From positions 2,170,001 through 2,234,000 of the forward strand of contig NC_083531.1 of NCBI RefSeq assembly GCF_032362555.1: a DNA stretch of 64,000 nucleotides, given 5' to 3'. Positions 1-64,000 of this stretch are shown here, piece by piece (position 1 is the first letter of the stretch; every line of letters begins with the position of its first letter). The notes under the pieces are model-generated. The model saw only the letters and a list, made by a program, of their open reading frames with translations, had not been told where the DNA came from and searched no databases. Made by a program: the position numbers and the translations under genes. Source of the stretch: Amyelois transitella (lineage: Eukaryota > Arthropoda > Insecta > Lepidoptera > Pyralidae).

Positions 1-164
1 AAGCAAATAAATATTCTATTCTATTCTATTCTGTGACTTGGAACAAAGCTATTATTAGGAGCCCAGTTCATCAGTGGAAAGCGGAGAGTGGAATCAATAC
101 AGTCTAAACTCAAGTACAACGACAGCAAGGTGTCGTGGGGAACCAATAGAAAAAAGAATGGGAC

Positions 165-404
165 TTTTACATCCCTTGCGGTGTAGACAGAGCCAGCAGA
201 CTCGAAAAGGCCATTAGGCCACTCTCAGCTGTTTGGCTTAATGACAGAATTGAGATTCAAATAGTGACAGGTTGCTAGTCCATCGCCTAAAAGAAGAATC
301 CCAAGTTTATAAGCCTATCCCTTATTCGCCTTCTACGACATCCACGAGGAAGAGATGGAGTGGCCCTATTCTTTTTTCTAATGGTGCCGGGAACCACACA
401 GCAC
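165..404 (-). mobile_element. Family-A SINE-like retroposon
   Basis: Family A, read in its own direction, begins near GTGCCGTGTGGTTCCCGGC, has GGATGTCGTAAAAGGCGAC in the middle, and ends CAAGGGATATAGACGTGA plus (TATG)n. I see no clear tRNA head. This copy is nearly full length but lacks the (TATG)n tail. It lies in the intron before the first visible LARP1 exon. Confidence 0.8.
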
Positions 405-482
405 TTATAGTTACCACTATGTGGTGGTCATAATTGGCATTTATATCAAATAAAGTATTTGTATTTGTACTCATCATTTCAG

Positions 483-3400
483 GTGCAGGCAAAGGCGGCA
501 ACAAGTCGGGCAAGCACAAGTGGGTGCCCCTGGACATCGACGTGAAGGCCGCCCGGCCGGGGAAACACGGCATGTCGAACTCCAGGCTCGACAATGGTAA
601 TTGATCACATCTATAAATATATAGACTTACAAACTTGGGATTCTTTTCTAGGCGATGGGCTAGCAACCTGTCACTATTTGAATCGCAATCTCATAATGCC
701 TAACCTGTGTGGTCCTCGGCACCAATACAAAAAAGAATAGGACCACTCGCATCTCTTTTCCGTGGATGTCGTAAAAGGCGACTAAGGGATAGGTTTACAA
801 ACTTGGGATTCTTTTCTAGGCGATGGGCTAGTAACCTGTCACTATTTGAATCTCAATTCTATCATTAAGCCAAATAGCTGAACGTGGCCATTCAGTCTTT
901 TCAAGACTGTTGACCTTGTCTACCCCGCAAGGGATATAGACGTGACCATATGTATGTATGTATCTCATAATGCCATACGGCTGAGCGTGGCCTTTCAGTC
1001 TTCGCAAGGCTTGGCTTGGTTCGGTCTATCCTGCAAGGGATATATTCTTTCTCCAAGCGTTAGTCTTTGTAACAATCCTCGCTTTTCTGGAGAGGAGCTT
1101 GGTGTGCGTTTTTTACGAACATGATCCTGGATTTCACACATCAGATTTTTATATGAAGCGACTCCGATCTGACCTCTGTAGGGGAATCTAATCCATATTG
1201 AAACGATCATGTTTTCACATCGAGTTGCATGAATTCAAATTGAATTTTATCAAACTCATTTGCCGAGCCAATAATTTCGTAATGCAAATCCGGCTTCAAT
1301 GTAGCGTTACCTAAGTTACACTATAATTGACCCGTGCGCCCGCCCCGACAGACACGGTGTCACTGAACGGCGAGGAGGGGCGCGGGCGCGGCGGGGCGCG
1401 CGGGCGGGGCGCGGCGCGCGGGCGGGGGGCCCGGCGCGCGCGCCCCGCCTCCGCGCTGCCCGCGCCGCCCCACCACCTGCACTACCACCCGCACGAGTTC
1501 CCCCACCATGCGGATTTGGCGCAGGTATGTCGTGTCAGAATGGAATATGTTTATTTTCTAAATTGATGTCACGTAAACTTAAATGTAATTGTAACTTCCA
1601 AAGAGCGTGTGTAGATGAAGCGGCGAAAGAAACTATACTGCAGCAGATTATTTTAATACAGCCATGGTGTCTCATCGGAATGGAATAGATTTATTGTAGA
1701 AATTGGATACGAGGTACCACTTATTGACGTCACATTAACTTAAATCTAATTGTAACTACTAACGCTTACAAAGCGCGTCTGTAGAAGAAGCGGTGGAACA
1801 AACTACACTGCAGCATATCATTATGATACAGCCATTATTACTAATAGGAATAGTTACAGAAATACCACCTAACTTTTTGAACTATTTTGAGATTTGCCTA
1901 TTGCATTGCCAAGGAAAATAAAAGCCCGGTTAATGTTGGAACTTTTGAGGAAGCAACGATAATAAAACAAGTACTTAGACTGTGACGTCATTTTGGAACT
2001 TTTTTCCGGGCAGTTGTCAAATAAAAGTCACAATTGAGATGCAAATAAAACAACGTTATGAAGTCATCAGTTGTGACGTCACATTTGCCTGCTATTTCTA
2101 CAGTTTTTATCCAAATTTAATGGATCCTTCCAATGCACGCTTTGTATGAACATGCATCGGTGTGTGCGCTGCTTTAGGCAGTTGTTATGCCGCCGGCGGA
2201 AATATAACTAACTATAGTCTGATTTCATGCCAAAAAAATACACATTTCATACTCAAAAGATAGCATGTAAGTTTGTTCAGGAAACATTTTTCAAGTCATT
2301 TTCAAACAGCCTAAATCTTACTGCTCTGGTTTGTAATTACCTTAATTTTATTCGAATTGTTTTATTGTAATAACTTATAATCTTTCGCATTACATAGTAG
2401 GTATTAATTTGCGAAGAAGCCATTTTTATTTTGTTTTCTTACTTTTTGTCAGTTAATATTTTGTTTTTACTTGGACAAAGTTAAACTGAGCGTGATTTTG
2501 TCCCGTTGTGTAATTCTCTGTGAGAAATACTCAACACGATCGCAGTCCTATCCTAAAAAACCTTTCATTAGATTCATTTCATGGCTTCAAATTATTAACG
2601 CATTAAGTTTCATACTCACAGAGCTATAACTGTGTTTTATTGGTCGATGTCATCGTGGGTACTGAAATATCGACCAATCATAGCGCTCCGTGCGTTGTGA
2701 GCGTAACCTCATTGGTCGATATCATTGCACGTTGTTACTCCGCTTCTGTGTGACCATTTCATTTCTCATTGGTTTTAAATTGTATAAGGAATATGTGTGT
2801 GTACGTTGAGATATTAATTGATTTGAAGTTAAGTTCAAACAACATTTTTTATTGCCGCCATTTTGTTGTCACAAACTTGGGCGATACTTTAGAATTGACT
2901 TTCAAATAACCAAAAACTTAAATGAATTTTATACAAGTCAATATTTAGCTTTAAACGATTCAAATTTTAAAATACTGTTTTACCAATAGTGTCGAATTTT
3001 TTTTTTTAATCTTAACCTTCACACGACCGTCAATACTGTATTAGTGTTGCTATTTATTTCACAATCAATCAAGCATTATGAATCATTGTTAACTTGATCG
3101 TTTTATAATGTGATTATGCATGGTTTTGCTATATATGTATAGTTTATTCATTATGGTAATTCATTGTTTTATCTTATTTTCTTATGTGTGGCTTGATATT
3201 TACTTATTATATAGGTTATTATAATGATTATTTCATCATAGCTCGTTGTCCAATTGAGTATTTTATTTTATATTATTATATTATTATACTAGTATAGCAC
3301 ATGAAAATTAATTGTGAAATCTCTGCCCGTTTTTAGGATTTAATGGGTTTGATTCCCAACGTGAAAATCTGAAGAACCTCTTCATTTCAATTCTTCACAT

Positions 3401-6400
3401 TGTTGTTTGAATATTTATTAATTCTAGATTTTTAAATGAAAGATTAAAGAGTAAAGGTTTATAGTTGCACTATTAGCATTGTCTAATTATTTAGTTAATA
3501 ATAATGATCACAGGCCTATTAATTATTTTAAAGGGATCAGAGACAGAGCATATCTAAATTTTATAAAGATGTATACAGTTTTTAACATTATTTTTCTTTT
3601 CTTTGTCCTATATATTATTTTTTTTGAACTATTCATCAGTCCTTCTATATTTAATGTGTTTAAAAAATATCTATTGTTATATCATCTATCCTAAAAGCAT
3701 TATTTAGTATATCTTGTGCCAAAAGTATTATAACCATCATTTGTCACGGGCATCAAACTCACGGTATACGGCCCCTATCCCCCCCTAGCTGCGAGTCGCT
3801 CAGGCCGGTGTGGCGCAGGGGCTGGTGCTGCAGTACTCGGGGCTGCCGCTCGGGGCTCCGCTGGGGGCTCCGCTGGCGCAGGCCTTCTACTACGGCGCGG
3901 CCGCCGCCACCGCCGCGCCCTACGGCATCGGCCTCGACCAGGCCACGCTGAAGGACTTGATCAAGAAGCAGATGTGAGTGATCGTACTGTGTTGTGATGT
4001 CCTGGTACTTTAGCTCGGGCTCCGTTAGTTTATCGTTTTGATCAAGAAGCAGATGTGTGTTCTTCTGTTTTTATGATATCCGGGTATTTTTGCTAGTTAA
4101 GAAGTTTTTTGGAGTACAATTACTCTGTGTCAATAGTGAGATTAGTTTTATCCGATCAATTCAAAATATGTATATGTATGTAGTTATAATTTCAACTGGC
4201 AGACAAATTAAGGTACTTAGCAAACTCCACATTTATAAAGGAGACACGTCTTCACCGCTGTCCTTGTATAAATAATGGTAAATAACAAAATTTTTTGGCA
4301 CCTCATTATTCACGAAAGCAATGCCTTACAATTCTTCCTCCTATTCTGGCAAACCTCAAAATTGGAGTGATACAGCCTTTTAATCCTCCTCCATAAGCCA
4401 AAGACTCACCCAATCCAGGATCCATGGTCAAGGCCTTACCCCGGGCTCCTCTCCAGAGCGGTGAGGATGCGACCGGGACTAAATCCAGGAGGAAGAACTT
4501 TCCCCCATAAGCCTCCTGTCCCCGTGGCATTGCCGTTTTAATCGCGCGAAAAAGCTATCGCTGTTTCGCTTTTTATTATGACGTAAAACGGGACAGCGAT
4601 AGTTTTTCGCGCGATAATAACGGCGCCGCGCGTCTGGTCAGTGAATTAATTGTATGTTTACAGTAATTAATAAATATAAAAATATACGGGACAAATTACA
4701 CTGACTGAGTTAACCTCGAAGTAAGTTCGAGACTGGCCTTACTAACTCAACGATACTAAATTTTATCATAAATACTTATATAGATAAACATCCATGACCC
4801 AGGCCAATCGGAGAAAGATCGTGTCTCATCATGCCCTGGCCGGGATTCGAACCGGGACCCCCCGATGATGAATGATTATACAAATATATAATTTATATCC
4901 CACAGTGAGTATTACTTCAGCGCGGACAACCTCGCCCGCGATTTCTTCCTCCGCCGCAAGATGGCCGCCGACGGAACCATTCCGGTCACCCTCATAGCGT
5001 CCTTCCATAGGGTGCGGGCTCTGACGCAAGACGTGCAATTGGTGCTCAGCGCGATACGAGATTCGGATAAACTTCAGTTGATTGATGGGTTCAAGGTATG
5101 TGAAAATTGTTAGTTATATTTATTTCTACCGACAAATGGAGCATTCTAACGTGATAAGAAATTTAGAGAGTCTAAATCTCTTATCACCAGAGATCGGATA
5201 TTCGGATGCATATTTACCTAAAGTTGGGGTGTTGGGTTAGTATGGAACGTACTTCTGTAGGCATTGATGCCGAATCCCGGAATTTTTGAGGTACCTTAAT
5301 GTGACCCTATGGTGAAAGTTGTTCAGTTTGATGGTCTGAATAACCTCAGAAAGTTTTTGTACTGACTAAAAAATCACGCGGTATAATTCTGGAATCCCGG
5401 TAGGTAAGTAATTTTTTAATAAATATGATCATCCATCACTTATGTTTATAAAGGTGTTTATCATACCTAATATACGATAAGTTTCAATTTCTTGTTTAAT
5501 AAAATTTCCGTGATTCAAAATAATTCGAATATTAATTCGGCCGCCATATTCCCCCTCCCGAAAAGAATCTAATTTTATATATAAACATATGTATGGGATT
5601 AAGTTAAGGACCTTTCAAAATGTGACGTCATAACTACACACTACACACAGAACACTAAAAATTTGGTTTTTCAAATATTCATTGTACGCCAACAGGTGCG
5701 GACAGCGTTCGAGCCGACAAAATGGCCGATCCTCGACATAACGAACAACACGGAGGGCCATGAAGAGAGGAAGCAACAACAATTGTTACAACAACAGCAT
5801 TATTATCAGCAACAACATCAACAACAACAACAACTGGAGGAGAAGGCGAAACCTGCCGAGGAAAAGCCTAAGGTATATATATAAAGTTTATTTTATTTAC
5901 ATAGAATAGATTTATTTTTAATATTGGATACAAGGTATCACTTATTGACGTCACATCACTTAAGTCTAATTATAACTACTACCGCTTCCAAAGCGCATGT
6001 GTAGAAGAAGCGGCGAAACATACTACACTGCAGCATTTTCACCGGACGTCAATTTACAGATATAGATCTCTTAAATCTAAATCGTGGACGAATGCACATT
6101 GTCTACATTAAAAAACATGAATGAATGTAAAATTAATTATTTCAATACTAGTATTCCGCCAAACACACTAGAGATTTCTTTCTTGCGGGTTAGACAGAGC
6201 TAACAGTCTCGCAGATTACATGGTCACGTTCAGCTGTATGGCTTAATGATGGAATTGAGATTCAAATAGTGACAGGTTGCTTGCTAGCCGATGGCCTAAA
6301 ACAAAAATATCATGTTTTCCCTTAGTCGCTTTTTATGACATCCATGGGAAAGAGAGATAATGGTTCTGTTCTAAAGTGCCGGTAATCACCACACTTCAGA

Positions 6401-9400
6401 ACTGGATCACTCCCTTGGCTTTTTGGCCTTGAGCGTGAAAGTAACTTATCAAACTTTAATTTTTTTTTCCTAGGCACCAGAAGAAAAGCCTAAAGAGCCG
6501 GAACCACAACCACAGAACCCACAACCGGAGAACCCGCCAGAGACGCGAGTCGAAGCGAAGCAGGACGAAGCGCCCAGTATAGAAGCGAAGCAGGAGAGCA
6601 AGGTGGTTGAGGAAGTCTCTGTTAATGCGAACGAAGTGAGTAGCTTTTATTTCGTTTTAATTTTATACCAAACAACACTAGATATGCTAGCCGAGACGCG
6701 AGTCGATGCGAAGCATGTGCTTCGCTTGATCCTAGTTGAGGTTGAGGAAGTCTATTTAGTTTTATCTTGACCACCACATATCATCAGAAAAAAGAATAAA
6801 AGCCTATTACTCTACTCGAGGTGAGTGTCGAAGCGAAGCAAGACGAAGCCTCAGTATAAAGAAGCCGTTGCTGATGCTGGCGATATTAATAGTTAAAATC
6901 TTATAGCGATGGTATGATTACACTAATAATTTTATTGCAAGAGGCTGTACTTCTGTGTGAATGATCCTAACTAATATCGGATTCCGCCATTTTGTTTTAG
7001 ACATCACAAGAAGAGAACTCAATGAAATACATTGCTCACTTATATTATTTATATTTATTTTACTACTAGCGACCTGCGTCGGCTGCGCACGGGTAGAATT
7101 TATACATGTAACCCTTTCTCATGTTTCTATTAAAAAAACTTTATCATCAAAATCCGTTGTGTTAAGCTTACATACATACAGACATCTGAACATACACGGT
7201 AATCGACTCTGCTTTATACTTACAATGTAGCGATATTATCCATATAATATACTACCATAGTATCGTATGTATAAAATTTCAATTTGTTTTTAACGATGAT
7301 TATTTTACATCTGTAGCAGAAACCCTCACCAGCCGAAGATAACGCTCCGCCGGCTGAAGAGAGCGAGCAGACAGACAAACATGAGGCAGAGGCGAAGAAG
7401 GATTCCAACGAAGATCCACCTCTGCAGCATGAGGCGGAAGAGAAGCCGGGGGAGAAAAGGTATTATCATTTATATATTTATGGGTCAGGTCAAAAGTACC
7501 TGAAACCGCCGAGCTTGCATGAAGAGAGTTATGAATGTGGAAGAAGCGAAGGAAGTATGCAGAGATCGTGGCAAGTGAAAAGAGGTAATCTCTGCCTACA
7601 ACTCCGGGAAAGAGGCGTGATTTTATCAATGTATGTATTTATATATATTTATTATTTCATACATACTTAAAATCACGCCTATTTCCCGGAGGGGTAGGCA
7701 GAGACTACCTCTTTCTACTTGCCACGATCTCTGCATACTTCCTTCGCTTCATCCACATTCATAACTCTCTTCATACAAGCTCGGCGGTTTCGGGTACTTT
7801 TGACCTGACCCTTTACCAGGACGTCCTTAATTTGATCAAGATACGTTCGTCTAGGTCTTCCCACTCCGACCTTTCCCTCCACACTCTCCTTGAACACATA
7901 CAGCTGTGTATAACAATAATTTTAACTAATATAATAAATGCGAAAGTAAGTTTATTAGTTTGTTTGTTACCTCTTCACGGGTTAATATACTGAACTGATT
8001 TCAGTGTTTTTTTTTCTTAAACTCGGAACGTTTGTTCGCAGACGTAAAAAGCAAATGGTGGGTATATTCCCGCTCGCGACGATGGGCGGGCCGCTAGTCG
8101 CTCCCGTCTCCCATTTACTGAGGGCCGTGCCGCCTCCTCCGTTACCCAGGTATGGTTATTTTTTTTTTAATAAATCTAATGAATTTATGTGCTTTGTGGT
8201 GTACGGCGCCAAGGATTTTTTTTCTTTTTTTTTAATATATGTATTGAATGTTTGTGCCACGTGGTTTCAGGCAGCTATTTAAATAAGGGTGTGACCACTC
8301 TGTCTCTTTCTCTCATGGATATAGTAAAGGCTGAGGGATAGGCTTATAAACTTGGGATTATTATATTACCTACTAGATGCCGCCCGCGACTTCGTCCGCG
8401 TAGAATCATTCCGGCGGGGAAAAGTAGTCTATATGTTATTCTGGGTCTCACCTACATCAAATTTCATCATAATCGGTTCAACAGTTTTTCCGTGAAAGAG
8501 TAACAAACACTTATACTGTCATACTCACAAACTTTTGCATTTATAATATTAGTAGGATAGTCGATGGGCTAACAACCTGTCGCTATTTGAATATCAAGCA
8601 TATCAGCTGAACGTGGCCTATCAGTCTTTCAAGATTGCTGGCCCTGTCTATCCCGCAAGGGATATAGACGTGATTATATGAAGAAATGTATGTTCAACTG
8701 TCTGTAGAATTATTCTAAGTTGCGTACACACTGTTGGCATAGAGGTGGTTTGTGTATTTGAACTTAATCGCAATTGGCTTGGTGTGTACGCGGCTTTAGG
8801 AAATTGCAATTCCCAAAAACTATTGTTTTACTGGTGATAATAATATAAGTAAGAAGTAAGCAACAAAATTATGATATCATTATAATTTGTTTTGAAAATT
8901 GTAATAATTTCAAGTGTAAGTAGGGACATTTTGCGACTAATTCCAAAAGAATTAAATAATGTTTGCAATCATTCACTGACCGTGTTTTGGTCGGAGTGGG
9001 AAGACCTAGACGAACATATCTTGATCAAATTAAGGACGTCCTGGTAAAGGGTCAGGTCAAAAGTACCCGAAACCGCCGAGCTTGCATGAAGAGAGTTATG
9101 AATGTGGATGAAGCAAAGGAAGTATGCAGGGATCGTGGCAAGTGGAAAGAGGTAGTCTCTGCCTACCCCTCCGGGAAAGAGGCGTGATTTTATGTATGTA
9201 TGTATGCAATCATTTACTTAATTACGATTTTATTTATTCTGAGAAAATTTCATTAAAAACTTAACTTTTCATTACTTACTTAATGTGTACGTGTGTTTGT
9301 CAGGATGTTCCGCACGAACCGAGCGGGCGTGCCGCCCCCCGACCCGCTGAACCCAGACGTGCCCGAGTTCGTGCCGCGCCGCGCTGACCACGCTGACCAC

Positions 9401-12400
9401 GCTCATTCTGACCGCGCTGACCTCGTCACCACCAACAAACATGATGATTGGACTGAGGTGAGTTGTCAATTTTCATTTTTTGGACTCTTCTTCTCGACAT
9501 TCCGTGGCATGTGGTTCCTAGAAATTGGGATTTTGCTTTTAGGCGATGGGCTAGCAACCTGTCACTATTTGAAACTCAATTCTAAAATTAAGCCAAACAG
9601 CTAAACGTGGCCTTTCAGCCTTTCAAATCTGCTGGCTCTGTCTATCCCACAAACTATAGACGTGATTATATGAATGAATGTTACCTCCCTTGTTCAGGCG
9701 TCGCGCAACATTCGCGTCGCCTCGTATGCGGAGGTGACAGTGTCGCGACACAACCGAACTGGCCGTGTTCGTACACGGATCGGATCATAATTGTCGCTAC
9801 AAGTCACATTTAAAATAACAACATTATGAAATTTAGGCTAACAAACTTAGGATTCTTCTTGTAGACGATGGGCTAAAAACCTGTCACTATTTGAATCTCA
9901 ATTCCATCATAAAGCCATACAACTAAACATGGCCTTTTAGTCTTTGCAAGTTTTTCAAAACATTTTTTCTCTGTCTACCCCGCAAGGGATATAGACGTCA
10001 CTATATGTATGTATGTTATCTTAAGTTAGAAGTTTGAGCAATTGTTTTTTATACATACACATACACATAGTCACGTCTATATCCCCTGCGGGGTAGACAA
10101 AGCCAACAGTCTTGAAAAGACTGAATAGCCACGTTCAGCTATTTGGCTTAATGATAGAATTGAGATTCAAATAGTGACAGGTTGCTAGCCCATCGCCTAA
10201 AAGAGGAATCTAAAGTTTATAAGCCTATCCCTTAGTCGCCTTTTACGACATCCACGGGAAAGAGATGGAGTGGTCCTATTCTTTTTTTTAATGGTGCCGG
10301 CAACCACACGGCACTATTTAACCGACAAAAAAAATAATATAGAACACAACACAGCTGATATAAATAAAATTTTCTTCAATCTCAATTCGCAGGTGAAACG
10401 GCGAACAAAAGCTGGTTCCCGCGAGCGCGCCCCCCCACAGGAGGAGGAGCGCGCGTCCGAGCCCCGCGAGGAGCTGCACTTCCAGCTGGACGAGGAGCTG
10501 GAGCTGCCGCCGCCCAGGGTCAACACCTTCACCGACACGTGGTGAGTGTGATGGTGGTCGTTAGGTGTGGAGAATGGTTATGAACGTGCAAGGGAACCGC
10601 TGAGTTATTAGCGGTTTGGCTAAACTTACATTATGGGAAAGAGGCGTGATTTTATGTATGTATATTATAGGTAGATAGAAAGACTCTTTATTGCACCATA
10701 CATACATACATATAATAAAAGGCGACTATGGGATAGGCTTACAAACTTGAGATTCTTTTTTTAGGCGATGGGCTAGCAACCTGTCACTGTTTGAATCTCA
10801 ATTCTATCATCTAAACCAAAAAAAAGCTGAACGTGGCCTATCTCTCTAGTCTTTTCAAGACTGTTGGATCTGTCTACTCCGCAAGGGATATAGACGTGAT
10901 TCTATGTATGTATATGTATTCTATAAGAAGTATAGTCATAAAGTTAGTTATTCCTGCAGAAGATAGAAGGAGAAAAGAGGATAGAAATCATCAGTTTCAA
11001 ATTACTATATATTTTTTAACATAACATCACTACATAATATAAAACAAAGTCGCTATTTTAGTCTGTTTGTCTGTATGCTTAAATCGTTAAAATTACGCAA
11101 CGGATTTTGATGCGGTTTTTTGTAACAGGTAGAGTGATTCAAGAGGAAGGTTTTTATGTATAATAACATTTATAATTTTGCACCCGTGCGAAGCCGGGGC
11201 GGGTCGCTAGTTAAGAATATTTGACAATGAAAATTATTTCGACATTCTTCCTAACCAAACAAAATCCATGGCAACCGTTCCTAATGGCGTAATACAAGAA
11301 GTTCGCCCAAAATTCTTATCGAATCACGTTCTCACAATGATATATATATATTTTTTTGCTCAAACAGGTCTGATGAGGAATCCGACTTGGAGTTCACCGA
11401 CCGCGACGTGGGCCGCCTGCTCATCGTGACGCAGACGCCGGCGAGGCAGCACAAGCACGACCACGACAGGCAGGGCGACTGGACCACCAGGACGAAGATC
11501 ACGCAGGACCTGGAGCAGGTGATGATGATGATTATTATGATGATGGTGATGTTGTATATAGCCTCTGTGTGTGGCAAAGGGGTTCGAATCCTGGTCGATA
11601 CGATTGGCCCGGGTCTTGGGTGTTTATTTATTTTTATATATTTATGTAGGAAAGAGAAAATAAGAATAAAACTTAAAGAGAAAGTTTCAGTACAAGGACA
11701 CTACTTATTTCTAAGTAATCTTATTTATTTATTTCCTATTTAAGTATTCATCATATTCATATAGTCAGATCTATATCCCTTGCGGGGTAGCCAGAGCCAA
11801 CAGTCTTGAAATACTGAGAGGCCACGTTCAGCTGCATGGCTTTGTGATGGAATTGAGATTCAAATAGTGACGGGTCGCTAGCCCATATACATAGATATAA
11901 GATGTGACTATATGTATATGCTTTTTTACCTGTTCAAACGTCATCATGTCATCAGCATATTATTGTTGGAGCTCATTTGTTCATTTTCTTACGCAGGTCA
12001 TCACAGATGGACTAAGACGCTACGAGGAGGATTTGTGGAATGATTCCGAGTACACATCGGTGAGTGATAAAACAGTAAAGCTGCATTATTTTTTTTAATT
12101 ACTCTCTACTATCTATCTATAATACATTTAAACGAGCAATTCTTGTATATCTATAATCAGGATCTCGGAAACGGCTCCAACGATTTTCATTAAAGTTACA
12201 GATTAGGGGCTTTTCGGCTCAAGGAATCGATTTATCAAGGTTCTAGGTTCGAGAAAAGCTCGGTTCCCAAGATATATAAACATTTTAAAAACCGCGTTTT
12301 AAGAAACTATATCAGCGCCATCTCTGGTAGACCGAGCAAAGCTCGGTCAACCGGGTACTAATATATAAAGTTTATAGCTCACTGCCTATTAGCGTCGGTG

Positions 12401-15400
12401 GTCGAATCGATAAAGTGCTTGGTCAAAACTCGGTTGCGTATAAAGGCACCGGTTCGAATCCCACCGCGGCCATGCACCAATGACTATTTTTGAAGTGATG
12501 TACATTAGTTTGATAACTAACCGATGCTCTTACGGTGAGGGAAAACATCGTAAGGAAACCTGCGCATTCAGGCAACTGGATGTGTAACCATATGATCCAA
12601 TACGGGTTAGGTTCCCCTGCAAAGGTTGCGGAGGACAGATGGGGGGAGTCGCTTCGTGTAAAAACCTGACTCACACAAACCAAGATCCATGGTCAAAGGC
12701 ATACCCTGGGCTCCTTCTCCAGAGCGGTGAGGATGCAACCGGGACTAAACCCAGGACAATTTAATAATAGAATTGAGATTCTAACAGCGACAGGTTGCTA
12801 GCACAACACGCCTATATCCCTTGCGGGGTAGACAGAGCCAACAGTCTTAAAAAGACTGATAGGCCACGTTCAGCTGTTTGGCTGAATGATAGAATTGAGA
12901 TTCAAATAGTGACAGGTTGTGCTAGCTTGTCGCCTAAAATAATAATAATCCCAAGTTTATAAGCCCATCCCATTAGTCGGTGTTTTCCGACATCCATGAG
13001 AATGGGACGGAGTGGTCTGGTGCTGGGAACCACACGGCACAAGTAGTACCTAAATGTGTTACTGTTTATAACAGTCGTACGGCAGCCAGAACCAATACCG
13101 CACCGTGTCGCTGATATCGCGCGAGCAGTTCGAGGCGACGGTGCCCAGCGAGCGCCACGCGAACCCCGCCGAGCCGCCGCCGCCGCCGCCGCGCCCCAAG
13201 CGGGTGAGCGCACGCGCACACACACACGCATACATATACACACGCACACACACACACACACACGCACACACACACACACACACGCACACACACACACACA
13301 CACACAATATAAGTTTAAGTTTATTGCTCACCATAATCAATTACAGTTAAGTTAAATAGAACAATATAAAAAACTTAATTCTAAGACAATTGGTACATTA
13401 ACAATTTTTATTCTTATTTAGGTGTTAGGCTCTTAAAACAGTACCTACCATCTATAAAATTATGGCGGATTGACACCTGAACTAGGACTAGTCCTGTATC
13501 TCAGGTTATCAACCCTCCACCCCATTATATATATATTTATTTACGCCAATAATACAATGGTTGTAGTACACCTCTTGATGTATTTGGCAAGGAATTACAC
13601 ACATACATTGTACTGTATTGTACTACAAAAAGCGACGAATTAAACGCCATGTACTCCATTCTTATACTACATTGTATAAGAATTGAGTACATTGAAAAAA
13701 ATAAGCTGTCAAACAACTTTGACTGACTGATTGATTGATTCCAGGCGGAGCCGGAGCACGGCGGGGGGAGGGCCGCGCGCCGCCGCACCGCTCGCTTCTA
13801 CGCGGCCAACAAGGACCCACACGCCACTGACGTTATGTGAGTCTTACATACATACATATAGTCACGTCTATATCCCTAGCGGGGTAGACAGAGCCAACAG
13901 TCTTGAAAAGACTGATAGGCCACGTTCAACTATTTGGCTTTAAGACAGAATTGAGATTCAAATAGTGACAGGTTGCTAGCCCATCGCCTAAAAAGGAATT
14001 CCAAGTATGTAAGCCTATACCTTAGTCGCCTTTTACGACACCCATGGGAAAGAAATGGAGTGGTCCCATTCTTTTTTGTATATTTGTCTGTACCACACAG
14101 CACTCCACAGAGGCCGAAATATAAATGTTTCCACATCCATGGGAAAGAAATGGAGTGGTCCCATTCTTTTTTGTATATTTGTCTGTACCACACAGAGGCC
14201 GAAATATAAATGTTTCCTTTTTTTTTCGCAGCACGAGCAGGAAGAACAAGACGCGCCACAGCCTGAACCCGCCGGTGGAGCACCACGTGGGCTGGATCAT
14301 GGACATCCGCGAGCACCGCCCGCGCACTCACAGCACCGGGTGAGTCGTACAACGCGAGGCGTATAAGTTGACCCAAAATGGTCCGGCCATTTATTATTTA
14401 CTAGCTGTGCTCGCGACTTCGTCCGCGTGTAATAGTAATTTTGGGCATCATTGAATAATTTTCCCCGATTTTTTTCACATTCCCCATTATTTCTTCGCTC
14501 CTCATAGTTGCAGCGTGATGTTCTATAGCCTAAAGCCTTCCTCGATAAATGGTCTATTCAAAACAAAAAGATTTTTTAAATCCAACAAAAAATTTAATTC
14601 CAAAATTGAGATTAGCGCGTTCAAACAAATTAACAATCAAACAAACAAACTCTACAGCTTTATAATATTAGTATAGATATACCTATAATACTAGATTTTA
14701 CCAGCAGTTTTGCCCGCGTGAATATAGCGCCATCTATGAGAAGCAACGAAAAAAACGCACGAATAGCGACGAATTTAGCGCCACCTACGAAATTTTATGC
14801 AATATAGCCGGACAGGTTCTTTAGTCGCCGGCAGACGTTTGAGAAATTTATTCGTGACATTCGCGTCGAGACGTGAATGTCACGAATGTCAATAAAAAAT
14901 CTTTAAATGCTGATTAAAATTCTTGTTTGACTAACTAAATTATATTATCTTTAATTTACTTTCCCACTATGTATGGACAATTCTCAATAGCGCCATCTAT
15001 CCGACAAAGTTTGAATTTCTTAGTAATTTAACTTCTTTCTTACACAGATACTTTCTACAGGCAAATGAAGAATAAGTTGAACTTATTTCCCTTATCTGTT
15101 TACCAGGTCATCGATAGGCACATCGCCCACGCTGGGTTCGTCGTGCGGCTCCGTGCCCCAGTCGCTGCCCACGTTCCACCACCCCAGCCATGGGCTACTC
15201 CGGGAGAACCACTTCACACAACAGGCGTACCACAAATATCACTCTAGATGCCTCAAAGGTGAGATCGTAGCGTTTTCTATCAATTGTTTTACCGACTACG
15301 GCGATGCAAAATGGAGGGTTATGATTTTGGACTGTATGTATAGATAGTAAAGATGTTCATCTGTTCCCTCATAACTTATAAACGGCTTATTATAATTTGA

Positions 15401-18400
15401 TAAAATTGTTGTCTTTAGAAGCCTCTTGATCGTCTGTCAAGCGCTTGGCAACAATTATTAGTGTATCCTCTTAGTCGCCTTTTACGACATCCATGGGAGA
15501 TAAGTAGAGTGGTCCTATTCTAAAGAGAAACACAGCACTTTATAGTAATACTAGCTTTCACCCGCAGCTTCGCTCGCGTGAATTTAGCGCCACCTACAAA
15601 AAGCAACGAATTAAATTCCGCCAACACAAAGCGACGAATTTAGCGCCACTTTAAAAATGAATACAGGTTTTTCGCAAATCCCACGGGAACTATAGTTATA
15701 CCGGGATGCAAGGCACCCTATCTCGTTCTGCAGACTCGTAAATTATATTTACATGATATTTCAAGAAGATTAATTCAGAAGATAACCCGATAAAGAGGTG
15801 ACAAATAAATGAACTAAGTTTCGAGCGTTTATAATATTAATCGGGATGTATGTATGTTTGTCTTGTTCCACAGAACGCAAGAAGCTCGGCATCGGGCAAT
15901 CGCAAGAAATGAACACCCTGTTCAGGTTCTGGTCGTTCTTCCTCAGGGACCACTTCAACCGCACCATGTATAATGAGTTCAGGTTAGTTTCGTAAATTTA
16001 TTTATTTTATTATTTCTAGTAAAAATACATACGTCACGTCTATGTGCCTTGCGAGGTTGACGGACTTAACAGACTTGAAAAGACTGAAAGGCTACGTTCA
16101 GTTGTATGGCTTTATGATAATTTTGAGATTCAAATAGTGACAGGTACATTTAGTGATAGCCCATCGCCTGTCCTTTAGTCTTTTATGAGAGATGGTGTGG
16201 TACTTTTCTTTTTTCTATTGGTGCCGGGAACCACACGGCACTAATTATATACGTATACAATACAATAACTCTTTATATCAACACAATAAATAACAGCAAA
16301 TTCACAATAATATGTATGTATGAATGAATAAAATAAACAATGTTCTCATATTTATCACAGAACGCTAGCGAACGAAGACGCAGCAGCCGGTTTCCGATAC
16401 GGCTTAGAGTGCCTGTTCAGATTCTACTCGTACGGGCTCGAGAGGAAGTTCAGACCAGAGCTATATCAGCACTTCCAGCAGGAGACTATCGCTGACTTCG
16501 AGAATGGTAAGGTTTACAAAGAAAACTTTATTTTCAAAATAAGTACCACTGGGCCCAAATGATACCCTTGTGGGACTCCCGGTTTTCTCTTAATAATATG
16601 GCGGTCCAGCTCTTTAGATTACTGGAAGAAGTTCAGAAGAGAGTTGTACCAGCACTACTAACATGAGACAAGCGCTGATTTCGAGAATGATAGGATTTAT
16701 GGAGAAAAATATGCTTTTTTGTTCTTGAAATCTTTAATGTAAAAACTATTTGACCCAAACGACGCCCTTGTGGAACTCCCGATCGTTTTTTGCTCCTATG
16801 GAAGTTCAGATATTGTTATTTTATTTTTTTATCACACAACAGAATACAACGTAGTCAACATGTATTTTAAAAAAAGAACTTTTTAATAAAGTCCAAAGTA
16901 TTTTCCTTTTGAGAAAATAATATTAATTCCTTAGCGAATTCGTTAAATACCTGAGCTAATTTTACTCCCACTATTAAGTGGCATTGAATAAGGCATTCTA
17001 TTAAGAATGCCTTATTCAATGATAAAAAGTGAATATCTTGTTGCAATTTATTACATTAACATAGGAATAATTTTCAGCATGGTCCATAAGCCTTAACAAT
17101 TGAATCTATAGTTTGAATGTATACATACATACATATAATATACATACAACCACGTAATTTTCCCAGACGGATAGGCAGAGACTATAGCTTTCAGCTAGAA
17201 AAAATGTATGTTTTAATTAACATCCCGCATTTTAGGCCCCTCGTTTCCCCCTGGACACGAGTGGTTACGCACCGCGGGGAAATCAAACCTCCAGAGATCA
17301 TTACACGGAGTGGTCATCCGCTTTCGTGATGTGTCAGGAGTTACATTATCTTTAACTATATAAAAAAAAAAACTATAAATAATACACGTATTAAACGCGC
17401 ACGCAACTTACCTTTACATACATACATATAGTCACATTATGTCCCTTGGGCGGTAGACACTATTTGAAGTTCTTTTTTTTTCTTTTTTTACATCTATTTG
17501 AGCGTCTATTACCAGCCATTACTTTTATTAAACCAATGAGGTTGCATTACTCTTTCTAAATTGTGATCCCTGAATTGAACAGCCTTTGATGGATATAAAG
17601 AGAATTAGTTCTATATCTCTTTATCGCTGGCTGGGTAGACAGAGCCTTGAAAAGACTGAATGACAACGCTCAGCTGTTTGGCTTAATGATAGAATTGAGA
17701 TTCAAATAGTGACAGGTTGCTAGCCTGTCGCCTAAAAGAAGAATCCCAAGTTTATAAGCCAATCCCTTAGGCGCCTTTTACGACATCCATGGGAAAGATA
17801 TGGAGTGGTTATATTCTTTTTTTATTGGTGCCGGGAACCACACGTGTTTATATGAATGAGATTTTAATTCTCTCAAATGTGATGATACCCAGGTCAGCTC
17901 TACGGTCTGGAGAAGTTCTGGGCTTTCCTGAAGTACTACAAGAACGCAGCCGCCCTGAAGGTGGACCCCAAGCTCCAGGAGTACTTGGCCAACTTCAAGA
18001 GCATTGAGGACTTCAGGGTCCTGGAGGTGAGGAGATGGGAATGTTTTGAAAATTTTTTTATAAATGATTTTTGATATTTATTATAAAAGTAGTTGATGTC
18101 GGTTAGTGTTTGTGAATATAAAAAAATCTATTAGTATTTGCGAATACAAAACAGAAAACATTGATTCATTACGTCTTTTTCTCGATTTTGATTTTATACG
18201 AAAACTAAATGTAAATTTTTCCAAAATTTTGAAATAGAAATATGTTTTTTTTTCTAAAGGCTATACAAGTTATCGTTTAATAAAGTTAACATAACTGTCT
18301 ACCCGGATATAGACGTGATCAAACGTACGTAAACATTAAGAATTGAATGAGAAGTTAAGATATGTCCCCCCGCCCGCAGCCGCAGCTGAACGAGCTGCTG

Positions 18401-18510
18401 GCGAGCCAGGGCGCGGCGGCCCCGGGGCGCGGCCCGCACGCGCGCGCCTACGACCGCCACCGCTCGCTGTCCGAGAGCGAGCGCGCGCACGCACGCTTCA
18501 CGCTCAGGTA

Positions 18511-18560
<50 letters not shown>

Positions 18561-18635
18561 GCACGCGCGCGCCTACGACCGCCACCGCTCGCTGTCCGAG
18601 AGCGAGCGCGCGCACGCACGCTTCACGCTCAGGTA

Positions 18636-18675
<40 letters not shown>

Positions 18676-18750
18676 GCACGCGCGCGCCTACGACCGCCAC
18701 CGCTCGCTGTCCGAGAGCGAGCGCGCGCACGCACGCTTCACGCTCAGGTA

Positions 18751-18792
<42 letters not shown>

Positions 18793-18867
18793 GCACGCGC
18801 GCGCCTACGACCGCCACCGCTCGCTGTCCGAGAGCGAGCGCGCGCACGCACGCTTCACGCTCAGGTA

Positions 18868-18909
<42 letters not shown>

Positions 18910-18984
18910 GCACGCGCGCGCCTACGACCGCCACCGCTCGCTGTCCGAGAGCGAGCGCGCGCACGCACGCTTCACGCTCAGGTA

Positions 18985-19024
<40 letters not shown>

Positions 19025-19099
19025 GCACGCGCGCGCCTACGACCGCCACCGCTCGCTGTCCGAGAGCGAGCGCGCGCACGCACGCTTCACGCTCAGGTA

Positions 19100-19141
<42 letters not shown>

Positions 19142-19216
19142 GCACGCGCGCGCCTACGACCGCCACCGCTCGCTGTCCGAGAGCGAGCGCGCGCACGCAC
19201 GCTTCACGCTCAGGTA

Positions 19217-19266
<50 letters not shown>

Positions 19267-19341
19267 GCACGCGCGCGCCTACGACCGCCACCGCTCGCTG
19301 TCCGAGAGCGAGCGCGCGCACGCACGCTTCACGCTCAGGTA

Positions 19342-19391
<50 letters not shown>

Positions 19392-19466
19392 GCACGCGCG
19401 CGCCTACGACCGCCACCGCTCGCTGTCCGAGAGCGAGCGCGCGCACGCACGCTTCACGCTCAGGTA

Positions 19467-19518
<52 letters not shown>

Positions 19519-19593
19519 GCACGCGCGCGCCTACGACCGCCACCGCTCGCTGTCCGAGAGCGAGCGCGCGCACGCACGCTTCACGCTCAGGTA

Positions 19594-19635
<42 letters not shown>

Positions 19636-19710
19636 GCACGCGCGCGCCTACGACCGCCACCGCTCGCTGTCCGAGAGCGAGCGCGCGCACGCACGCTTCA
19701 CGCTCAGGTA

Positions 19711-19768
<58 letters not shown>

Positions 19769-19843
19769 GCACGCGCGCGCCTACGACCGCCACCGCTCGC
19801 TGTCCGAGAGCGAGCGCGCGCACGCACGCTTCACGCTCAGGTA

Positions 19844-19887
<44 letters not shown>

Positions 19888-19962
19888 GCACGCGCGCGCC
19901 TACGACCGCCACCGCTCGCTGTCCGAGAGCGAGCGCGCGCACGCACGCTTCACGCTCAGGTA

Positions 19963-20012
<50 letters not shown>

Positions 20013-20087
20013 GCACGCGCGCGCCTACGACCGCCACCGCTCGCTGTCCGAGAGCGAGCGCGCGCACGCACGCTTCACGCTCAGGTA

Positions 20088-20133
<46 letters not shown>

Positions 20134-20208
20134 GCACGCGCGCGCCTACGACCGCCACCGCTCGCTGTCCGAGAGCGAGCGCGCGCACGCACGCTTCACG
20201 CTCAGGTA

Positions 20209-20262
<54 letters not shown>

Positions 20263-20337
20263 GCACGCGCGCGCCTACGACCGCCACCGCTCGCTGTCCG
20301 AGAGCGAGCGCGCGCACGCACGCTTCACGCTCAGGTA

Positions 20338-20379
<42 letters not shown>

Positions 20380-20454
20380 GCACGCGCGCGCCTACGACCG
20401 CCACCGCTCGCTGTCCGAGAGCGAGCGCGCGCACGCACGCTTCACGCTCAGGTA

Positions 20455-20506
<52 letters not shown>

Positions 20507-20581
20507 GCACGCGCGCGCCTACGACCGCCACCGCTCGCTGTCCGAGAGCGAGCGCGCGCACGCACGCTTCACGCTCAGGTA

Positions 20582-20633
<52 letters not shown>

Positions 20634-20708
20634 GCACGCGCGCGCCTACGACCGCCACCGCTCGCTGTCCGAGAGCGAGCGCGCGCACGCACGCTTCACG
20701 CTCAGGTA

Positions 20709-20754
<46 letters not shown>

Positions 20755-20829
20755 GCACGCGCGCGCCTACGACCGCCACCGCTCGCTGTCCGAGAGCGAG
20801 CGCGCGCACGCACGCTTCACGCTCAGGTA

Positions 20830-20871
<42 letters not shown>

Positions 20872-20946
20872 GCACGCGCGCGCCTACGACCGCCACCGCT
20901 CGCTGTCCGAGAGCGAGCGCGCGCACGCACGCTTCACGCTCAGGTA

Positions 20947-21002
<56 letters not shown>

Positions 21003-21077
21003 GCACGCGCGCGCCTACGACCGCCACCGCTCGCTGTCCGAGAGCGAGCGCGCGCACGCACGCTTCACGCTCAGGTA

Positions 21078-21135
<58 letters not shown>

Positions 21136-21210
21136 GCACGCGCGCGCCTACGACCGCCACCGCTCGCTGTCCGAGAGCGAGCGCGCGCACGCACGCTTCA
21201 CGCTCAGGTA

Positions 21211-21272
<62 letters not shown>

Positions 21273-21347
21273 GCACGCGCGCGCCTACGACCGCCACCGC
21301 TCGCTGTCCGAGAGCGAGCGCGCGCACGCACGCTTCACGCTCAGGTA

Positions 21348-21405
<58 letters not shown>

Positions 21406-21480
21406 GCACGCGCGCGCCTACGACCGCCACCGCTCGCTGTCCGAGAGCGAGCGCGCGCACGCACGCTTCACGCTCAGGTA

Positions 21481-21530
<50 letters not shown>

Positions 21531-21605
21531 GCACGCGCGCGCCTACGACCGCCACCGCTCGCTGTCCGAGAGCGAGCGCGCGCACGCACGCTTCACGCTC
21601 AGGTA

Positions 21606-21667
<62 letters not shown>

Positions 21668-21742
21668 GCACGCGCGCGCCTACGACCGCCACCGCTCGCT
21701 GTCCGAGAGCGAGCGCGCGCACGCACGCTTCACGCTCAGGTA

Positions 21743-21792
<50 letters not shown>

Positions 21793-21867
21793 GCACGCGC
21801 GCGCCTACGACCGCCACCGCTCGCTGTCCGAGAGCGAGCGCGCGCACGCACGCTTCACGCTCAGGTA

Positions 21868-21905
<38 letters not shown>

Positions 21906-21980
21906 GCACGCGCGCGCCTACGACCGCCACCGCTCGCTGTCCGAGAGCGAGCGCGCGCACGCACGCTTCACGCTCAGGTA

Positions 21981-22026
<46 letters not shown>

Positions 22027-22101
22027 GCACGCGCGCGCCTACGACCGCCACCGCTCGCTGTCCGAGAGCGAGCGCGCGCACGCACGCTTCACGCTCAGGT
22101 A

Positions 22102-22154
<53 letters not shown>

Positions 22155-24241
22155 GACTCTTTTTTATTATAAAACTAGCTGTCCCGGCAAATGTTCTTTT
22201 GACATATAAATAATTATTAAGTAATTTCTACATTAAAAAAATTTTAAGGGTGGACAACCCTTATCAGTAAGGAGTATGAAAAATGATGTTGGCCGATTGT
22301 CAGACCTACTCAATGTGCTCACAAAATTTCATGAGAATCGGTCAAGCCGTTTCGGAGGACTACGGGAACGATCATTGTGACACGAGAATTTTATATATAA
22401 GACGAGAATTTTATCTATATGATATAGTTTTTTTTTTTAAGTATAAAATATAGTATCGTCGAGTTGGTATCTCGTTACATAAGTTTCGAACTCACTACGA
22501 GGCTAACTCTACATAATAATGTACCTATATGTATTAACGTTAATTTCCTTCCACAAGGAGCGGCGGCAACACTAGCGCGCAACCAGCCGGCGCTAAGGAG
22601 CAGCGCGGGCGCGCCGGCTCGTGCGGCGCACAGAGCGTGGTCGCCACCGCGCGCCCCGCACGTGAGTACACTGCGCTCTGTTTTTTATTTTATTTTTTAT
22701 TTTATATATTTGGATGACCAACAGCAAGTTTTACAATCATTAGATTTTCAATTATACATTTAAGTGCCAATTACAGGTCTTCACTAATAAAAACAGTTTA
22801 AAAAATAAGATTTTCGAGAACGCCAATTAAACACACACTAGTTAATTATAACATTGAAGCAGATGCTTAAGTGCATACATACTGTGAATAATTAGTCTTA
22901 AAGAAGATAAATGTAAATACTTAATCACAAAAGAAGTTTTCATACAACAAATGCTTAGCCCTTGCTGGAGAGGTGTTAAAAATATCAATGTCTATGGTTT
23001 TTGCAACAGTGTTGAAAGCCTTGCCTACGCGCCATAAAAATGAATTCTGCCTATAATTTGTCGATACTACTGGAAGACTGATAGGGGAATAATGTTGTTA
23101 CCATAGATCGGAATACGTAGATTGATTTTATGTACTTGCATCATGAATTACCATAGAAAGCATAATATGGATAAGCCTCTTTTTCGGGATTCCATTTCAG
23201 TACTTACAGTTAACTACATTGTCCGCGGGTAACATAGGACTACAATGTACGTGAACGAAGTCGGGGGAAAACAGCTACCACTAATATATTCTTAATTCCA
23301 CTTGTAAAAATTCCGAAAAAAAATCTTAATAATTTACAAATCCCGGTCGGAGGCATGTCCATATTAATATATACGTTTTAGTTCATTGGCCCCAAATAAA
23401 TCTACCTATTCCGATCTCTGGTTATTACGTTCGCTAATCGGTGTCGTATTAGGCGACTAATCTGTCGAATTACTTAATACTCATTGAAAAATAGTTATAT
23501 GAACTCTTTGATGAACTGAAACTGCACTTTGATTTTAACTTAAAAACATGCACTTTAATAAAATAACAATAGGTACTTATGCTAAACATTAAATCGGTCT
23601 TAAGTTTCTTAATGGAATTCCAAGTTAACTCAAAAATTTTATTTTTATTTTTTTGTATGTGTCCAGTTGCAACCTGGTAAACGAAGTAAAGAGTTTGAAC
23701 CAATACTCATTTTGAAGTATACTAAACACTCTTAATATGTTTCATTACTTTTTAATAGAAAAAAGAGAATAGGACTACTACATTTCTTATTCATACTTAT
23801 ATTTATAATCACGTATATGTCCCATGCAGTGTAGACAGAGCCAAAATTGCCAAGCATTGAAAAGACTGATAAGCCACGTTCAGCTGTTTGGCTTAATGGT
23901 AGAATTGAGATTCAAATAGTGACAGGTCACTAGCCCATCGCCTAAATAAGAAACCTAAGTTAAGCCTTCTTATTCATGGATGCAATAAAAGGCAACTAAC
24001 TAAAACTAAAAAGGGATGGGCTTGTAAACTTGGGATTCTTCTTTTACGGACGGCAGAACGTGGCCTATCAGTCTTTCAAGTCTGTTGGCTCAGTACCATG
24101 CAAGGGATGTAGACGTCACTATATGAATGAATGAACGAATGAAATGTACGACTTATTAAATGTTGTTTTTTTTTCTCACTTGCAGCCAAGCCGAAAACGA
24201 AGCCGGACTGCGAACCTAAACCACTAGCGGCTAAACAGTGA
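483..24241 (+). CDS. LARP1: La-related protein 1 (LARP1), 22 coding exons, 5' end outside window
   Basis: Cytoplasmic RNA-binding protein; the family binds poly(A)/PABP and the cap of 5'TOP mRNAs. Exons I could join in phase: 483-596, 1352-1524, 3789-3973, 4906-5095, 5696-5872, 6474-6635, 7317-7459, 8042-8149, 9304-9457, 10393-10541, 11368-11518, 11997-12059, 13075-13203, 13745-13836, 14232-14339, 15107-15258, 15874-15982, 16361-16506, 17893-18026, 18380-18507, 22558-22661, 24186-24241. All introns are GT-AG and every junction keeps frame, giving 974 residues to TGA. In order: [10 protein letters not shown] near the start, an RG-rich stretch, La motif (about 148-220, EYYFSADNL), a Q-rich run, an acidic linker, PAM2-like [10 protein letters not shown] (about 431-440), then DM15 repeats (about 720-880). 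The N-terminus is missing only because the window starts inside the gene. Exon 18380-18507 has a tandemly amplified 3' end, described separately. The family call is very secure. Confidence 0.96.
622..1051 (+). mobile_element. Older family-A copy split by a nested family-A copy
   Basis: The two halves (622-700, 975-1051) rejoin into a continuous A element once 701-961 and one copy of the duplicated site are removed. Confidence 0.85.
701..961 (+). mobile_element. Nested family-A SINE with 13-bp target-site duplication
   Basis: Flanked by ATCTCATAATGCC at 688-700 and 962-974. The 261-bp insert defines both ends of the family: GTGTGGTCCTCGGCACC at the 5' end and CGTGACCATATGTATGTATG at the 3' end. 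Confidence 0.9.
1052..1240 (-). mobile_element. tRNA-derived SINE (family G), diverged
   Basis: CTGGAGAGGAGCTTGG and ATATGAAGCGACTCCG match the body of the copy at 12380-12760 in reverse. The tRNA-like head is missing. Confidence 0.62.
1525..3788 (+). other. LARP1 intron without recognised genes
   Basis: Apart from the family-H pair at its start and a cluster of ATTGG/CCAAT motifs at 2639-2772, I see only AT-rich sequence. Confidence 0.6.
1530..1838 (+). repeat. Tandem pair of a dispersed repeat (family H)
   Basis: Two diverged copies, each with GAATGGAATA..., TGACGTCACAT/TGATGTCACGT, and AACTACACTGCAGCA. Together they make up the first 0.3 kb of the LARP1 intron after exon 1352-1524. Further copies lie at 5885-6060 and 36340-36445. 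Confidence 0.7.
3957..4110 (+). repeat. Tandem copy of LARP1 exon 3' end (after La-motif exon 1)
   Basis: The 20-nt string TTGATCAAGAAGCAGATGTG, which spans the exon end and its donor GT at 3974, recurs exactly at 4038-4057, 81 bp downstream. The following intron sequence is alignable but diverged. The second copy keeps GT but reads GTGTGT instead of GTGAGT. Confidence 0.75.
4395..4495 (+). mobile_element. Family-G SINE body fragment
   Basis: GGATCCATGGTCAAGGCC, CCAGAGCGGTGAGGATGCGA and CGGGACTAAATCCAGGA match the 3' part of family G. Confidence 0.7.
4541..4615. repeat. Short palindromic (MITE-like) element
   Basis: Arms ATCGCGCGAAAAAGCTATCG... and ...CGATAGTTTTTCGCGCGAT pair over 23 of 24 positions around a 28-nt centre. 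A related piece is at 53759-53815. Confidence 0.65.
4660..4866 (-). mobile_element. tRNA-derived SINE (family F)
   Basis: Minus strand has B-box-like GGTTCGAATCCCGGCC followed by the family body GGCCTGGGTCATGGATG and an AT-rich end. The A-box half of the head is missing. Confidence 0.78.
5885..6060 (+). repeat. Family-H dispersed repeat
   Basis: TATTGACGTCACATCAC, AGAAGAAGCGGCGAAAC, CTACACTGCAGCATTTTCAC and CGGACGTCAAT. Class unknown. Confidence 0.68.
6178..6396 (-). mobile_element. Family-A SINE, diverged
   Basis: TTGCGGGTTAGACAGAGC through GTGCCGGTAATCACCACAC, with several substitutions. It lies 80 bp before LARP1 exon 6474. Confidence 0.75.
6690..6870 (+). repeat. Degenerate intronic copies of LARP1 exon 6474-6635
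   Basis: Just downstream of the exon the intron has GAGACGCGAGTCGATGCGAAG (from about 6693), GTTGAGGAAGTCTATTTAG, then GTGTCGAAGCGAAGCAAGAC (from about 6826). These match successive parts of the exon (ETRVEAKQD ... VVEEVS). The copies are broken by substitutions and stops and are not usable exons. I read them as two decayed tandem duplicates. Confidence 0.75.
7484..7645 (+). mobile_element. Family-B LINE 3' tail, 5'-truncated
   Basis: Encodes the LINE C-terminal peptide [17 protein letters not shown] (here mutated) and ends CGTGATTTTATCAATGTATG. It faces the next copy tail-to-tail. Confidence 0.8.
7660..7902 (-). mobile_element. Family-B LINE 3' tail
   Basis: One of the longest copies here. 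The reverse strand reads [19 protein letters not shown] and onward to RDRGK, starting in SVEGK. It is inverted relative to the neighbour 20 bp away. Confidence 0.82.
7921..7999 (+). mobile_element. Helitron 5' end fragment
   Basis: ACTAATATAATAAATGCGAAAG followed by TTTGTTTGTTACCTCTTCAC. It ends 43 bp before LARP1 exon 8042. Confidence 0.6.
8286..8680 (+). mobile_element. Family-A SINE interrupted by a Helitron
   Basis: 8286-8372 and 8558-8680 are the two parts of one copy, ending GACGTGATTATATGAAG. The interruption is the Helitron at 8373-8557. Confidence 0.8.
8373..8557 (-). mobile_element. Helitron inserted in a family-A SINE
   Basis: Reversed it begins TCCTACTAATATTATAAATG and ends GACGAAGTCGCGGGCGGCATCTAG (seen as two pieces). 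Confidence 0.82.
8989..9207 (+). mobile_element. Family-B LINE 3' tail with intact terminal frame
   Basis: [20 protein letters not shown] through [14 protein letters not shown] and stop are uninterrupted, followed by TGATTTTATGTATGTATGTATG. This is the best template for the B family. It ends about 100 bp upstream of the PAM2-like exon. Confidence 0.85.
9304..9457 (+). other. LARP1: LARP1 exon with PAM2-like PABP-binding motif
   Basis: The exon reads [17 protein letters not shown]. The LN-x(3)-P-EF-x-P core fits the PAM2 consensus that docks on the MLLE domain of poly(A)-binding protein, with V-P where Ala is usual. This identity comes from motif recognition, not binding data. An imperfect Asp-His repeat (DHADHAHSD) follows. 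Confidence 0.75.
9511..9680 (+). mobile_element. Family-A SINE, 5'-truncated
   Basis: GGCGATGGGCTAGCAACCTG to CGTGATTATATGAATGAATG; the tail repeat has become GAAT. Confidence 0.78.
9831..10015 (+). mobile_element. Family-A SINE, 5'-truncated
   Basis: From CTAACAAACTTAGGATTC to GACGTCACTATATGTATGTA. It forms an inverted pair with the copy at 10051-10314. Confidence 0.78.
10051..10314 (-). mobile_element. Family-A SINE, near full length
   Basis: ATACATACACATACACATAG tail then TCACGTCTATATCCC through GTGCCGGCAACCACACGGCAC. It ends 80 bp before LARP1 exon 10393. Confidence 0.83.
10572..10670 (+). mobile_element. Family-B LINE tail, decayed
   Basis: Only scattered matches (GGTTATGAACGTG, AACCGCTGAG) and the terminal GGGAAAGAGGCGTGATTTTA remain. 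Confidence 0.55.
10715..10915 (+). mobile_element. Family-A SINE
   Basis: AAAAGGCGACTATGGGATAGG to GACGTGATTCTATGTATG. Confidence 0.78.
11027..11210 (+). mobile_element. Nonautonomous Helitron, family C
   Basis: Begins A|TCACTACATAATATAAAAC and ends CACCCGTGCGAAGCCGGGGC then GGGTCGCTAG|T: 5' TC, a 3' hairpin and CTAG between host A and T. Confidence 0.85.
11554..11650 (+). mobile_element. Family-F SINE fragment
   Basis: TAGCCTCTGTGTGTGGC, GGTTCGAATCCTGGTCG and CCCGGGTCTTGGGTGTTTAT survive. Confidence 0.65.
11758..11888 (-). mobile_element. Family-A SINE fragment
   Basis: ATAGTCAGATCTATATCCC to GACGGGTCGCTAGCCCAT; only the 3' half is left. Confidence 0.72.
12108..12360 (+). mobile_element. 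Nonautonomous element with terminal hairpin (family E)
   Basis: Starts near ATACATTTAAACGAGCAATTC and ends with the palindrome GACCGAGCAAAGCTCGGTC and GGGTACT. Class uncertain, possibly Helentron-like. Confidence 0.7.
12380..12762 (+). mobile_element. tRNA-derived SINE (family G), most complete copy
   Basis: The head has an internal pol III B box GGTTCGAATCC (12451-12461) after CGGTGGTCGAATCGATAAAG. The body then contains CGATGCTCTTACGGTGAGGG and ends GGACTAAACCCAGGA. It lies in a LARP1 intron. Confidence 0.82.
12766..13040 (-). mobile_element. Family-A SINE with an extra partial copy
   Basis: A partial copy (AATAGAATTGAGATTC) is followed by a full one ending GGGAACCACACGGCAC, 34 bp before LARP1 exon 13075. 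Confidence 0.78.
13212..13306 (+). repeat. (CA)n microsatellite at a LARP1 donor
   Basis: Alternating CA with CG interruptions begins within a few bases of the donor GTGAGC at 13204. This is the same exon-donor-CA arrangement as the amplified unit at 18433, but single copy. Confidence 0.9.
13847..14214 (-). mobile_element. Family-A SINE with internal tandem duplication
   Basis: After a complete copy the 5' end (CCATGGGAAAGAAATGGAG ... TGTACCACACAG) is repeated from about 14138. It lies between LARP1 exons 13836 and 14232 and fills most of that short intron. Confidence 0.82.
14401..14677 (-). mobile_element. Nonautonomous Helitron, family D
   Basis: Plus strand CTAGCTGTGCTCGCGACTTC ... TTTATAATATTAGTATAGA. 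Reversed this is TCTATACTAATATTATAAA ... CTAG with a CGCG-stem hairpin before the end. Confidence 0.85.
14690..14850 (-). mobile_element. Helitron-like fragment
   Basis: CTAGATTTTACCAGCAGTTT and the GCGCCACCTACGAAATT part resemble the element at 15551; the other end is not visible. Confidence 0.5.
15467..15540 (-). mobile_element. Family-A SINE 5' fragment
   Basis: CTTAGTCGCCTTTTACGACA followed by a changed GAAACACAGCAC end. Confidence 0.7.
15551..15846 (-). mobile_element. Helitron of a further family
   Basis: CTAGCTTTCACCCGCAGCTTC ... ATAATATTAATCGGGA, between host A and T. Reversed 5' end TCCCGATTAATATTATAAAC. It ends 28 bp before LARP1 exon 15874. Confidence 0.8.
16026..16241 (-). mobile_element. 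Family-A SINE
   Basis: ACGTCACGTCTATGTGCC through GTGCCGGGAACCACACGGCA, with internal deletions. Confidence 0.78.
16616..16815 (+). repeat. Degenerate tandem copy of LARP1 DM15 exon 3' end and donor
   Basis: Sequence from about 16440 (exon end plus following intron) is repeated from about 16620: AAGTTCAGA..., CAGCACT..., GCTGATTTCGAGAATGATAGG, later CCTTGTGGAACTCCCGATC against CCTTGTGGGACTCCCGGTT. The unit is about 190 bp and a third start (GGAAGTTCAGAT) is visible near 16800. In the copy the donor GGTAAGG has become GATAGG, and the frame stops after the tyrosines of YQHY. Confidence 0.8.
16982..17021. repeat. Perfect 18-bp inverted repeat, 4-nt loop
   Basis: CATTGAATAAGGCATTCT, ATTA, AGAATGCCTTATTCAATG: no mismatch. 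In a LARP1 intron. Confidence 0.9.
17413..17844 (-). mobile_element. Two family-A SINEs (fragment and near-complete copy)
   Basis: 17413-17466 holds only the 3' end. 17608-17844 is nearly complete, ending GTGCCGGGAACCACACG, 48 bp before LARP1 exon 17893. Confidence 0.75.
18433..22151 (+). repeat. VNTR of an exon 3' end + 5' splice site + (CA)n, 30 copies
   Basis: Direct reading finds 30 copies of an almost invariant core of about 80 bp. It comprises the last 75 nt of the LARP1 exon (coding [16 protein letters not shown]...FTLR), the donor GTAACG, and a (CA)n tract that runs into CCGCACGCG of the next copy. Donors fall at 18508, 18633, 18748, 18865, 18982, 19097 and so on to 21978 and 22099. 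Spacings are 113-137 bp and all odd, so units differ by whole CA steps. No AG acceptor precedes the inner copies, so only copy 1 lies in the normal exon. The next real exon begins at 22558. Confidence 0.97.
22175..22400 (-). mobile_element. Dispersed repeat with CTAGCTGTCCCGGCAAA end
   Basis: It starts right after the CA array and ends CACGAGAATTTTATATATAAG. The CTAG end suggests a Helitron, but no clear TC end is visible. Confidence 0.55.
23806..24137. mobile_element. Inverted pair of family-A SINEs
   Basis: 23806-23958 is minus and about 23970-24137 is plus, head to head. Together they could fold in the LARP1 pre-mRNA just before its last coding exon. Confidence 0.72.
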
Positions 24242-24473
24242 ATTTCACAGCGGACAATACTTAAACGTAGTAGTTTATCGATGCATTTTTATAAATTAAA
24301 AAGTAATAAAAAAAAAAACTATATAAAAATATAATAAAATAAAATTAGTGAAGTGGACGACCACGGTGGCCGATGTAGTGTTGATATCGCGAGGGTGCAG
24401 GCTGCGCGCGTACGGGGCTTGGGTGAGTTACATGCTTTATTACATGCTGTGTAGAACTAGCTTTGTTCACTTT

Positions 24474-24724
24474 TTCTTTAAATAAATAAATATATACGGG
24501 ACAAATTACACAGATCGAGTTAGCCTCGAAGTAAGTTCGAGACTTGTGTTACGAGATACTAACTCAACGATACTATATTTTATAATAAATACTTATATAG
24601 ATAAACATCCAAGACCCAGGCCAATCAGAGAAAGTTCTTTTCTCCTCATGCCCTGGCCGGGATTTGAACCCGGGACCTCCGGTGTCACAGACAGTGCGTA
24701 CTACCACTGCGCCACAGAGGCCGT
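24474..24724 (-). mobile_element. tRNA-derived SINE (family F), complete head
   Basis: Minus strand begins GGCCTCTGTGGCGCAGTGGT (A box) and continues to GGGTTTCAAATCCC-like B box (GGGTTCAAATCCCGGCC), then a body ending in TTTATTTATTTA. This is the best family-F copy. Confidence 0.85.
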
Positions 24725-24784
24725 CTCGGTAACCGTGCGGTTTCTGACGTTTTGAATAGGAACACTCCCAATCGATATCGTTTG

Positions 24785-25122
24785 TATCATTAAGCCAAAC
24801 AGCTGAACGTGGCCTTATCAGTCTTTACAAGACTGTTGGCTCTGTCTTCCCCGCAAGGGTATGAGATGATTGATCGTTTTATAGATAGATTATATGTATG
24901 TATGTATCGCTCCCATATCTTTCCCATGGATGTCGTAAAGGCGATTAAGGGATGAGCTAATAAACTTAGGATTCTTATTATAGGCGATGGGCTATCAACC
25001 TGTCACTATTTGAATTTCAATCCCATCATAAAGCTATACAGCTGAACGTGGCCTTTCAGTTATTTCAAGACTGTTGGCTCTATTTACCCCGCGAGGGATA
25101 TAGACGTGAATATATGTATGTA
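24785..25122 (+). mobile_element. Two family-A SINEs in tandem
   Basis: 24785-24908 (3' half, ending TTATATGTATGTATGTA) abuts 24909-25122 (ending GTGAATATATGTATGTA). Both lie inside the predicted 3' UTR intron. Confidence 0.76.
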
Positions 25123-28100
25123 TCACGTCTGTAACTCAAATCACGCAAATATAATTTCTCCTTTTATAACTACATATTAATATTAATAATTGTTATTTTT
25201 CTTTGTTCCAGCTTGTATGCAAAGACAATAAGCACCGCTAGAGCTGCCAGCGACATGTATGCCTCGATGTAAACATATGTCTATATATATTTTTGACAAT
25301 GTACATTAACAGCAGTCATACGTTTAGTTATTTTTTTTCTATTAGAATTGTAATTGGTAATATAACAAAATGGTGGATTTCGCGCGTGATTGAAGTGAAT
25401 AGTTAAAATTGTAAATTCGAATTTAGATCTTGATTTTTTTTTCTAAAGTTGCTATTATGTAATGTAAACAGTCAGTTGGTACTTATACATCAAATGTGGA
25501 CCTTATTTCGAGTTCTGTAGGTTTAATTTTGGTTTGATAAATGTGATGAAATCGACTTAAACGCATTCGAATTTGGAATAGATTTTTTTTCTATGTCAAA
25601 GCAAAGGCAAGAATTTATGACTAGTTATTGTCAATCTACAGTACATCGAATTTTCTTTTTTTAAAACTCCTCGATTCCACGTTGATATTTTTTTTTATTT
25701 TTTTCAAATTGCGATGTGCTCTTTTGTTCAATATTTAAACCTTGTTTTTCCGATGCAGTTCTATCATACGAGGGTTATTTTACGTCATTTTTCGAGATTG
25801 AATACTTCGAGCGTTTCGAAATTCACCTTAAAAAATATTAAAAATTCTTTTTTTTTCTTAGTTTGTATCGCTTTCGTAGGTTAAGTGCGCACTCCAGGTG
25901 CTACAGTGCGGATCTCCGGTCCTTCGGTTAGCCGAATGTCTGTATGTTTGTTCAGTCAAACTGCCTAAACTTGTTATGCTAAGATGAAGGTGTATATAAA
26001 ATAATTGGATGACTTTTCAAGATTTGCACGGATCGAAATGTTGGATTTTTGGATAACGAGTCTCAAGTCTACTTTATCAATGAAATGTGTTACAAAAGAC
26101 AGTTTTGCGAGGCGTGTATTGAAATATTTGGAAAAATTACATGATGGTGTAGACTTGGCTCAATATTTTCGGATTGTGTTCCTAGCGAAAATGTTTAGAT
26201 AGAAAATAAAAACGTAGATGATAGTTTAAAAAAATCTTTGAAGTCATCCGATATTTGAATATATAATCTTTATTCACGGTGTAATATATAGAACACAAAT
26301 GAGCATTTTTTATATGTATAATTTTGTCTAAAAGCGTTGGAATAATACGGTGGATTTGGAAAGAAAATGGAATGTATTTTTTTAAAACTGTCATTGTTTC
26401 ATTATTAATTGGTATTTCGTCTTATTATTAATAAGGAACTGTGTATAAATATAATAAATCACTAATTCTTATATGTAGTAATCCTTAACATTAATAAACG
26501 TGTATCTTTAAGTGATTTTTTAATGAAAACTCTTATGAATAATGAATGTTGACAGAGTAGTGTGAACATATTGACAAGTCGTAGGTAATTTTTTTTATAG
26601 AAATAATACGAATAATAATGCATTTTATTTATTTTCTGCGTAATTTGAACCCTAATTACGATCTTTACGAAATTAATTTTATTTTCTCCCTATCAGTTCC
26701 TAATTACGAAAAATATTTCTCACGTAAAATCAAGTTTCCATCAGCTACATAAAGACAAATTTTCCTTTTATAGAAAAAAAACTAGATATTCATGTTATTT
26801 CTATAAATAAAAATAATCTGCCAGAATTGAATGCAAATATTTTAGAATAAATTCATCGATGTATACTAGATATTTCATTTTTATCATCAAATGTCATTTA
26901 AAATCGAAAAAAAAAGACATATTTCGAACGAGAGCTCGAGACGTGCGCAAGCGCATATACAATACAATACTAATATTAGTATAAACGCTCGAATAGCTAC
27001 CGATATATGATAACTGTTGATAATAATGATGAAATTGTTTAGTATGTACGACTGAATCTACCCTCGAAATATTTGTAGTCAATGTGACGTGACATTTTGT
27101 GGTCCCATACATTTTATTGGCATTGGAATTGACATAATCATGGTGTTTCATAACATAAGAATTAGTTATGTGAAACGATGGTTATGACAAAAACGTTTTC
27201 ATGTCTCTTGTTTATGCCATCAAAATGTATGCCATTCAATATGGACACCACAATTTCTAAGGACTTTGCACGACTCTAAAAAAACTATTGACGAACGGCT
27301 AACTTTATAAAAAATAATCGTCTAAATTGTTATAATGTACAGTTGTTGATATTTTTCATGACTTAAAAAGGAGGTTAAGGCGTTTCGGGTTGTATAAACG
27401 TGTGTGCAGAATGTGTGACCGGTGTGTTTTTCATAAGCGACGACCCCGGGAGACGAATGGGTTTTTGGGCGAAAAATTGTTAAGGTTTTTTTTTTTTAAT
27501 TTGCACAAATCCAATAAAAATACTTTTAAAAATAACTAGTTATGATATCTTGCAAACGTTGAATAGTTTTTAATTCTTAGTGCTGTAACAAAATCCTCTT
27601 TGATTTACGGTTGCTTATTACTAGAGCAAGCGCATCTGTTCTGTCTGCATTAGATGTGATGTACTCGTAAACTTTACCTACATTCAATTGACATTGCTTT
27701 CTTTTAATATGTTTTTAAATTCGTCCGATTTTTCGTCAATTTAGACTTAAAATTTATTTCGATTGAAATTCTAAAATATAATGTTTCGTACTTTCGTCGT
27801 CCGGGGTCGGCCATTGTACTGCCACGGTGTTTTAGGACAATTGAGCATGTAACTGCTAAATGTATGAACAGTTTCGGAGATATATCGTTTCAAATATATA
27901 CATATACAGTGACATGGTTGCAAGAAAAATTGACAGATGTGATGTTTTTGAAATTTCATAAAAGAACAGGTATAATTTGAATTATAATTAATTATAATAA
28001 ATTTTGCTGCGAAAAATTTCATTATAAAGGTTTCCGACTAACTCGTATTGACAATATCAGAATATTATAGAAAAAAAATCGACATTTTAGAACTCATTTG

Positions 28101-31100
28101 ACGTTTCAAAAGTTTATTTTTAGACTTTTTACGTAATAAAATAAAATTGACAAATTTAAGTTAAACGAAATTTAACAATAATATCTCCGTTCCTGTATCA
28201 TATGTTTACACGGCAAAAGCATGGGTCTGAGGCAATTATTATGTTGAGAGGCGCGCGTAATGCTATCTCGCTCGCATTCTTCACAGTGTGAGCGAGATGG
28301 GTGTGGTGTTACTTTTCAACTTCCATTTTGAAATTCTGGCGAAAGCTTCATGAGTTTGTGAGATACCATAAGGTAATTATGGCTAAAAGAGAACCAGGGT
28401 ACGTATAATCGATTGACCCGTTAACTACGAAAAGTGACTTCACATCTTTCAAGTTACCAGCGAGGCGGGAACTTGAAATTTCTGTAAATATGTCTGATTA
28501 TACACGTTCAATTAACTTTAAAGGAGTTCTTTATTATTGGCAATTGAAGATAAATTGTAATTAGTGCTTGATTACTAGGAAAATAAACTAATTTTGAATT
28601 ATCCGTGGGAATATCGAAAGCTACTTTCCACCCTGGACTTTAATTCGGCATAATTTTTTTCTAATTGAAAATTTACCTTACAATTAATATTTTTTATAGG
28701 GCTACCTTCACCTCCTATGTTGGTTACTCTTTCCACTTATCCAAATTTAATTGATCGTGTATACGAAACTAAATGATATTAAGGTGTGCGTTGGCTAGGT
28801 AATAATTGATCTACCTATTAATTTCTCAAGATCATGAATAATGCTGATTTGCTCAATATATTTTTTTTTTGTGTGTGTAATATTTTCTATGTGACACGTC
28901 AAAAGTGGCCGGCTTATCCGATTCGAAGTAATTTCAACGTATTTCTGAAATGAACACTCACTGCCCACAAAAATGTATTTCTATTAATTTTTGGATGGAT
29001 TTTCCACAATTTTCAGTAACTTTTAGTAGGACATGTAACACTAAACAATACATTTGCCGTTCATGAAAATTGTACAGATTTTGTATGGTCAAATGTATGA
29101 GCCGTAGAAAAAAAAATGAATATTTCAGTTTGGATAACAAAGTCACATTGTACTGTATAATGCACGAAATATAACATAAGGACATACGATAGGGCGAGTA
29201 CCGCTGTTTTACACATTTTTTTCTTTAGTTAATAAGTGTGCTTTTTATTTTTAAAACGCTGGATGTACATACGACTGTTGCGCATGTTCAAAACAATTTT
29301 ATAATAATTATAATGTTATATATACGCTAGTCTGTATCTGATCCCGAATTTAAATTAAAAAAAACAATTGATTAAACTACATAAAAATATAGATATTAGT
29401 GAAAAACGACGTAAAAATGATAAGTCTTGTTTGAACACGTTCAACGGTCGAACTGAAAGCTATTAATTCGTAAAAAATAGTGAGTAAATGTTTAATATTA
29501 TGTCTAGATGCTTGGATCGCTTCGTTTTAATTATAGTTCCTATGTTACGTTAATTTTTCACGAGCTGAACTGAAAGTGTTGAATTATCCTTAAATATCGA
29601 CTCAATTCCACTTAAATATATTTAAATGATTGATTTTTTTCATTAAAAGTAAGTATAATAATGAATCGCATTACAAAGTTTGCTGTGTCATAGTTAAAGG
29701 ACTTGTGTAGTTAACAAAACTTGTTGCTTTTATCATCTGGCTACAGTAAGATTTATAGTAATGAGTCCTATCAATTTACGAAAATCTTAAGGTTAAGACC
29801 TTAAATAGTTTGGATGTGAACTATCAGATTACGTCTCTAATACTTTTGTTGCCAGATTTATTAGTTTACATTGAAAAAGTTCACTTGAATACTTATCATG
29901 ACATAAAACCTAATTCACTTGTAGTTGGGTAATTGAAATGTCATTAAAGTAATTTTTACTAAAGGTCCTTAATTAAAGCTCAGTTTTGAAGTAAATTAAT
30001 TAAACTAACAATAAGGTATATTTTAAAACAATCATAAAATCAGTCGAAAATTCAATTTATTTAAAAAAATCTTTCTCTCTTAAAATGAAGCGTTTTGATA
30101 CGAAACGCGGGTCTTATATGTTTAACCGTCCTTTTCTTTAGCATTTGAATTAACCGATTATGGTGAAAACGTCCGAAGCGGTCGCGAGCCACGAAGTTAC
30201 AGTTTTGGAAATCATGACACATTTATAATTTATAAATAAAAATAAACATTTGAATTGAAACTTGATAATGAAATATTTCAAACTCCTTTCAGAAATATTA
30301 TTTTTAATGGATAGGTACACACATTGAAATATGATTAAAAATTGTTGACTTATGTTAATTAAGACATGTATCTTTAGATTTTGACATATTTGTTAAACTT
30401 ATATCTTGCCATTTATGAGTTGATGTCATTTGATTAAAATAAGTCTGGTGCAAAATAAAGTTCTATAAAACAATGATTTTAAGGTCAATTTGGTTTAAGC
30501 AAGATATTTATTTATATTTTTTCTAATGTAGTAACCAAATGGAGATTTTCAAAACTGCAACTTCGTTTACCGATTACTTATGATGCGTTATGTGTTTGTT
30601 AAGTTTTTTTAGTTCTTGCGTTTGTTACAACGTCTAACTTAAGACACGCCAAAGGAGACAATGCCTAGAAGAAAATAATTAAAAAATATATGACCAGTGT
30701 AAAAAATCTAAAAAAAAACTTGCTGTTATATTAAGCGCTGTATAATATTTAAGGATTTTAGTAAAAGTGAACACTTTACTTTCCAGCGGAGTTTGATTTT
30801 TTTTTTCATTTTATAATTTGAAATATCGGAAATTATAAAAAAAAATTGGTTGTTGTAATTATAGGATGCGTAGGTGTTTAAAATAGTATTAGTCAGTAAC
30901 TGATAGGTGAATAAATATGTTTTTTAAGCGTGCTTGGTGTCGGCGGCCGGCCGCTACATCATCGGTGTATGTTTTCTTAAAGTTTTCGCGCGTCTAACTC
31001 CGACCCGCCGCGCCGACTCTTGTGGCTGTAAGTTTACAACTATATACATATTATATTGATAAATAAATTAATAATAAAAACCATGAGTTCTTTTATTTCA

Positions 31101-33784
31101 ACGCCTTAGTTAAGATCACCTTGTTTTCGGAACGGGCGGTTATGTGTGGAAGTGCCAAGGCCAGTCGTTTTAGATCATTTAATATCTAAGCCAAACGCAT
31201 ACAATACGATTGTAGCTATAAATGAGTAAATGTTATATCTACCTATCTATGTATACTTTTTGCTGGGAATGCGTACCTACTTGCCGCGGTTCTAACAGGT
31301 TATATAAAATAGGTGATAAATAAAAAACAAATAATAAAAGAAAACACAATATATTTTAATAGTAGATAATTACAGCGGAATATACACGATTGGGAGGTGT
31401 TAAAAGCACAAAAGTATTTCATAAAAGCTCTGTGGCCACCTGTGCTTCACAAATAACAACGTATTACATTGTAATTCAAGAAATAGCTAAGCTATTAGTA
31501 TTCTTTATCCGGATTTAGCGAAATACATCTATCATTACATCATTTACATACAAGTATCGTCAAACAACAAAAAAAATAAAAGTTCAGTCCAGCGCAAAAT
31601 TCCAGCAATTACGAAAATTTCCTAAGAAATTCGAAAGCCGCTTTAAAATACGATACAGTGAAATAATAAGAAAATGAAGACTTATTTTTAAATTATTGGT
31701 GTAAGCAAAGAAGTAACAATCACTGAGAAAGAGAACAGAAAACAGAAAAGCCTCATAACACTGCTATCAATTATAGATTTTTGCACTCTGAATACACACT
31801 TCACAGTCTTACAAATTAATAATGACAGTTAATAAAGAAACAAGTTTTGTAAAATCCAATTGTGGATTATTTTATGATTAAGATTAAGACTAAACAAACG
31901 GCAATATAAAACGTCCCGTTTGACAGATTATTCTGTTAAGAACTTAAAAAAATATTAAAACATTTCAGTTAATATATTCTGATTTTAATAGCAGATAGTG
32001 TCGAATCGTTATCTACTATTATACATGCAGAAAAGCTTTATACAAGTCTTGATTATAACAAAATTTCAAAGCCAAGAAAATCAAAGTTAATAGTGTAAGT
32101 TTGTTCCTATTTATAACAGTGATTGATGTGTTAATTAGCACCTAGTCACTTTTGGTGTATGAGTTTTAAAAAAAATACTCTGTATATAGTCTGTGCAAGT
32201 CTGCATTACATTTTTTTACCTTACCGTATGAGGCGAGTAAATTTATCTGTAGGCCATTGTGAGTTTGTCGTGTATGTTAACCGTGCTATACCTACACATA
32301 TACCGTTTCATCCGGTTACATTTAACTTTTTCTAGAGAAGACTCGAAAGACGCCAATGACTACGACACAATGAAATGGTCACAAATCAATGAAATTGCAA
32401 ACCTTCTATAAGTCGCTAATTTGGTTTTCATTTCCTAGCCTGGGTTTGAACCACACCATCCAGTGCCGTAGGAAGTGAGTAAAGAACATATGCATGAATT
32501 AGAACTTCATTATATAGGTCATAATTTCCAAGACATGATGCGACTATGCACACGACATTTTTTACAGTGAGAAAATGCATCTGTATGTGCCTTCTTTCGT
32601 GTATAGTGCTAGATTAAAAGCATTAGATATATTATACATGCTGTTTTTATACCATGGGATATAAACTCAGCGACTGAATAAAACCCAGACTAAACGTCGT
32701 CGGCACAAAATATAATATGAAATTGTATGCAATCTAGCACTGATCCGCGCTATAGTATCTGAACTCAATATTTGGGAGTTAGGTATATTGTACAAGGACT
32801 GGACGAAATTAGAACAAATTATTTTAAGGGACTTTCGGCACAGAAAAAAATCGAAATATGTTCTAAAGGACGCTTCATTAGCATAAAAATAAACATTTAT
32901 TTAGGCATTGCAATCATTTCATGCGTTCCTTGTACAACGAATTACAACTAAAACAAAATAAACATGTTCTACCAGTATATTTTCTAAATAATATACACAT
33001 AAAGTGCTTATATTATACAGTTATATTTTATTTGACAAAAAAAACGCACGTGTTATATTCAATAATTTTGCTGATTCAAAAACCCATTCACTTTCCATAT
33101 TCACACACAATTTTGATACCAAATAATTAATAACTAAAAAAAAATATGATGAATCCGGAACTTTTACTGTAATAATAAGTTTTCACAATCTTACGAGTAT
33201 TAGTCCCGTCTCCCCGGGGAAAGCCCCTCGATTAAAGGAATAGGTACTTATACACAGTGCAACCATTTTACACTCAGTGTTTATTCCCTTAGTCGCTACT
33301 TACATTTTGGTTTCTTTAATACCAGGCAGATTTTCAGATTCAAGTTTAGTTTAGTAGTACTATACAAAACCTTGGACAATTATTTATATCAATCATAAAA
33401 ATTCCGACTTCCACATATGTACGAGATGGTATATTTTTTTCATATAAAACCAACTAAATTTTCTCAGAAAGTTTGTCAGGTGTTCAAAGAGCCGCCAAGC
33501 AGACACATATTACCTATACACGGATTATATGTGCATTTCAAATCGAAAAATTTCAAACCTCAATTTTTTACAATTATACCTCGTCAGGGGTGTACCACGC
33601 CCTGAAATATTTAAAATTAAATAAAATTCTCTACATGATGACTTTGACGTTATCCAAAGTTTCAGTTAAAAAAACCCATCCTGATGATATTTGAAACTTC
33701 GAAAAGAAGTTGTTTTAGTTACAAACTATAGCGAAACTAACGTTGTGTGAATATTTACTCTATCACTTTCCTTCCATCTTGGCA

Positions 33785-33932
33785 AAAGGTCAGGTCAAGA
33801 GTTTCCTAACCCGACGAGCTTGCATGAAGAGTTATGAACGTGGACGAAGCGATAGAATAGTATGCAGGGATTGTGGCAAGTGGCATGATGTAGTTTCTGC
33901 CTTCCCCTTCCGGGAAAAAGCGTGACTTTATT
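33785..33932 (+). mobile_element. Family-B LINE tail
   Basis: KGQVKSFLTRRACMKSYERG and CRDCGKWHDVVSAFPF are recognisable, but the tail has become GTGACTTTATTTAC. This is a diverged, older copy, one of the few repeats in the 25-35 kb stretch. Confidence 0.75.
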
Positions 33933-34239
33933 TACTTCAGAATTTCTACAATAATGAATTTCATGAACTTATATTAATTAACATGGTACTCTCCCTCTAA
34001 CATTTAGTCGACGAATATACATTCCCTTGGTGACAAAAATGAATACATATTTATTTTACAGATAAAAAAGAAACATAGCTTTAATAGTTATATTACAACA
34101 TCTCTATTCCTTTACAGGCACCGTTCATTCGATGTATGATTTTCATTAAACGGAACGAAATGCTTCAGAATTTTAAAATGTTAAATAATACGGTATTATT
34201 AGACAATATAAGTAAAGGTCAAAGTCATGACCCTTTTTA

Positions 34240-34385
34240 CTTCGCCGTAATCGGGTAATGGAAGGGAATGGCTTAACAACTTGGGATTCCAAGTTGTTAA
34301 ATTTCAATTTAGACTTACAGCGGTACTTGGCATATTGTGACTACTTTGTCTACCCCGTAAGGGATAGAGAAGTAACTAAAACCTC
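34240..34385 (+). mobile_element. Old family-A-like fragment
   Basis: AACTTGGGATTCCAAG and CTACCCCGTAAGGGATAGAG are the surviving matches; it is highly diverged. Confidence 0.5.
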
Positions 34386-34853
34386 GATCTTTGACGCAAT
34401 ATCGTGCCGTTTTATGAAGATCAAACTATTTTGCATATTTGCTAACCCAAACTTGACCTATGGGATCACTCTGTATTCTATTCTCATTATTAAAAAACAA
34501 TTTAAAATCTAGATCTTTTAAACAAAAATCCATTTTTATTACTTAACCTTCTTGGTGTACAGTTAACTAAAAATGTTTCTACAACCCAAAACATCGAAAA
34601 ACAAATTCAGCAGTTGACTGTACATTTAAAAAGTTAAATTAAGCCTTGGCCTATTAAGTCTTGCCAAAGTTGTTGATCAAATGATTAAAAATATTTTTTA
34701 TTAAAGCAAATAAAACACTTAAAATGTACTTATTATGCATTAAAAATAAAAAATAAAATGTTGTCCTAATATCAGTTCCAAATATGAAAGACTCAAATGA
34801 AAAATATTAGCTAGATAAAATCAAATAAAACTGTAAACTGTAGTGTTAAAGAA

Positions 34854-34891
34854 TTCAAAACGCTGTCTTTTTTTAAAGACAGCGTTTTGAA
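34854..34891. repeat. Perfect 17-bp inverted repeat, 4-nt loop
   Basis: TTCAAAACGCTGTCTTT, TTTT, AAAGACAGCGTTTTGAA: no mismatch. In the region downstream of the THAP-like gene. Confidence 0.9.
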
Positions 34892-35334
34892 ATCGAACAC
34901 AATTTAAAATTCGAAAGTTAGTCGTCAGTTTGAAGTGGGAAATTATTCAAAATTTGAATGTTTCTAAGTTTTAACAGCTGAAAACAAAAAAAATATCAGA
35001 ACCAAAATTCGATCATGAAAGACGTATTTTTCTTTTAATCTCTTTCATATTAAACTAATTAAAAGGAGGCAGATCTGTCTCTTTCAACAACAACTATTAT
35101 AAAATGATGGATGAGTACGGAAATCTTTCAATGTAATTTTTCCCGCTTGCTAAAAATTTTCGTTTTCATTTCATATCCCTCGAACAGTATTTACAGAGCG
35201 ACCCCGGCGGTTCATCCGATGCCCTCCTGTGATTGGCTGCGCGCGTCGTTCACTCGTACACTACTTCGCACGCGATACCCGCCATACCAGTTTTCAGTCT
35301 AAAACAAAAAAAAAAAAAATACAAAATTAAAAAT

Positions 35335-35500
35335 TCTTCCTACTGGCTTTAGTCCCAATCGCATCCTCACCACTCTGGAGAGGAGCCCGGGGCATGCCTT
35401 TGACCATGGATTGAGTGAGTCAGGTTTTTACACGAAGCGACTCCAATCTCACCTCCTCAACCTTTGCAGGTGAACCTAACCCGTATTGGATCGTGACAAA
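35335..35500 (-). mobile_element. Family-G SINE, headless
   Basis: TACTGGCTTTAGTCCCAATC to CCGTATTGGATCGTGA on the plus strand, just beyond the THAP stop codon. Confidence 0.78.
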
Positions 35501-35520
35501 AGCTGCACTAGATTAATCTA

Positions 35521-35597
35521 TTCCCTTAGTCACAGTTTACGACATCCATGGAAAGTTTTTGTCCTATTAATCACTGCCAGGAACCACACAGCACACA
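35521..35597 (-). mobile_element. Family-A 5' fragment inside THAP-gene last exon
   Basis: Minus strand: GCTGTGTGGTTCCTGGCAG ... CCATGGATGTCGTAAACTG, matching the first part of family A with a small deletion. It contributes the last codons and TGA of the THAP-like frame. Confidence 0.78.
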
Positions 35598-38500
35598 AAC
35601 AACAAAGATACCAACCTAAATACTTTTTATTTTTTCTCCGGACCCTTGGAGTCTTCTGGGGCTCCTCGTACACCTCAACGGGCTGCTCAAACTCAACGGG
35701 TGTGTTCTCAATAACCCAATCACCATCCTCGCTCTTAATCTGCAACTGTTTCACTTGCTCCCGCACAGCTGAGAACTTCTTCCTCTTCTTCTTGCCGGAG
35801 TCGGTTGGCTCCTTGCGTTTCCTCGGCCTGTCCTCGAGCACCAGATGCTGGTATTCCTCGACGATATAGTTCTCGGGTTCGTAGCTAGTTGTTATTTCGA
35901 CTCCTGATGACGGGTCTACGTCCGGCAGGATGTAATAGTTGTCGAAGTCGCCCTGAAGGGTGATCTCGTTCATCTCAGCTGTGAAGTGGCGTTTCTTCTT
36001 GCCAGTGTTGCAGTGCTTGATGTAAGCGTATTTGGGTTTGTTGTCTTCGGGTATGATGTTGACCATCCACTCTGTGTTCTCAGCCGCTGGTATCTCTTTG
36101 ACCTGTGAAGGATTTTATAAATATGTACATATATATAATCATGGCAAGTGGAAAGAGGTAGTCTCTGCCTACCCCTCCGGGAAAGAGGCGTGATTTTATG
36201 TATGTATGTATAATCATGACTAGACCTTCGGTGGTCGATTTGGTAAGGTGCTTGGTTAAAATGCGTGATGCGCAAAAAGGTAAAAGTGTAAAAAACATTC
36301 ATTGGTACTATTTTTTTTTTCGATTGATTTATTTTCAAAATTAATGACGTCACACATCTAAAAAAAATATATTATATCTAAGCACCACCGCTTCGGAAGC
36401 AGCGGAACAAACTACACTGCAGCATTTTCACCGGACGTCAATATACACACGCAAACAATGAACCTACCTCCTCCATGGTGATCTCCTGCTCCTCAGCGAT
36501 CTCGTATATGAAGGTGTCAGGAATGGTGCCGTCCTCCATAATCTGCAGAACTTCACTCTGGCCAGGTTGGACTTCACCGGATGTCGAAGTTTGGGGTACT
36601 ATCTGTTAGGGAAAAAATGGAGATATAAATTAATGGTGTAGGCAACCCCTTCTTTATTTGTATTCAATTATTTATTATATATAAATATTAACAGGCAAAC
36701 CCAGCTGGCATACATATGCAAATGTGTGCCATAGCAAAAAAAAAAGTACCAGATTTTTCGGAATTCAGAAAATTCTAATAAAATAACGACCTTGTTATTA
36801 CAATCCAAACACAAAATGTCTCCCGCTATCTCGCTCATAATAGTAGTAATGACGTTTAGCTATAACGTTCCATGGACAATCGTATTTGCCTTCAGCGCTA
36901 AAATGGCGACACTCCGGTTGGCAGAATATAATAACAGCAGCCAGTCCGCTCCAGTGTGACATCGTGCCCGCTTCGGTCTCCGCGGCGGCGCCCCATCACA
37001 GCCGTGGAGCCCTATATATACATACATAAAATCACGCCTTTCCCGGAGGGGTAGGCAGAGACTACCTCTTTCCACTTGCCACGATCTCTGCACACTTCCT
37101 TCGCTTCATCCACATTCATAACTCTCTTCATGCAAGCTCGGCGGTTTCGGGTACTTTTGACCTGACCTTTTACCAGGACGTCCTTAATTTGATCAAGATA
37201 CGTTCTACGTCTATCTATCTATACATACATATTAGCACCGGACCTTCGCCTTTGGTCAACTTCAACGCTCACCAAGTAGCTCGCTATACTCTAGCGACTA
37301 CTTGTTGAATCTCGTTTTTACAGCTAAACCCACCTCTTTAAATTTGTAGTCCTAATAAAGGTTCATGTAGTTATTCTACGGATTTTGACATTATCTCTCT
37401 TACCTGCGACTTTATGCCTACAAAACTACAATTTTAGTACTATTACTCACCTCTAACATCTGTCATGCTGTATGGAGCAGAGTGTTGGACAACGAAAGTG
37501 ACGGATGAAAGGGAATTGCATGCGCGTGAGATGGGAATGTTACGATGGATGTGTGGAGTGACAAGAATGGATGAAATATGTAACGAGTATAGAGAGTGCC
37601 GTGTGGTTCCCGGTACCAATACAAAAAAAGAATAGGACCACTCCATCTCTTTCCCATGGATGTCGTAAAAGGCGACTAAGGGATAGGCTTACAAACTTGG
37701 GAGTCTTTTTTAGGCGATGGGCTAGCAACCTGTCACTATTTGAATCTCAATTCTGTCGTTAAGCCCAATAGCTGAACATGGCCTTTCAGTCTTTTCAAGA
37801 CTGTTGGCTCTGTCTATCCCGCAAGGGATATAGACGTGACCATATGTATGTATGTATATAAGAGGAAGTATGAAAGTAGCGCCAGTAAATGAAAAAAATG
37901 AATGTTAATAAGCTGGGTTGGTGCTGACACATCATGAGAAGAGAGGAAGGTCATGTTACTAAAAGAGCCTTAAATATGGAAGTGAAAGGTTCAAGAAATA
38001 GGGGAAGACCTAAAAAGAGACTGATGAACGGCGTAAAGGATAGTATGAGGAGAAAGGGAGTGACCAGTGAGATGGCAATTGACAGAAGTAATTTGAAAAA
38101 ACTAACATACTGTGCCGACCCCGCGTAGAAAGTGGGAAAGCTAATAATTATTAAGCTGGAAGAAATTTCTCTAGAAATAAGTAGTGCCCATGTACTGAAT
38201 TTCTCTTTATTTTAAGTTTTTTTTTTGCTTATTTTTCTTGTTGTACATAAATATATAAATAGCAAGCTCGTGGCAAGTGGAAAGAGGTAGTCTCTGCCTA
38301 CCCCTCCGGGAAAGAGGCGTGATTTTATATATGTACTAGCTGTGCCCGCGACTTCGTCCGCGTGGAATAGTTATTTTGGGCATCATTGAAGCCCTCAAGG
38401 ATGAATAATTTTCCCCGTTTTTTTTTTACATTTTCCATTATTTCTTCGCTCCTTTAAGTTGCAGCGTGATCTTATATAGCCTAAAGCCTTCCTCGATAAA

Positions 38501-41500
38501 TGATCTATTCAACGCAAAAATAATTTTTCATTTCGAATGAGTAGTTCCTGAGATTAGCGCGTTCAAACAAACAAACTCTTCAGCTTTATAATATTAGTAT
38601 AGATATAAATAAAGGTAACAACAAAGAAGAAGACTCACCTCTATGATCTGCTTAGGATCCTGCATTTTGGTGATGACTTGTTCCGATTGGGTGATGGACG
38701 CTTCAGCCTTGTCAGTCTCCACCTTGACAACCCACAGTTGCTTGCGCTGAAGGTTCTTGAGGGATCTGCGAAGGAATAAATTGAATAATCACTACATAGT
38801 ATAAAACAAAGTCGCTATTTTAGTCTGTTTGTGTGTATGCTTAAATCTTTAAAATTACGCAACGGATTTTGATGCGGTTTTTTGTAACAGGTAGAGTGAT
38901 TCAAGAGGAAGGTTTTTATGTATAATTTTTTCCGAATTTTGCACCCGTGCGAAGCCGGGGCGGGTCGCTAGTTTGAAAATAAAATAAAAAATAAACAAAA
39001 GTCACTCACAGATAGCCAAGAGTGTCCACCAACTGCCTCACATTCAGTCTGGATATCACTTCGGGCGCTTTCTCCTGAACTTCTACGGTGTAATTGTGTT
39101 CTATACGGATCAACTCCAACGCTGTGGACAAATATATATTGAATTAATAAAATCTATACTAATATTATAAAACTGAAGAGTTTGTTTGTTTGTTTGAACG
39201 CGCTAATCTCAGGAACTACTGGTTCGAATTGAAAAATTCTTTTTGTGTTGAATAGACCATTTATCGAGGAAGGTTGAAGGCTATATAACATCACGCTGCA
39301 ATTATTAGGAGCGAAGAGAAATAATGGAAAATGTGGAAAAAAACGGGGAAAAATCCTTGAGGGCTACAATGATGCCCAAAATAACTATTCCACGCGGACG
39401 AAGTCGCGGGCACAGCTGGTGTTAAATAAGGATGTTACATACACATATATCCCTTGCGGGGTACACAGAGCCAACAGTCTTGAAAATAATGATAGGCCAC
39501 GTTCAGCTGTTTGGCTTAAAGATGGAATAAGTGACAAATAGTGTGACAGGTTGCTAGCCCATCGCCTAAAAGAATCCCAAGTTAGAAATAATAACAGTGA
39601 GATTAAACTTACAAAGCAAATTATCTGCTTAGATATACCTACAATTGATTTTACAATCAAGTAATATTAGGAATTTTATTTCTAATAATATTTTATACCT
39701 ATTTTCAATAGGATCTAGAAATATTTTATATTTTCAACAAGTACAAATGACTTATTTGAGAATGCTGGAAGACAATGCTTTTTAATTCTCTCTCCTATAA
39801 GTTTGAAATAATGTTTGTACGTATGTATTATCTCGCGTTCCACTGAACCGATTTTGATGCGGTTTTCAGGAAAGTGTTTGTACACATAGGAGATGACATA
39901 TAACCGACTTCAAAAAGGTATGATATCGATTGGACGCGGTTTATCTTTTTACAACAATTATATTATACAAACATCAAAATGAAAATGAATGATTTGATGA
40001 ATCTATCTTTTGCTTCTAACTTATAAGTACTTCTGTGAAGTGTATGTGTGTATTATCTTTTTTTTTTTAATACAGAAATACACAATTCCCTAAAAATTTT
40101 GCCCAACGTCAGGTACTTTATGTAAAAATATGATCATTAGGACAGTTAGAAAAGAAAATGTATAAATTATTTTTGTCACATGTTTCGATGTGCAAAAATA
40201 TACTATTTTTATTTCATGAAAACCACTGGAAAATTTGAGTAGACAGAGAGTCGAAGTACAAATTTCAAAAACAGTTAATATAACAGGGTTTGTAGTGAAC
40301 GCTCATTGGTATAATACCTTTTGGTTTTTGGTGGACAAATTTTTCAAAAAGCATCTGGTATCCGTTTTTTCTCGAGTTCGCCCCTGCAACCAAGCAGAGG
40401 GGCGTATTACTCGTTTCAGCCGGAACATTCATTTCCTACCCTAGCTCTACCTGCCCCTAACTATGCATTCCCTTAGTTATTAATTATTTTCGCAATTATG
40501 GAAAAAACTTACACCTAATTTTACTTTTCAGATTTCAAAACCAAATTTCGAAATAAGAAATTTTTTCTTCCTTCAAATATCGATTTATTTATATCCCCTA
40601 AACTATTATACGATCTAATTCATTTAAATAAATAAATATTCTATTCTATCACGTCCACACTACTCAACACGCAGCCAAAAGTCTTGTAAAGACTGATAGG
40701 CCACGTTCAGCTGTTTGGCTTAATGATGGAATCGTGATTCAAATAGTGACAGGTTGCTAGCCCATCGTCTAAAAGAAGAATACCAAGTTTATTAGCCTTT
40801 ACCTTGATTGGTATTTCAAAATTTTGGAAACTCCTATTAAAGGGCACCTAATCGTTCCTATTTGCCCAAATAACATTATCAACTGAGATTGTAAGAGCAT
40901 TCTTCTAGTAAAATTTTAAACAAACAATAAAAATTCAATTTTTTTTTTGATGTAATTAACAGTATAACCGTAGGTATTTATAAATTACACTGATGTAAAG
41001 TACCTTCCGTGTCACACTTACTACCGCTGCGCCACAGAGGCAGAGTGATGATATCTAATCAGACAGGTCAGTCATCTTACCTTTCTTCTCCTCCTCGGTT
41101 GGAACGTGGAGTTCCTTCTCTTGAGGGGTCAAGAGTTCCGGGAGCATCGGGGAGTCTATCCAGAGACCCTGGTTGTCCAGCTCGAAGTGGTACCTGTGGA
41201 TTTGACGTGATGATCAAATGTTTTGGAAAATTTAGATTTTAGGAATTATGGACATAAACATTTTCCTTCATGACATAATATAAAACTCTTGTGTTATTGA
41301 GTGAAGAAAGGAAAGACAACGTTTTTGCATTTACGAGTAGTATTAATCTTTAAGTATTTACATTGTGCCGTGTGGTACCCGGCTACAATACAAATAAAGA
41401 ATAGGATCACTCTCTCCCTTTGATGTCGTAAGAGGCGACTAAGGGATAGGCTAGCTGTCACTAAATCTCAATTCCATCATAAAGCCGGGCTATCCAACGC

Positions 41501-43970
41501 GGCCTTTCAGTCTTTTCAAGACTGATGGCTCTGTCCACCACGCAAGACGTGACTATATTGTATGTCAAGTTAATAAAGACGTGGGAATCAATTTTTAATT
41601 ACTTCAATCTCTCTCTACGCTCGATATCTCATTTTAAATTTGGAATTGAAAAAAAAAAAAAAAAAAGTTGACAACTCACCCACACAGATGGAGGCTGACG
41701 TGTCGCCAAAGGCACTCACTCTCTTCCTGCATGGCGCCCTCGATCCAGTCTTGGCGCTTGTTCTCTTGTTCCGTTGATATATTGGCACTGCGGAAACATT
41801 TCAATTATTAGTTACTTAGCTGTGTCGGCGACTTCGTCTGCGCGGAAGAGTTATTTTGGGCATCATTGAAGCCCTCAAGGATGAATAATTTTCCCCGTAT
41901 TTTTTTTTTCACATTTTCCATAATTTCTTCGCTCTCAAAAGTTGCAGAGTGATGTTATATAGCCTAAAGCCTTCCTCCATTTTTTAATTCGAACCAGCAA
42001 TTCCTGAGATTAGCGCGTTCAAACGAACAAACTCTTCAGCTTTATAATATAAGTATAGATTCCAGCCTATGAAACAGGTACCGGGTTCGACCGCCGGTCA
42101 GGTCACGTAAGAAAAATTACTTTTTTCTATTGGCCTGGGTCTTATATTACTGTTTAGGTATTTTCATAGTATAAAGCACTTCCCACATCTGTCCCTATGT
42201 CCGTATGTATGCTTAGATCTTTAAAACTACACAATGGATCTTGATGCAGTTTTTTTTTAAATTGATTGAGTGATTTAAAAAGGTTTATATTTATAAATGT
42301 TACCCGTGTGACGCCGGAGCGGGTCGCTAGTTAATTATAAAATATACGAAGGTTTTCTTTGTTGTAGAGTCAGTATCCCACAAGTCTCAAACTTAACTAC
42401 TTCAGAGCTAACTCAATTTGTGTAATTTGTCCCGTATACAATTATACTTATATTTAGGTGAAGGACAAAACTTATAAGCATCTTGTCCTAGGAAGCATTG
42501 GTAGGTTGACTAAGGATCTCCGTGCTAATTCTAATTTACATTTGCCTTATAGGTTATTGATTTTAATTTCAAAAGCCTTTATTGCCGATTTACATTATCA
42601 GTATTTTCAACTATTATACTATATACATATAATATGTATACAATTCTGTATGTATGTTCTCGACACCAATAAAAAACTTAGGATCTCCCATCTCTTTCCC
42701 ATGGATATTGTATAAGACGAATAAAGGATAGGCTTATAAACTTGAGATTCTTTTTTTTAGGCGATGGTCTAGCAACCTGCCACAATTTGGATCTTATCAT
42801 TAGGCCAAAAAGATGAACATGGCCTATCAGTCTTTTTAAGATTGTTGTCTCTGTCTACCCCACAGGGGATATGGACGTGATTATATGTATGTATGTACAA
42901 CTATCTATCTAATATATTTAAACGAGCAATTCTTGTATATATATAATCAGGATCTCGGAAAAAGCTCCAATGATTTTCATGAAAGTTACAGATTAGGGGC
43001 TTTTCAGCTCAAGGAATCGATTTATCAAGGTTCTAGGTTCGAGAAAAGCTCGGTTCCTAAGATATATAAACATTTCAAAAACCGCGTTTTAAGAAACTAT
43101 ATCAGCGCCATCTCTGGTTGACCAAGCAAAGCTCGGTCAGGTACCAACCAGGTACTTATAATAAAAACACATCTCCACCAGCCTGTCTTTCTGAAACAAA
43201 AGCCTTCTTCAGATCCACCTTTATGCCTTGTGTGTTTAGTGTTTGGTCTCTTGTGAGTCTTACACAGAAGGCACCTGCATTATGTCATATACTGTATGTA
43301 CATATTCTTCTTTGTTAACCTCTCATTTTCTCTGTTCTGCGTCTTGCTGTCTAGTCCATGATCAGTTGTGCCCACTTCTGTACTTTGTCATGCATCATGT
43401 GTGCTGTCCATCTCTACATTAATTCTTTTTCACCTTCATATTAATATCCTCCAATTTGGTGACCTCTCTTAGGTCCATTGCTCGTTCTATTTGTCAAGTT
43501 ATATCCTAGCATGCCCCTCTACATGCTTCTTTGGCATGTTCTAAATTAGACTTTCGTTTGGTGGAAGCCTAAGTTCAAAATTCATATTGCTTTGATTCAT
43601 TCTCTGAACATGACTGAATGTAAATATACATATTTTTTTAATAACTATATACAGTTATGTAAACATTTAGAAAAGGTTAATAAAAACAAATTCACCATCA
43701 ATGTACAAATTGGTACCTATCAATACCTAATGAATGAGACCTATGAGTGACTTGTGATGCATGCAATATGTTAACCAAACCAACCTCTTTACGTAAATCT
43801 CCCGCGCTTGGAGGTCACTCACGCGCGGTTTTACCTGGTGACCTAAGACATGAAAGCGCGGTTGCTCTTACGAAATATAGCATGTAAACAACTCACTTGT
43901 AGAAGGAGAAGCTGCAAACCACATCGTACTCCAAGTTGCAACCCTCCACGACGCATTTCTGAACACTCAT
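35530..43970 (-). CDS. THAP-like zinc-finger protein, 413 aa, 7 coding exons
   Basis: Exons in transcription order: 43970-43897, 41787-41680, 41193-41081, 39121-39010, 38765-38639, 36602-36468, 36102-35530. All are joined by GT-AG introns in phase. The N-terminus MSVQKCVVEGC with C6-x4-C11, W39 and C60-x2-H63 (LCGYHFE) fits the C2CH spacing of THAP DNA-binding fingers, although the AVPTIF-type box is not evident. The middle is acidic and unrecognised. A basic stretch at about 313-332 (RPRKRKEP...GKKKRKKF) and RVRRKNKK suggest a nuclear protein. The last 21 residues and stop come from a family-A retroposon fragment. An upstream donor (AA|GTATTT near 35620) could give another C-terminus. A DNA-binding or regulatory role is inference. 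Confidence 0.8.
36139..36215 (+). mobile_element. Family-B LINE tail, short
   Basis: Begins at GGCAAGTGGAAAGAGGTAG and ends in TTTTATGTATGTATGTAT. This is a strongly 5'-truncated copy just upstream of the THAP last-exon acceptor in genome order. Confidence 0.8.
36222..36300 (+). mobile_element. Family-G SINE head fragment
   Basis: CTTCGGTGGTCGATTTGGTAAGGTGCTTGG is visible in pieces; the B box is lost. Confidence 0.6.
36340..36445 (+). repeat. Family-H dispersed repeat
   Basis: AATGACGTCACACATC to ACTGCAGCATTTTCACCGG, next to the donor of THAP exon 36468. Confidence 0.68.
37018..37208 (-). mobile_element. Family-B LINE tail
   Basis: Begins with CATACATAAAATCACGCC and runs to GATCAAGATACGTTC. 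The 5' truncation lies inside the TYLDQIK codons. Confidence 0.82.
37461..38130 (+). mobile_element. LINE reverse-transcriptase 3' coding fragment, split by a family-A SINE
   Basis: The left part reads LMYGAECWTTKVTDERELHA...MLRWMCGVTRMDEICNEY. The right part from about 37858 continues RGSMKVAPVNEK and ends with GRPKKRLMNGVKDSMRRKG...LTYCADPA and a stop. This is the C-terminal end of endonuclease-reverse transcriptases of non-LTR elements. A family-A copy interrupts it at the codons for NEY|IRGS. It lies in a THAP-gene intron and is not a host gene. Confidence 0.85.
37596..37858 (+). mobile_element. Family-A SINE, full length, inserted in a LINE
   Basis: GTGCCGTGTGGTTCCCGGTAC to CGTGACCATATGTATGTATG. 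It is a well preserved copy and so probably young relative to its LINE host. Confidence 0.86.
38270..38333 (+). mobile_element. Family-B LINE tail, very short
   Basis: Starts CGTGGCAAGTGGAAAGAGG and ends GTGATTTTATATATGTA, directly against a Helitron. Confidence 0.78.
38336..38603 (-). mobile_element. Nonautonomous Helitron, family D
   Basis: CTAGCTGTGCCCGCGACTTC to TAATATTAGTATAGA, 30 bp beyond the donor of the THAP exon at 38639. Confidence 0.87.
38789..38971 (+). mobile_element. Nonautonomous Helitron, family C
   Basis: Nearly the same 183-bp element as at 11027, also between A and T, in the THAP-gene intron before exon 39010. Confidence 0.86.
39153..39419 (+). mobile_element. Nonautonomous Helitron, family D, CTGG end
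   Basis: TCTATACTAATATTATAAAAC to GAAGTCGCGGGCACAGCTGG. The end is CTGG, which still fits CTRR. Confidence 0.84.
39436..39586 (-). mobile_element. Family-A SINE fragment
   Basis: TATATCCCTTGCGGGGTACAC to AAAAGAATCCCAAGTT, next to a Helitron end. Confidence 0.75.
40650..40805 (-). mobile_element. Family-A SINE fragment
   Basis: GACTGATAGGCCACGTTCAG through CCATCGTCTAAAAGAAG. Confidence 0.75.
41365..41565 (+). mobile_element. Family-A SINE with deletion
   Basis: GTGCCGTGTGGTACCCGGC to GACGTGACTATATTGTATG. The CAAGGGATATAG part is reduced to CAAG. Confidence 0.77.
41815..42059 (-). mobile_element. Helitron, family D, degenerate ends
   Basis: TTAGCTGTGTCGGCGACTTC to TTATAATATAAGTATAGA. Confidence 0.78.
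42070..42440 (+). mobile_element. Family-F SINE pieces flanking a Helitron
   Basis: The head/body piece (GGGTTCGACCGCCGGTCAG, about 42080-42160) and the 3' piece (CTAACTCAATTTGTGTAATT, about 42366-42440) lie either side of the Helitron at 42164-42330. They may be one SINE split by it. Confidence 0.6.
42164..42330 (+). mobile_element. Helitron, family C-like, diverged
   Basis: TCATAGTATAAAGCACTTCC to CCGGAGCGGGTCGCTAG|T. Confidence 0.75.
42659..42897 (+). mobile_element. Family-A SINE
   Basis: CTCGACACCAATAAAAAAC to GGACGTGATTATATGTATG. The element with the terminal ACCGAGC hairpin follows directly. Confidence 0.78.
42905..43155 (+). mobile_element. Family-E element
   Basis: TCTAATATATTTAAACGAGC to GACCAAGCAAAGCTCGGTC and CAGGTACT. 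Confidence 0.72.
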
Positions 43971-45174
43971 TGTAAAGCTTGTGTAGACCCAACCAAATAT
44001 GGCCTACGCTTCCTCACATATCTATCACGAACGATTATTTATACGCCATAAACATTTAGCGCCCAAACTAACTTTCAAACAAACTAATTTGATGGATCTT
44101 TGGAAAATTATCAATCAAATGTCGAAAATGACGTGCTGTCACGAAAAGTCGAAAAATTAACAAATGCCGTCAAGTCAACCCGTGCGATGCCATGAAATGG
44201 TGATGTAATTGTTATCTATTTCAGAAACTGGCAACACTTAGAATTTAATAAGAATCGATTCATAATTAATCGAATATGAATAACGATGAGGCTGGTGCAC
44301 TGAGATACAAGCTCTGCTTAGTTCAGACACCAGTCTCTTACTACTTAAATAAGTTAAACCATGTAACTTTTACTATAAGTCTGTGTCATGTTTAAATTGT
44401 GGAGAAATATAAAGAAATTTGAATCAAATTGAATTAAATAATTTTCTTAAAACAAACATCTTTTATACGAATTAATGAAAAAATATATTTGGTGATACAA
44501 TAAATAACAATCACATTATGGTTAAGACATACAAGTCTTAACGATTAATTAGGCAAAACTAATAAAAGTAAGACATCATTTGATGTAGACTTAGATTGTA
44601 TTTGTAGATTTGTTATTACATTTTTTCGCAAGTTAAAACAAAATTATATAATTTTATCTGAACAATAGCATAAAAAACCTTTTAAAAATCGATTTCAATG
44701 AAAATAAAAAATAATATCGATTTTGCTGCTTGTATTGCCAGAATGTAATTTTATCCATAGACAAGATCTCTCATAAACAAGGTCCATAGAGTCAATTGCC
44801 ATGGTTTTTAAAAAAACAGTGCTCTATGTACGTATTTAAATAATTTAATTTCTTAACTACTTTGTAATTCGCCTTGCATTTCAAATTTTATACTGCAATT
44901 CACCTTAACTCAAGTTCTAACAATCGTCACATTATAGATCACACGCCACATGAACACGTCAGATGAGTTGATAGGCGGGCTCGCTCGAAAAGGCGGGAAC
45001 CATAAAGAACGAACAAATTTGAAGTGAACGAATGATTTGATTTATGCCAATGCCAACGACGAAGTACCTACCTGGCGAAAAAAATGAAGCAGTTTTCGTG
45101 GTGATTAGCTTTTTATATACCCTCCGAAAGCTTTAATTTTATTTCTTTGAAATTTAATTGGTGCAAAAGCTATC
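43971..45174. promoter_or_regulatory. Head-to-head intergenic region, probable bidirectional promoter
   Basis: It separates the ATGs of the divergent THAP-like and C2H2 genes. It has no dispersed repeats, unlike the surrounding introns, and includes GC-richer parts such as AGGCGGGCTCGCTCG near 44976. Both 5' UTRs and start sites should lie here. I cannot place a TATA box or transcription start with confidence. Confidence 0.5.
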
Positions 45175-48100
45175 ATGTCTCAACCAAAACGTAGATCCAG
45201 AAAAGCAAAATTAGTGCCACGGAGTACGGAAGGAGGAGAACCTGAGATCCAAGTCACTGAAATGGAGGTAGGCCACCATTTTGTACTTTATTTTCGAAAA
45301 TTCTTGATGCTTATCTACCCACATATGATGTAATTTGTATGACATAATTCAGTATAATAACGATTGCGGGAAAAAAGGAAACAAAATTTGCGGGTATTCT
45401 AAATGCTTTTGACATTTATAAAAAAATATTTCTACCCTCCTCAACCCCACGTTTGTGATAATGAAACAAAACAAACTATCCTTTTTAAAATTACGAACTT
45501 TAAATATTATTAAGACAACTGTACCTGTGTACCATTAGCTCTTAATTATAATTTTGTAATAAGTATTTGATGTTTACAAACACTTTGAGGTTATATCATC
45601 TATGTAATTTTTTATTACGAAAGCTTAATAAAGCACTATGTTAGTATCATTGATACATAACTGAATAACTTAATGTAAAATAAATAATAATTTGGTGAAT
45701 TTGTACCCATGGTCCTTTAGATGGACCTGCAAATATTGTCTTAAAGAACTTTAAAAACATTTATTTTCTTAATTTAATTTGTATGATGTACTTAAATTCA
45801 ATAATATAATCTAATTAGTTTATATCACCGCAAAATAATCTAAGAGGTAATAAGAGTTAAGATATATAAGTATATGATAAATGATAAGTAGGTCAGAAGT
45901 TTGATACATCTGTTGTCATTTGTTTACAAACACTTTTCACTATGAGTGCTCTGTTATGAACTATAGTGTATTAAAGAGGTTATATGATGGGCTGAGTTGT
46001 CCTTGAACAGGAAAGTGAAATTTGATTCTCTTAGACAACAGAAAGAAAACAGAAATTTCTCTTAGAAAATGGCGAAATTGTCAACAAGTCAAGAGTGTGA
46101 CAATACAGGTTGTCTGGTAAATTACCTTGCATATTAAAAGGGGGCACTTAGTATCCAATTCTCATTCCAAATAATTGGAAAAAAAATAGATTACATATTT
46201 AATACAGATTAAATATACTGCTTCCCGGCATTTAAGAATAGGACCACCCCATCTCTTGCCCATGGTTGTCGTAATCGTAAAAGGCGACTAAAGGATAGGC
46301 TAATTGGTGTTCTTGTAAGCGATAGGTTAACAAGGTTTTATTTCTTTTGGGCTAGATAAAGCCGTCAGTCTAGAATACTGAAAGGCTCTATTTCAGTATA
46401 AATATTGGGAAAACCACAACTATGCATTGTATTAATGTGCCTATTCCCTTAGTCGCCTTTTACGATATTCATAGGAAGGGATGAAATTACCCTATTCTAT
46501 TAAAATGTTGGAATCATGTTATCATGTCTCCGTCCCTTACGGGGTAGACAAAGCCAACATGACTGAGCCATGAGTTAAATGGCCAATGAAATTGGGATAC
46601 AATTAGTGCAGCATGGATTTTTGTACATGCACAAGATAATGTACACCTATGTCCTTAGTCGCTTTTTACGACATCTATGGGAACGAGATGGAGTGATCCT
46701 ATTCTAAAGTGACACTGTAATTATTAAAAAATATATTTTTTGTACCTTATGGTTCCCGGCCCCAATGGAACAAAGAATAGATCCATTCCATCTCTTTCCT
46801 ATTGATGTCGTAAAAGGCGACTAAGGGAAAGGCTTATAAACTTGGGATTCTTCTTTTAGGCGACGGGCTGGCAACCTGTCAGTTTATATGCATCTCAATT
46901 CTATCAGTAGGCCAAAAAGCTGAATGGGGCCTATCAGTATTTTCGGGACTGTCGGCTCTGTCTACCCCGCAAGGGATATTTTTACATTTATATATCATCA
47001 TGTCCCATTTATTTGACGTCAACCAATGTTGTTAAACCATACGTTTTGACAATTATTAAGCGATATATAGTATCCTATAGTAATGAATAAAAATTTTGAA
47101 GTGGTCCTATTCTTTTTTTATTGGTGCCGGTAAAACCACACGGCATTGATTTTTATTAAATAAGCATAACAAATAATAATTTCATTACAGGAGCCTCAGA
47201 TAAAAATAATGAACACAAGAAGCTTGGCCACGCCGCAGCAGTCGCCGAAGAAGTCCAGCTCAATCCAGTTCAAGGTTGACATTGAAGTGGAAGAATGGAT
47301 CAACGATGAGCTGTTCATCGAGGTAAGCACTGGTCCACCAGGGGAGAGATCGAAAGGTGCATAGGATTACACCAGACAGAAGCAGGTTTGAAGCAGCGCA
47401 GTTTGAAAGCGGGCCCGCACTAAGTCGTACATATGTACATACTTATAATCACGTTTATCGTCCCTTGCGGGGTAGTCAGAGCCAAGTTTTGAAAAGACTG
47501 ATATCAGCTGTTTGGCTTTAGAATTGAGATTCAAAGTTGCAAATTGTGACAGATTGCTAGCCCATCGCCGAAAAGAAGAGTCCCAAGTTTATAAGCCTAT
47601 CCCTTAGTCGTCTTTTATGACATGCGTGGGAAAGAAATTAGGTGACCTTGTTTTGTATTACCGAGAATTACACGGCATTACAAATTTAATGTTTCTTTTA
47701 GGGTAAGTGGGACTTTATGATTTTCTGGGGTCCTCTGCAAAATCTATATCTGTATACAGTGGACCAAATATAGGGAGACAGTGTAAGTGCTGTTCTTTGA
47801 AAAAAACATTCAGTTTACTTGTTTATTTGGATTTCAGGAAAATTTCGCAAAAATGCAAACAGAAAAGCTATCTGAAGCCTTAGAGAAAGAAATTAAAGAG
47901 GAGGATGATTGGACGAACGACGAATATAGAAAGCTTTGGGCGGAAGTTGCCAGCGACAGCGACAACGATGAAGAGCCCCTGAACGAGTATGAAAAACTAA
48001 TAAAAAATCAAATCAAACCAATAGTTACAGCGGGGCCATCTAAAGAGAAAGTTACCGCGAAAAAGGAAGAACCTCTTAAAGAGAAAAAAGATGATATCCC

Positions 48101-51100
48101 GTCTCCCACCAAGCCTGTCCCCAAACCAAATCTGAAAATCAAAACTTTCGAACGAACATACAGTAAAAAAAATAATAGAAATAATCAACCAGTTATAAAT
48201 AATATGCAGCCAAAATTAAGAATCAATGTTGTATTCACCGATGAACCTGTACCTAAACAAGATGCAAGGTCGGTTGGTGTATCACTAGTGAAGAGTGACC
48301 CGCAAGAAAATGTTACAGCATCTGTTAGCAGTAAAACACCCTTAGATGTCATTTCTGATGATAAGCCAGGAAATAATATAAAATCTTCAAATATAAATAA
48401 AAATAAACCTGTTAAAGCAGAAACAACAAATATAACTGTTGATAAAAATGATAAAAATATTACACTTAAATCAATTAAGGTAGAAAAGAATAGTGACGAA
48501 AGAAACTCTGAAAAAAATACTGCAATTCAAAATAAAACTTTCAATAGGTCTATTGAGAATATAAAAGATAAATTCGTAATTATTGATCCAGCTGCAATGA
48601 AACCTGTTTATGTGATCCCCAAAAAGATTAGTCACTGTAAAAGACCAATATATATACTTCCTGATGACTGTAAAAATAAAAGTTGTGGTAATCCTAAACC
48701 TAAATGTGATACCAATAAGTCCATTTCGCCGAAAAATAGCAACGTTGTAAATAATCCCCATGTAAAAGATGAGAAATCAGACACAATTATAAATATAGGT
48801 GATTCATCAGATGAAGATAAAAATTATGAACCTGTATTAATTGAAGTAAATAAATCAGCAGAGAAAATTAATAAAGACGAACTAAGGGATATCGCTTTAA
48901 GATCTATTTTGAAGAAGCAGTTAAAAGATATGGGGAAAAGTATGAACAAGCCTGTTCTCGAGCAAATTAAAGTTGGGGAAGACATTATTTTGTATGCTGC
49001 TGAAGAGTTAGCAAAAGGCAATGATCCATTACTTAAAGCTTTGAACATTGAGTTACGAAACAGGATAGGTGGCACTAGATTTGAGTATACGGAGATGACG
49101 AGGGAATCTGCGCTTATCGACTACGCCCTACGTCAATGGTTTAATTGGCAGGGTACAACTACAACGAGGTCCGTCCCTTTGCTATATAAATGCTACATTT
49201 GCAATGAAGGCTGGTGGCATCTTGATCCGTTTAGAAATCATATTAAGTGTCATAATTATGTGTCTGTCACGCTTGAGAAACATAACCAGGAATGCAACAT
49301 CATAGCTCATGACCAAACCAAACGGGTTACCTTTAAGATGTTCCCAATAGACGGGGCCTGTTGGAAGTGTGGGAAAGGCTATGGCTCCCACAAGGGCTTA
49401 CAACAATCATATAAATGTTCAGCTTGCAAGAGCACCCTATACACATGTCAAGCATTAGTAGAACATGAGGGAATATGTCTTAGCAAGTGGAAGGAGCAGA
49501 TGAAAATTCAGAAAACGAAAGACGTCAAAGCATTTAAATGTAAAATTTGTCCGCAAATCTTCTTCACTCAAGACAAACTGAATAGGCACCAGTATATGTT
49601 CCACGTACCGCGGTCAGACTACCCAATGTTGGTGATGACACGTCAGTGTATGTTCTGTAATCAGAATTACCTTGTTTACTCGTACCATTATTGTCGAGGG
49701 AAAGTTCAGAAATACTTCTGCAAGATTTGCATGAGGCACTTTCCATCTGAAAATGGTTTTGAGATGCATTTGAGTATTGCGAAGAAGAATGTGCAGTGTA
49801 AATTTTGTATGGAAATTGTTGGGAGCGAGTGCAGCATGATGGACCATTTGTTGAAGCACACGGACAAGTTTAAGTTGATGTATAAGTGTCTGATGTGTCA
49901 CAGTAACGTAATGCTGGAGAACGAGTTGATGTTGAAGAGACATGCTGTGCATGTTCACAGGGCCGCGAAGCTCATGTGGTGCTGCTCAAAGGTGACTCAT
50001 AAATACATTTCGCTCAGATTCTCCTCCGTGGGAAGTTAAACGTTTGAATGCCACAATTTAGCAAAATTTCTTTTGGGAAGTGTCATTATTAATTTGGTTC
50101 ACAGCTTTATATTTATGCCATATAAAGTGGCGTTTCTGTCTCGCAGAATCGCAAGTTTATGTATTAGTCTTTCCCTTGATACATACATATGGCCACGTCT
50201 ATATCCCTTGCGGGGTAGACAGAGCCAGCAGTCTTGGAAAAGACCGAATGGCCACATTCAGCTATTTAGCTTAATGATAGAATTGAGATTCAAAATGTGA
50301 CAGGTTGCAAGCCCATCGCCTAAAAAAGAATCCCAAGTTTGTAAGCATATCCCTTAGTCGCCTTTTACGACATCCATGGGAAAGAGAAGTAGTTGACATA
50401 CACTATTTTATTTTATAACATACAACATTATCTTAGACTAAGTAAAGTACTTTGTACATGGACTCCAATGGTCAGTTATTTCCAAAGAAATATAAAAAAA
50501 CTATGTATTTTCTTTCGCCACCAGTGAATGGAATTCATTATGAAGTTTCTATGTTTCAGGTGATAATCCCAACAAGTTGTTACGAAGGTAATAAAGAGAT
50601 ACTGGAATACAAACCATTACCTAAGCGTGGACCTAAATCCAAGTCCAACCCGCTTCTCGAGAAGTTAATAATGGGTGACAAGCAGAATTTGGGAGCGGTG
50701 TCGCTTAAAAACAGTACCCGAGACACTTCAAATATTGAAGATGTAAGCCAAGATTCCACAGATATTGAAGAATTGAATTCTTCTATTCGAGAAGATGTGA
50801 TAGAAGATGATTGTGATGTTTCAAATAATAAAAATGTTAGTCAAAATTCTATGGATATTGAAGAACGTGAAATTTCCTCTGTCCCAGAAGATGAAACCCA
50901 GGATACTATTCTAAAAGTTTCTAATCAGGATTTGTGTACTCTAAACGAGGGAAATAAGAATTGTATTGTTAAAAAAGAACCAAGAGATTCTTTGGAAGAT
51001 GACATTGAAAATCCAATGCAAGATACGAATAATGTTATGCCCACAATAAAGATAGAGAATGTTATGGCAAATTACTGTGAAGAAAATTCTTCGAATTTAG

Positions 51101-54100
51101 GTGAAATAGATACTAAAGCTGATACGCCCGACACTGGCAATTTTAACGAAATGGATGTTGATGTTAAACCGACATTACTTGAGCTACAATCGATTAAAAT
51201 TGAACCTCACGACGAAGCAGGCACAGAGGTGAACGCGTCAGATTTGTTGGAATTCGACGAAATTGTCGTTAAACAAGAAAAAGTTGATGATTTCGACATG
51301 GCGGAAGCTGGGTCGTCCAAAATGATAACTAAAACATATTCGGACGCGAATAATCTTACTTTTCTAGATCGCAGACGCAAATCAGGGTGTAAATACGATG
51401 ATGATACATTGACAAATGTTGACACGCCAAAAAAGTTTACAGAACAACTGCAGAACTTTCTAGAGACAATGGAAGACGACATTGTAACTACGACGTTTAG
51501 TGGCAAAATTATAAAAGATGAAATGATAGTATGTCAGACTTGCGGTTTTGAAGGTAGAAGGCGACAATATAAAAATCATCTTAAAGTGTGCAAATCGTCT
51601 AAATTACAAAAATTGAATGACAAAAGGTCTTGTACGAAGTGCAAGAAGACGTTCCCCACCATGAGACTTTTCATCAAGCATTTGACGAAGCACGGTTTTA
51701 AGTACTTGCAGTGTAATGAATGTGAAATGACTTTTGCTAATCTCTCTCTGTGGACAGTGCACATGTCGAGTCATATAACTCGCATGTTTGTTAGAGTCAA
51801 GTTGTTATCTAATGAGACTAGGGTGTTCCGGTGTAAAGTGTGCAAGGAAATGCTGCAAAGAAATATGTTCTTCAAGCATTGGGAGACTCATATACACCAG
51901 CAGGATTTGAAGGTGGTGCAGTGCAAATCTGAAAGTGGTATTCCTAAGGAACTGTTGGAGCAAATTGTTGGTGAGTTGTTATAGTTTTTTTTATTGGTCG
52001 GTGCAAATATACTGGCATTAGGTCAGGTCAAGAGTACTTGGAACAGACTGACTGAAGTGAAAGTGTGCAGGGAATGTGAAAGAAAGATGTGTGTAAAAAT
52101 GTCTCTGACTACATTTCTGGGTAAGGTGTGATTTTATGTATGTGTGTATAACGCTTCCTCTTGGTGAAGAGCCCAGAGTGTGGTCTTGACCACGATTCTG
52201 GAGTAGATGAGTCAGGTGTCTACATGAAGGTGTTCCCATCTGACCATCAAACTTTATCAAGATTTGTATAGTGTCTTTTTATTACCTTCAATCAACTATT
52301 TACTAAACTAACTGTGTCCCGCGGTTTTTTTCATGCACATTGTTTAACGCACATCCTAAAAAAACAGGATTGTTCCTGGCGTTATATACTTTGGAGTATA
52401 CAAAGTATTTATTTTCTGTTCCCGAACGAAATTCGCGCGGAAGAACCCGCGGGCAATGGCTAATTTTAAATGTTTGCATTGCTATAACTTGTAACCAAAA
52501 CTAACATTTTCTTGAAAATTTCTGAATCATAATCATTTACTCCTTGAATATGGTTACAATATAAAGCGCATCAGTTAACACTAAAACCTGTGGGATTTGA
52601 ACTTGTGCCTTTCTGCGCATCACGCTTTTAACCAAGCAGATTACAGATTTGAAAAAAAAATTTGAGACATTTACAATGATGAAAGATAAATGAGATTATA
52701 CAATACGTAAATACGGTTTAAATTTAATTAAACTACTCACTATTCAGTACTTTTTTTTCTGTAAAACTTGAAGTGATATGCAAATGTCAAGTTTGAATTG
52801 CAGTTCCGACTCTATTTTGTTTTAGTTCTATATGGGTCTGTGAATCTAGTTATTTATATTATATCGCAGGTTTATGGTCTGCTAGCTGTGCCCGCGGCTT
52901 CGTCCGCGTGGAATAGTTATTTTGGGTATCATTGAAGCCCTCAAGAATGAATAATTTTCCCCGTTTCTTTCACATTTTCCATTATTTCTTTGCTCCTTAT
53001 AGTTGCAGCGTGATGTTATATAGCCTAAAGCCTTCCTCGATAAATGATCTATTCAACGCAAAAAGAATTTTTCAATTCGAACCAGTAGTTCCTGAGATTA
53101 GCGCGTTTAAATAAACAAACTCTTCAGCTTTATAATATTAGTATAGATGATATAATTTTCCAGATATTTTCGATACGGTACGCAAGAAGGTACCAAAAGA
53201 CTGCATAGTGTGCGGTCGATTCTTTAGTCGGATGACGGACAAGAAGCGGCATCTGGTGGAGCACCTGTTGGAGTCTGCTCTAGCAGAGATGAACAACACA
53301 TACGGGCTCGTCTGTCAGATATGCAGATCTGTGTTCCAGAAGTCTGACCAGTAAGTTTAAACATACTGTGGCGACTTGATTACGTCACACACCATCAGCC
53401 AATCACAGTGAGAGTGCGACGCGCTCAACCAATAGCAGCGAAGTGTATATGACGACATCGCAAACGTCACACGCTACCTGCCTATCACAGAGCGTTGCTG
53501 CGATTTAGCAACGCTGGCAGGCAAAGATTTCACGGATTGGAGCATAAATACAACCTTCGACTCAACATCGTCTGTTGCGCGGTTCCCCAGGTATAACATC
53601 AGTATACAGGAAGATCTTCCCTTTAATGCGGAATTATCGCTCCCGCTTATATTACGGTGTATATAATATATAATATAATAGAAAAACTGCAATAGACTCT
53701 TCTTCAGAGAGTATAAGTTAACCAGCTTCCGTAGCTTAGCACGCGGGACGCCGGTTCATCGCGCGAAAGACAATCGCTGTCTCGTTTCACGTCATAGTAA
53801 TAAAAAGCGATAGCATAAGCATGCTTCTTTCGCTTCATTCACATTCATAACTTCACGCAAGTTATATTGTTATGTATGTATGTATGTACGTTTTCAGTTT
53901 CCGGCGTCACATGCGCGACCACGCCGGCCTGACGGTCTACCACTGCGAGTTTTGCGACAAGACATTCAGCGACTCGAGCAATTTCGTCAAACACAAGAAG
54001 ACACACAACGTGGGAGCTTTCATTTGTGATTTGTGTAAGAAAAAGTTTCTGGCCAAGTCGTCGCTCATCGCACATTTGGAGGTAATCATAATATTTGACG

Positions 54101-57100
54101 GCTATACTACGGATTAATTAAAAAAAAAAAACAATTAAATTGGGAAAAAAAAACATAATGAATAGAATTCATCAAAATGTCAAATATATTTAGTCAATGA
54201 AATGCTTCAAAATGTCAAAGTACCGAGCTTTGCTCGGTATACCAGAGATGGCGCTGACATAGTTTCTTAAAACGCGGTTTTTAAAATGTTTATATATCTT
54301 GGGAACCGAGCTTTTCTCGAAACTAGGACCTTGGTAAATCGATTCCTTGAGCCGAAAAGCCCCTAATCTGTAACTTTCATGAAAATCGTTGGAGCCGTTT
54401 CCGAGATCCTGATTATATATATACAAGAATTGCTCTTTTAAATATATTAGATGTATGTATGTAATGTTCCTCTTAAGCGTCTGCACCCCGTAATAATACA
54501 TACATACATAAAATCACGTCTCTTTCCCGGAGGGGTAGACAGAGACTACCTCTTTCCACTTGCCACGATCTCTGCACACTTCCTTCGCTTCATCCACATT
54601 CGTAACTCTCTTCATACAAGCTCGGTACACATACATATACTTAACCACGACTTTATCCCTTGCGTGGTAGATGTGATTATATGTTATATGTATGTAACGT
54701 TCCTCTTAACTTCTGCCCTTGCGTGGTAGATGTGATTATATGTTATATGTATGTAACGTTCCTCTTAACTTCTGCCCTTGCGTGATAGATGTGATTATAT
54801 GTTGTATGTATGTAATGTTCCTCTTAACTTCTGCCCTTGCGTGATAGATGTGATTATATGTTATATGTATGTAACGTTCCTCTTAACTTCTGCCCTTGCG
54901 TGATAGATGTGATTATATGTTATATGTATGTAATGTTCCTCTTAACTTCTGCACCCCGTATTAACATTTATATGTTATATGTATGTAACGTTCCTCTTAA
55001 CTTCTGCCCTTGCGTGGTAGATGTGATTATATGTTGTATGTATGTAATGTTCCTCTTAACTTCTGCACCCCGTATTAACATTTATATGTTATATGTATGT
55101 AACGTTCCTCTTAATTTCTGCATTCCCTTATTAACATGAGCATTACACCCACAGAAACACAACTACGAGCCGTTCCCGTGCATGTGGTGCCCGGACAAGA
55201 AGTTCTACAGCCACTCGGCGTACAAGAAGCACGTGCGGGGCGCCCACGAGCGCAGCCAGGGCTTCTCGTGCTTCGTGTGCCGCAGCAGGTTCCCCAGCGT
55301 GCGCGCCAAGTGGGACCACCAGTGGGAGCGGCACGGCATCAGGTCAGTTTTATAAAATAAATAAATAATAAAAATAAAAATCATTTATTCCAGGTTTCTA
55401 GACCCATATCGTTGACACAACGTTTTGCGTTCATACTTATCTTTTGCGGGGTAGGCGGGGGCCGACAGTCATCTCCTCTTGTTTTAGTGCCGTCTCTATT
55501 TATTGACACTGCATAGTATAGAACAAAGTCGCTATTTTAGTGCCGTCTCTATTTATATCACTACATAGTATAGAACAAAGTAGCTATTTTAGTGCCGTCT
55601 CTATTTATATCACTACATAGTATAGAACAAAGTCGCTATTTTAGTGCCGTCTCTATTTATATCACTGCATAGTATAAAACAAAGTAGCTATTTTAGTGCC
55701 GTCTCTGTTTATATCACTACATAGTATAGAACAAAGTCGCTATTTTAGTGCCGTCTCTATTTATATCACTGCATAGTATAGAACAAAGTCGCTATTTTTG
55801 TGCCGTCTCTATTTATATCACTACATAGTATAGAACAAAGTCGCTATTTTAGTCTGTTTGTGTGTATGTTTAAATCGTTAAGATTACGCAACGGATTTTG
55901 ATGCGGTTCTTTGTAACAGGTAGAGTGATTGAAGAGGAAGGTTTTTATGTATAATAACATTTATAATTTTGCACCCGTGCGAAGCCGGAGCGGGTCGCTA
56001 GTATGAATTAAAATATTCTTTATTTACTTACTTGAAACATGGTGCAAATGGGTGTTAGAAATATAAATATATATAAATAAATATATACAGGACAAATTAC
56101 ACGGATTGAGTTAGCCTCGAAGTAAGTTCGAGACTTGTGTAACGAGATATTAACTCAATGTTACTATATTTTATAATAAATACTTATGTAGATAAACATC
56201 CAAGACCCAGGCCAATCAGAGAAAGTTCGTTTCTCATCATGCCCTGGAAATATATGTGATCTTACATGTTCCGCCAGAAGTATGGCATGTAAATATTGTT
56301 TGTACCTTCCCTTTCCATACTCGTATCTTCCCTGGGGTATCGTAGGAGGCGATTGAGGGATTTAGCGTGAGGTAGGCAGCAGCGCCTCCTACGCTGGTGT
56401 GACAATATTGTCCAGATACAATAGATACTGCGGTCAACAACTGGCCTTTCTATAACTATTAATATCTAGAAATTTTCAGTCTTACGTTATTTTCAGTCTT
56501 ACACACTTATCATCATATCTTCCCTGGAGTATCGTAGGAGGCGATTGAGGGTTTAAGCGTAAGGTAGGCAGCAGCGCCTCCTACGCTGGTGTGACAATAT
56601 TGTCCAGATAAAATAGATACTGCGGTCAACAATTGGCCTTTCTATAACTATTGATATCTAGAAATTTACATGGTTATAAGAAATAGTATGTAGTTAGCAG
56701 TATACAAGAAGTAAATCACTTGCAATGTCGGACTTATCCCATGAAGGGATCTCTTCCAGTCAACCGTTGTTATTGTGGTAAATTAATAAATTATTCACTT
56801 TGATTCTTTCTTTTTTCCATATATAAGACTGAATGATGATGCTAAAAATGAATTAATGATATCACAATGAAGTAATATTATACTCTCTTTAAATTCTCGC
56901 TTTCTAGACGATGGACCAACAACGGAAAGCTTAATATTAGGATAAGGTAAATTATTTGCTTAAATAACATTTATATAGGTATATAACGTTTTTCTCATGG
57001 ATATCGTAAACGGCGACTCAGGGCAAGGCTTATAAATTTGGTATTCTATTTTAGGCTAAGGGTTGTGGCAACCTGTCACTATTTGAATTTCAATTCCATC

Positions 57101-57850
57101 TGAAAGCCATACAGCTGAACGTAGTCTCTCAGTATTTTGAAGGCAGTTGGCTGTCTCCACCCCGCTAGGGATATAGACGTGATTATATGTATGTATGTAC
57201 AAGTATCACTTCTTTATCGTTTTGACGGAGCTTTTATGCTGTACATACATACATACATATGGTCACGTCTATATTCCTTGCGGGGTAGACAGAGCCAACG
57301 GTCTTGAAAAAACTGAATGGCCACGTTCAGCTGTATGGCTTTCAGATAGAATTGAGATTCAAATAGTGACAGGTTGCTAGCCCATCGCCTAAAAGTTTGT
57401 AAGCCTATCCCTTAGTCGCCTTTTACAACATCCATGGGAAAGAGATAGAGTGGTCCTATTCTTTTTTGTATTGGTGCCGGGAACCAAGCGGCTTTTATAT
57501 AAATATAGCGAATAAAAACTTAGTGCATGTCGTTCTCTTCCTGCACAAATTGTAAAAGTTGATGAAGGGAGATGTTTAACTATTAACTTGGGATTATTCA
57601 TGGGCCAGCAACCTGTCACTATTTGAATTCCAAATTCCAAAACGTTTCAATCTTTTCAAGACCGTTTGGTGTGTCTACCCCGCAAGGAATAAAAACGTGA
57701 TTGTATGAAATGTATTTGCATGTTTTTTAATTCGCCGTAATCTTTGTTTGCAGGTACAAGATAGCGGATTGTCCCATCTGTGATAAGAAATTCAGAAAAT
57801 CTACTGATTTGAAGAAGCATATGTCCAATGAACACGAGGTGAAATCTTAA
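45175..57850 (+). CDS. Large C2H2 zinc-finger protein, 1481 aa, 8 coding exons
   Basis: Exons: 45175-45267, 47191-47322, 47838-49991, 50560-51970, 53164-53350, 53898-54081, 55155-55342, 57754-57850, all in phase. The N-terminus is basic (MSQPKRRSRKAK). A long Lys/Asn/Glu-rich, probably disordered segment follows. Fingers form three clusters: about 524-790 (seven, several with odd spacing), about 1116-1240 (four), and about 1272-1478 (seven, e.g. CEFCDKTFSDSSNFVKHKKTH split over lines of the same exon). The linker before cluster 2 carries repeated VKxE/IKxE motifs (IKIEPHDE, VKQEKVDD, VKKEPRDS) that fit SUMOylation consensus. No ZAD or BTB domain is seen. I cannot name an orthologue; nucleic-acid binding in the nucleus is inferred. 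The last exon reads through GAG|GTGAAA to TAA, so splicing there to a further exon is possible. Confidence 0.9.
46205..47160. mobile_element. Cluster of family-A SINE copies in both orientations
   Basis: Plus-oriented parts at about 46222-46400 and 46748-46980, minus-oriented at about 46440-46720 and 47100-47150. The last ends about 40 bp before coding exon 47191. A separate repeat (46995-47095) sits among them. Confidence 0.72.
46995..47095 (+). repeat. Dispersed repeat shared with 60383-60468
   Basis: TCAACCAATGTTGTTAAACC and GACAATTATTAAGCGATAT are identical in both copies. Class unknown. Confidence 0.65.
47435..47677 (-). mobile_element. Family-A SINE
   Basis: ACATACTTATAATCACG tail then CCCTTGCGGGGTAGTCAGAG; diverged at the GAGAATTACACGGC end. 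Confidence 0.75.
50178..50390 (-). mobile_element. Family-A SINE lacking the extreme 5' end
   Basis: ATACATACATATGGCCACG to CATCCATGGGAAAGAG; it lies between the two largest coding exons of the C2H2 gene. Confidence 0.8.
52018..52150 (+). mobile_element. Diverged family-B-like LINE tail
   Basis: GGTCAGGTCAAGAGTACTTG, GTGTGCAGGGAATGTG and the end GGTGTGATTTTATGTATGTG match the B tail with many changes. It follows a coding exon of the C2H2 gene by 50 bp. Confidence 0.65.
52150..52262 (-). mobile_element. Family-G SINE fragment
   Basis: GAAGAGCCCAGAGTGTGG and GATGAGTCAGGTGTC; diverged. Confidence 0.55.
52882..53147 (-). mobile_element. Helitron, family D, abutting a zinc-finger exon
   Basis: CTAGCTGTGCCCGCGGCTTC to TAATATTAGTATAGA, ending 16 bp before the coding exon at 53164. 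It therefore supplies or adjoins the branch-point region. Confidence 0.86.
53367..53655 (+). mobile_element. LTR-like repeat (possible solo LTR)
   Basis: TGTGGCGACTTGATTACGTC ... GGAGCATAAATACAACC ... GCTCCCGCTTATATTA. It shares most of its length with 61912-62157. The TATA-like ATAAATA and TG start suggest an LTR; no gag or pol is present. Confidence 0.55.
54218..54452 (-). mobile_element. Family-E element
   Basis: Plus strand ACCGAGCTTTGCTCGGTAT ... CTCTTTTAAATATATTAGA. It comes directly before the LINE-B tail and minisatellite. Confidence 0.74.
54502..54630 (-). mobile_element. Family-B LINE tail
   Basis: CATACATAAAATCACGTCTC to CATACAAGCTCGG on the plus strand. The 59-bp minisatellite starts just after it. 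Confidence 0.78.
54643..55130 (+). repeat. 59-bp minisatellite
   Basis: Units TAACGTTCCTCTTAACTTC ... TTGCGTGATAGATGTGATTATATGTT (in pieces) repeat about 8 times, with a variant CACCCCGTATTAACATT unit. It ends about 25 bp before coding exon 55155. Confidence 0.88.
55487..55818 (+). repeat. 52-bp tandem array of a Helitron 5' end
   Basis: CACT[A/G]CATAGTATA starts at 55507, 55559, 55611, 55663, 55715, 55767 and 55819 (the last in the full Helitron), each 52 bp apart. Each array unit ends AGTGCCGTCTCTATTTATAT. Confidence 0.92.
55817..56001 (+). mobile_element. Nonautonomous Helitron, family C, beside its amplified 5' end
   Basis: Full element TCACTACATAGTATAGAAC to GAGCGGGTCGCTAG|T. Its first part continues the 52-bp tandem array on its left. 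Confidence 0.85.
56085..56247 (-). mobile_element. Family-F SINE, head truncated
   Basis: ATATATACAGGACAAATTAC to TCATCATGCCCTGG on the plus strand. Confidence 0.78.
56316..56670 (+). repeat. Tandem duplication of about 195 bp with inverted-repeat core
   Basis: Two near-identical blocks, each with CGTAGGAGGCG ... CGCCTCCTACG and GACAATATTGTCCAGATA. In the last C2H2 intron. Confidence 0.85.
56985..57197 (+). mobile_element. Family-A SINE, diverged
   Basis: CTCATGGATATCGTAAACGG to GACGTGATTATATGTATGTA. Confidence 0.74.
57243..57492 (-). mobile_element. Family-A SINE, near full length
   Basis: ACATACATACATACATATGG tail through GTGCCGGGAACCAAGCGGC. Confidence 0.82.
57582..57712 (+). mobile_element. 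Family-A SINE 3' part
   Basis: AACTTGGGATTATTCATGGG to CAAGGAATAAAAACGTGATT. It ends about 40 bp before the last C2H2 exon. Confidence 0.72.
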
Positions 57851-57896
57851 TTCTAACAATTTTAATGCCATGGAGTTATACAGGGTGTCTGGTATA

Positions 57897-57970
57897 CATA
57901 CATATTTATTTATATTTATATGGTCACGTCTATATCCCTTGCGGGGTAGACAGAGCCAACAGTCTTGAAA
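57897..57970 (-). mobile_element. Family-A SINE 3' end only
   Basis: TATGGTCACGTCTATATCCC to CAACAGTCTTGAAATAG, just after the C2H2 stop codon and so probably in the 3' UTR. Confidence 0.75.
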
Positions 57971-58035
57971 TAGCATATGTCTGGTATATAGCGCTTCATG
58001 AGTACATTGAAAATCATGAACACGCTATAACTTTA

Positions 58036-58194
58036 TCACTACTTATATAGTTTAAAGCAAATTCGCTTCACGCCACGTCTGTCCCTATGTATGTATGTAC
58101 GCGTAGATCTCTAAAACTGCACTACGGATTGTGATGCAGTTTTTTTTTGTAGATTCAAGTGAAGGTGTAAATGATACTCGTGCGAGGCCGCTAG
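58036..58194 (+). mobile_element. Helitron, family C-like, diverged
   Basis: TCACTACTTATATAGTTTAAAG to TCGTGCGAGGCCGCTAG|T. Confidence 0.7.
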
Positions 58195-58478
58195 TAAAAT
58201 TTAAAACCAATAAAATACTCACTTTTATAAAAGATAAAGTAATCATAATAGTGTGCGCAAAGTCTCAGAATGTTTGGACTAATATTTAAAATTTCAACCC
58301 CATATTTTTTTCTATTATTTGGAACGAGAATTATGTACTGATTCCTGTTTAAATGTGCAACGCGTACTGGACATCCTGTATATGAGTTTAGTATTTGTTA
58401 TTTTGCTCTTTGTTTTAAATCATTTCTTAATAATTTATTCAGTAAATTTGCGTTGAAAGAATATTCCATGACCTTCTA

Positions 58479-58912
58479 CATCTATTAACGTCTTTGTTGG
58501 CCTATTTGGCGGGTCCCAGGTTCGAACCCCGGTCAGGTCATGATGGAAAAAGAACTTGTACTGATTTGCCTATCTTGGATGTTTATCTATATAAGTATTT
58601 TAAAAGGGAAAGTAAGTTTGCATGCGATCCTCTTAAAGTCGGTTGTCTGGAAGAGATCCCACTTAGGGATAAGTCCGCCTTTGTACTGTACACATTTATA
58701 ATATTATTTGGGATTTAAAAGGAGGTTATAAATATATACGGGACAAATTACACAGATCGAGTTAGCTTCAAAGTAAGTTCGAAACTTGTGTTACGAGATA
58801 CTAACTCAAAGATACTATATTTTATAATAAATACTTATATAGGAAAACATCCAAGACCCAGACCAATCTGAGAAAGTTCGTTTCTCATCATGCCCTGACC
58901 GGGATTCGAAGG
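58479..58912. mobile_element. Two family-F SINEs in opposite orientation
   Basis: About 58479-58620 (+) has AGGTTCGAACCCCGGTC and TGGATGTTTATCTATATAAG. 58732-58912 (-) has ATATACGGGACAAATTACAC to GCCCTGACCGGGATTCGAA. Both are in the presumed C2H2 3' UTR. Confidence 0.72.
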
Positions 58913-59584
58913 TTCTAATCAGGCATCAACTAGGACCGATAGTAATTTACAACATATTGGCAAATCATGATAATGGTGCTTGAAATCTTATTATATAAAA
59001 TACATTTTTAATTCAAAAGCATTCATGACAAGAACAGATAACGAGAAATAACAGATGACATTTGCAATTATAATTTTTTTTCTAGTATCCAAACATAATT
59101 TTGAAAACGTGTTTTTCAATAAGACAAGATTGTTTAAATTTAGTAGATTACCTTAAAAAAATAAGACTATACATTTTTATACACTTAAGTTCGACATCAA
59201 CTTAATGTTGGGTAGAACAGAAGAACGCAACTTTTTTGTCGAAATTTTTTTTTTACATTTAAATGACTTTATTTTAAGCTAATTTTCAAGCTTACGTTTT
59301 TAAGTATTGAAACTTTAGTCTGCAAGCTGATAGTTATAAGAACTATACGACTTTTTGTATGTGACGGATATATTTTTATATATGTACCTAAATGACTTGT
59401 GTAAATTTGAAAAATTATGTAAAGTTGATGAAATGCGGAATCCTAATGTATTGCTATTGTATGTTATTATATATATATATTATGTTTAATGATAAAATAA
59501 ACGGATTAATGGCAAAAAGTTTTTAATTTTTATACGTCCTTTATTAAAATAAAGTTTATTTTAAACATTAGATGCAATATTGCC

Positions 59585-59862
59585 GTGTACCGTGTAGGTA
59601 CGACTATTTTCGAAGTTATGTACATTAGTTTGAATACTAACCGATGCTCTTACGGTGAGGGAAAATATCGCTAGAAAATCCGATATTAGATGTATTACCA
59701 TGATCTAATATGGGTTAGATTTTTGTCCTGTAAAGGTCATGAAGGTCAACCGGGAACTGCTTCGATAAAAAATCTGACTCGTCCAATCCAGTGTCGTGGT
59801 CAAAGGCGCACTACTTCTCCTGAGCGGTGAGGACGCAACCTGGACTAACGCCAAGTGATTTC
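59585..59862 (+). mobile_element. Family-G SINE, headless
   Basis: ACTAACCGATGCTCTTACGG to GAGCGGTGAGGACGCAACC. It is about 75% like the 12380 copy by eye. Confidence 0.72.
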
Positions 59863-59931
59863 ATGGCATGACACAAGTTACTAGCGTAAATAATTATTAA
59901 TAAAATATTTGCTAAATGTTTTTAATGCATG

Positions 59932-60035
59932 CATGCATATATATGGTATCTCGTCTATATCCCTTGTGGGTTAGACAGAGCCAATAGTCTTGAAAAGACT
60001 GATAGGCCACGCTCACCTATTTGGCTGTTTTTAAT
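59932..60035 (-). mobile_element. Family-A SINE 3' end
   Basis: GTCTATATCCCTTGTGGGTTAG to CTCACCTATTTGGCTG, between the convergent C2H2 and DDX41 genes. Confidence 0.7.
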
Positions 60036-60254
60036 GTACATTAAAATCTATTAAAATAAAACTCGTCAAGGAATTAGGTTAAATAATAATTTATTTACAC
60101 AATTATTATCACATCAGTCTTGTATATACAAATAACTATCTCCACGTTACAAATCTATTTAAAAAAATGGCGTTTGATTTCAATTTGCCTGATATAAGAC
60201 GGGCGTTCAAATAACGCCTATTCACTATTGCATTGAAAATCCCTAAAATGTGGG

Positions 60255-60468
60255 TATCGAGAAACACAGACGCGAAGAGGTTATTCCAAATCATTCAGAA
60301 GAAAATGCTGCAGTGCAGTTTGTTACCGCTTCTTCTGCACTGACGCCTTGGAAGCGGCAGTGAACTTAGTTAAGTAATTCATTTAACATCAACCAATGTT
60401 GTTAAACCATACGTTTTGACAATTATTAAGCGATATGAGGTATCCTATTATAATGAATTTGAATTCTG
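60255..60468. repeat. Family-H copy (minus) followed by a second dispersed repeat
   Basis: GAAAATGCTGCAGTGCAGTTT is family H reversed. 60383-60468 (ATCAACCAATGTTGTTAAACC ... CGATATGAGGTATCCTAT) matches 46995-47095. Confidence 0.65.
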
Positions 60469-60542
60469 GAAACCCAGACCACTTCCTACGGTACTCTATC
60501 AGATTCAATAAAACATAACCTAAATAAACAAAGGTTATTATT

Positions 60543-62851
60543 TCAATAATCCGCCGCGGTGTTAGCCAAATAGTCTCGCCTGCCGATATTCGACGCTTGT
60601 TTGTTTTGTACCGCTTCCAACTTGGGGCATTCTGAAAATATACAAAAATAATATATTAATCCATACTAATCTCAAACTCTCAAACCCTCAAAAGCTCAAC
60701 CCCTCCATCTGTTTCCCATGGATGTCGTAAAAGGCGACTAAGGGATATGCTTTTAAACTTCGGATTCTTTTTTAGGCGATGGGCTAGCAACCTGTTACTA
60801 TTTGGATCTCAATACTATCAATAAGCCAAATAGCTGAACGTGGCCGATCAGTCCTTTCAAGACTGTTGGCTCTGTCTACCCCGCAAGGGATATAGACGTG
60901 ACCATATGTATGTATGTATGTAATCTCAAGCTAAATGTTGAATGACACGCTGGCCAATGGACTTAAGTCAAAGTGAAGAGATAGAAGTCGGAAGCCAGAC
61001 CTTGGGATTGATTAACCCCAGATAGAGTAAAAGCATGTCATGTCATCATACGTCATTATGTTTGTAATACATGTATATATCCCTTGCGGGGTAGACGGAG
61101 CCCAAGTCTAGAAAAGACTGACAGGTCACGTTCAGCTGTTTGGATTAATGATAGAATACACACATAAAATCACGCCTCTTTCCCGGAGGGGTAGGCAGAG
61201 ACTACCTCATTCCACTTGCCATGATAATGATAGAATTGAGATTCAAATATTCACAGGTCGCTAGCCCATCGCCTAAATCCCAAGCCTATCCCTTAGTCGC
61301 CTTTTGCGACATCCTTAGGAAATAGTTATAATATCCAAAATTCAAAACTTATTATTATAGGACATTTCAAACGTCACTTTACAAATTGTCATGTCGTAAT
61401 ATCTAAAACACTCGGTTAAGGGGTCAGGAGAGGTCAATAAGGTAACCTTACCGGTTATCCGGTGTCCGAGCCCGCCGCAGTAGGAGCAGCCCTGCCCGTC
61501 CGGCGCCGGCACGTCCGGCTCGCCGATCATCTCCAGTAAGAACGATGGCACCTAAAAAATACATACATACACATGGTCACGTCTATATCCCTTGCGGGGT
61601 AGACAGAGCCAACAGTCTTGAAAGGACTGAATGGCCACGTTCAGCTGTTTGGCTTTAAGATAGAATTGAGATTCAAATAGTGACAGGTTGCTAGCCCATC
61701 GCCTAGAAAATAATCTCAAGTTTGTAAGCCTATCCGTTAGTCGCCTTGTACGACATCCATGGGAAAGAGATGGAGTGGTCCTGTTCTTTTTTGTATTGGT
61801 GCCGGGAACCACACGGCACTGAAAAAATTTAAAATATGTAAATTTAAATGTCCATCTTCGAAAATGGCTTTAGGCCTCTTAATTTTCAGGGCAAGTTTCA
61901 ATAACTACATATGTGGCGACATCTCTACGCCACACGTCACAAACAGCCAATCACACAACAACTGTCAATCATTGCGAAGAAATTGACGCGCTCAGCCAAT
62001 AGCAGCGAAGAATCTAAATCGCGATTACAAAGATTTCAAGGATTGGAGCATAAATACAACCTCCGACTCAACATAGTGTGTCGCGCGGTTCCCCAGGTAT
62101 CACGCCTAGCCTGGCGGAAGATCTTCCCTTTGGAGCCGAATCATTGCTCCCGCTACAAATAAATACCGTCACGTGTTTCCTATCGGGGTAGGCAGAGTAT
62201 GGAGGAAGTGGGAGGTTTGTAGGGATCGTAGGAAGTGGAAATCCATAGTGTCTTATATGTAGCCTAGAGGTAGCCCCAGACTGAGTTTCCTAGTACATAT
62301 TATCAAGATTGGAATCCACTAACTTGATCTTTTACACTATATTATTTTTTATTAAACTTTGTCGCACTTAAAGCTATCATTCTATTCATTAAAAATATCG
62401 ATAGATAATCTATAAATTAGAAAATGCCCATCTTAAATTTAAGCAAATTTTGATAATAGATCATACATACATATGTACATACATATGGTCACGTCTATAT
62501 CCCTTGCGGGGTAGACAGAGCCAACAGTCTTGAAAAGACTGAATGGCCACGTTCAGCTATTTGGCTTAATGATAGAACTGAGATTCAAATAGTGACAGGT
62601 TGCTAGCCCATCGCCTAAAAGAAGAATAATAGATCATATTTTTTAAGTATTGTCACGTACCTTCTGGCCAGCCTCCCTGAGTAGGTGCGCCAGATCCCTC
62701 AGCACTGAATCATCGGCCGCCCTCCCCAGCAAGGTGGTAGCTACGCCCTCGCCCCCCGCTCGGCCGGTACGCCCGATCCTGTGGACGTAGTTCTCAATAT
62801 CTTCTGGCATGTCGTAATTTATCACGTGCTGTATGTTCGCGAAGTCCAACC
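60543..62851 (-). CDS. DDX41: DEAD-box RNA helicase DDX41 (abstrakt), last three exons
   Basis: Exons 62851-62661, 61551-61452 and 60631-60543 join in phase. They encode [15 protein letters not shown], then helicase motif [12 protein letters not shown], a helical C-terminus, then the zinc knuckle [14 protein letters not shown] (C-x2-C-x4-H-x4-C) and [20 protein letters not shown] before TGA. The zinc knuckle after the helicase core is diagnostic of DDX41 among DEAD-box proteins. The family works in pre-mRNA splicing and nucleic-acid sensing. The Q motif, DEAD box and other N-terminal parts must lie beyond the right edge; 62852-64000 is intron. Confidence 0.97.
60702..60921 (+). mobile_element. 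Family-A SINE
   Basis: CATCTGTTTCCCATGGATG to GACGTGACCATATGTATG, in the last DDX41 intron. Confidence 0.8.
61065..61320 (-). mobile_element. Family-A SINE interrupted by a LINE-B tail
   Basis: Parts 61065-61157 and 61237-61320 rejoin across the duplicated TAATGATAGAAT. Confidence 0.82.
61158..61224 (-). mobile_element. Family-B LINE tail inserted in a family-A copy, 12-bp TSD
   Basis: A 67-bp insert flanked by TAATGATAGAAT at 61146-61157 and 61225-61236. It interrupts a family-A SINE at that sequence. A short 5'-truncated body, a simple-repeat tail and the duplication fit target-primed reverse transcription. Confidence 0.85.
61556..61819 (-). mobile_element. Family-A SINE, full length
   Basis: ACATACATACACATGGTCACG through GTGCCGGGAACCACACGGCAC. 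It begins only a few bases from a DDX41 exon boundary at 61551, so it supplies the sequence just upstream of that acceptor. Confidence 0.85.
61912..62157 (+). mobile_element. LTR-like repeat (possible solo LTR)
   Basis: TGTGGCGACATCTCTACGCC ... TTGGAGCATAAATACAACC ... CTCCCGCTACA, i.e. TG...CA ends. No convincing target duplication. Confidence 0.55.
62463..62627 (-). mobile_element. Family-A SINE 3' part
   Basis: ACATACATATGTACATACAT tail to GCCTAAAAGAAGAATAATAG, about 30 bp from the DDX41 donor at 62660. Confidence 0.78.
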
Positions 62852-62892
62852 CTGAGAATTGGATTTAATAAGTATACATCTATAGTATTTAT

Positions 62893-63085
62893 TGATCAAA
62901 TTAAGGACGTCCTGGTAAAGGGTCAGGTCAAAAGTACGCGAAACCGCCGAGCTTGCATGAAGAGTGTTATGAATGTGGATGAAGCGAAGGAAATATGCAG
63001 AGATCGTGGCAAGTGGAAAGAGGTAGTCTCTGCCTACCCCTCCGGGAGAGAAGAGCGTGATTTTATGTATGTATGTATATGTATA
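62893..63085 (+). mobile_element. Family-B LINE tail
   Basis: Starts at TTGATCAAATTAAGGACGTC in the DDX41 intron and ends TTTTATGTATGTATGTATATG. Confidence 0.8.
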
Positions 63086-63365
63086 TATAGTATATGTATG
63101 TATGAGGTGAATGTAAGTCACTAGGGTGTGTCCACAAAAAACCGGTAAGTTCAATCACAATAAGTTTATTCCACACACACAATATAGATATTATATATCC
63201 ACGTAATAAATAAACTCAAATTATATAAGACGCAACATATCCAGAAAATCGCTCTTCACGGGAGGCGCGGTAGACTGAGGAAAGTTCCACAGGCGACGCT
63301 CATCACGCCATGCGGTCAAATATGCCAGCTTGCATTCTGGGAACAGTACACTATTGTGTCCCTAC

Positions 63366-63625
63366 ATATCTTCTTCCTACTGGCTTTAGTCTCAGTTGCA
63401 TCCTCACCAGTCTTGAGAGGAGCCTGGAGTATGCCTTTTCCCATGGATATTGGGTGAGTCAAGTTTTTATACGAAGCGACTCTCGCCTGAACTCCGCAAC
63501 CTTAGCAGGGGAATCTAACCCGTATTGGATCGATCATGGTTACACATCCAGTTGCCTGAATGTGCCAGTTTCGATCGGTTAGTATTCAAACTAATGTACG
63601 TAACTTCGATAATAGTCCTTGGTAT
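63366..63625 (-). mobile_element. Family-G SINE, headless
   Basis: TACTGGCTTTAGTCTCAG through CAAACTAATGTACGTAAC, in the DDX41 intron. Confidence 0.75.
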
Positions 63626-63722
63626 TGGCTACTTTTTTTCTGTATCCCAACAAGAGCAAGGAGGAGTTTTGATTGAATTGACCACAATGTTATGTCCCAT
63701 AATAATGAATTAAATTTTTTTA

Positions 63723-64000
63723 TGCCGTGTGGTTCCCGGCACCATTGGAAAAAAGAATAGGACCACTCCATCACTTTCCCATAGATGTCGTAAAATGCGA
63801 CTAAGGGATAGGCTAATGAACTTGGGATTCTTCTTTTAGGCGACAGGCTAGCAACCTGTCACTATTTGAATCTCAATTCCATCATTAAGCCAAAAAGCTA
63901 AACGTGGCCTATACGTCTTTTTAAGACTGTTGGCTCTGTCTACTCCGCAAGGGATATCCTTCCTCCTCCTCCTTTTTTATATTGGTGCCGGGAACCTCAC
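63723..64000. mobile_element. Family-A SINE plus start of an opposite copy at window end
   Basis: 63723-63956 (+) is nearly complete without its TATG tail. 63965-64000 (-) shows GGTGCCGGGAACC, cut by the window edge. Confidence 0.78.

Follow-up and report, generated by a model that had tools for sequence, protein, structure and literature searches.

The window analysed here, a stretch of 64,000 nucleotides from Amyelois transitella (C27:2170001-2234000 of one assembly with 327,366,114 bases in 33 contigs), carries on its plus strand a LARP1 gene. A model of 20 exons (3804-24241; 2,625 nt in frame to a TGA) was built from reading frames and splice signals, with GT-AG introns and with the N-terminal exons left out. 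The preliminary description of the window had named the gene LARP1, and this is borne out by Pfam matches to the La domain and LARP1_HEAT, by PDB matches to LARP1 entries, and by the LARP1 of the pyralid moth Plodia interpunctella, which gave the top full-length score among the fetched relatives (81% identity over 877 columns). Another relative, Papilio machaon LARP1 (P0001), owes its high score to a doubled part of the DM15 region in the gene model, the tail being single; the doubling may be genuine or may come from an error in the gene model or the assembly. The features of the locus, and those of related arrays sampled elsewhere in the assembly, are collected in Table 1.

Table 1. Features of LARP1 in the window and of donor-spanning arrays outside it (x, copy number; a slash marks the exon-intron boundary)
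Feature	Position	Strand	Remarks
Exon 1 decayed donor-spanning duplication	3957..4094	+	copies 3957-4015 and 4038-4094; 48 identical, 8 mismatched, 4 gaps
Exon 4 end, decayed duplications in intron 4	6536..6940	+	near 6690-6758 (weak) and 6818-6940
Intron 12 tandem duplication, 95 bp	14038-14217	+	14038-14132 repeated at 14133-14217; ends 14 nt before exon 13
Exon 16 decayed donor-spanning duplication	16442..16809	+	copies 16442-16609 and 16625-16809; 129 identical, 36 mismatched, 23 gaps
LARP1 exon 18	18380..18507	+	coding; C-terminal tail beyond DM15/HEAT region; 20-exon model
30-unit array	18433..22150	+	identical 81-bp core + (CA)16-28 + C
Core of unit 1	18433..18513	+	last 75 nt of exon 18 + donor GTAACG
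Donor 1, CAG/GTAACG	18508..18513	+	in-frame TAA inside donor (AG/G TAA)
Intron 18	18508..22557	+	4,050 bp; array about 90% of length
Cores of units 2-30	18558..22104	+	intronic by position; 29 extra donors, GT at 18633 ... 22099
LARP1 exon 19	22558..22661	+	gene model
LARP1 exon 20 with stop codon	24186..24241	+	gene model
POLR3A x25 array	C17 ~999,848-1,001,863 (L029:3848-4000 + L025:1-1873)	-	81-bp unit; donor GTAACTG
POLR3A 195 bp x2.0	L025:6194-6581		exon end ...KTAETGYLQRRLVK/GTAAAT
POLR3A 99 bp x2.9	L029:2305-2581 (in 4-kb extension)		exon end ...ESVLNLAS/GTCAGT
118 bp x6.0, NUP205-like gene	L011:5163-5858		starts 10 nt before likely donor ...ESCDLPTG/GTAAAT

Thirty exact copies of an 81-bp core lie head to tail on the plus strand (18433-22104), with no base difference across 30 x 81 bp (2,430 bp). 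Each unit joins 75 nt of the LARP1 exon 18 end and the donor GTAACG to a CA tract of 16 to 28 repeats (mean 21.5, variance 11.4, whole dinucleotides throughout), which between units closes with a single C before the next core; the final tract ends at 22150 and runs into CGTTGACTC. The core-to-core spacing, from the core count and Tandem Repeats Finder, is 113-137 bp with a unit of about 121 bp, so that the array is a minisatellite, and since a 5' splice site (CAG/GTAACG) stands at the exon end in all 30 units it is a splice-donor minisatellite. The composition of the unit, its thirty-fold repetition and the contrast between identical cores and CA tracts varying by dinucleotides had all been proposed in the preliminary description, and are confirmed. 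Searched with a 23-bp piece of the unit, the plus strand gives 30 exact matches and 100 shuffles give none; with 3 mismatches the same piece gives 60, near-palindromic minus-strand matches included. Whole-assembly searches with the core and with the LARP1 C-terminal part returned 30 and 35 matches respectively among the best candidates scored, all of them at this locus. A hairpin was considered as driver of the array and rejected: a 7-bp GC stem can form in each core, but the energies of folding are unexceptional (z of -0.82 and -0.58 for the unit's two DNA strands, -1.18 for its RNA and +1.07 for the RNA of the core). Other CA/TG tracts of at least 6 repeats are found in the window only at 13204-13306, within about 100 nt behind the LARP1 exon 11 donor, and none of at least 8 repeats occurs in the first 200 kb of the sampled stretches described below.

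The preliminary description spoke of thirty copies of an exon end with its 5' splice site. The unit does hold an exon end, but copy 1 alone is exonic and copies 2-30 are intronic by position, so the array is not thirty exons. It is not a tandem exon duplication either, as the unit begins 53 nt inside exon 18 and its best AG scores only -1.56 as an acceptor, and it is not a coding VNTR, as the frame of the exon runs into a TAA at donor 1. The motif R[ST][VLI]SES, encoded by exon 18, occurs once in 113 and twice in none of 120 homologues (the best 120 of 1,463 protein matches), and LARP1 homologues thus appear to encode one copy of the coding part of the unit. The exon 18/19 boundary falls inside a variable linker between this motif and RGRAGSCG, which measures 23 residues in this LARP1 and 16 to 50 in 33 of the 38 best-scoring homologues, five lying outside the pattern.

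On reading past exon 18, an in-frame TAA is met inside the donor (AG/G TAA). When exon 18 was cut at each of the 30 donors and joined to exons 19 and 20, its length ranged from 128 to 3,719 nt, and because the TAA lies inside every donor, only two proteins are predicted, with 95 residues (donor 1, full length) or 43 residues from exon 18 on; use of any donor from 2 to 30 would remove the same last 52 residues. Donor 1 is the fourth lowest of the 19 LARP1 donors in a leave-one-out position matrix, and by its pairing with U1 (-8.0 kcal/mol) it shares ranks 11-12 of 19. As acceptors, the four AGs of the unit score from -15.19 to -1.56, against -6.52 to 15.31 (leave-one-out) for the 19 real LARP1 acceptors, 18 of which lie above -1.56. 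By these scores the extra copies can probably be used as donors, but hardly as acceptors. The scores also bear on the idea that the copies serve as extra exons or as recursive splice points (CTCAG/GTAACG, with joined 3' and 5' sites) through which intron 18 would be removed stepwise. Such splicing would leave the mRNA unchanged, and every unit has AG/GT at its exon end; however, the acceptor score is weak, with 3 T in the 18 bases before the AG, and the sole yUnAy-like branch site of the unit (judged by eye) lies about 7 nt before the AG, and we consider the idea very improbable.

Several known systems resemble the array in part. Turri et al. are said to have described in 1995 a minisatellite with multiple 5' splice sites at an exon end of human IFI6 (6-16/G1P3). 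IFI6 units are 12 bp long and in frame, and extra units alter the protein slightly. According to the portion available of one account (PMC4526556), two downstream repeat units of IFI6 act as splice donors and three mRNAs are formed. LARP1 shares with IFI6 an exon-end minisatellite that supplies multiple 5' splice sites, but its unit is about 121 bp long, includes 75 nt of coding exon and a CA tract, and has a TAA within the donor, so that every extra donor gives the same stop, unlike in IFI6. Human IFI6 is therefore the nearest precedent, and the LARP1 array is a variant of the splice-donor minisatellite. Intron gain through tandem duplication of an exon stretch containing AG/GT has reportedly been described by Rogers and by Hellsten et al. 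in 2011. The LARP1 array likewise is a tandem duplication around AG/GT, with extra copies predicted to be spliced away, but LARP1 already had the following intron and needs no new acceptor: a GT-AG intron to exon 19 exists without any AG of the array. Intron 13 of eNOS contains a CA-repeat/hnRNP L splicing enhancer, and CA repeats in splicing were reportedly treated by Hui et al. in 2003. LARP1 has a variable intronic CA tract as eNOS does, action on splicing being the eNOS feature; in eNOS the CA tract alone varies, whereas LARP1 amplifies exon end, donor and CA tract together. Coding VNTRs, finally, have homogeneous GC-rich units that include coding sequence; the LARP1 units are homogeneous and GC-rich and hold coding sequence too, but only one copy is coding. 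No LARP1 repeat was found among the matches listed in a narrow look at the open-access literature, which is weak evidence of absence, and a narrow combined query of open-access papers on exon-boundary VNTRs found none.

The age of the array was estimated with the mutation rate of Heliconius, given in the portion of the source available as 2.9e-9 per site per generation (95% interval 1.3e-9 to 5.5e-9; PMC4271535). At this rate and under a star model, zero changes in 2,430 bp are compatible with at most about 4.3e5 generations, or with limits of 2.2e5 to 9.5e5 generations across the rate interval. To account for the CA variance within that time, a rate of about 2.7e-5 steps per generation or more is required of each tract, or of 7e-6 under a coalescent; the accessible part of a nematode study gives tract rates of 8.9e-5 to 7.5e-4, for mutated markers of several repeat types (PMC3429916). 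The preliminary description had offered recent expansion or active homogenisation of the cores. Recent expansion agrees with the rate estimate and the CA variance, and since recent growth is sufficient, special homogenisation is not required and was dropped. Along the array, tracts of like CA length cluster weakly (uncorrected scan p of 0.030, 0.013, 0.0026 and 0.056, with windows of 4, 5, 6 and 8 units), and their lengths show a trend (rho 0.40, p 0.03), with p of 0.056 for lag-1 autocorrelation, 0.054 in a Mantel test and 0.14 for adjacent differences; no repeated triplet, as a higher-order pattern, occurs within the 30 units. The weak clustering fits growth by local duplication, without being proof of it.

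An assembly or library artefact, in which the animal has one unit and the assembly has multiplied it, had also been raised at the outset. The absence of any difference among the cores would be expected of it, and an array in POLR3A (see below) is likewise difference-free over 24 exact units. However, the assembly consists of 327 Mb in 33 multi-megabase contigs and returned one locus, LARP1 reads in frame, the CA lengths vary and weakly cluster, and LARP1 contains old, diverged duplications of like shape that an assembler would hardly make. We accordingly judge an artefact unlikely.

The diverged duplications came from a junction scan in which the 19 donors and 19 acceptors of LARP1 were each compared with the adjoining intron against 200 shuffles, the array excluded. 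At donors 1, 4, 6, 11 and 16 and at acceptor 13 the observed score was reached by no shuffle; of these, donors 6 (a T run) and 11 (a CA tract) are simple sequence and were not counted. At four further junctions (donors 5 and 19, acceptors 9 and 18) the score was marginal, with 1-4 of 200 shuffles reaching it. The exon-end duplications at exons 1, 16 and 4 score 52, 73 and 38, against shuffle maxima of 23, 31 and 27. The exon 4 copies are copies of the exon end, and crossing of the donor is a candidate there: one alignment runs across it with a score of 65 (shuffle maximum 39) but contains 33 gaps, and another, at 48 against 45, is hardly above the shuffles. The second copy of the exon 16 end, first seen as a weak intron 16 match in a protein search of the assembly, lacks the GT and has a stop in the exon's frame. 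It would behave as unconstrained intron, and its divergence, divided by twice 2.9e-9 (the Heliconius rate as given in the portion seen of its source), places its age by rough inference at tens of millions of generations. Acceptor 13 (score 52) is the only one of the 19 acceptors beyond all shuffles, and the repeat there stops short of the exon. Self-alignment of LARP1 at distances of 25-1000, again without the array, gave 14 pairs: those at donor 1 and donor 16, two at the exon 4 end, the acceptor-13 repeat, and nine that do not overlap an exon, among them several that look, by eye, like dispersed repeat copies.

These decayed copies are relevant to a further explanation, by which the repeated donors, together with the CA tracts as putative hnRNP L-type binding sites, either compete with donor 1 or assist it and in this way control the amount of full-length LARP1. 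The 30 donors are equal, the low matrix rank of donor 1 suits such a role, and CA repeats are able to act in splicing, as Hui et al. reportedly found. Competing 5' splice sites can yield frame-shifted transcripts, as the part available of a DOK7 study reports (PMC5585400). The decayed exon 16 copy, on the other hand, is without sign of constraint, and a regulatory role of this kind seems rather doubtful.

Arrays were also surveyed in a sample of 308 kb, made up of 24 stretches of 10 kb (contigs C1-C24, each from base 1,000,001), a 4-kb extension that adjoins one stretch and was chosen because of the array found there, and the window. Tandem Repeats Finder, at periods of at least 30, gave 21 rows, or 17 distinct arrays after overlaps were merged by hand, and five of the 17 lie across a 5' splice site as judged by eye from frame and donor. 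The largest besides that of LARP1, POLR3A x25, has 24 exact units and a final partial copy without differences (23 of 23 units in L025), and its donor contains a TAA in frame (AG/G TAA) as in LARP1. A POLR3A composite with one 81-bp unit matches the human RPC1 of RNA polymerase III (7a6h) at E 2.6e-83 with no gap at the array junction. The composite stops at LAS and omits LQRRLVK, so the exon ends of the two smaller POLR3A repeats are presumed from the donor and from the sequence of the family. TAGTTAAA is seen near the junctions of both smaller repeats and is absent after the last L029 copy, as if it were filler. In the NUP205-like gene, the array exon together with the downstream exon matches NUP205 in the PDB from residue 47 on only, and the array exon alone, a short query, gave two chance matches only; this array is likely donor-spanning, with a putative assignment of its exon.

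No array crossing an acceptor was seen among the 17 in 308 kb; two come to within 41 and 33 nt of a likely acceptor (L011:7007-7199 and window 54657-55121). The second of these is one of two minisatellites that flank a zinc-finger-like exon (55155-55342, by eye): 59 bp x8, ending 33 nt before the acceptor, and 52 bp x7 behind the exon (55482-55853), pieces of the 52-bp unit being found also at 11026 and 38788 of the window. With an assumed 0.2-0.5 donors per kb, five donor-spanning arrays of 17 have a P of 4e-5 to 3e-3. One of the five was given beforehand, three are in a single gene, POLR3A, and one of these three is in the extension; P becomes 5e-4 to 0.013 without the LARP1 array (4/16), 0.005 to 0.057 without the extension as well (3/15), and 0.04 to 0.2 with POLR3A counted once (2/14), at the same assumed densities. 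On these figures, the sample gives no more than a suggestive excess of donor-spanning arrays. Across the assembly, pairs of AGGTAAGT with a gap of 72-102 bases gave 44 matches and the reversed word 35. Single arrays or a dispersed family raise both counts, and the difference may simply reflect a higher frequency of the donor word. The LARP1 array had been treated as a lone curiosity; similar donor-spanning repeats in LARP1 itself, in POLR3A and likely in the NUP205-like gene speak against this.

The LARP1 array is best explained as a genuine, recent and largely silent tandem amplification of the exon 18 end, its 5' splice site and a CA tract, to which we give a probability of roughly 0.7. What can be read directly from the DNA points to this reading: where the array lies and that its cores are identical, that only two proteins are possible, that the unit scores poorly as an acceptor, and that the gene and the genome contain other donor-spanning duplications. 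A first duplication would have brought exon position 18433 directly behind the end of the CA tract, with about 1 bp of sequence shared at the junction (by eye), and whole units would then have multiplied by unequal exchange or replication slippage. The spliceosome would take donor 1, which is made first and lies 128 nt from its acceptor, so that mRNA and protein would stay normal and copies 2-30 would leave with the intron. Because donor 1 keeps the mRNA normal, the extra copies would be nearly invisible to selection. Exon length (128 nt versus 253 and more) and the order of synthesis favour donor 1. Against this can be set the competing donors of DOK7, where the intron-proximal one is preferred but is also the stronger site, in the portion available of the source (PMC5585400). 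A preference of this kind would favour donor 30 instead of donor 1, and splicing from donors 2-30 would then yield a truncated protein or an mRNA subject to decay. Even under silent amplification, occasional use of donors 2-30 would lead to one truncated protein or to a transcript open to nonsense-mediated decay, and a longer or shorter array could have a slight tuning effect on LARP1.

Tandem duplication across 5' splice sites is, in our best reading, recurrent, with LARP1 exon 18 as a recent and expanded case. The shared shape would be a duplication from inside an exon into the following intron, in which the first copy keeps exon and donor; nearly invisible to selection, such duplications may arise repeatedly, at several exons, some of them expanding and the others decaying. 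A duplication crossing an acceptor would have no such shelter, because the first acceptor met brings foreign sequence into the mRNA. The model thus predicts that growth is tolerated at donors, that extra copies decay and that acceptor duplications are purged, and the small survey agrees. The wider proposal, drawn from one fully scanned gene (LARP1) and a small sample, is that in this moth lineage donor-crossing duplication is recurrent and long-lived and enlarges introns, the first donor hiding copies that either expand (LARP1 x30, POLR3A x25) or decay (LARP1 exons 1, 4 and 16) while acceptor-crossing ones are purged; we hold it tentatively, at slightly less than even odds.

Thirty identical donors before one acceptor constitute a natural experiment on donor choice, in which position is the main difference. 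The asymmetry of duplications between donors and acceptors is a testable consequence of such hiding, if it is true, and long exon-end arrays could in that case mislead gene annotation. Should selection in general fail to see donor-spanning duplications, these would provide a simple route to intron growth and to new alternative 5' splice sites, and introns would carry a fossil record of the end of the upstream exon.
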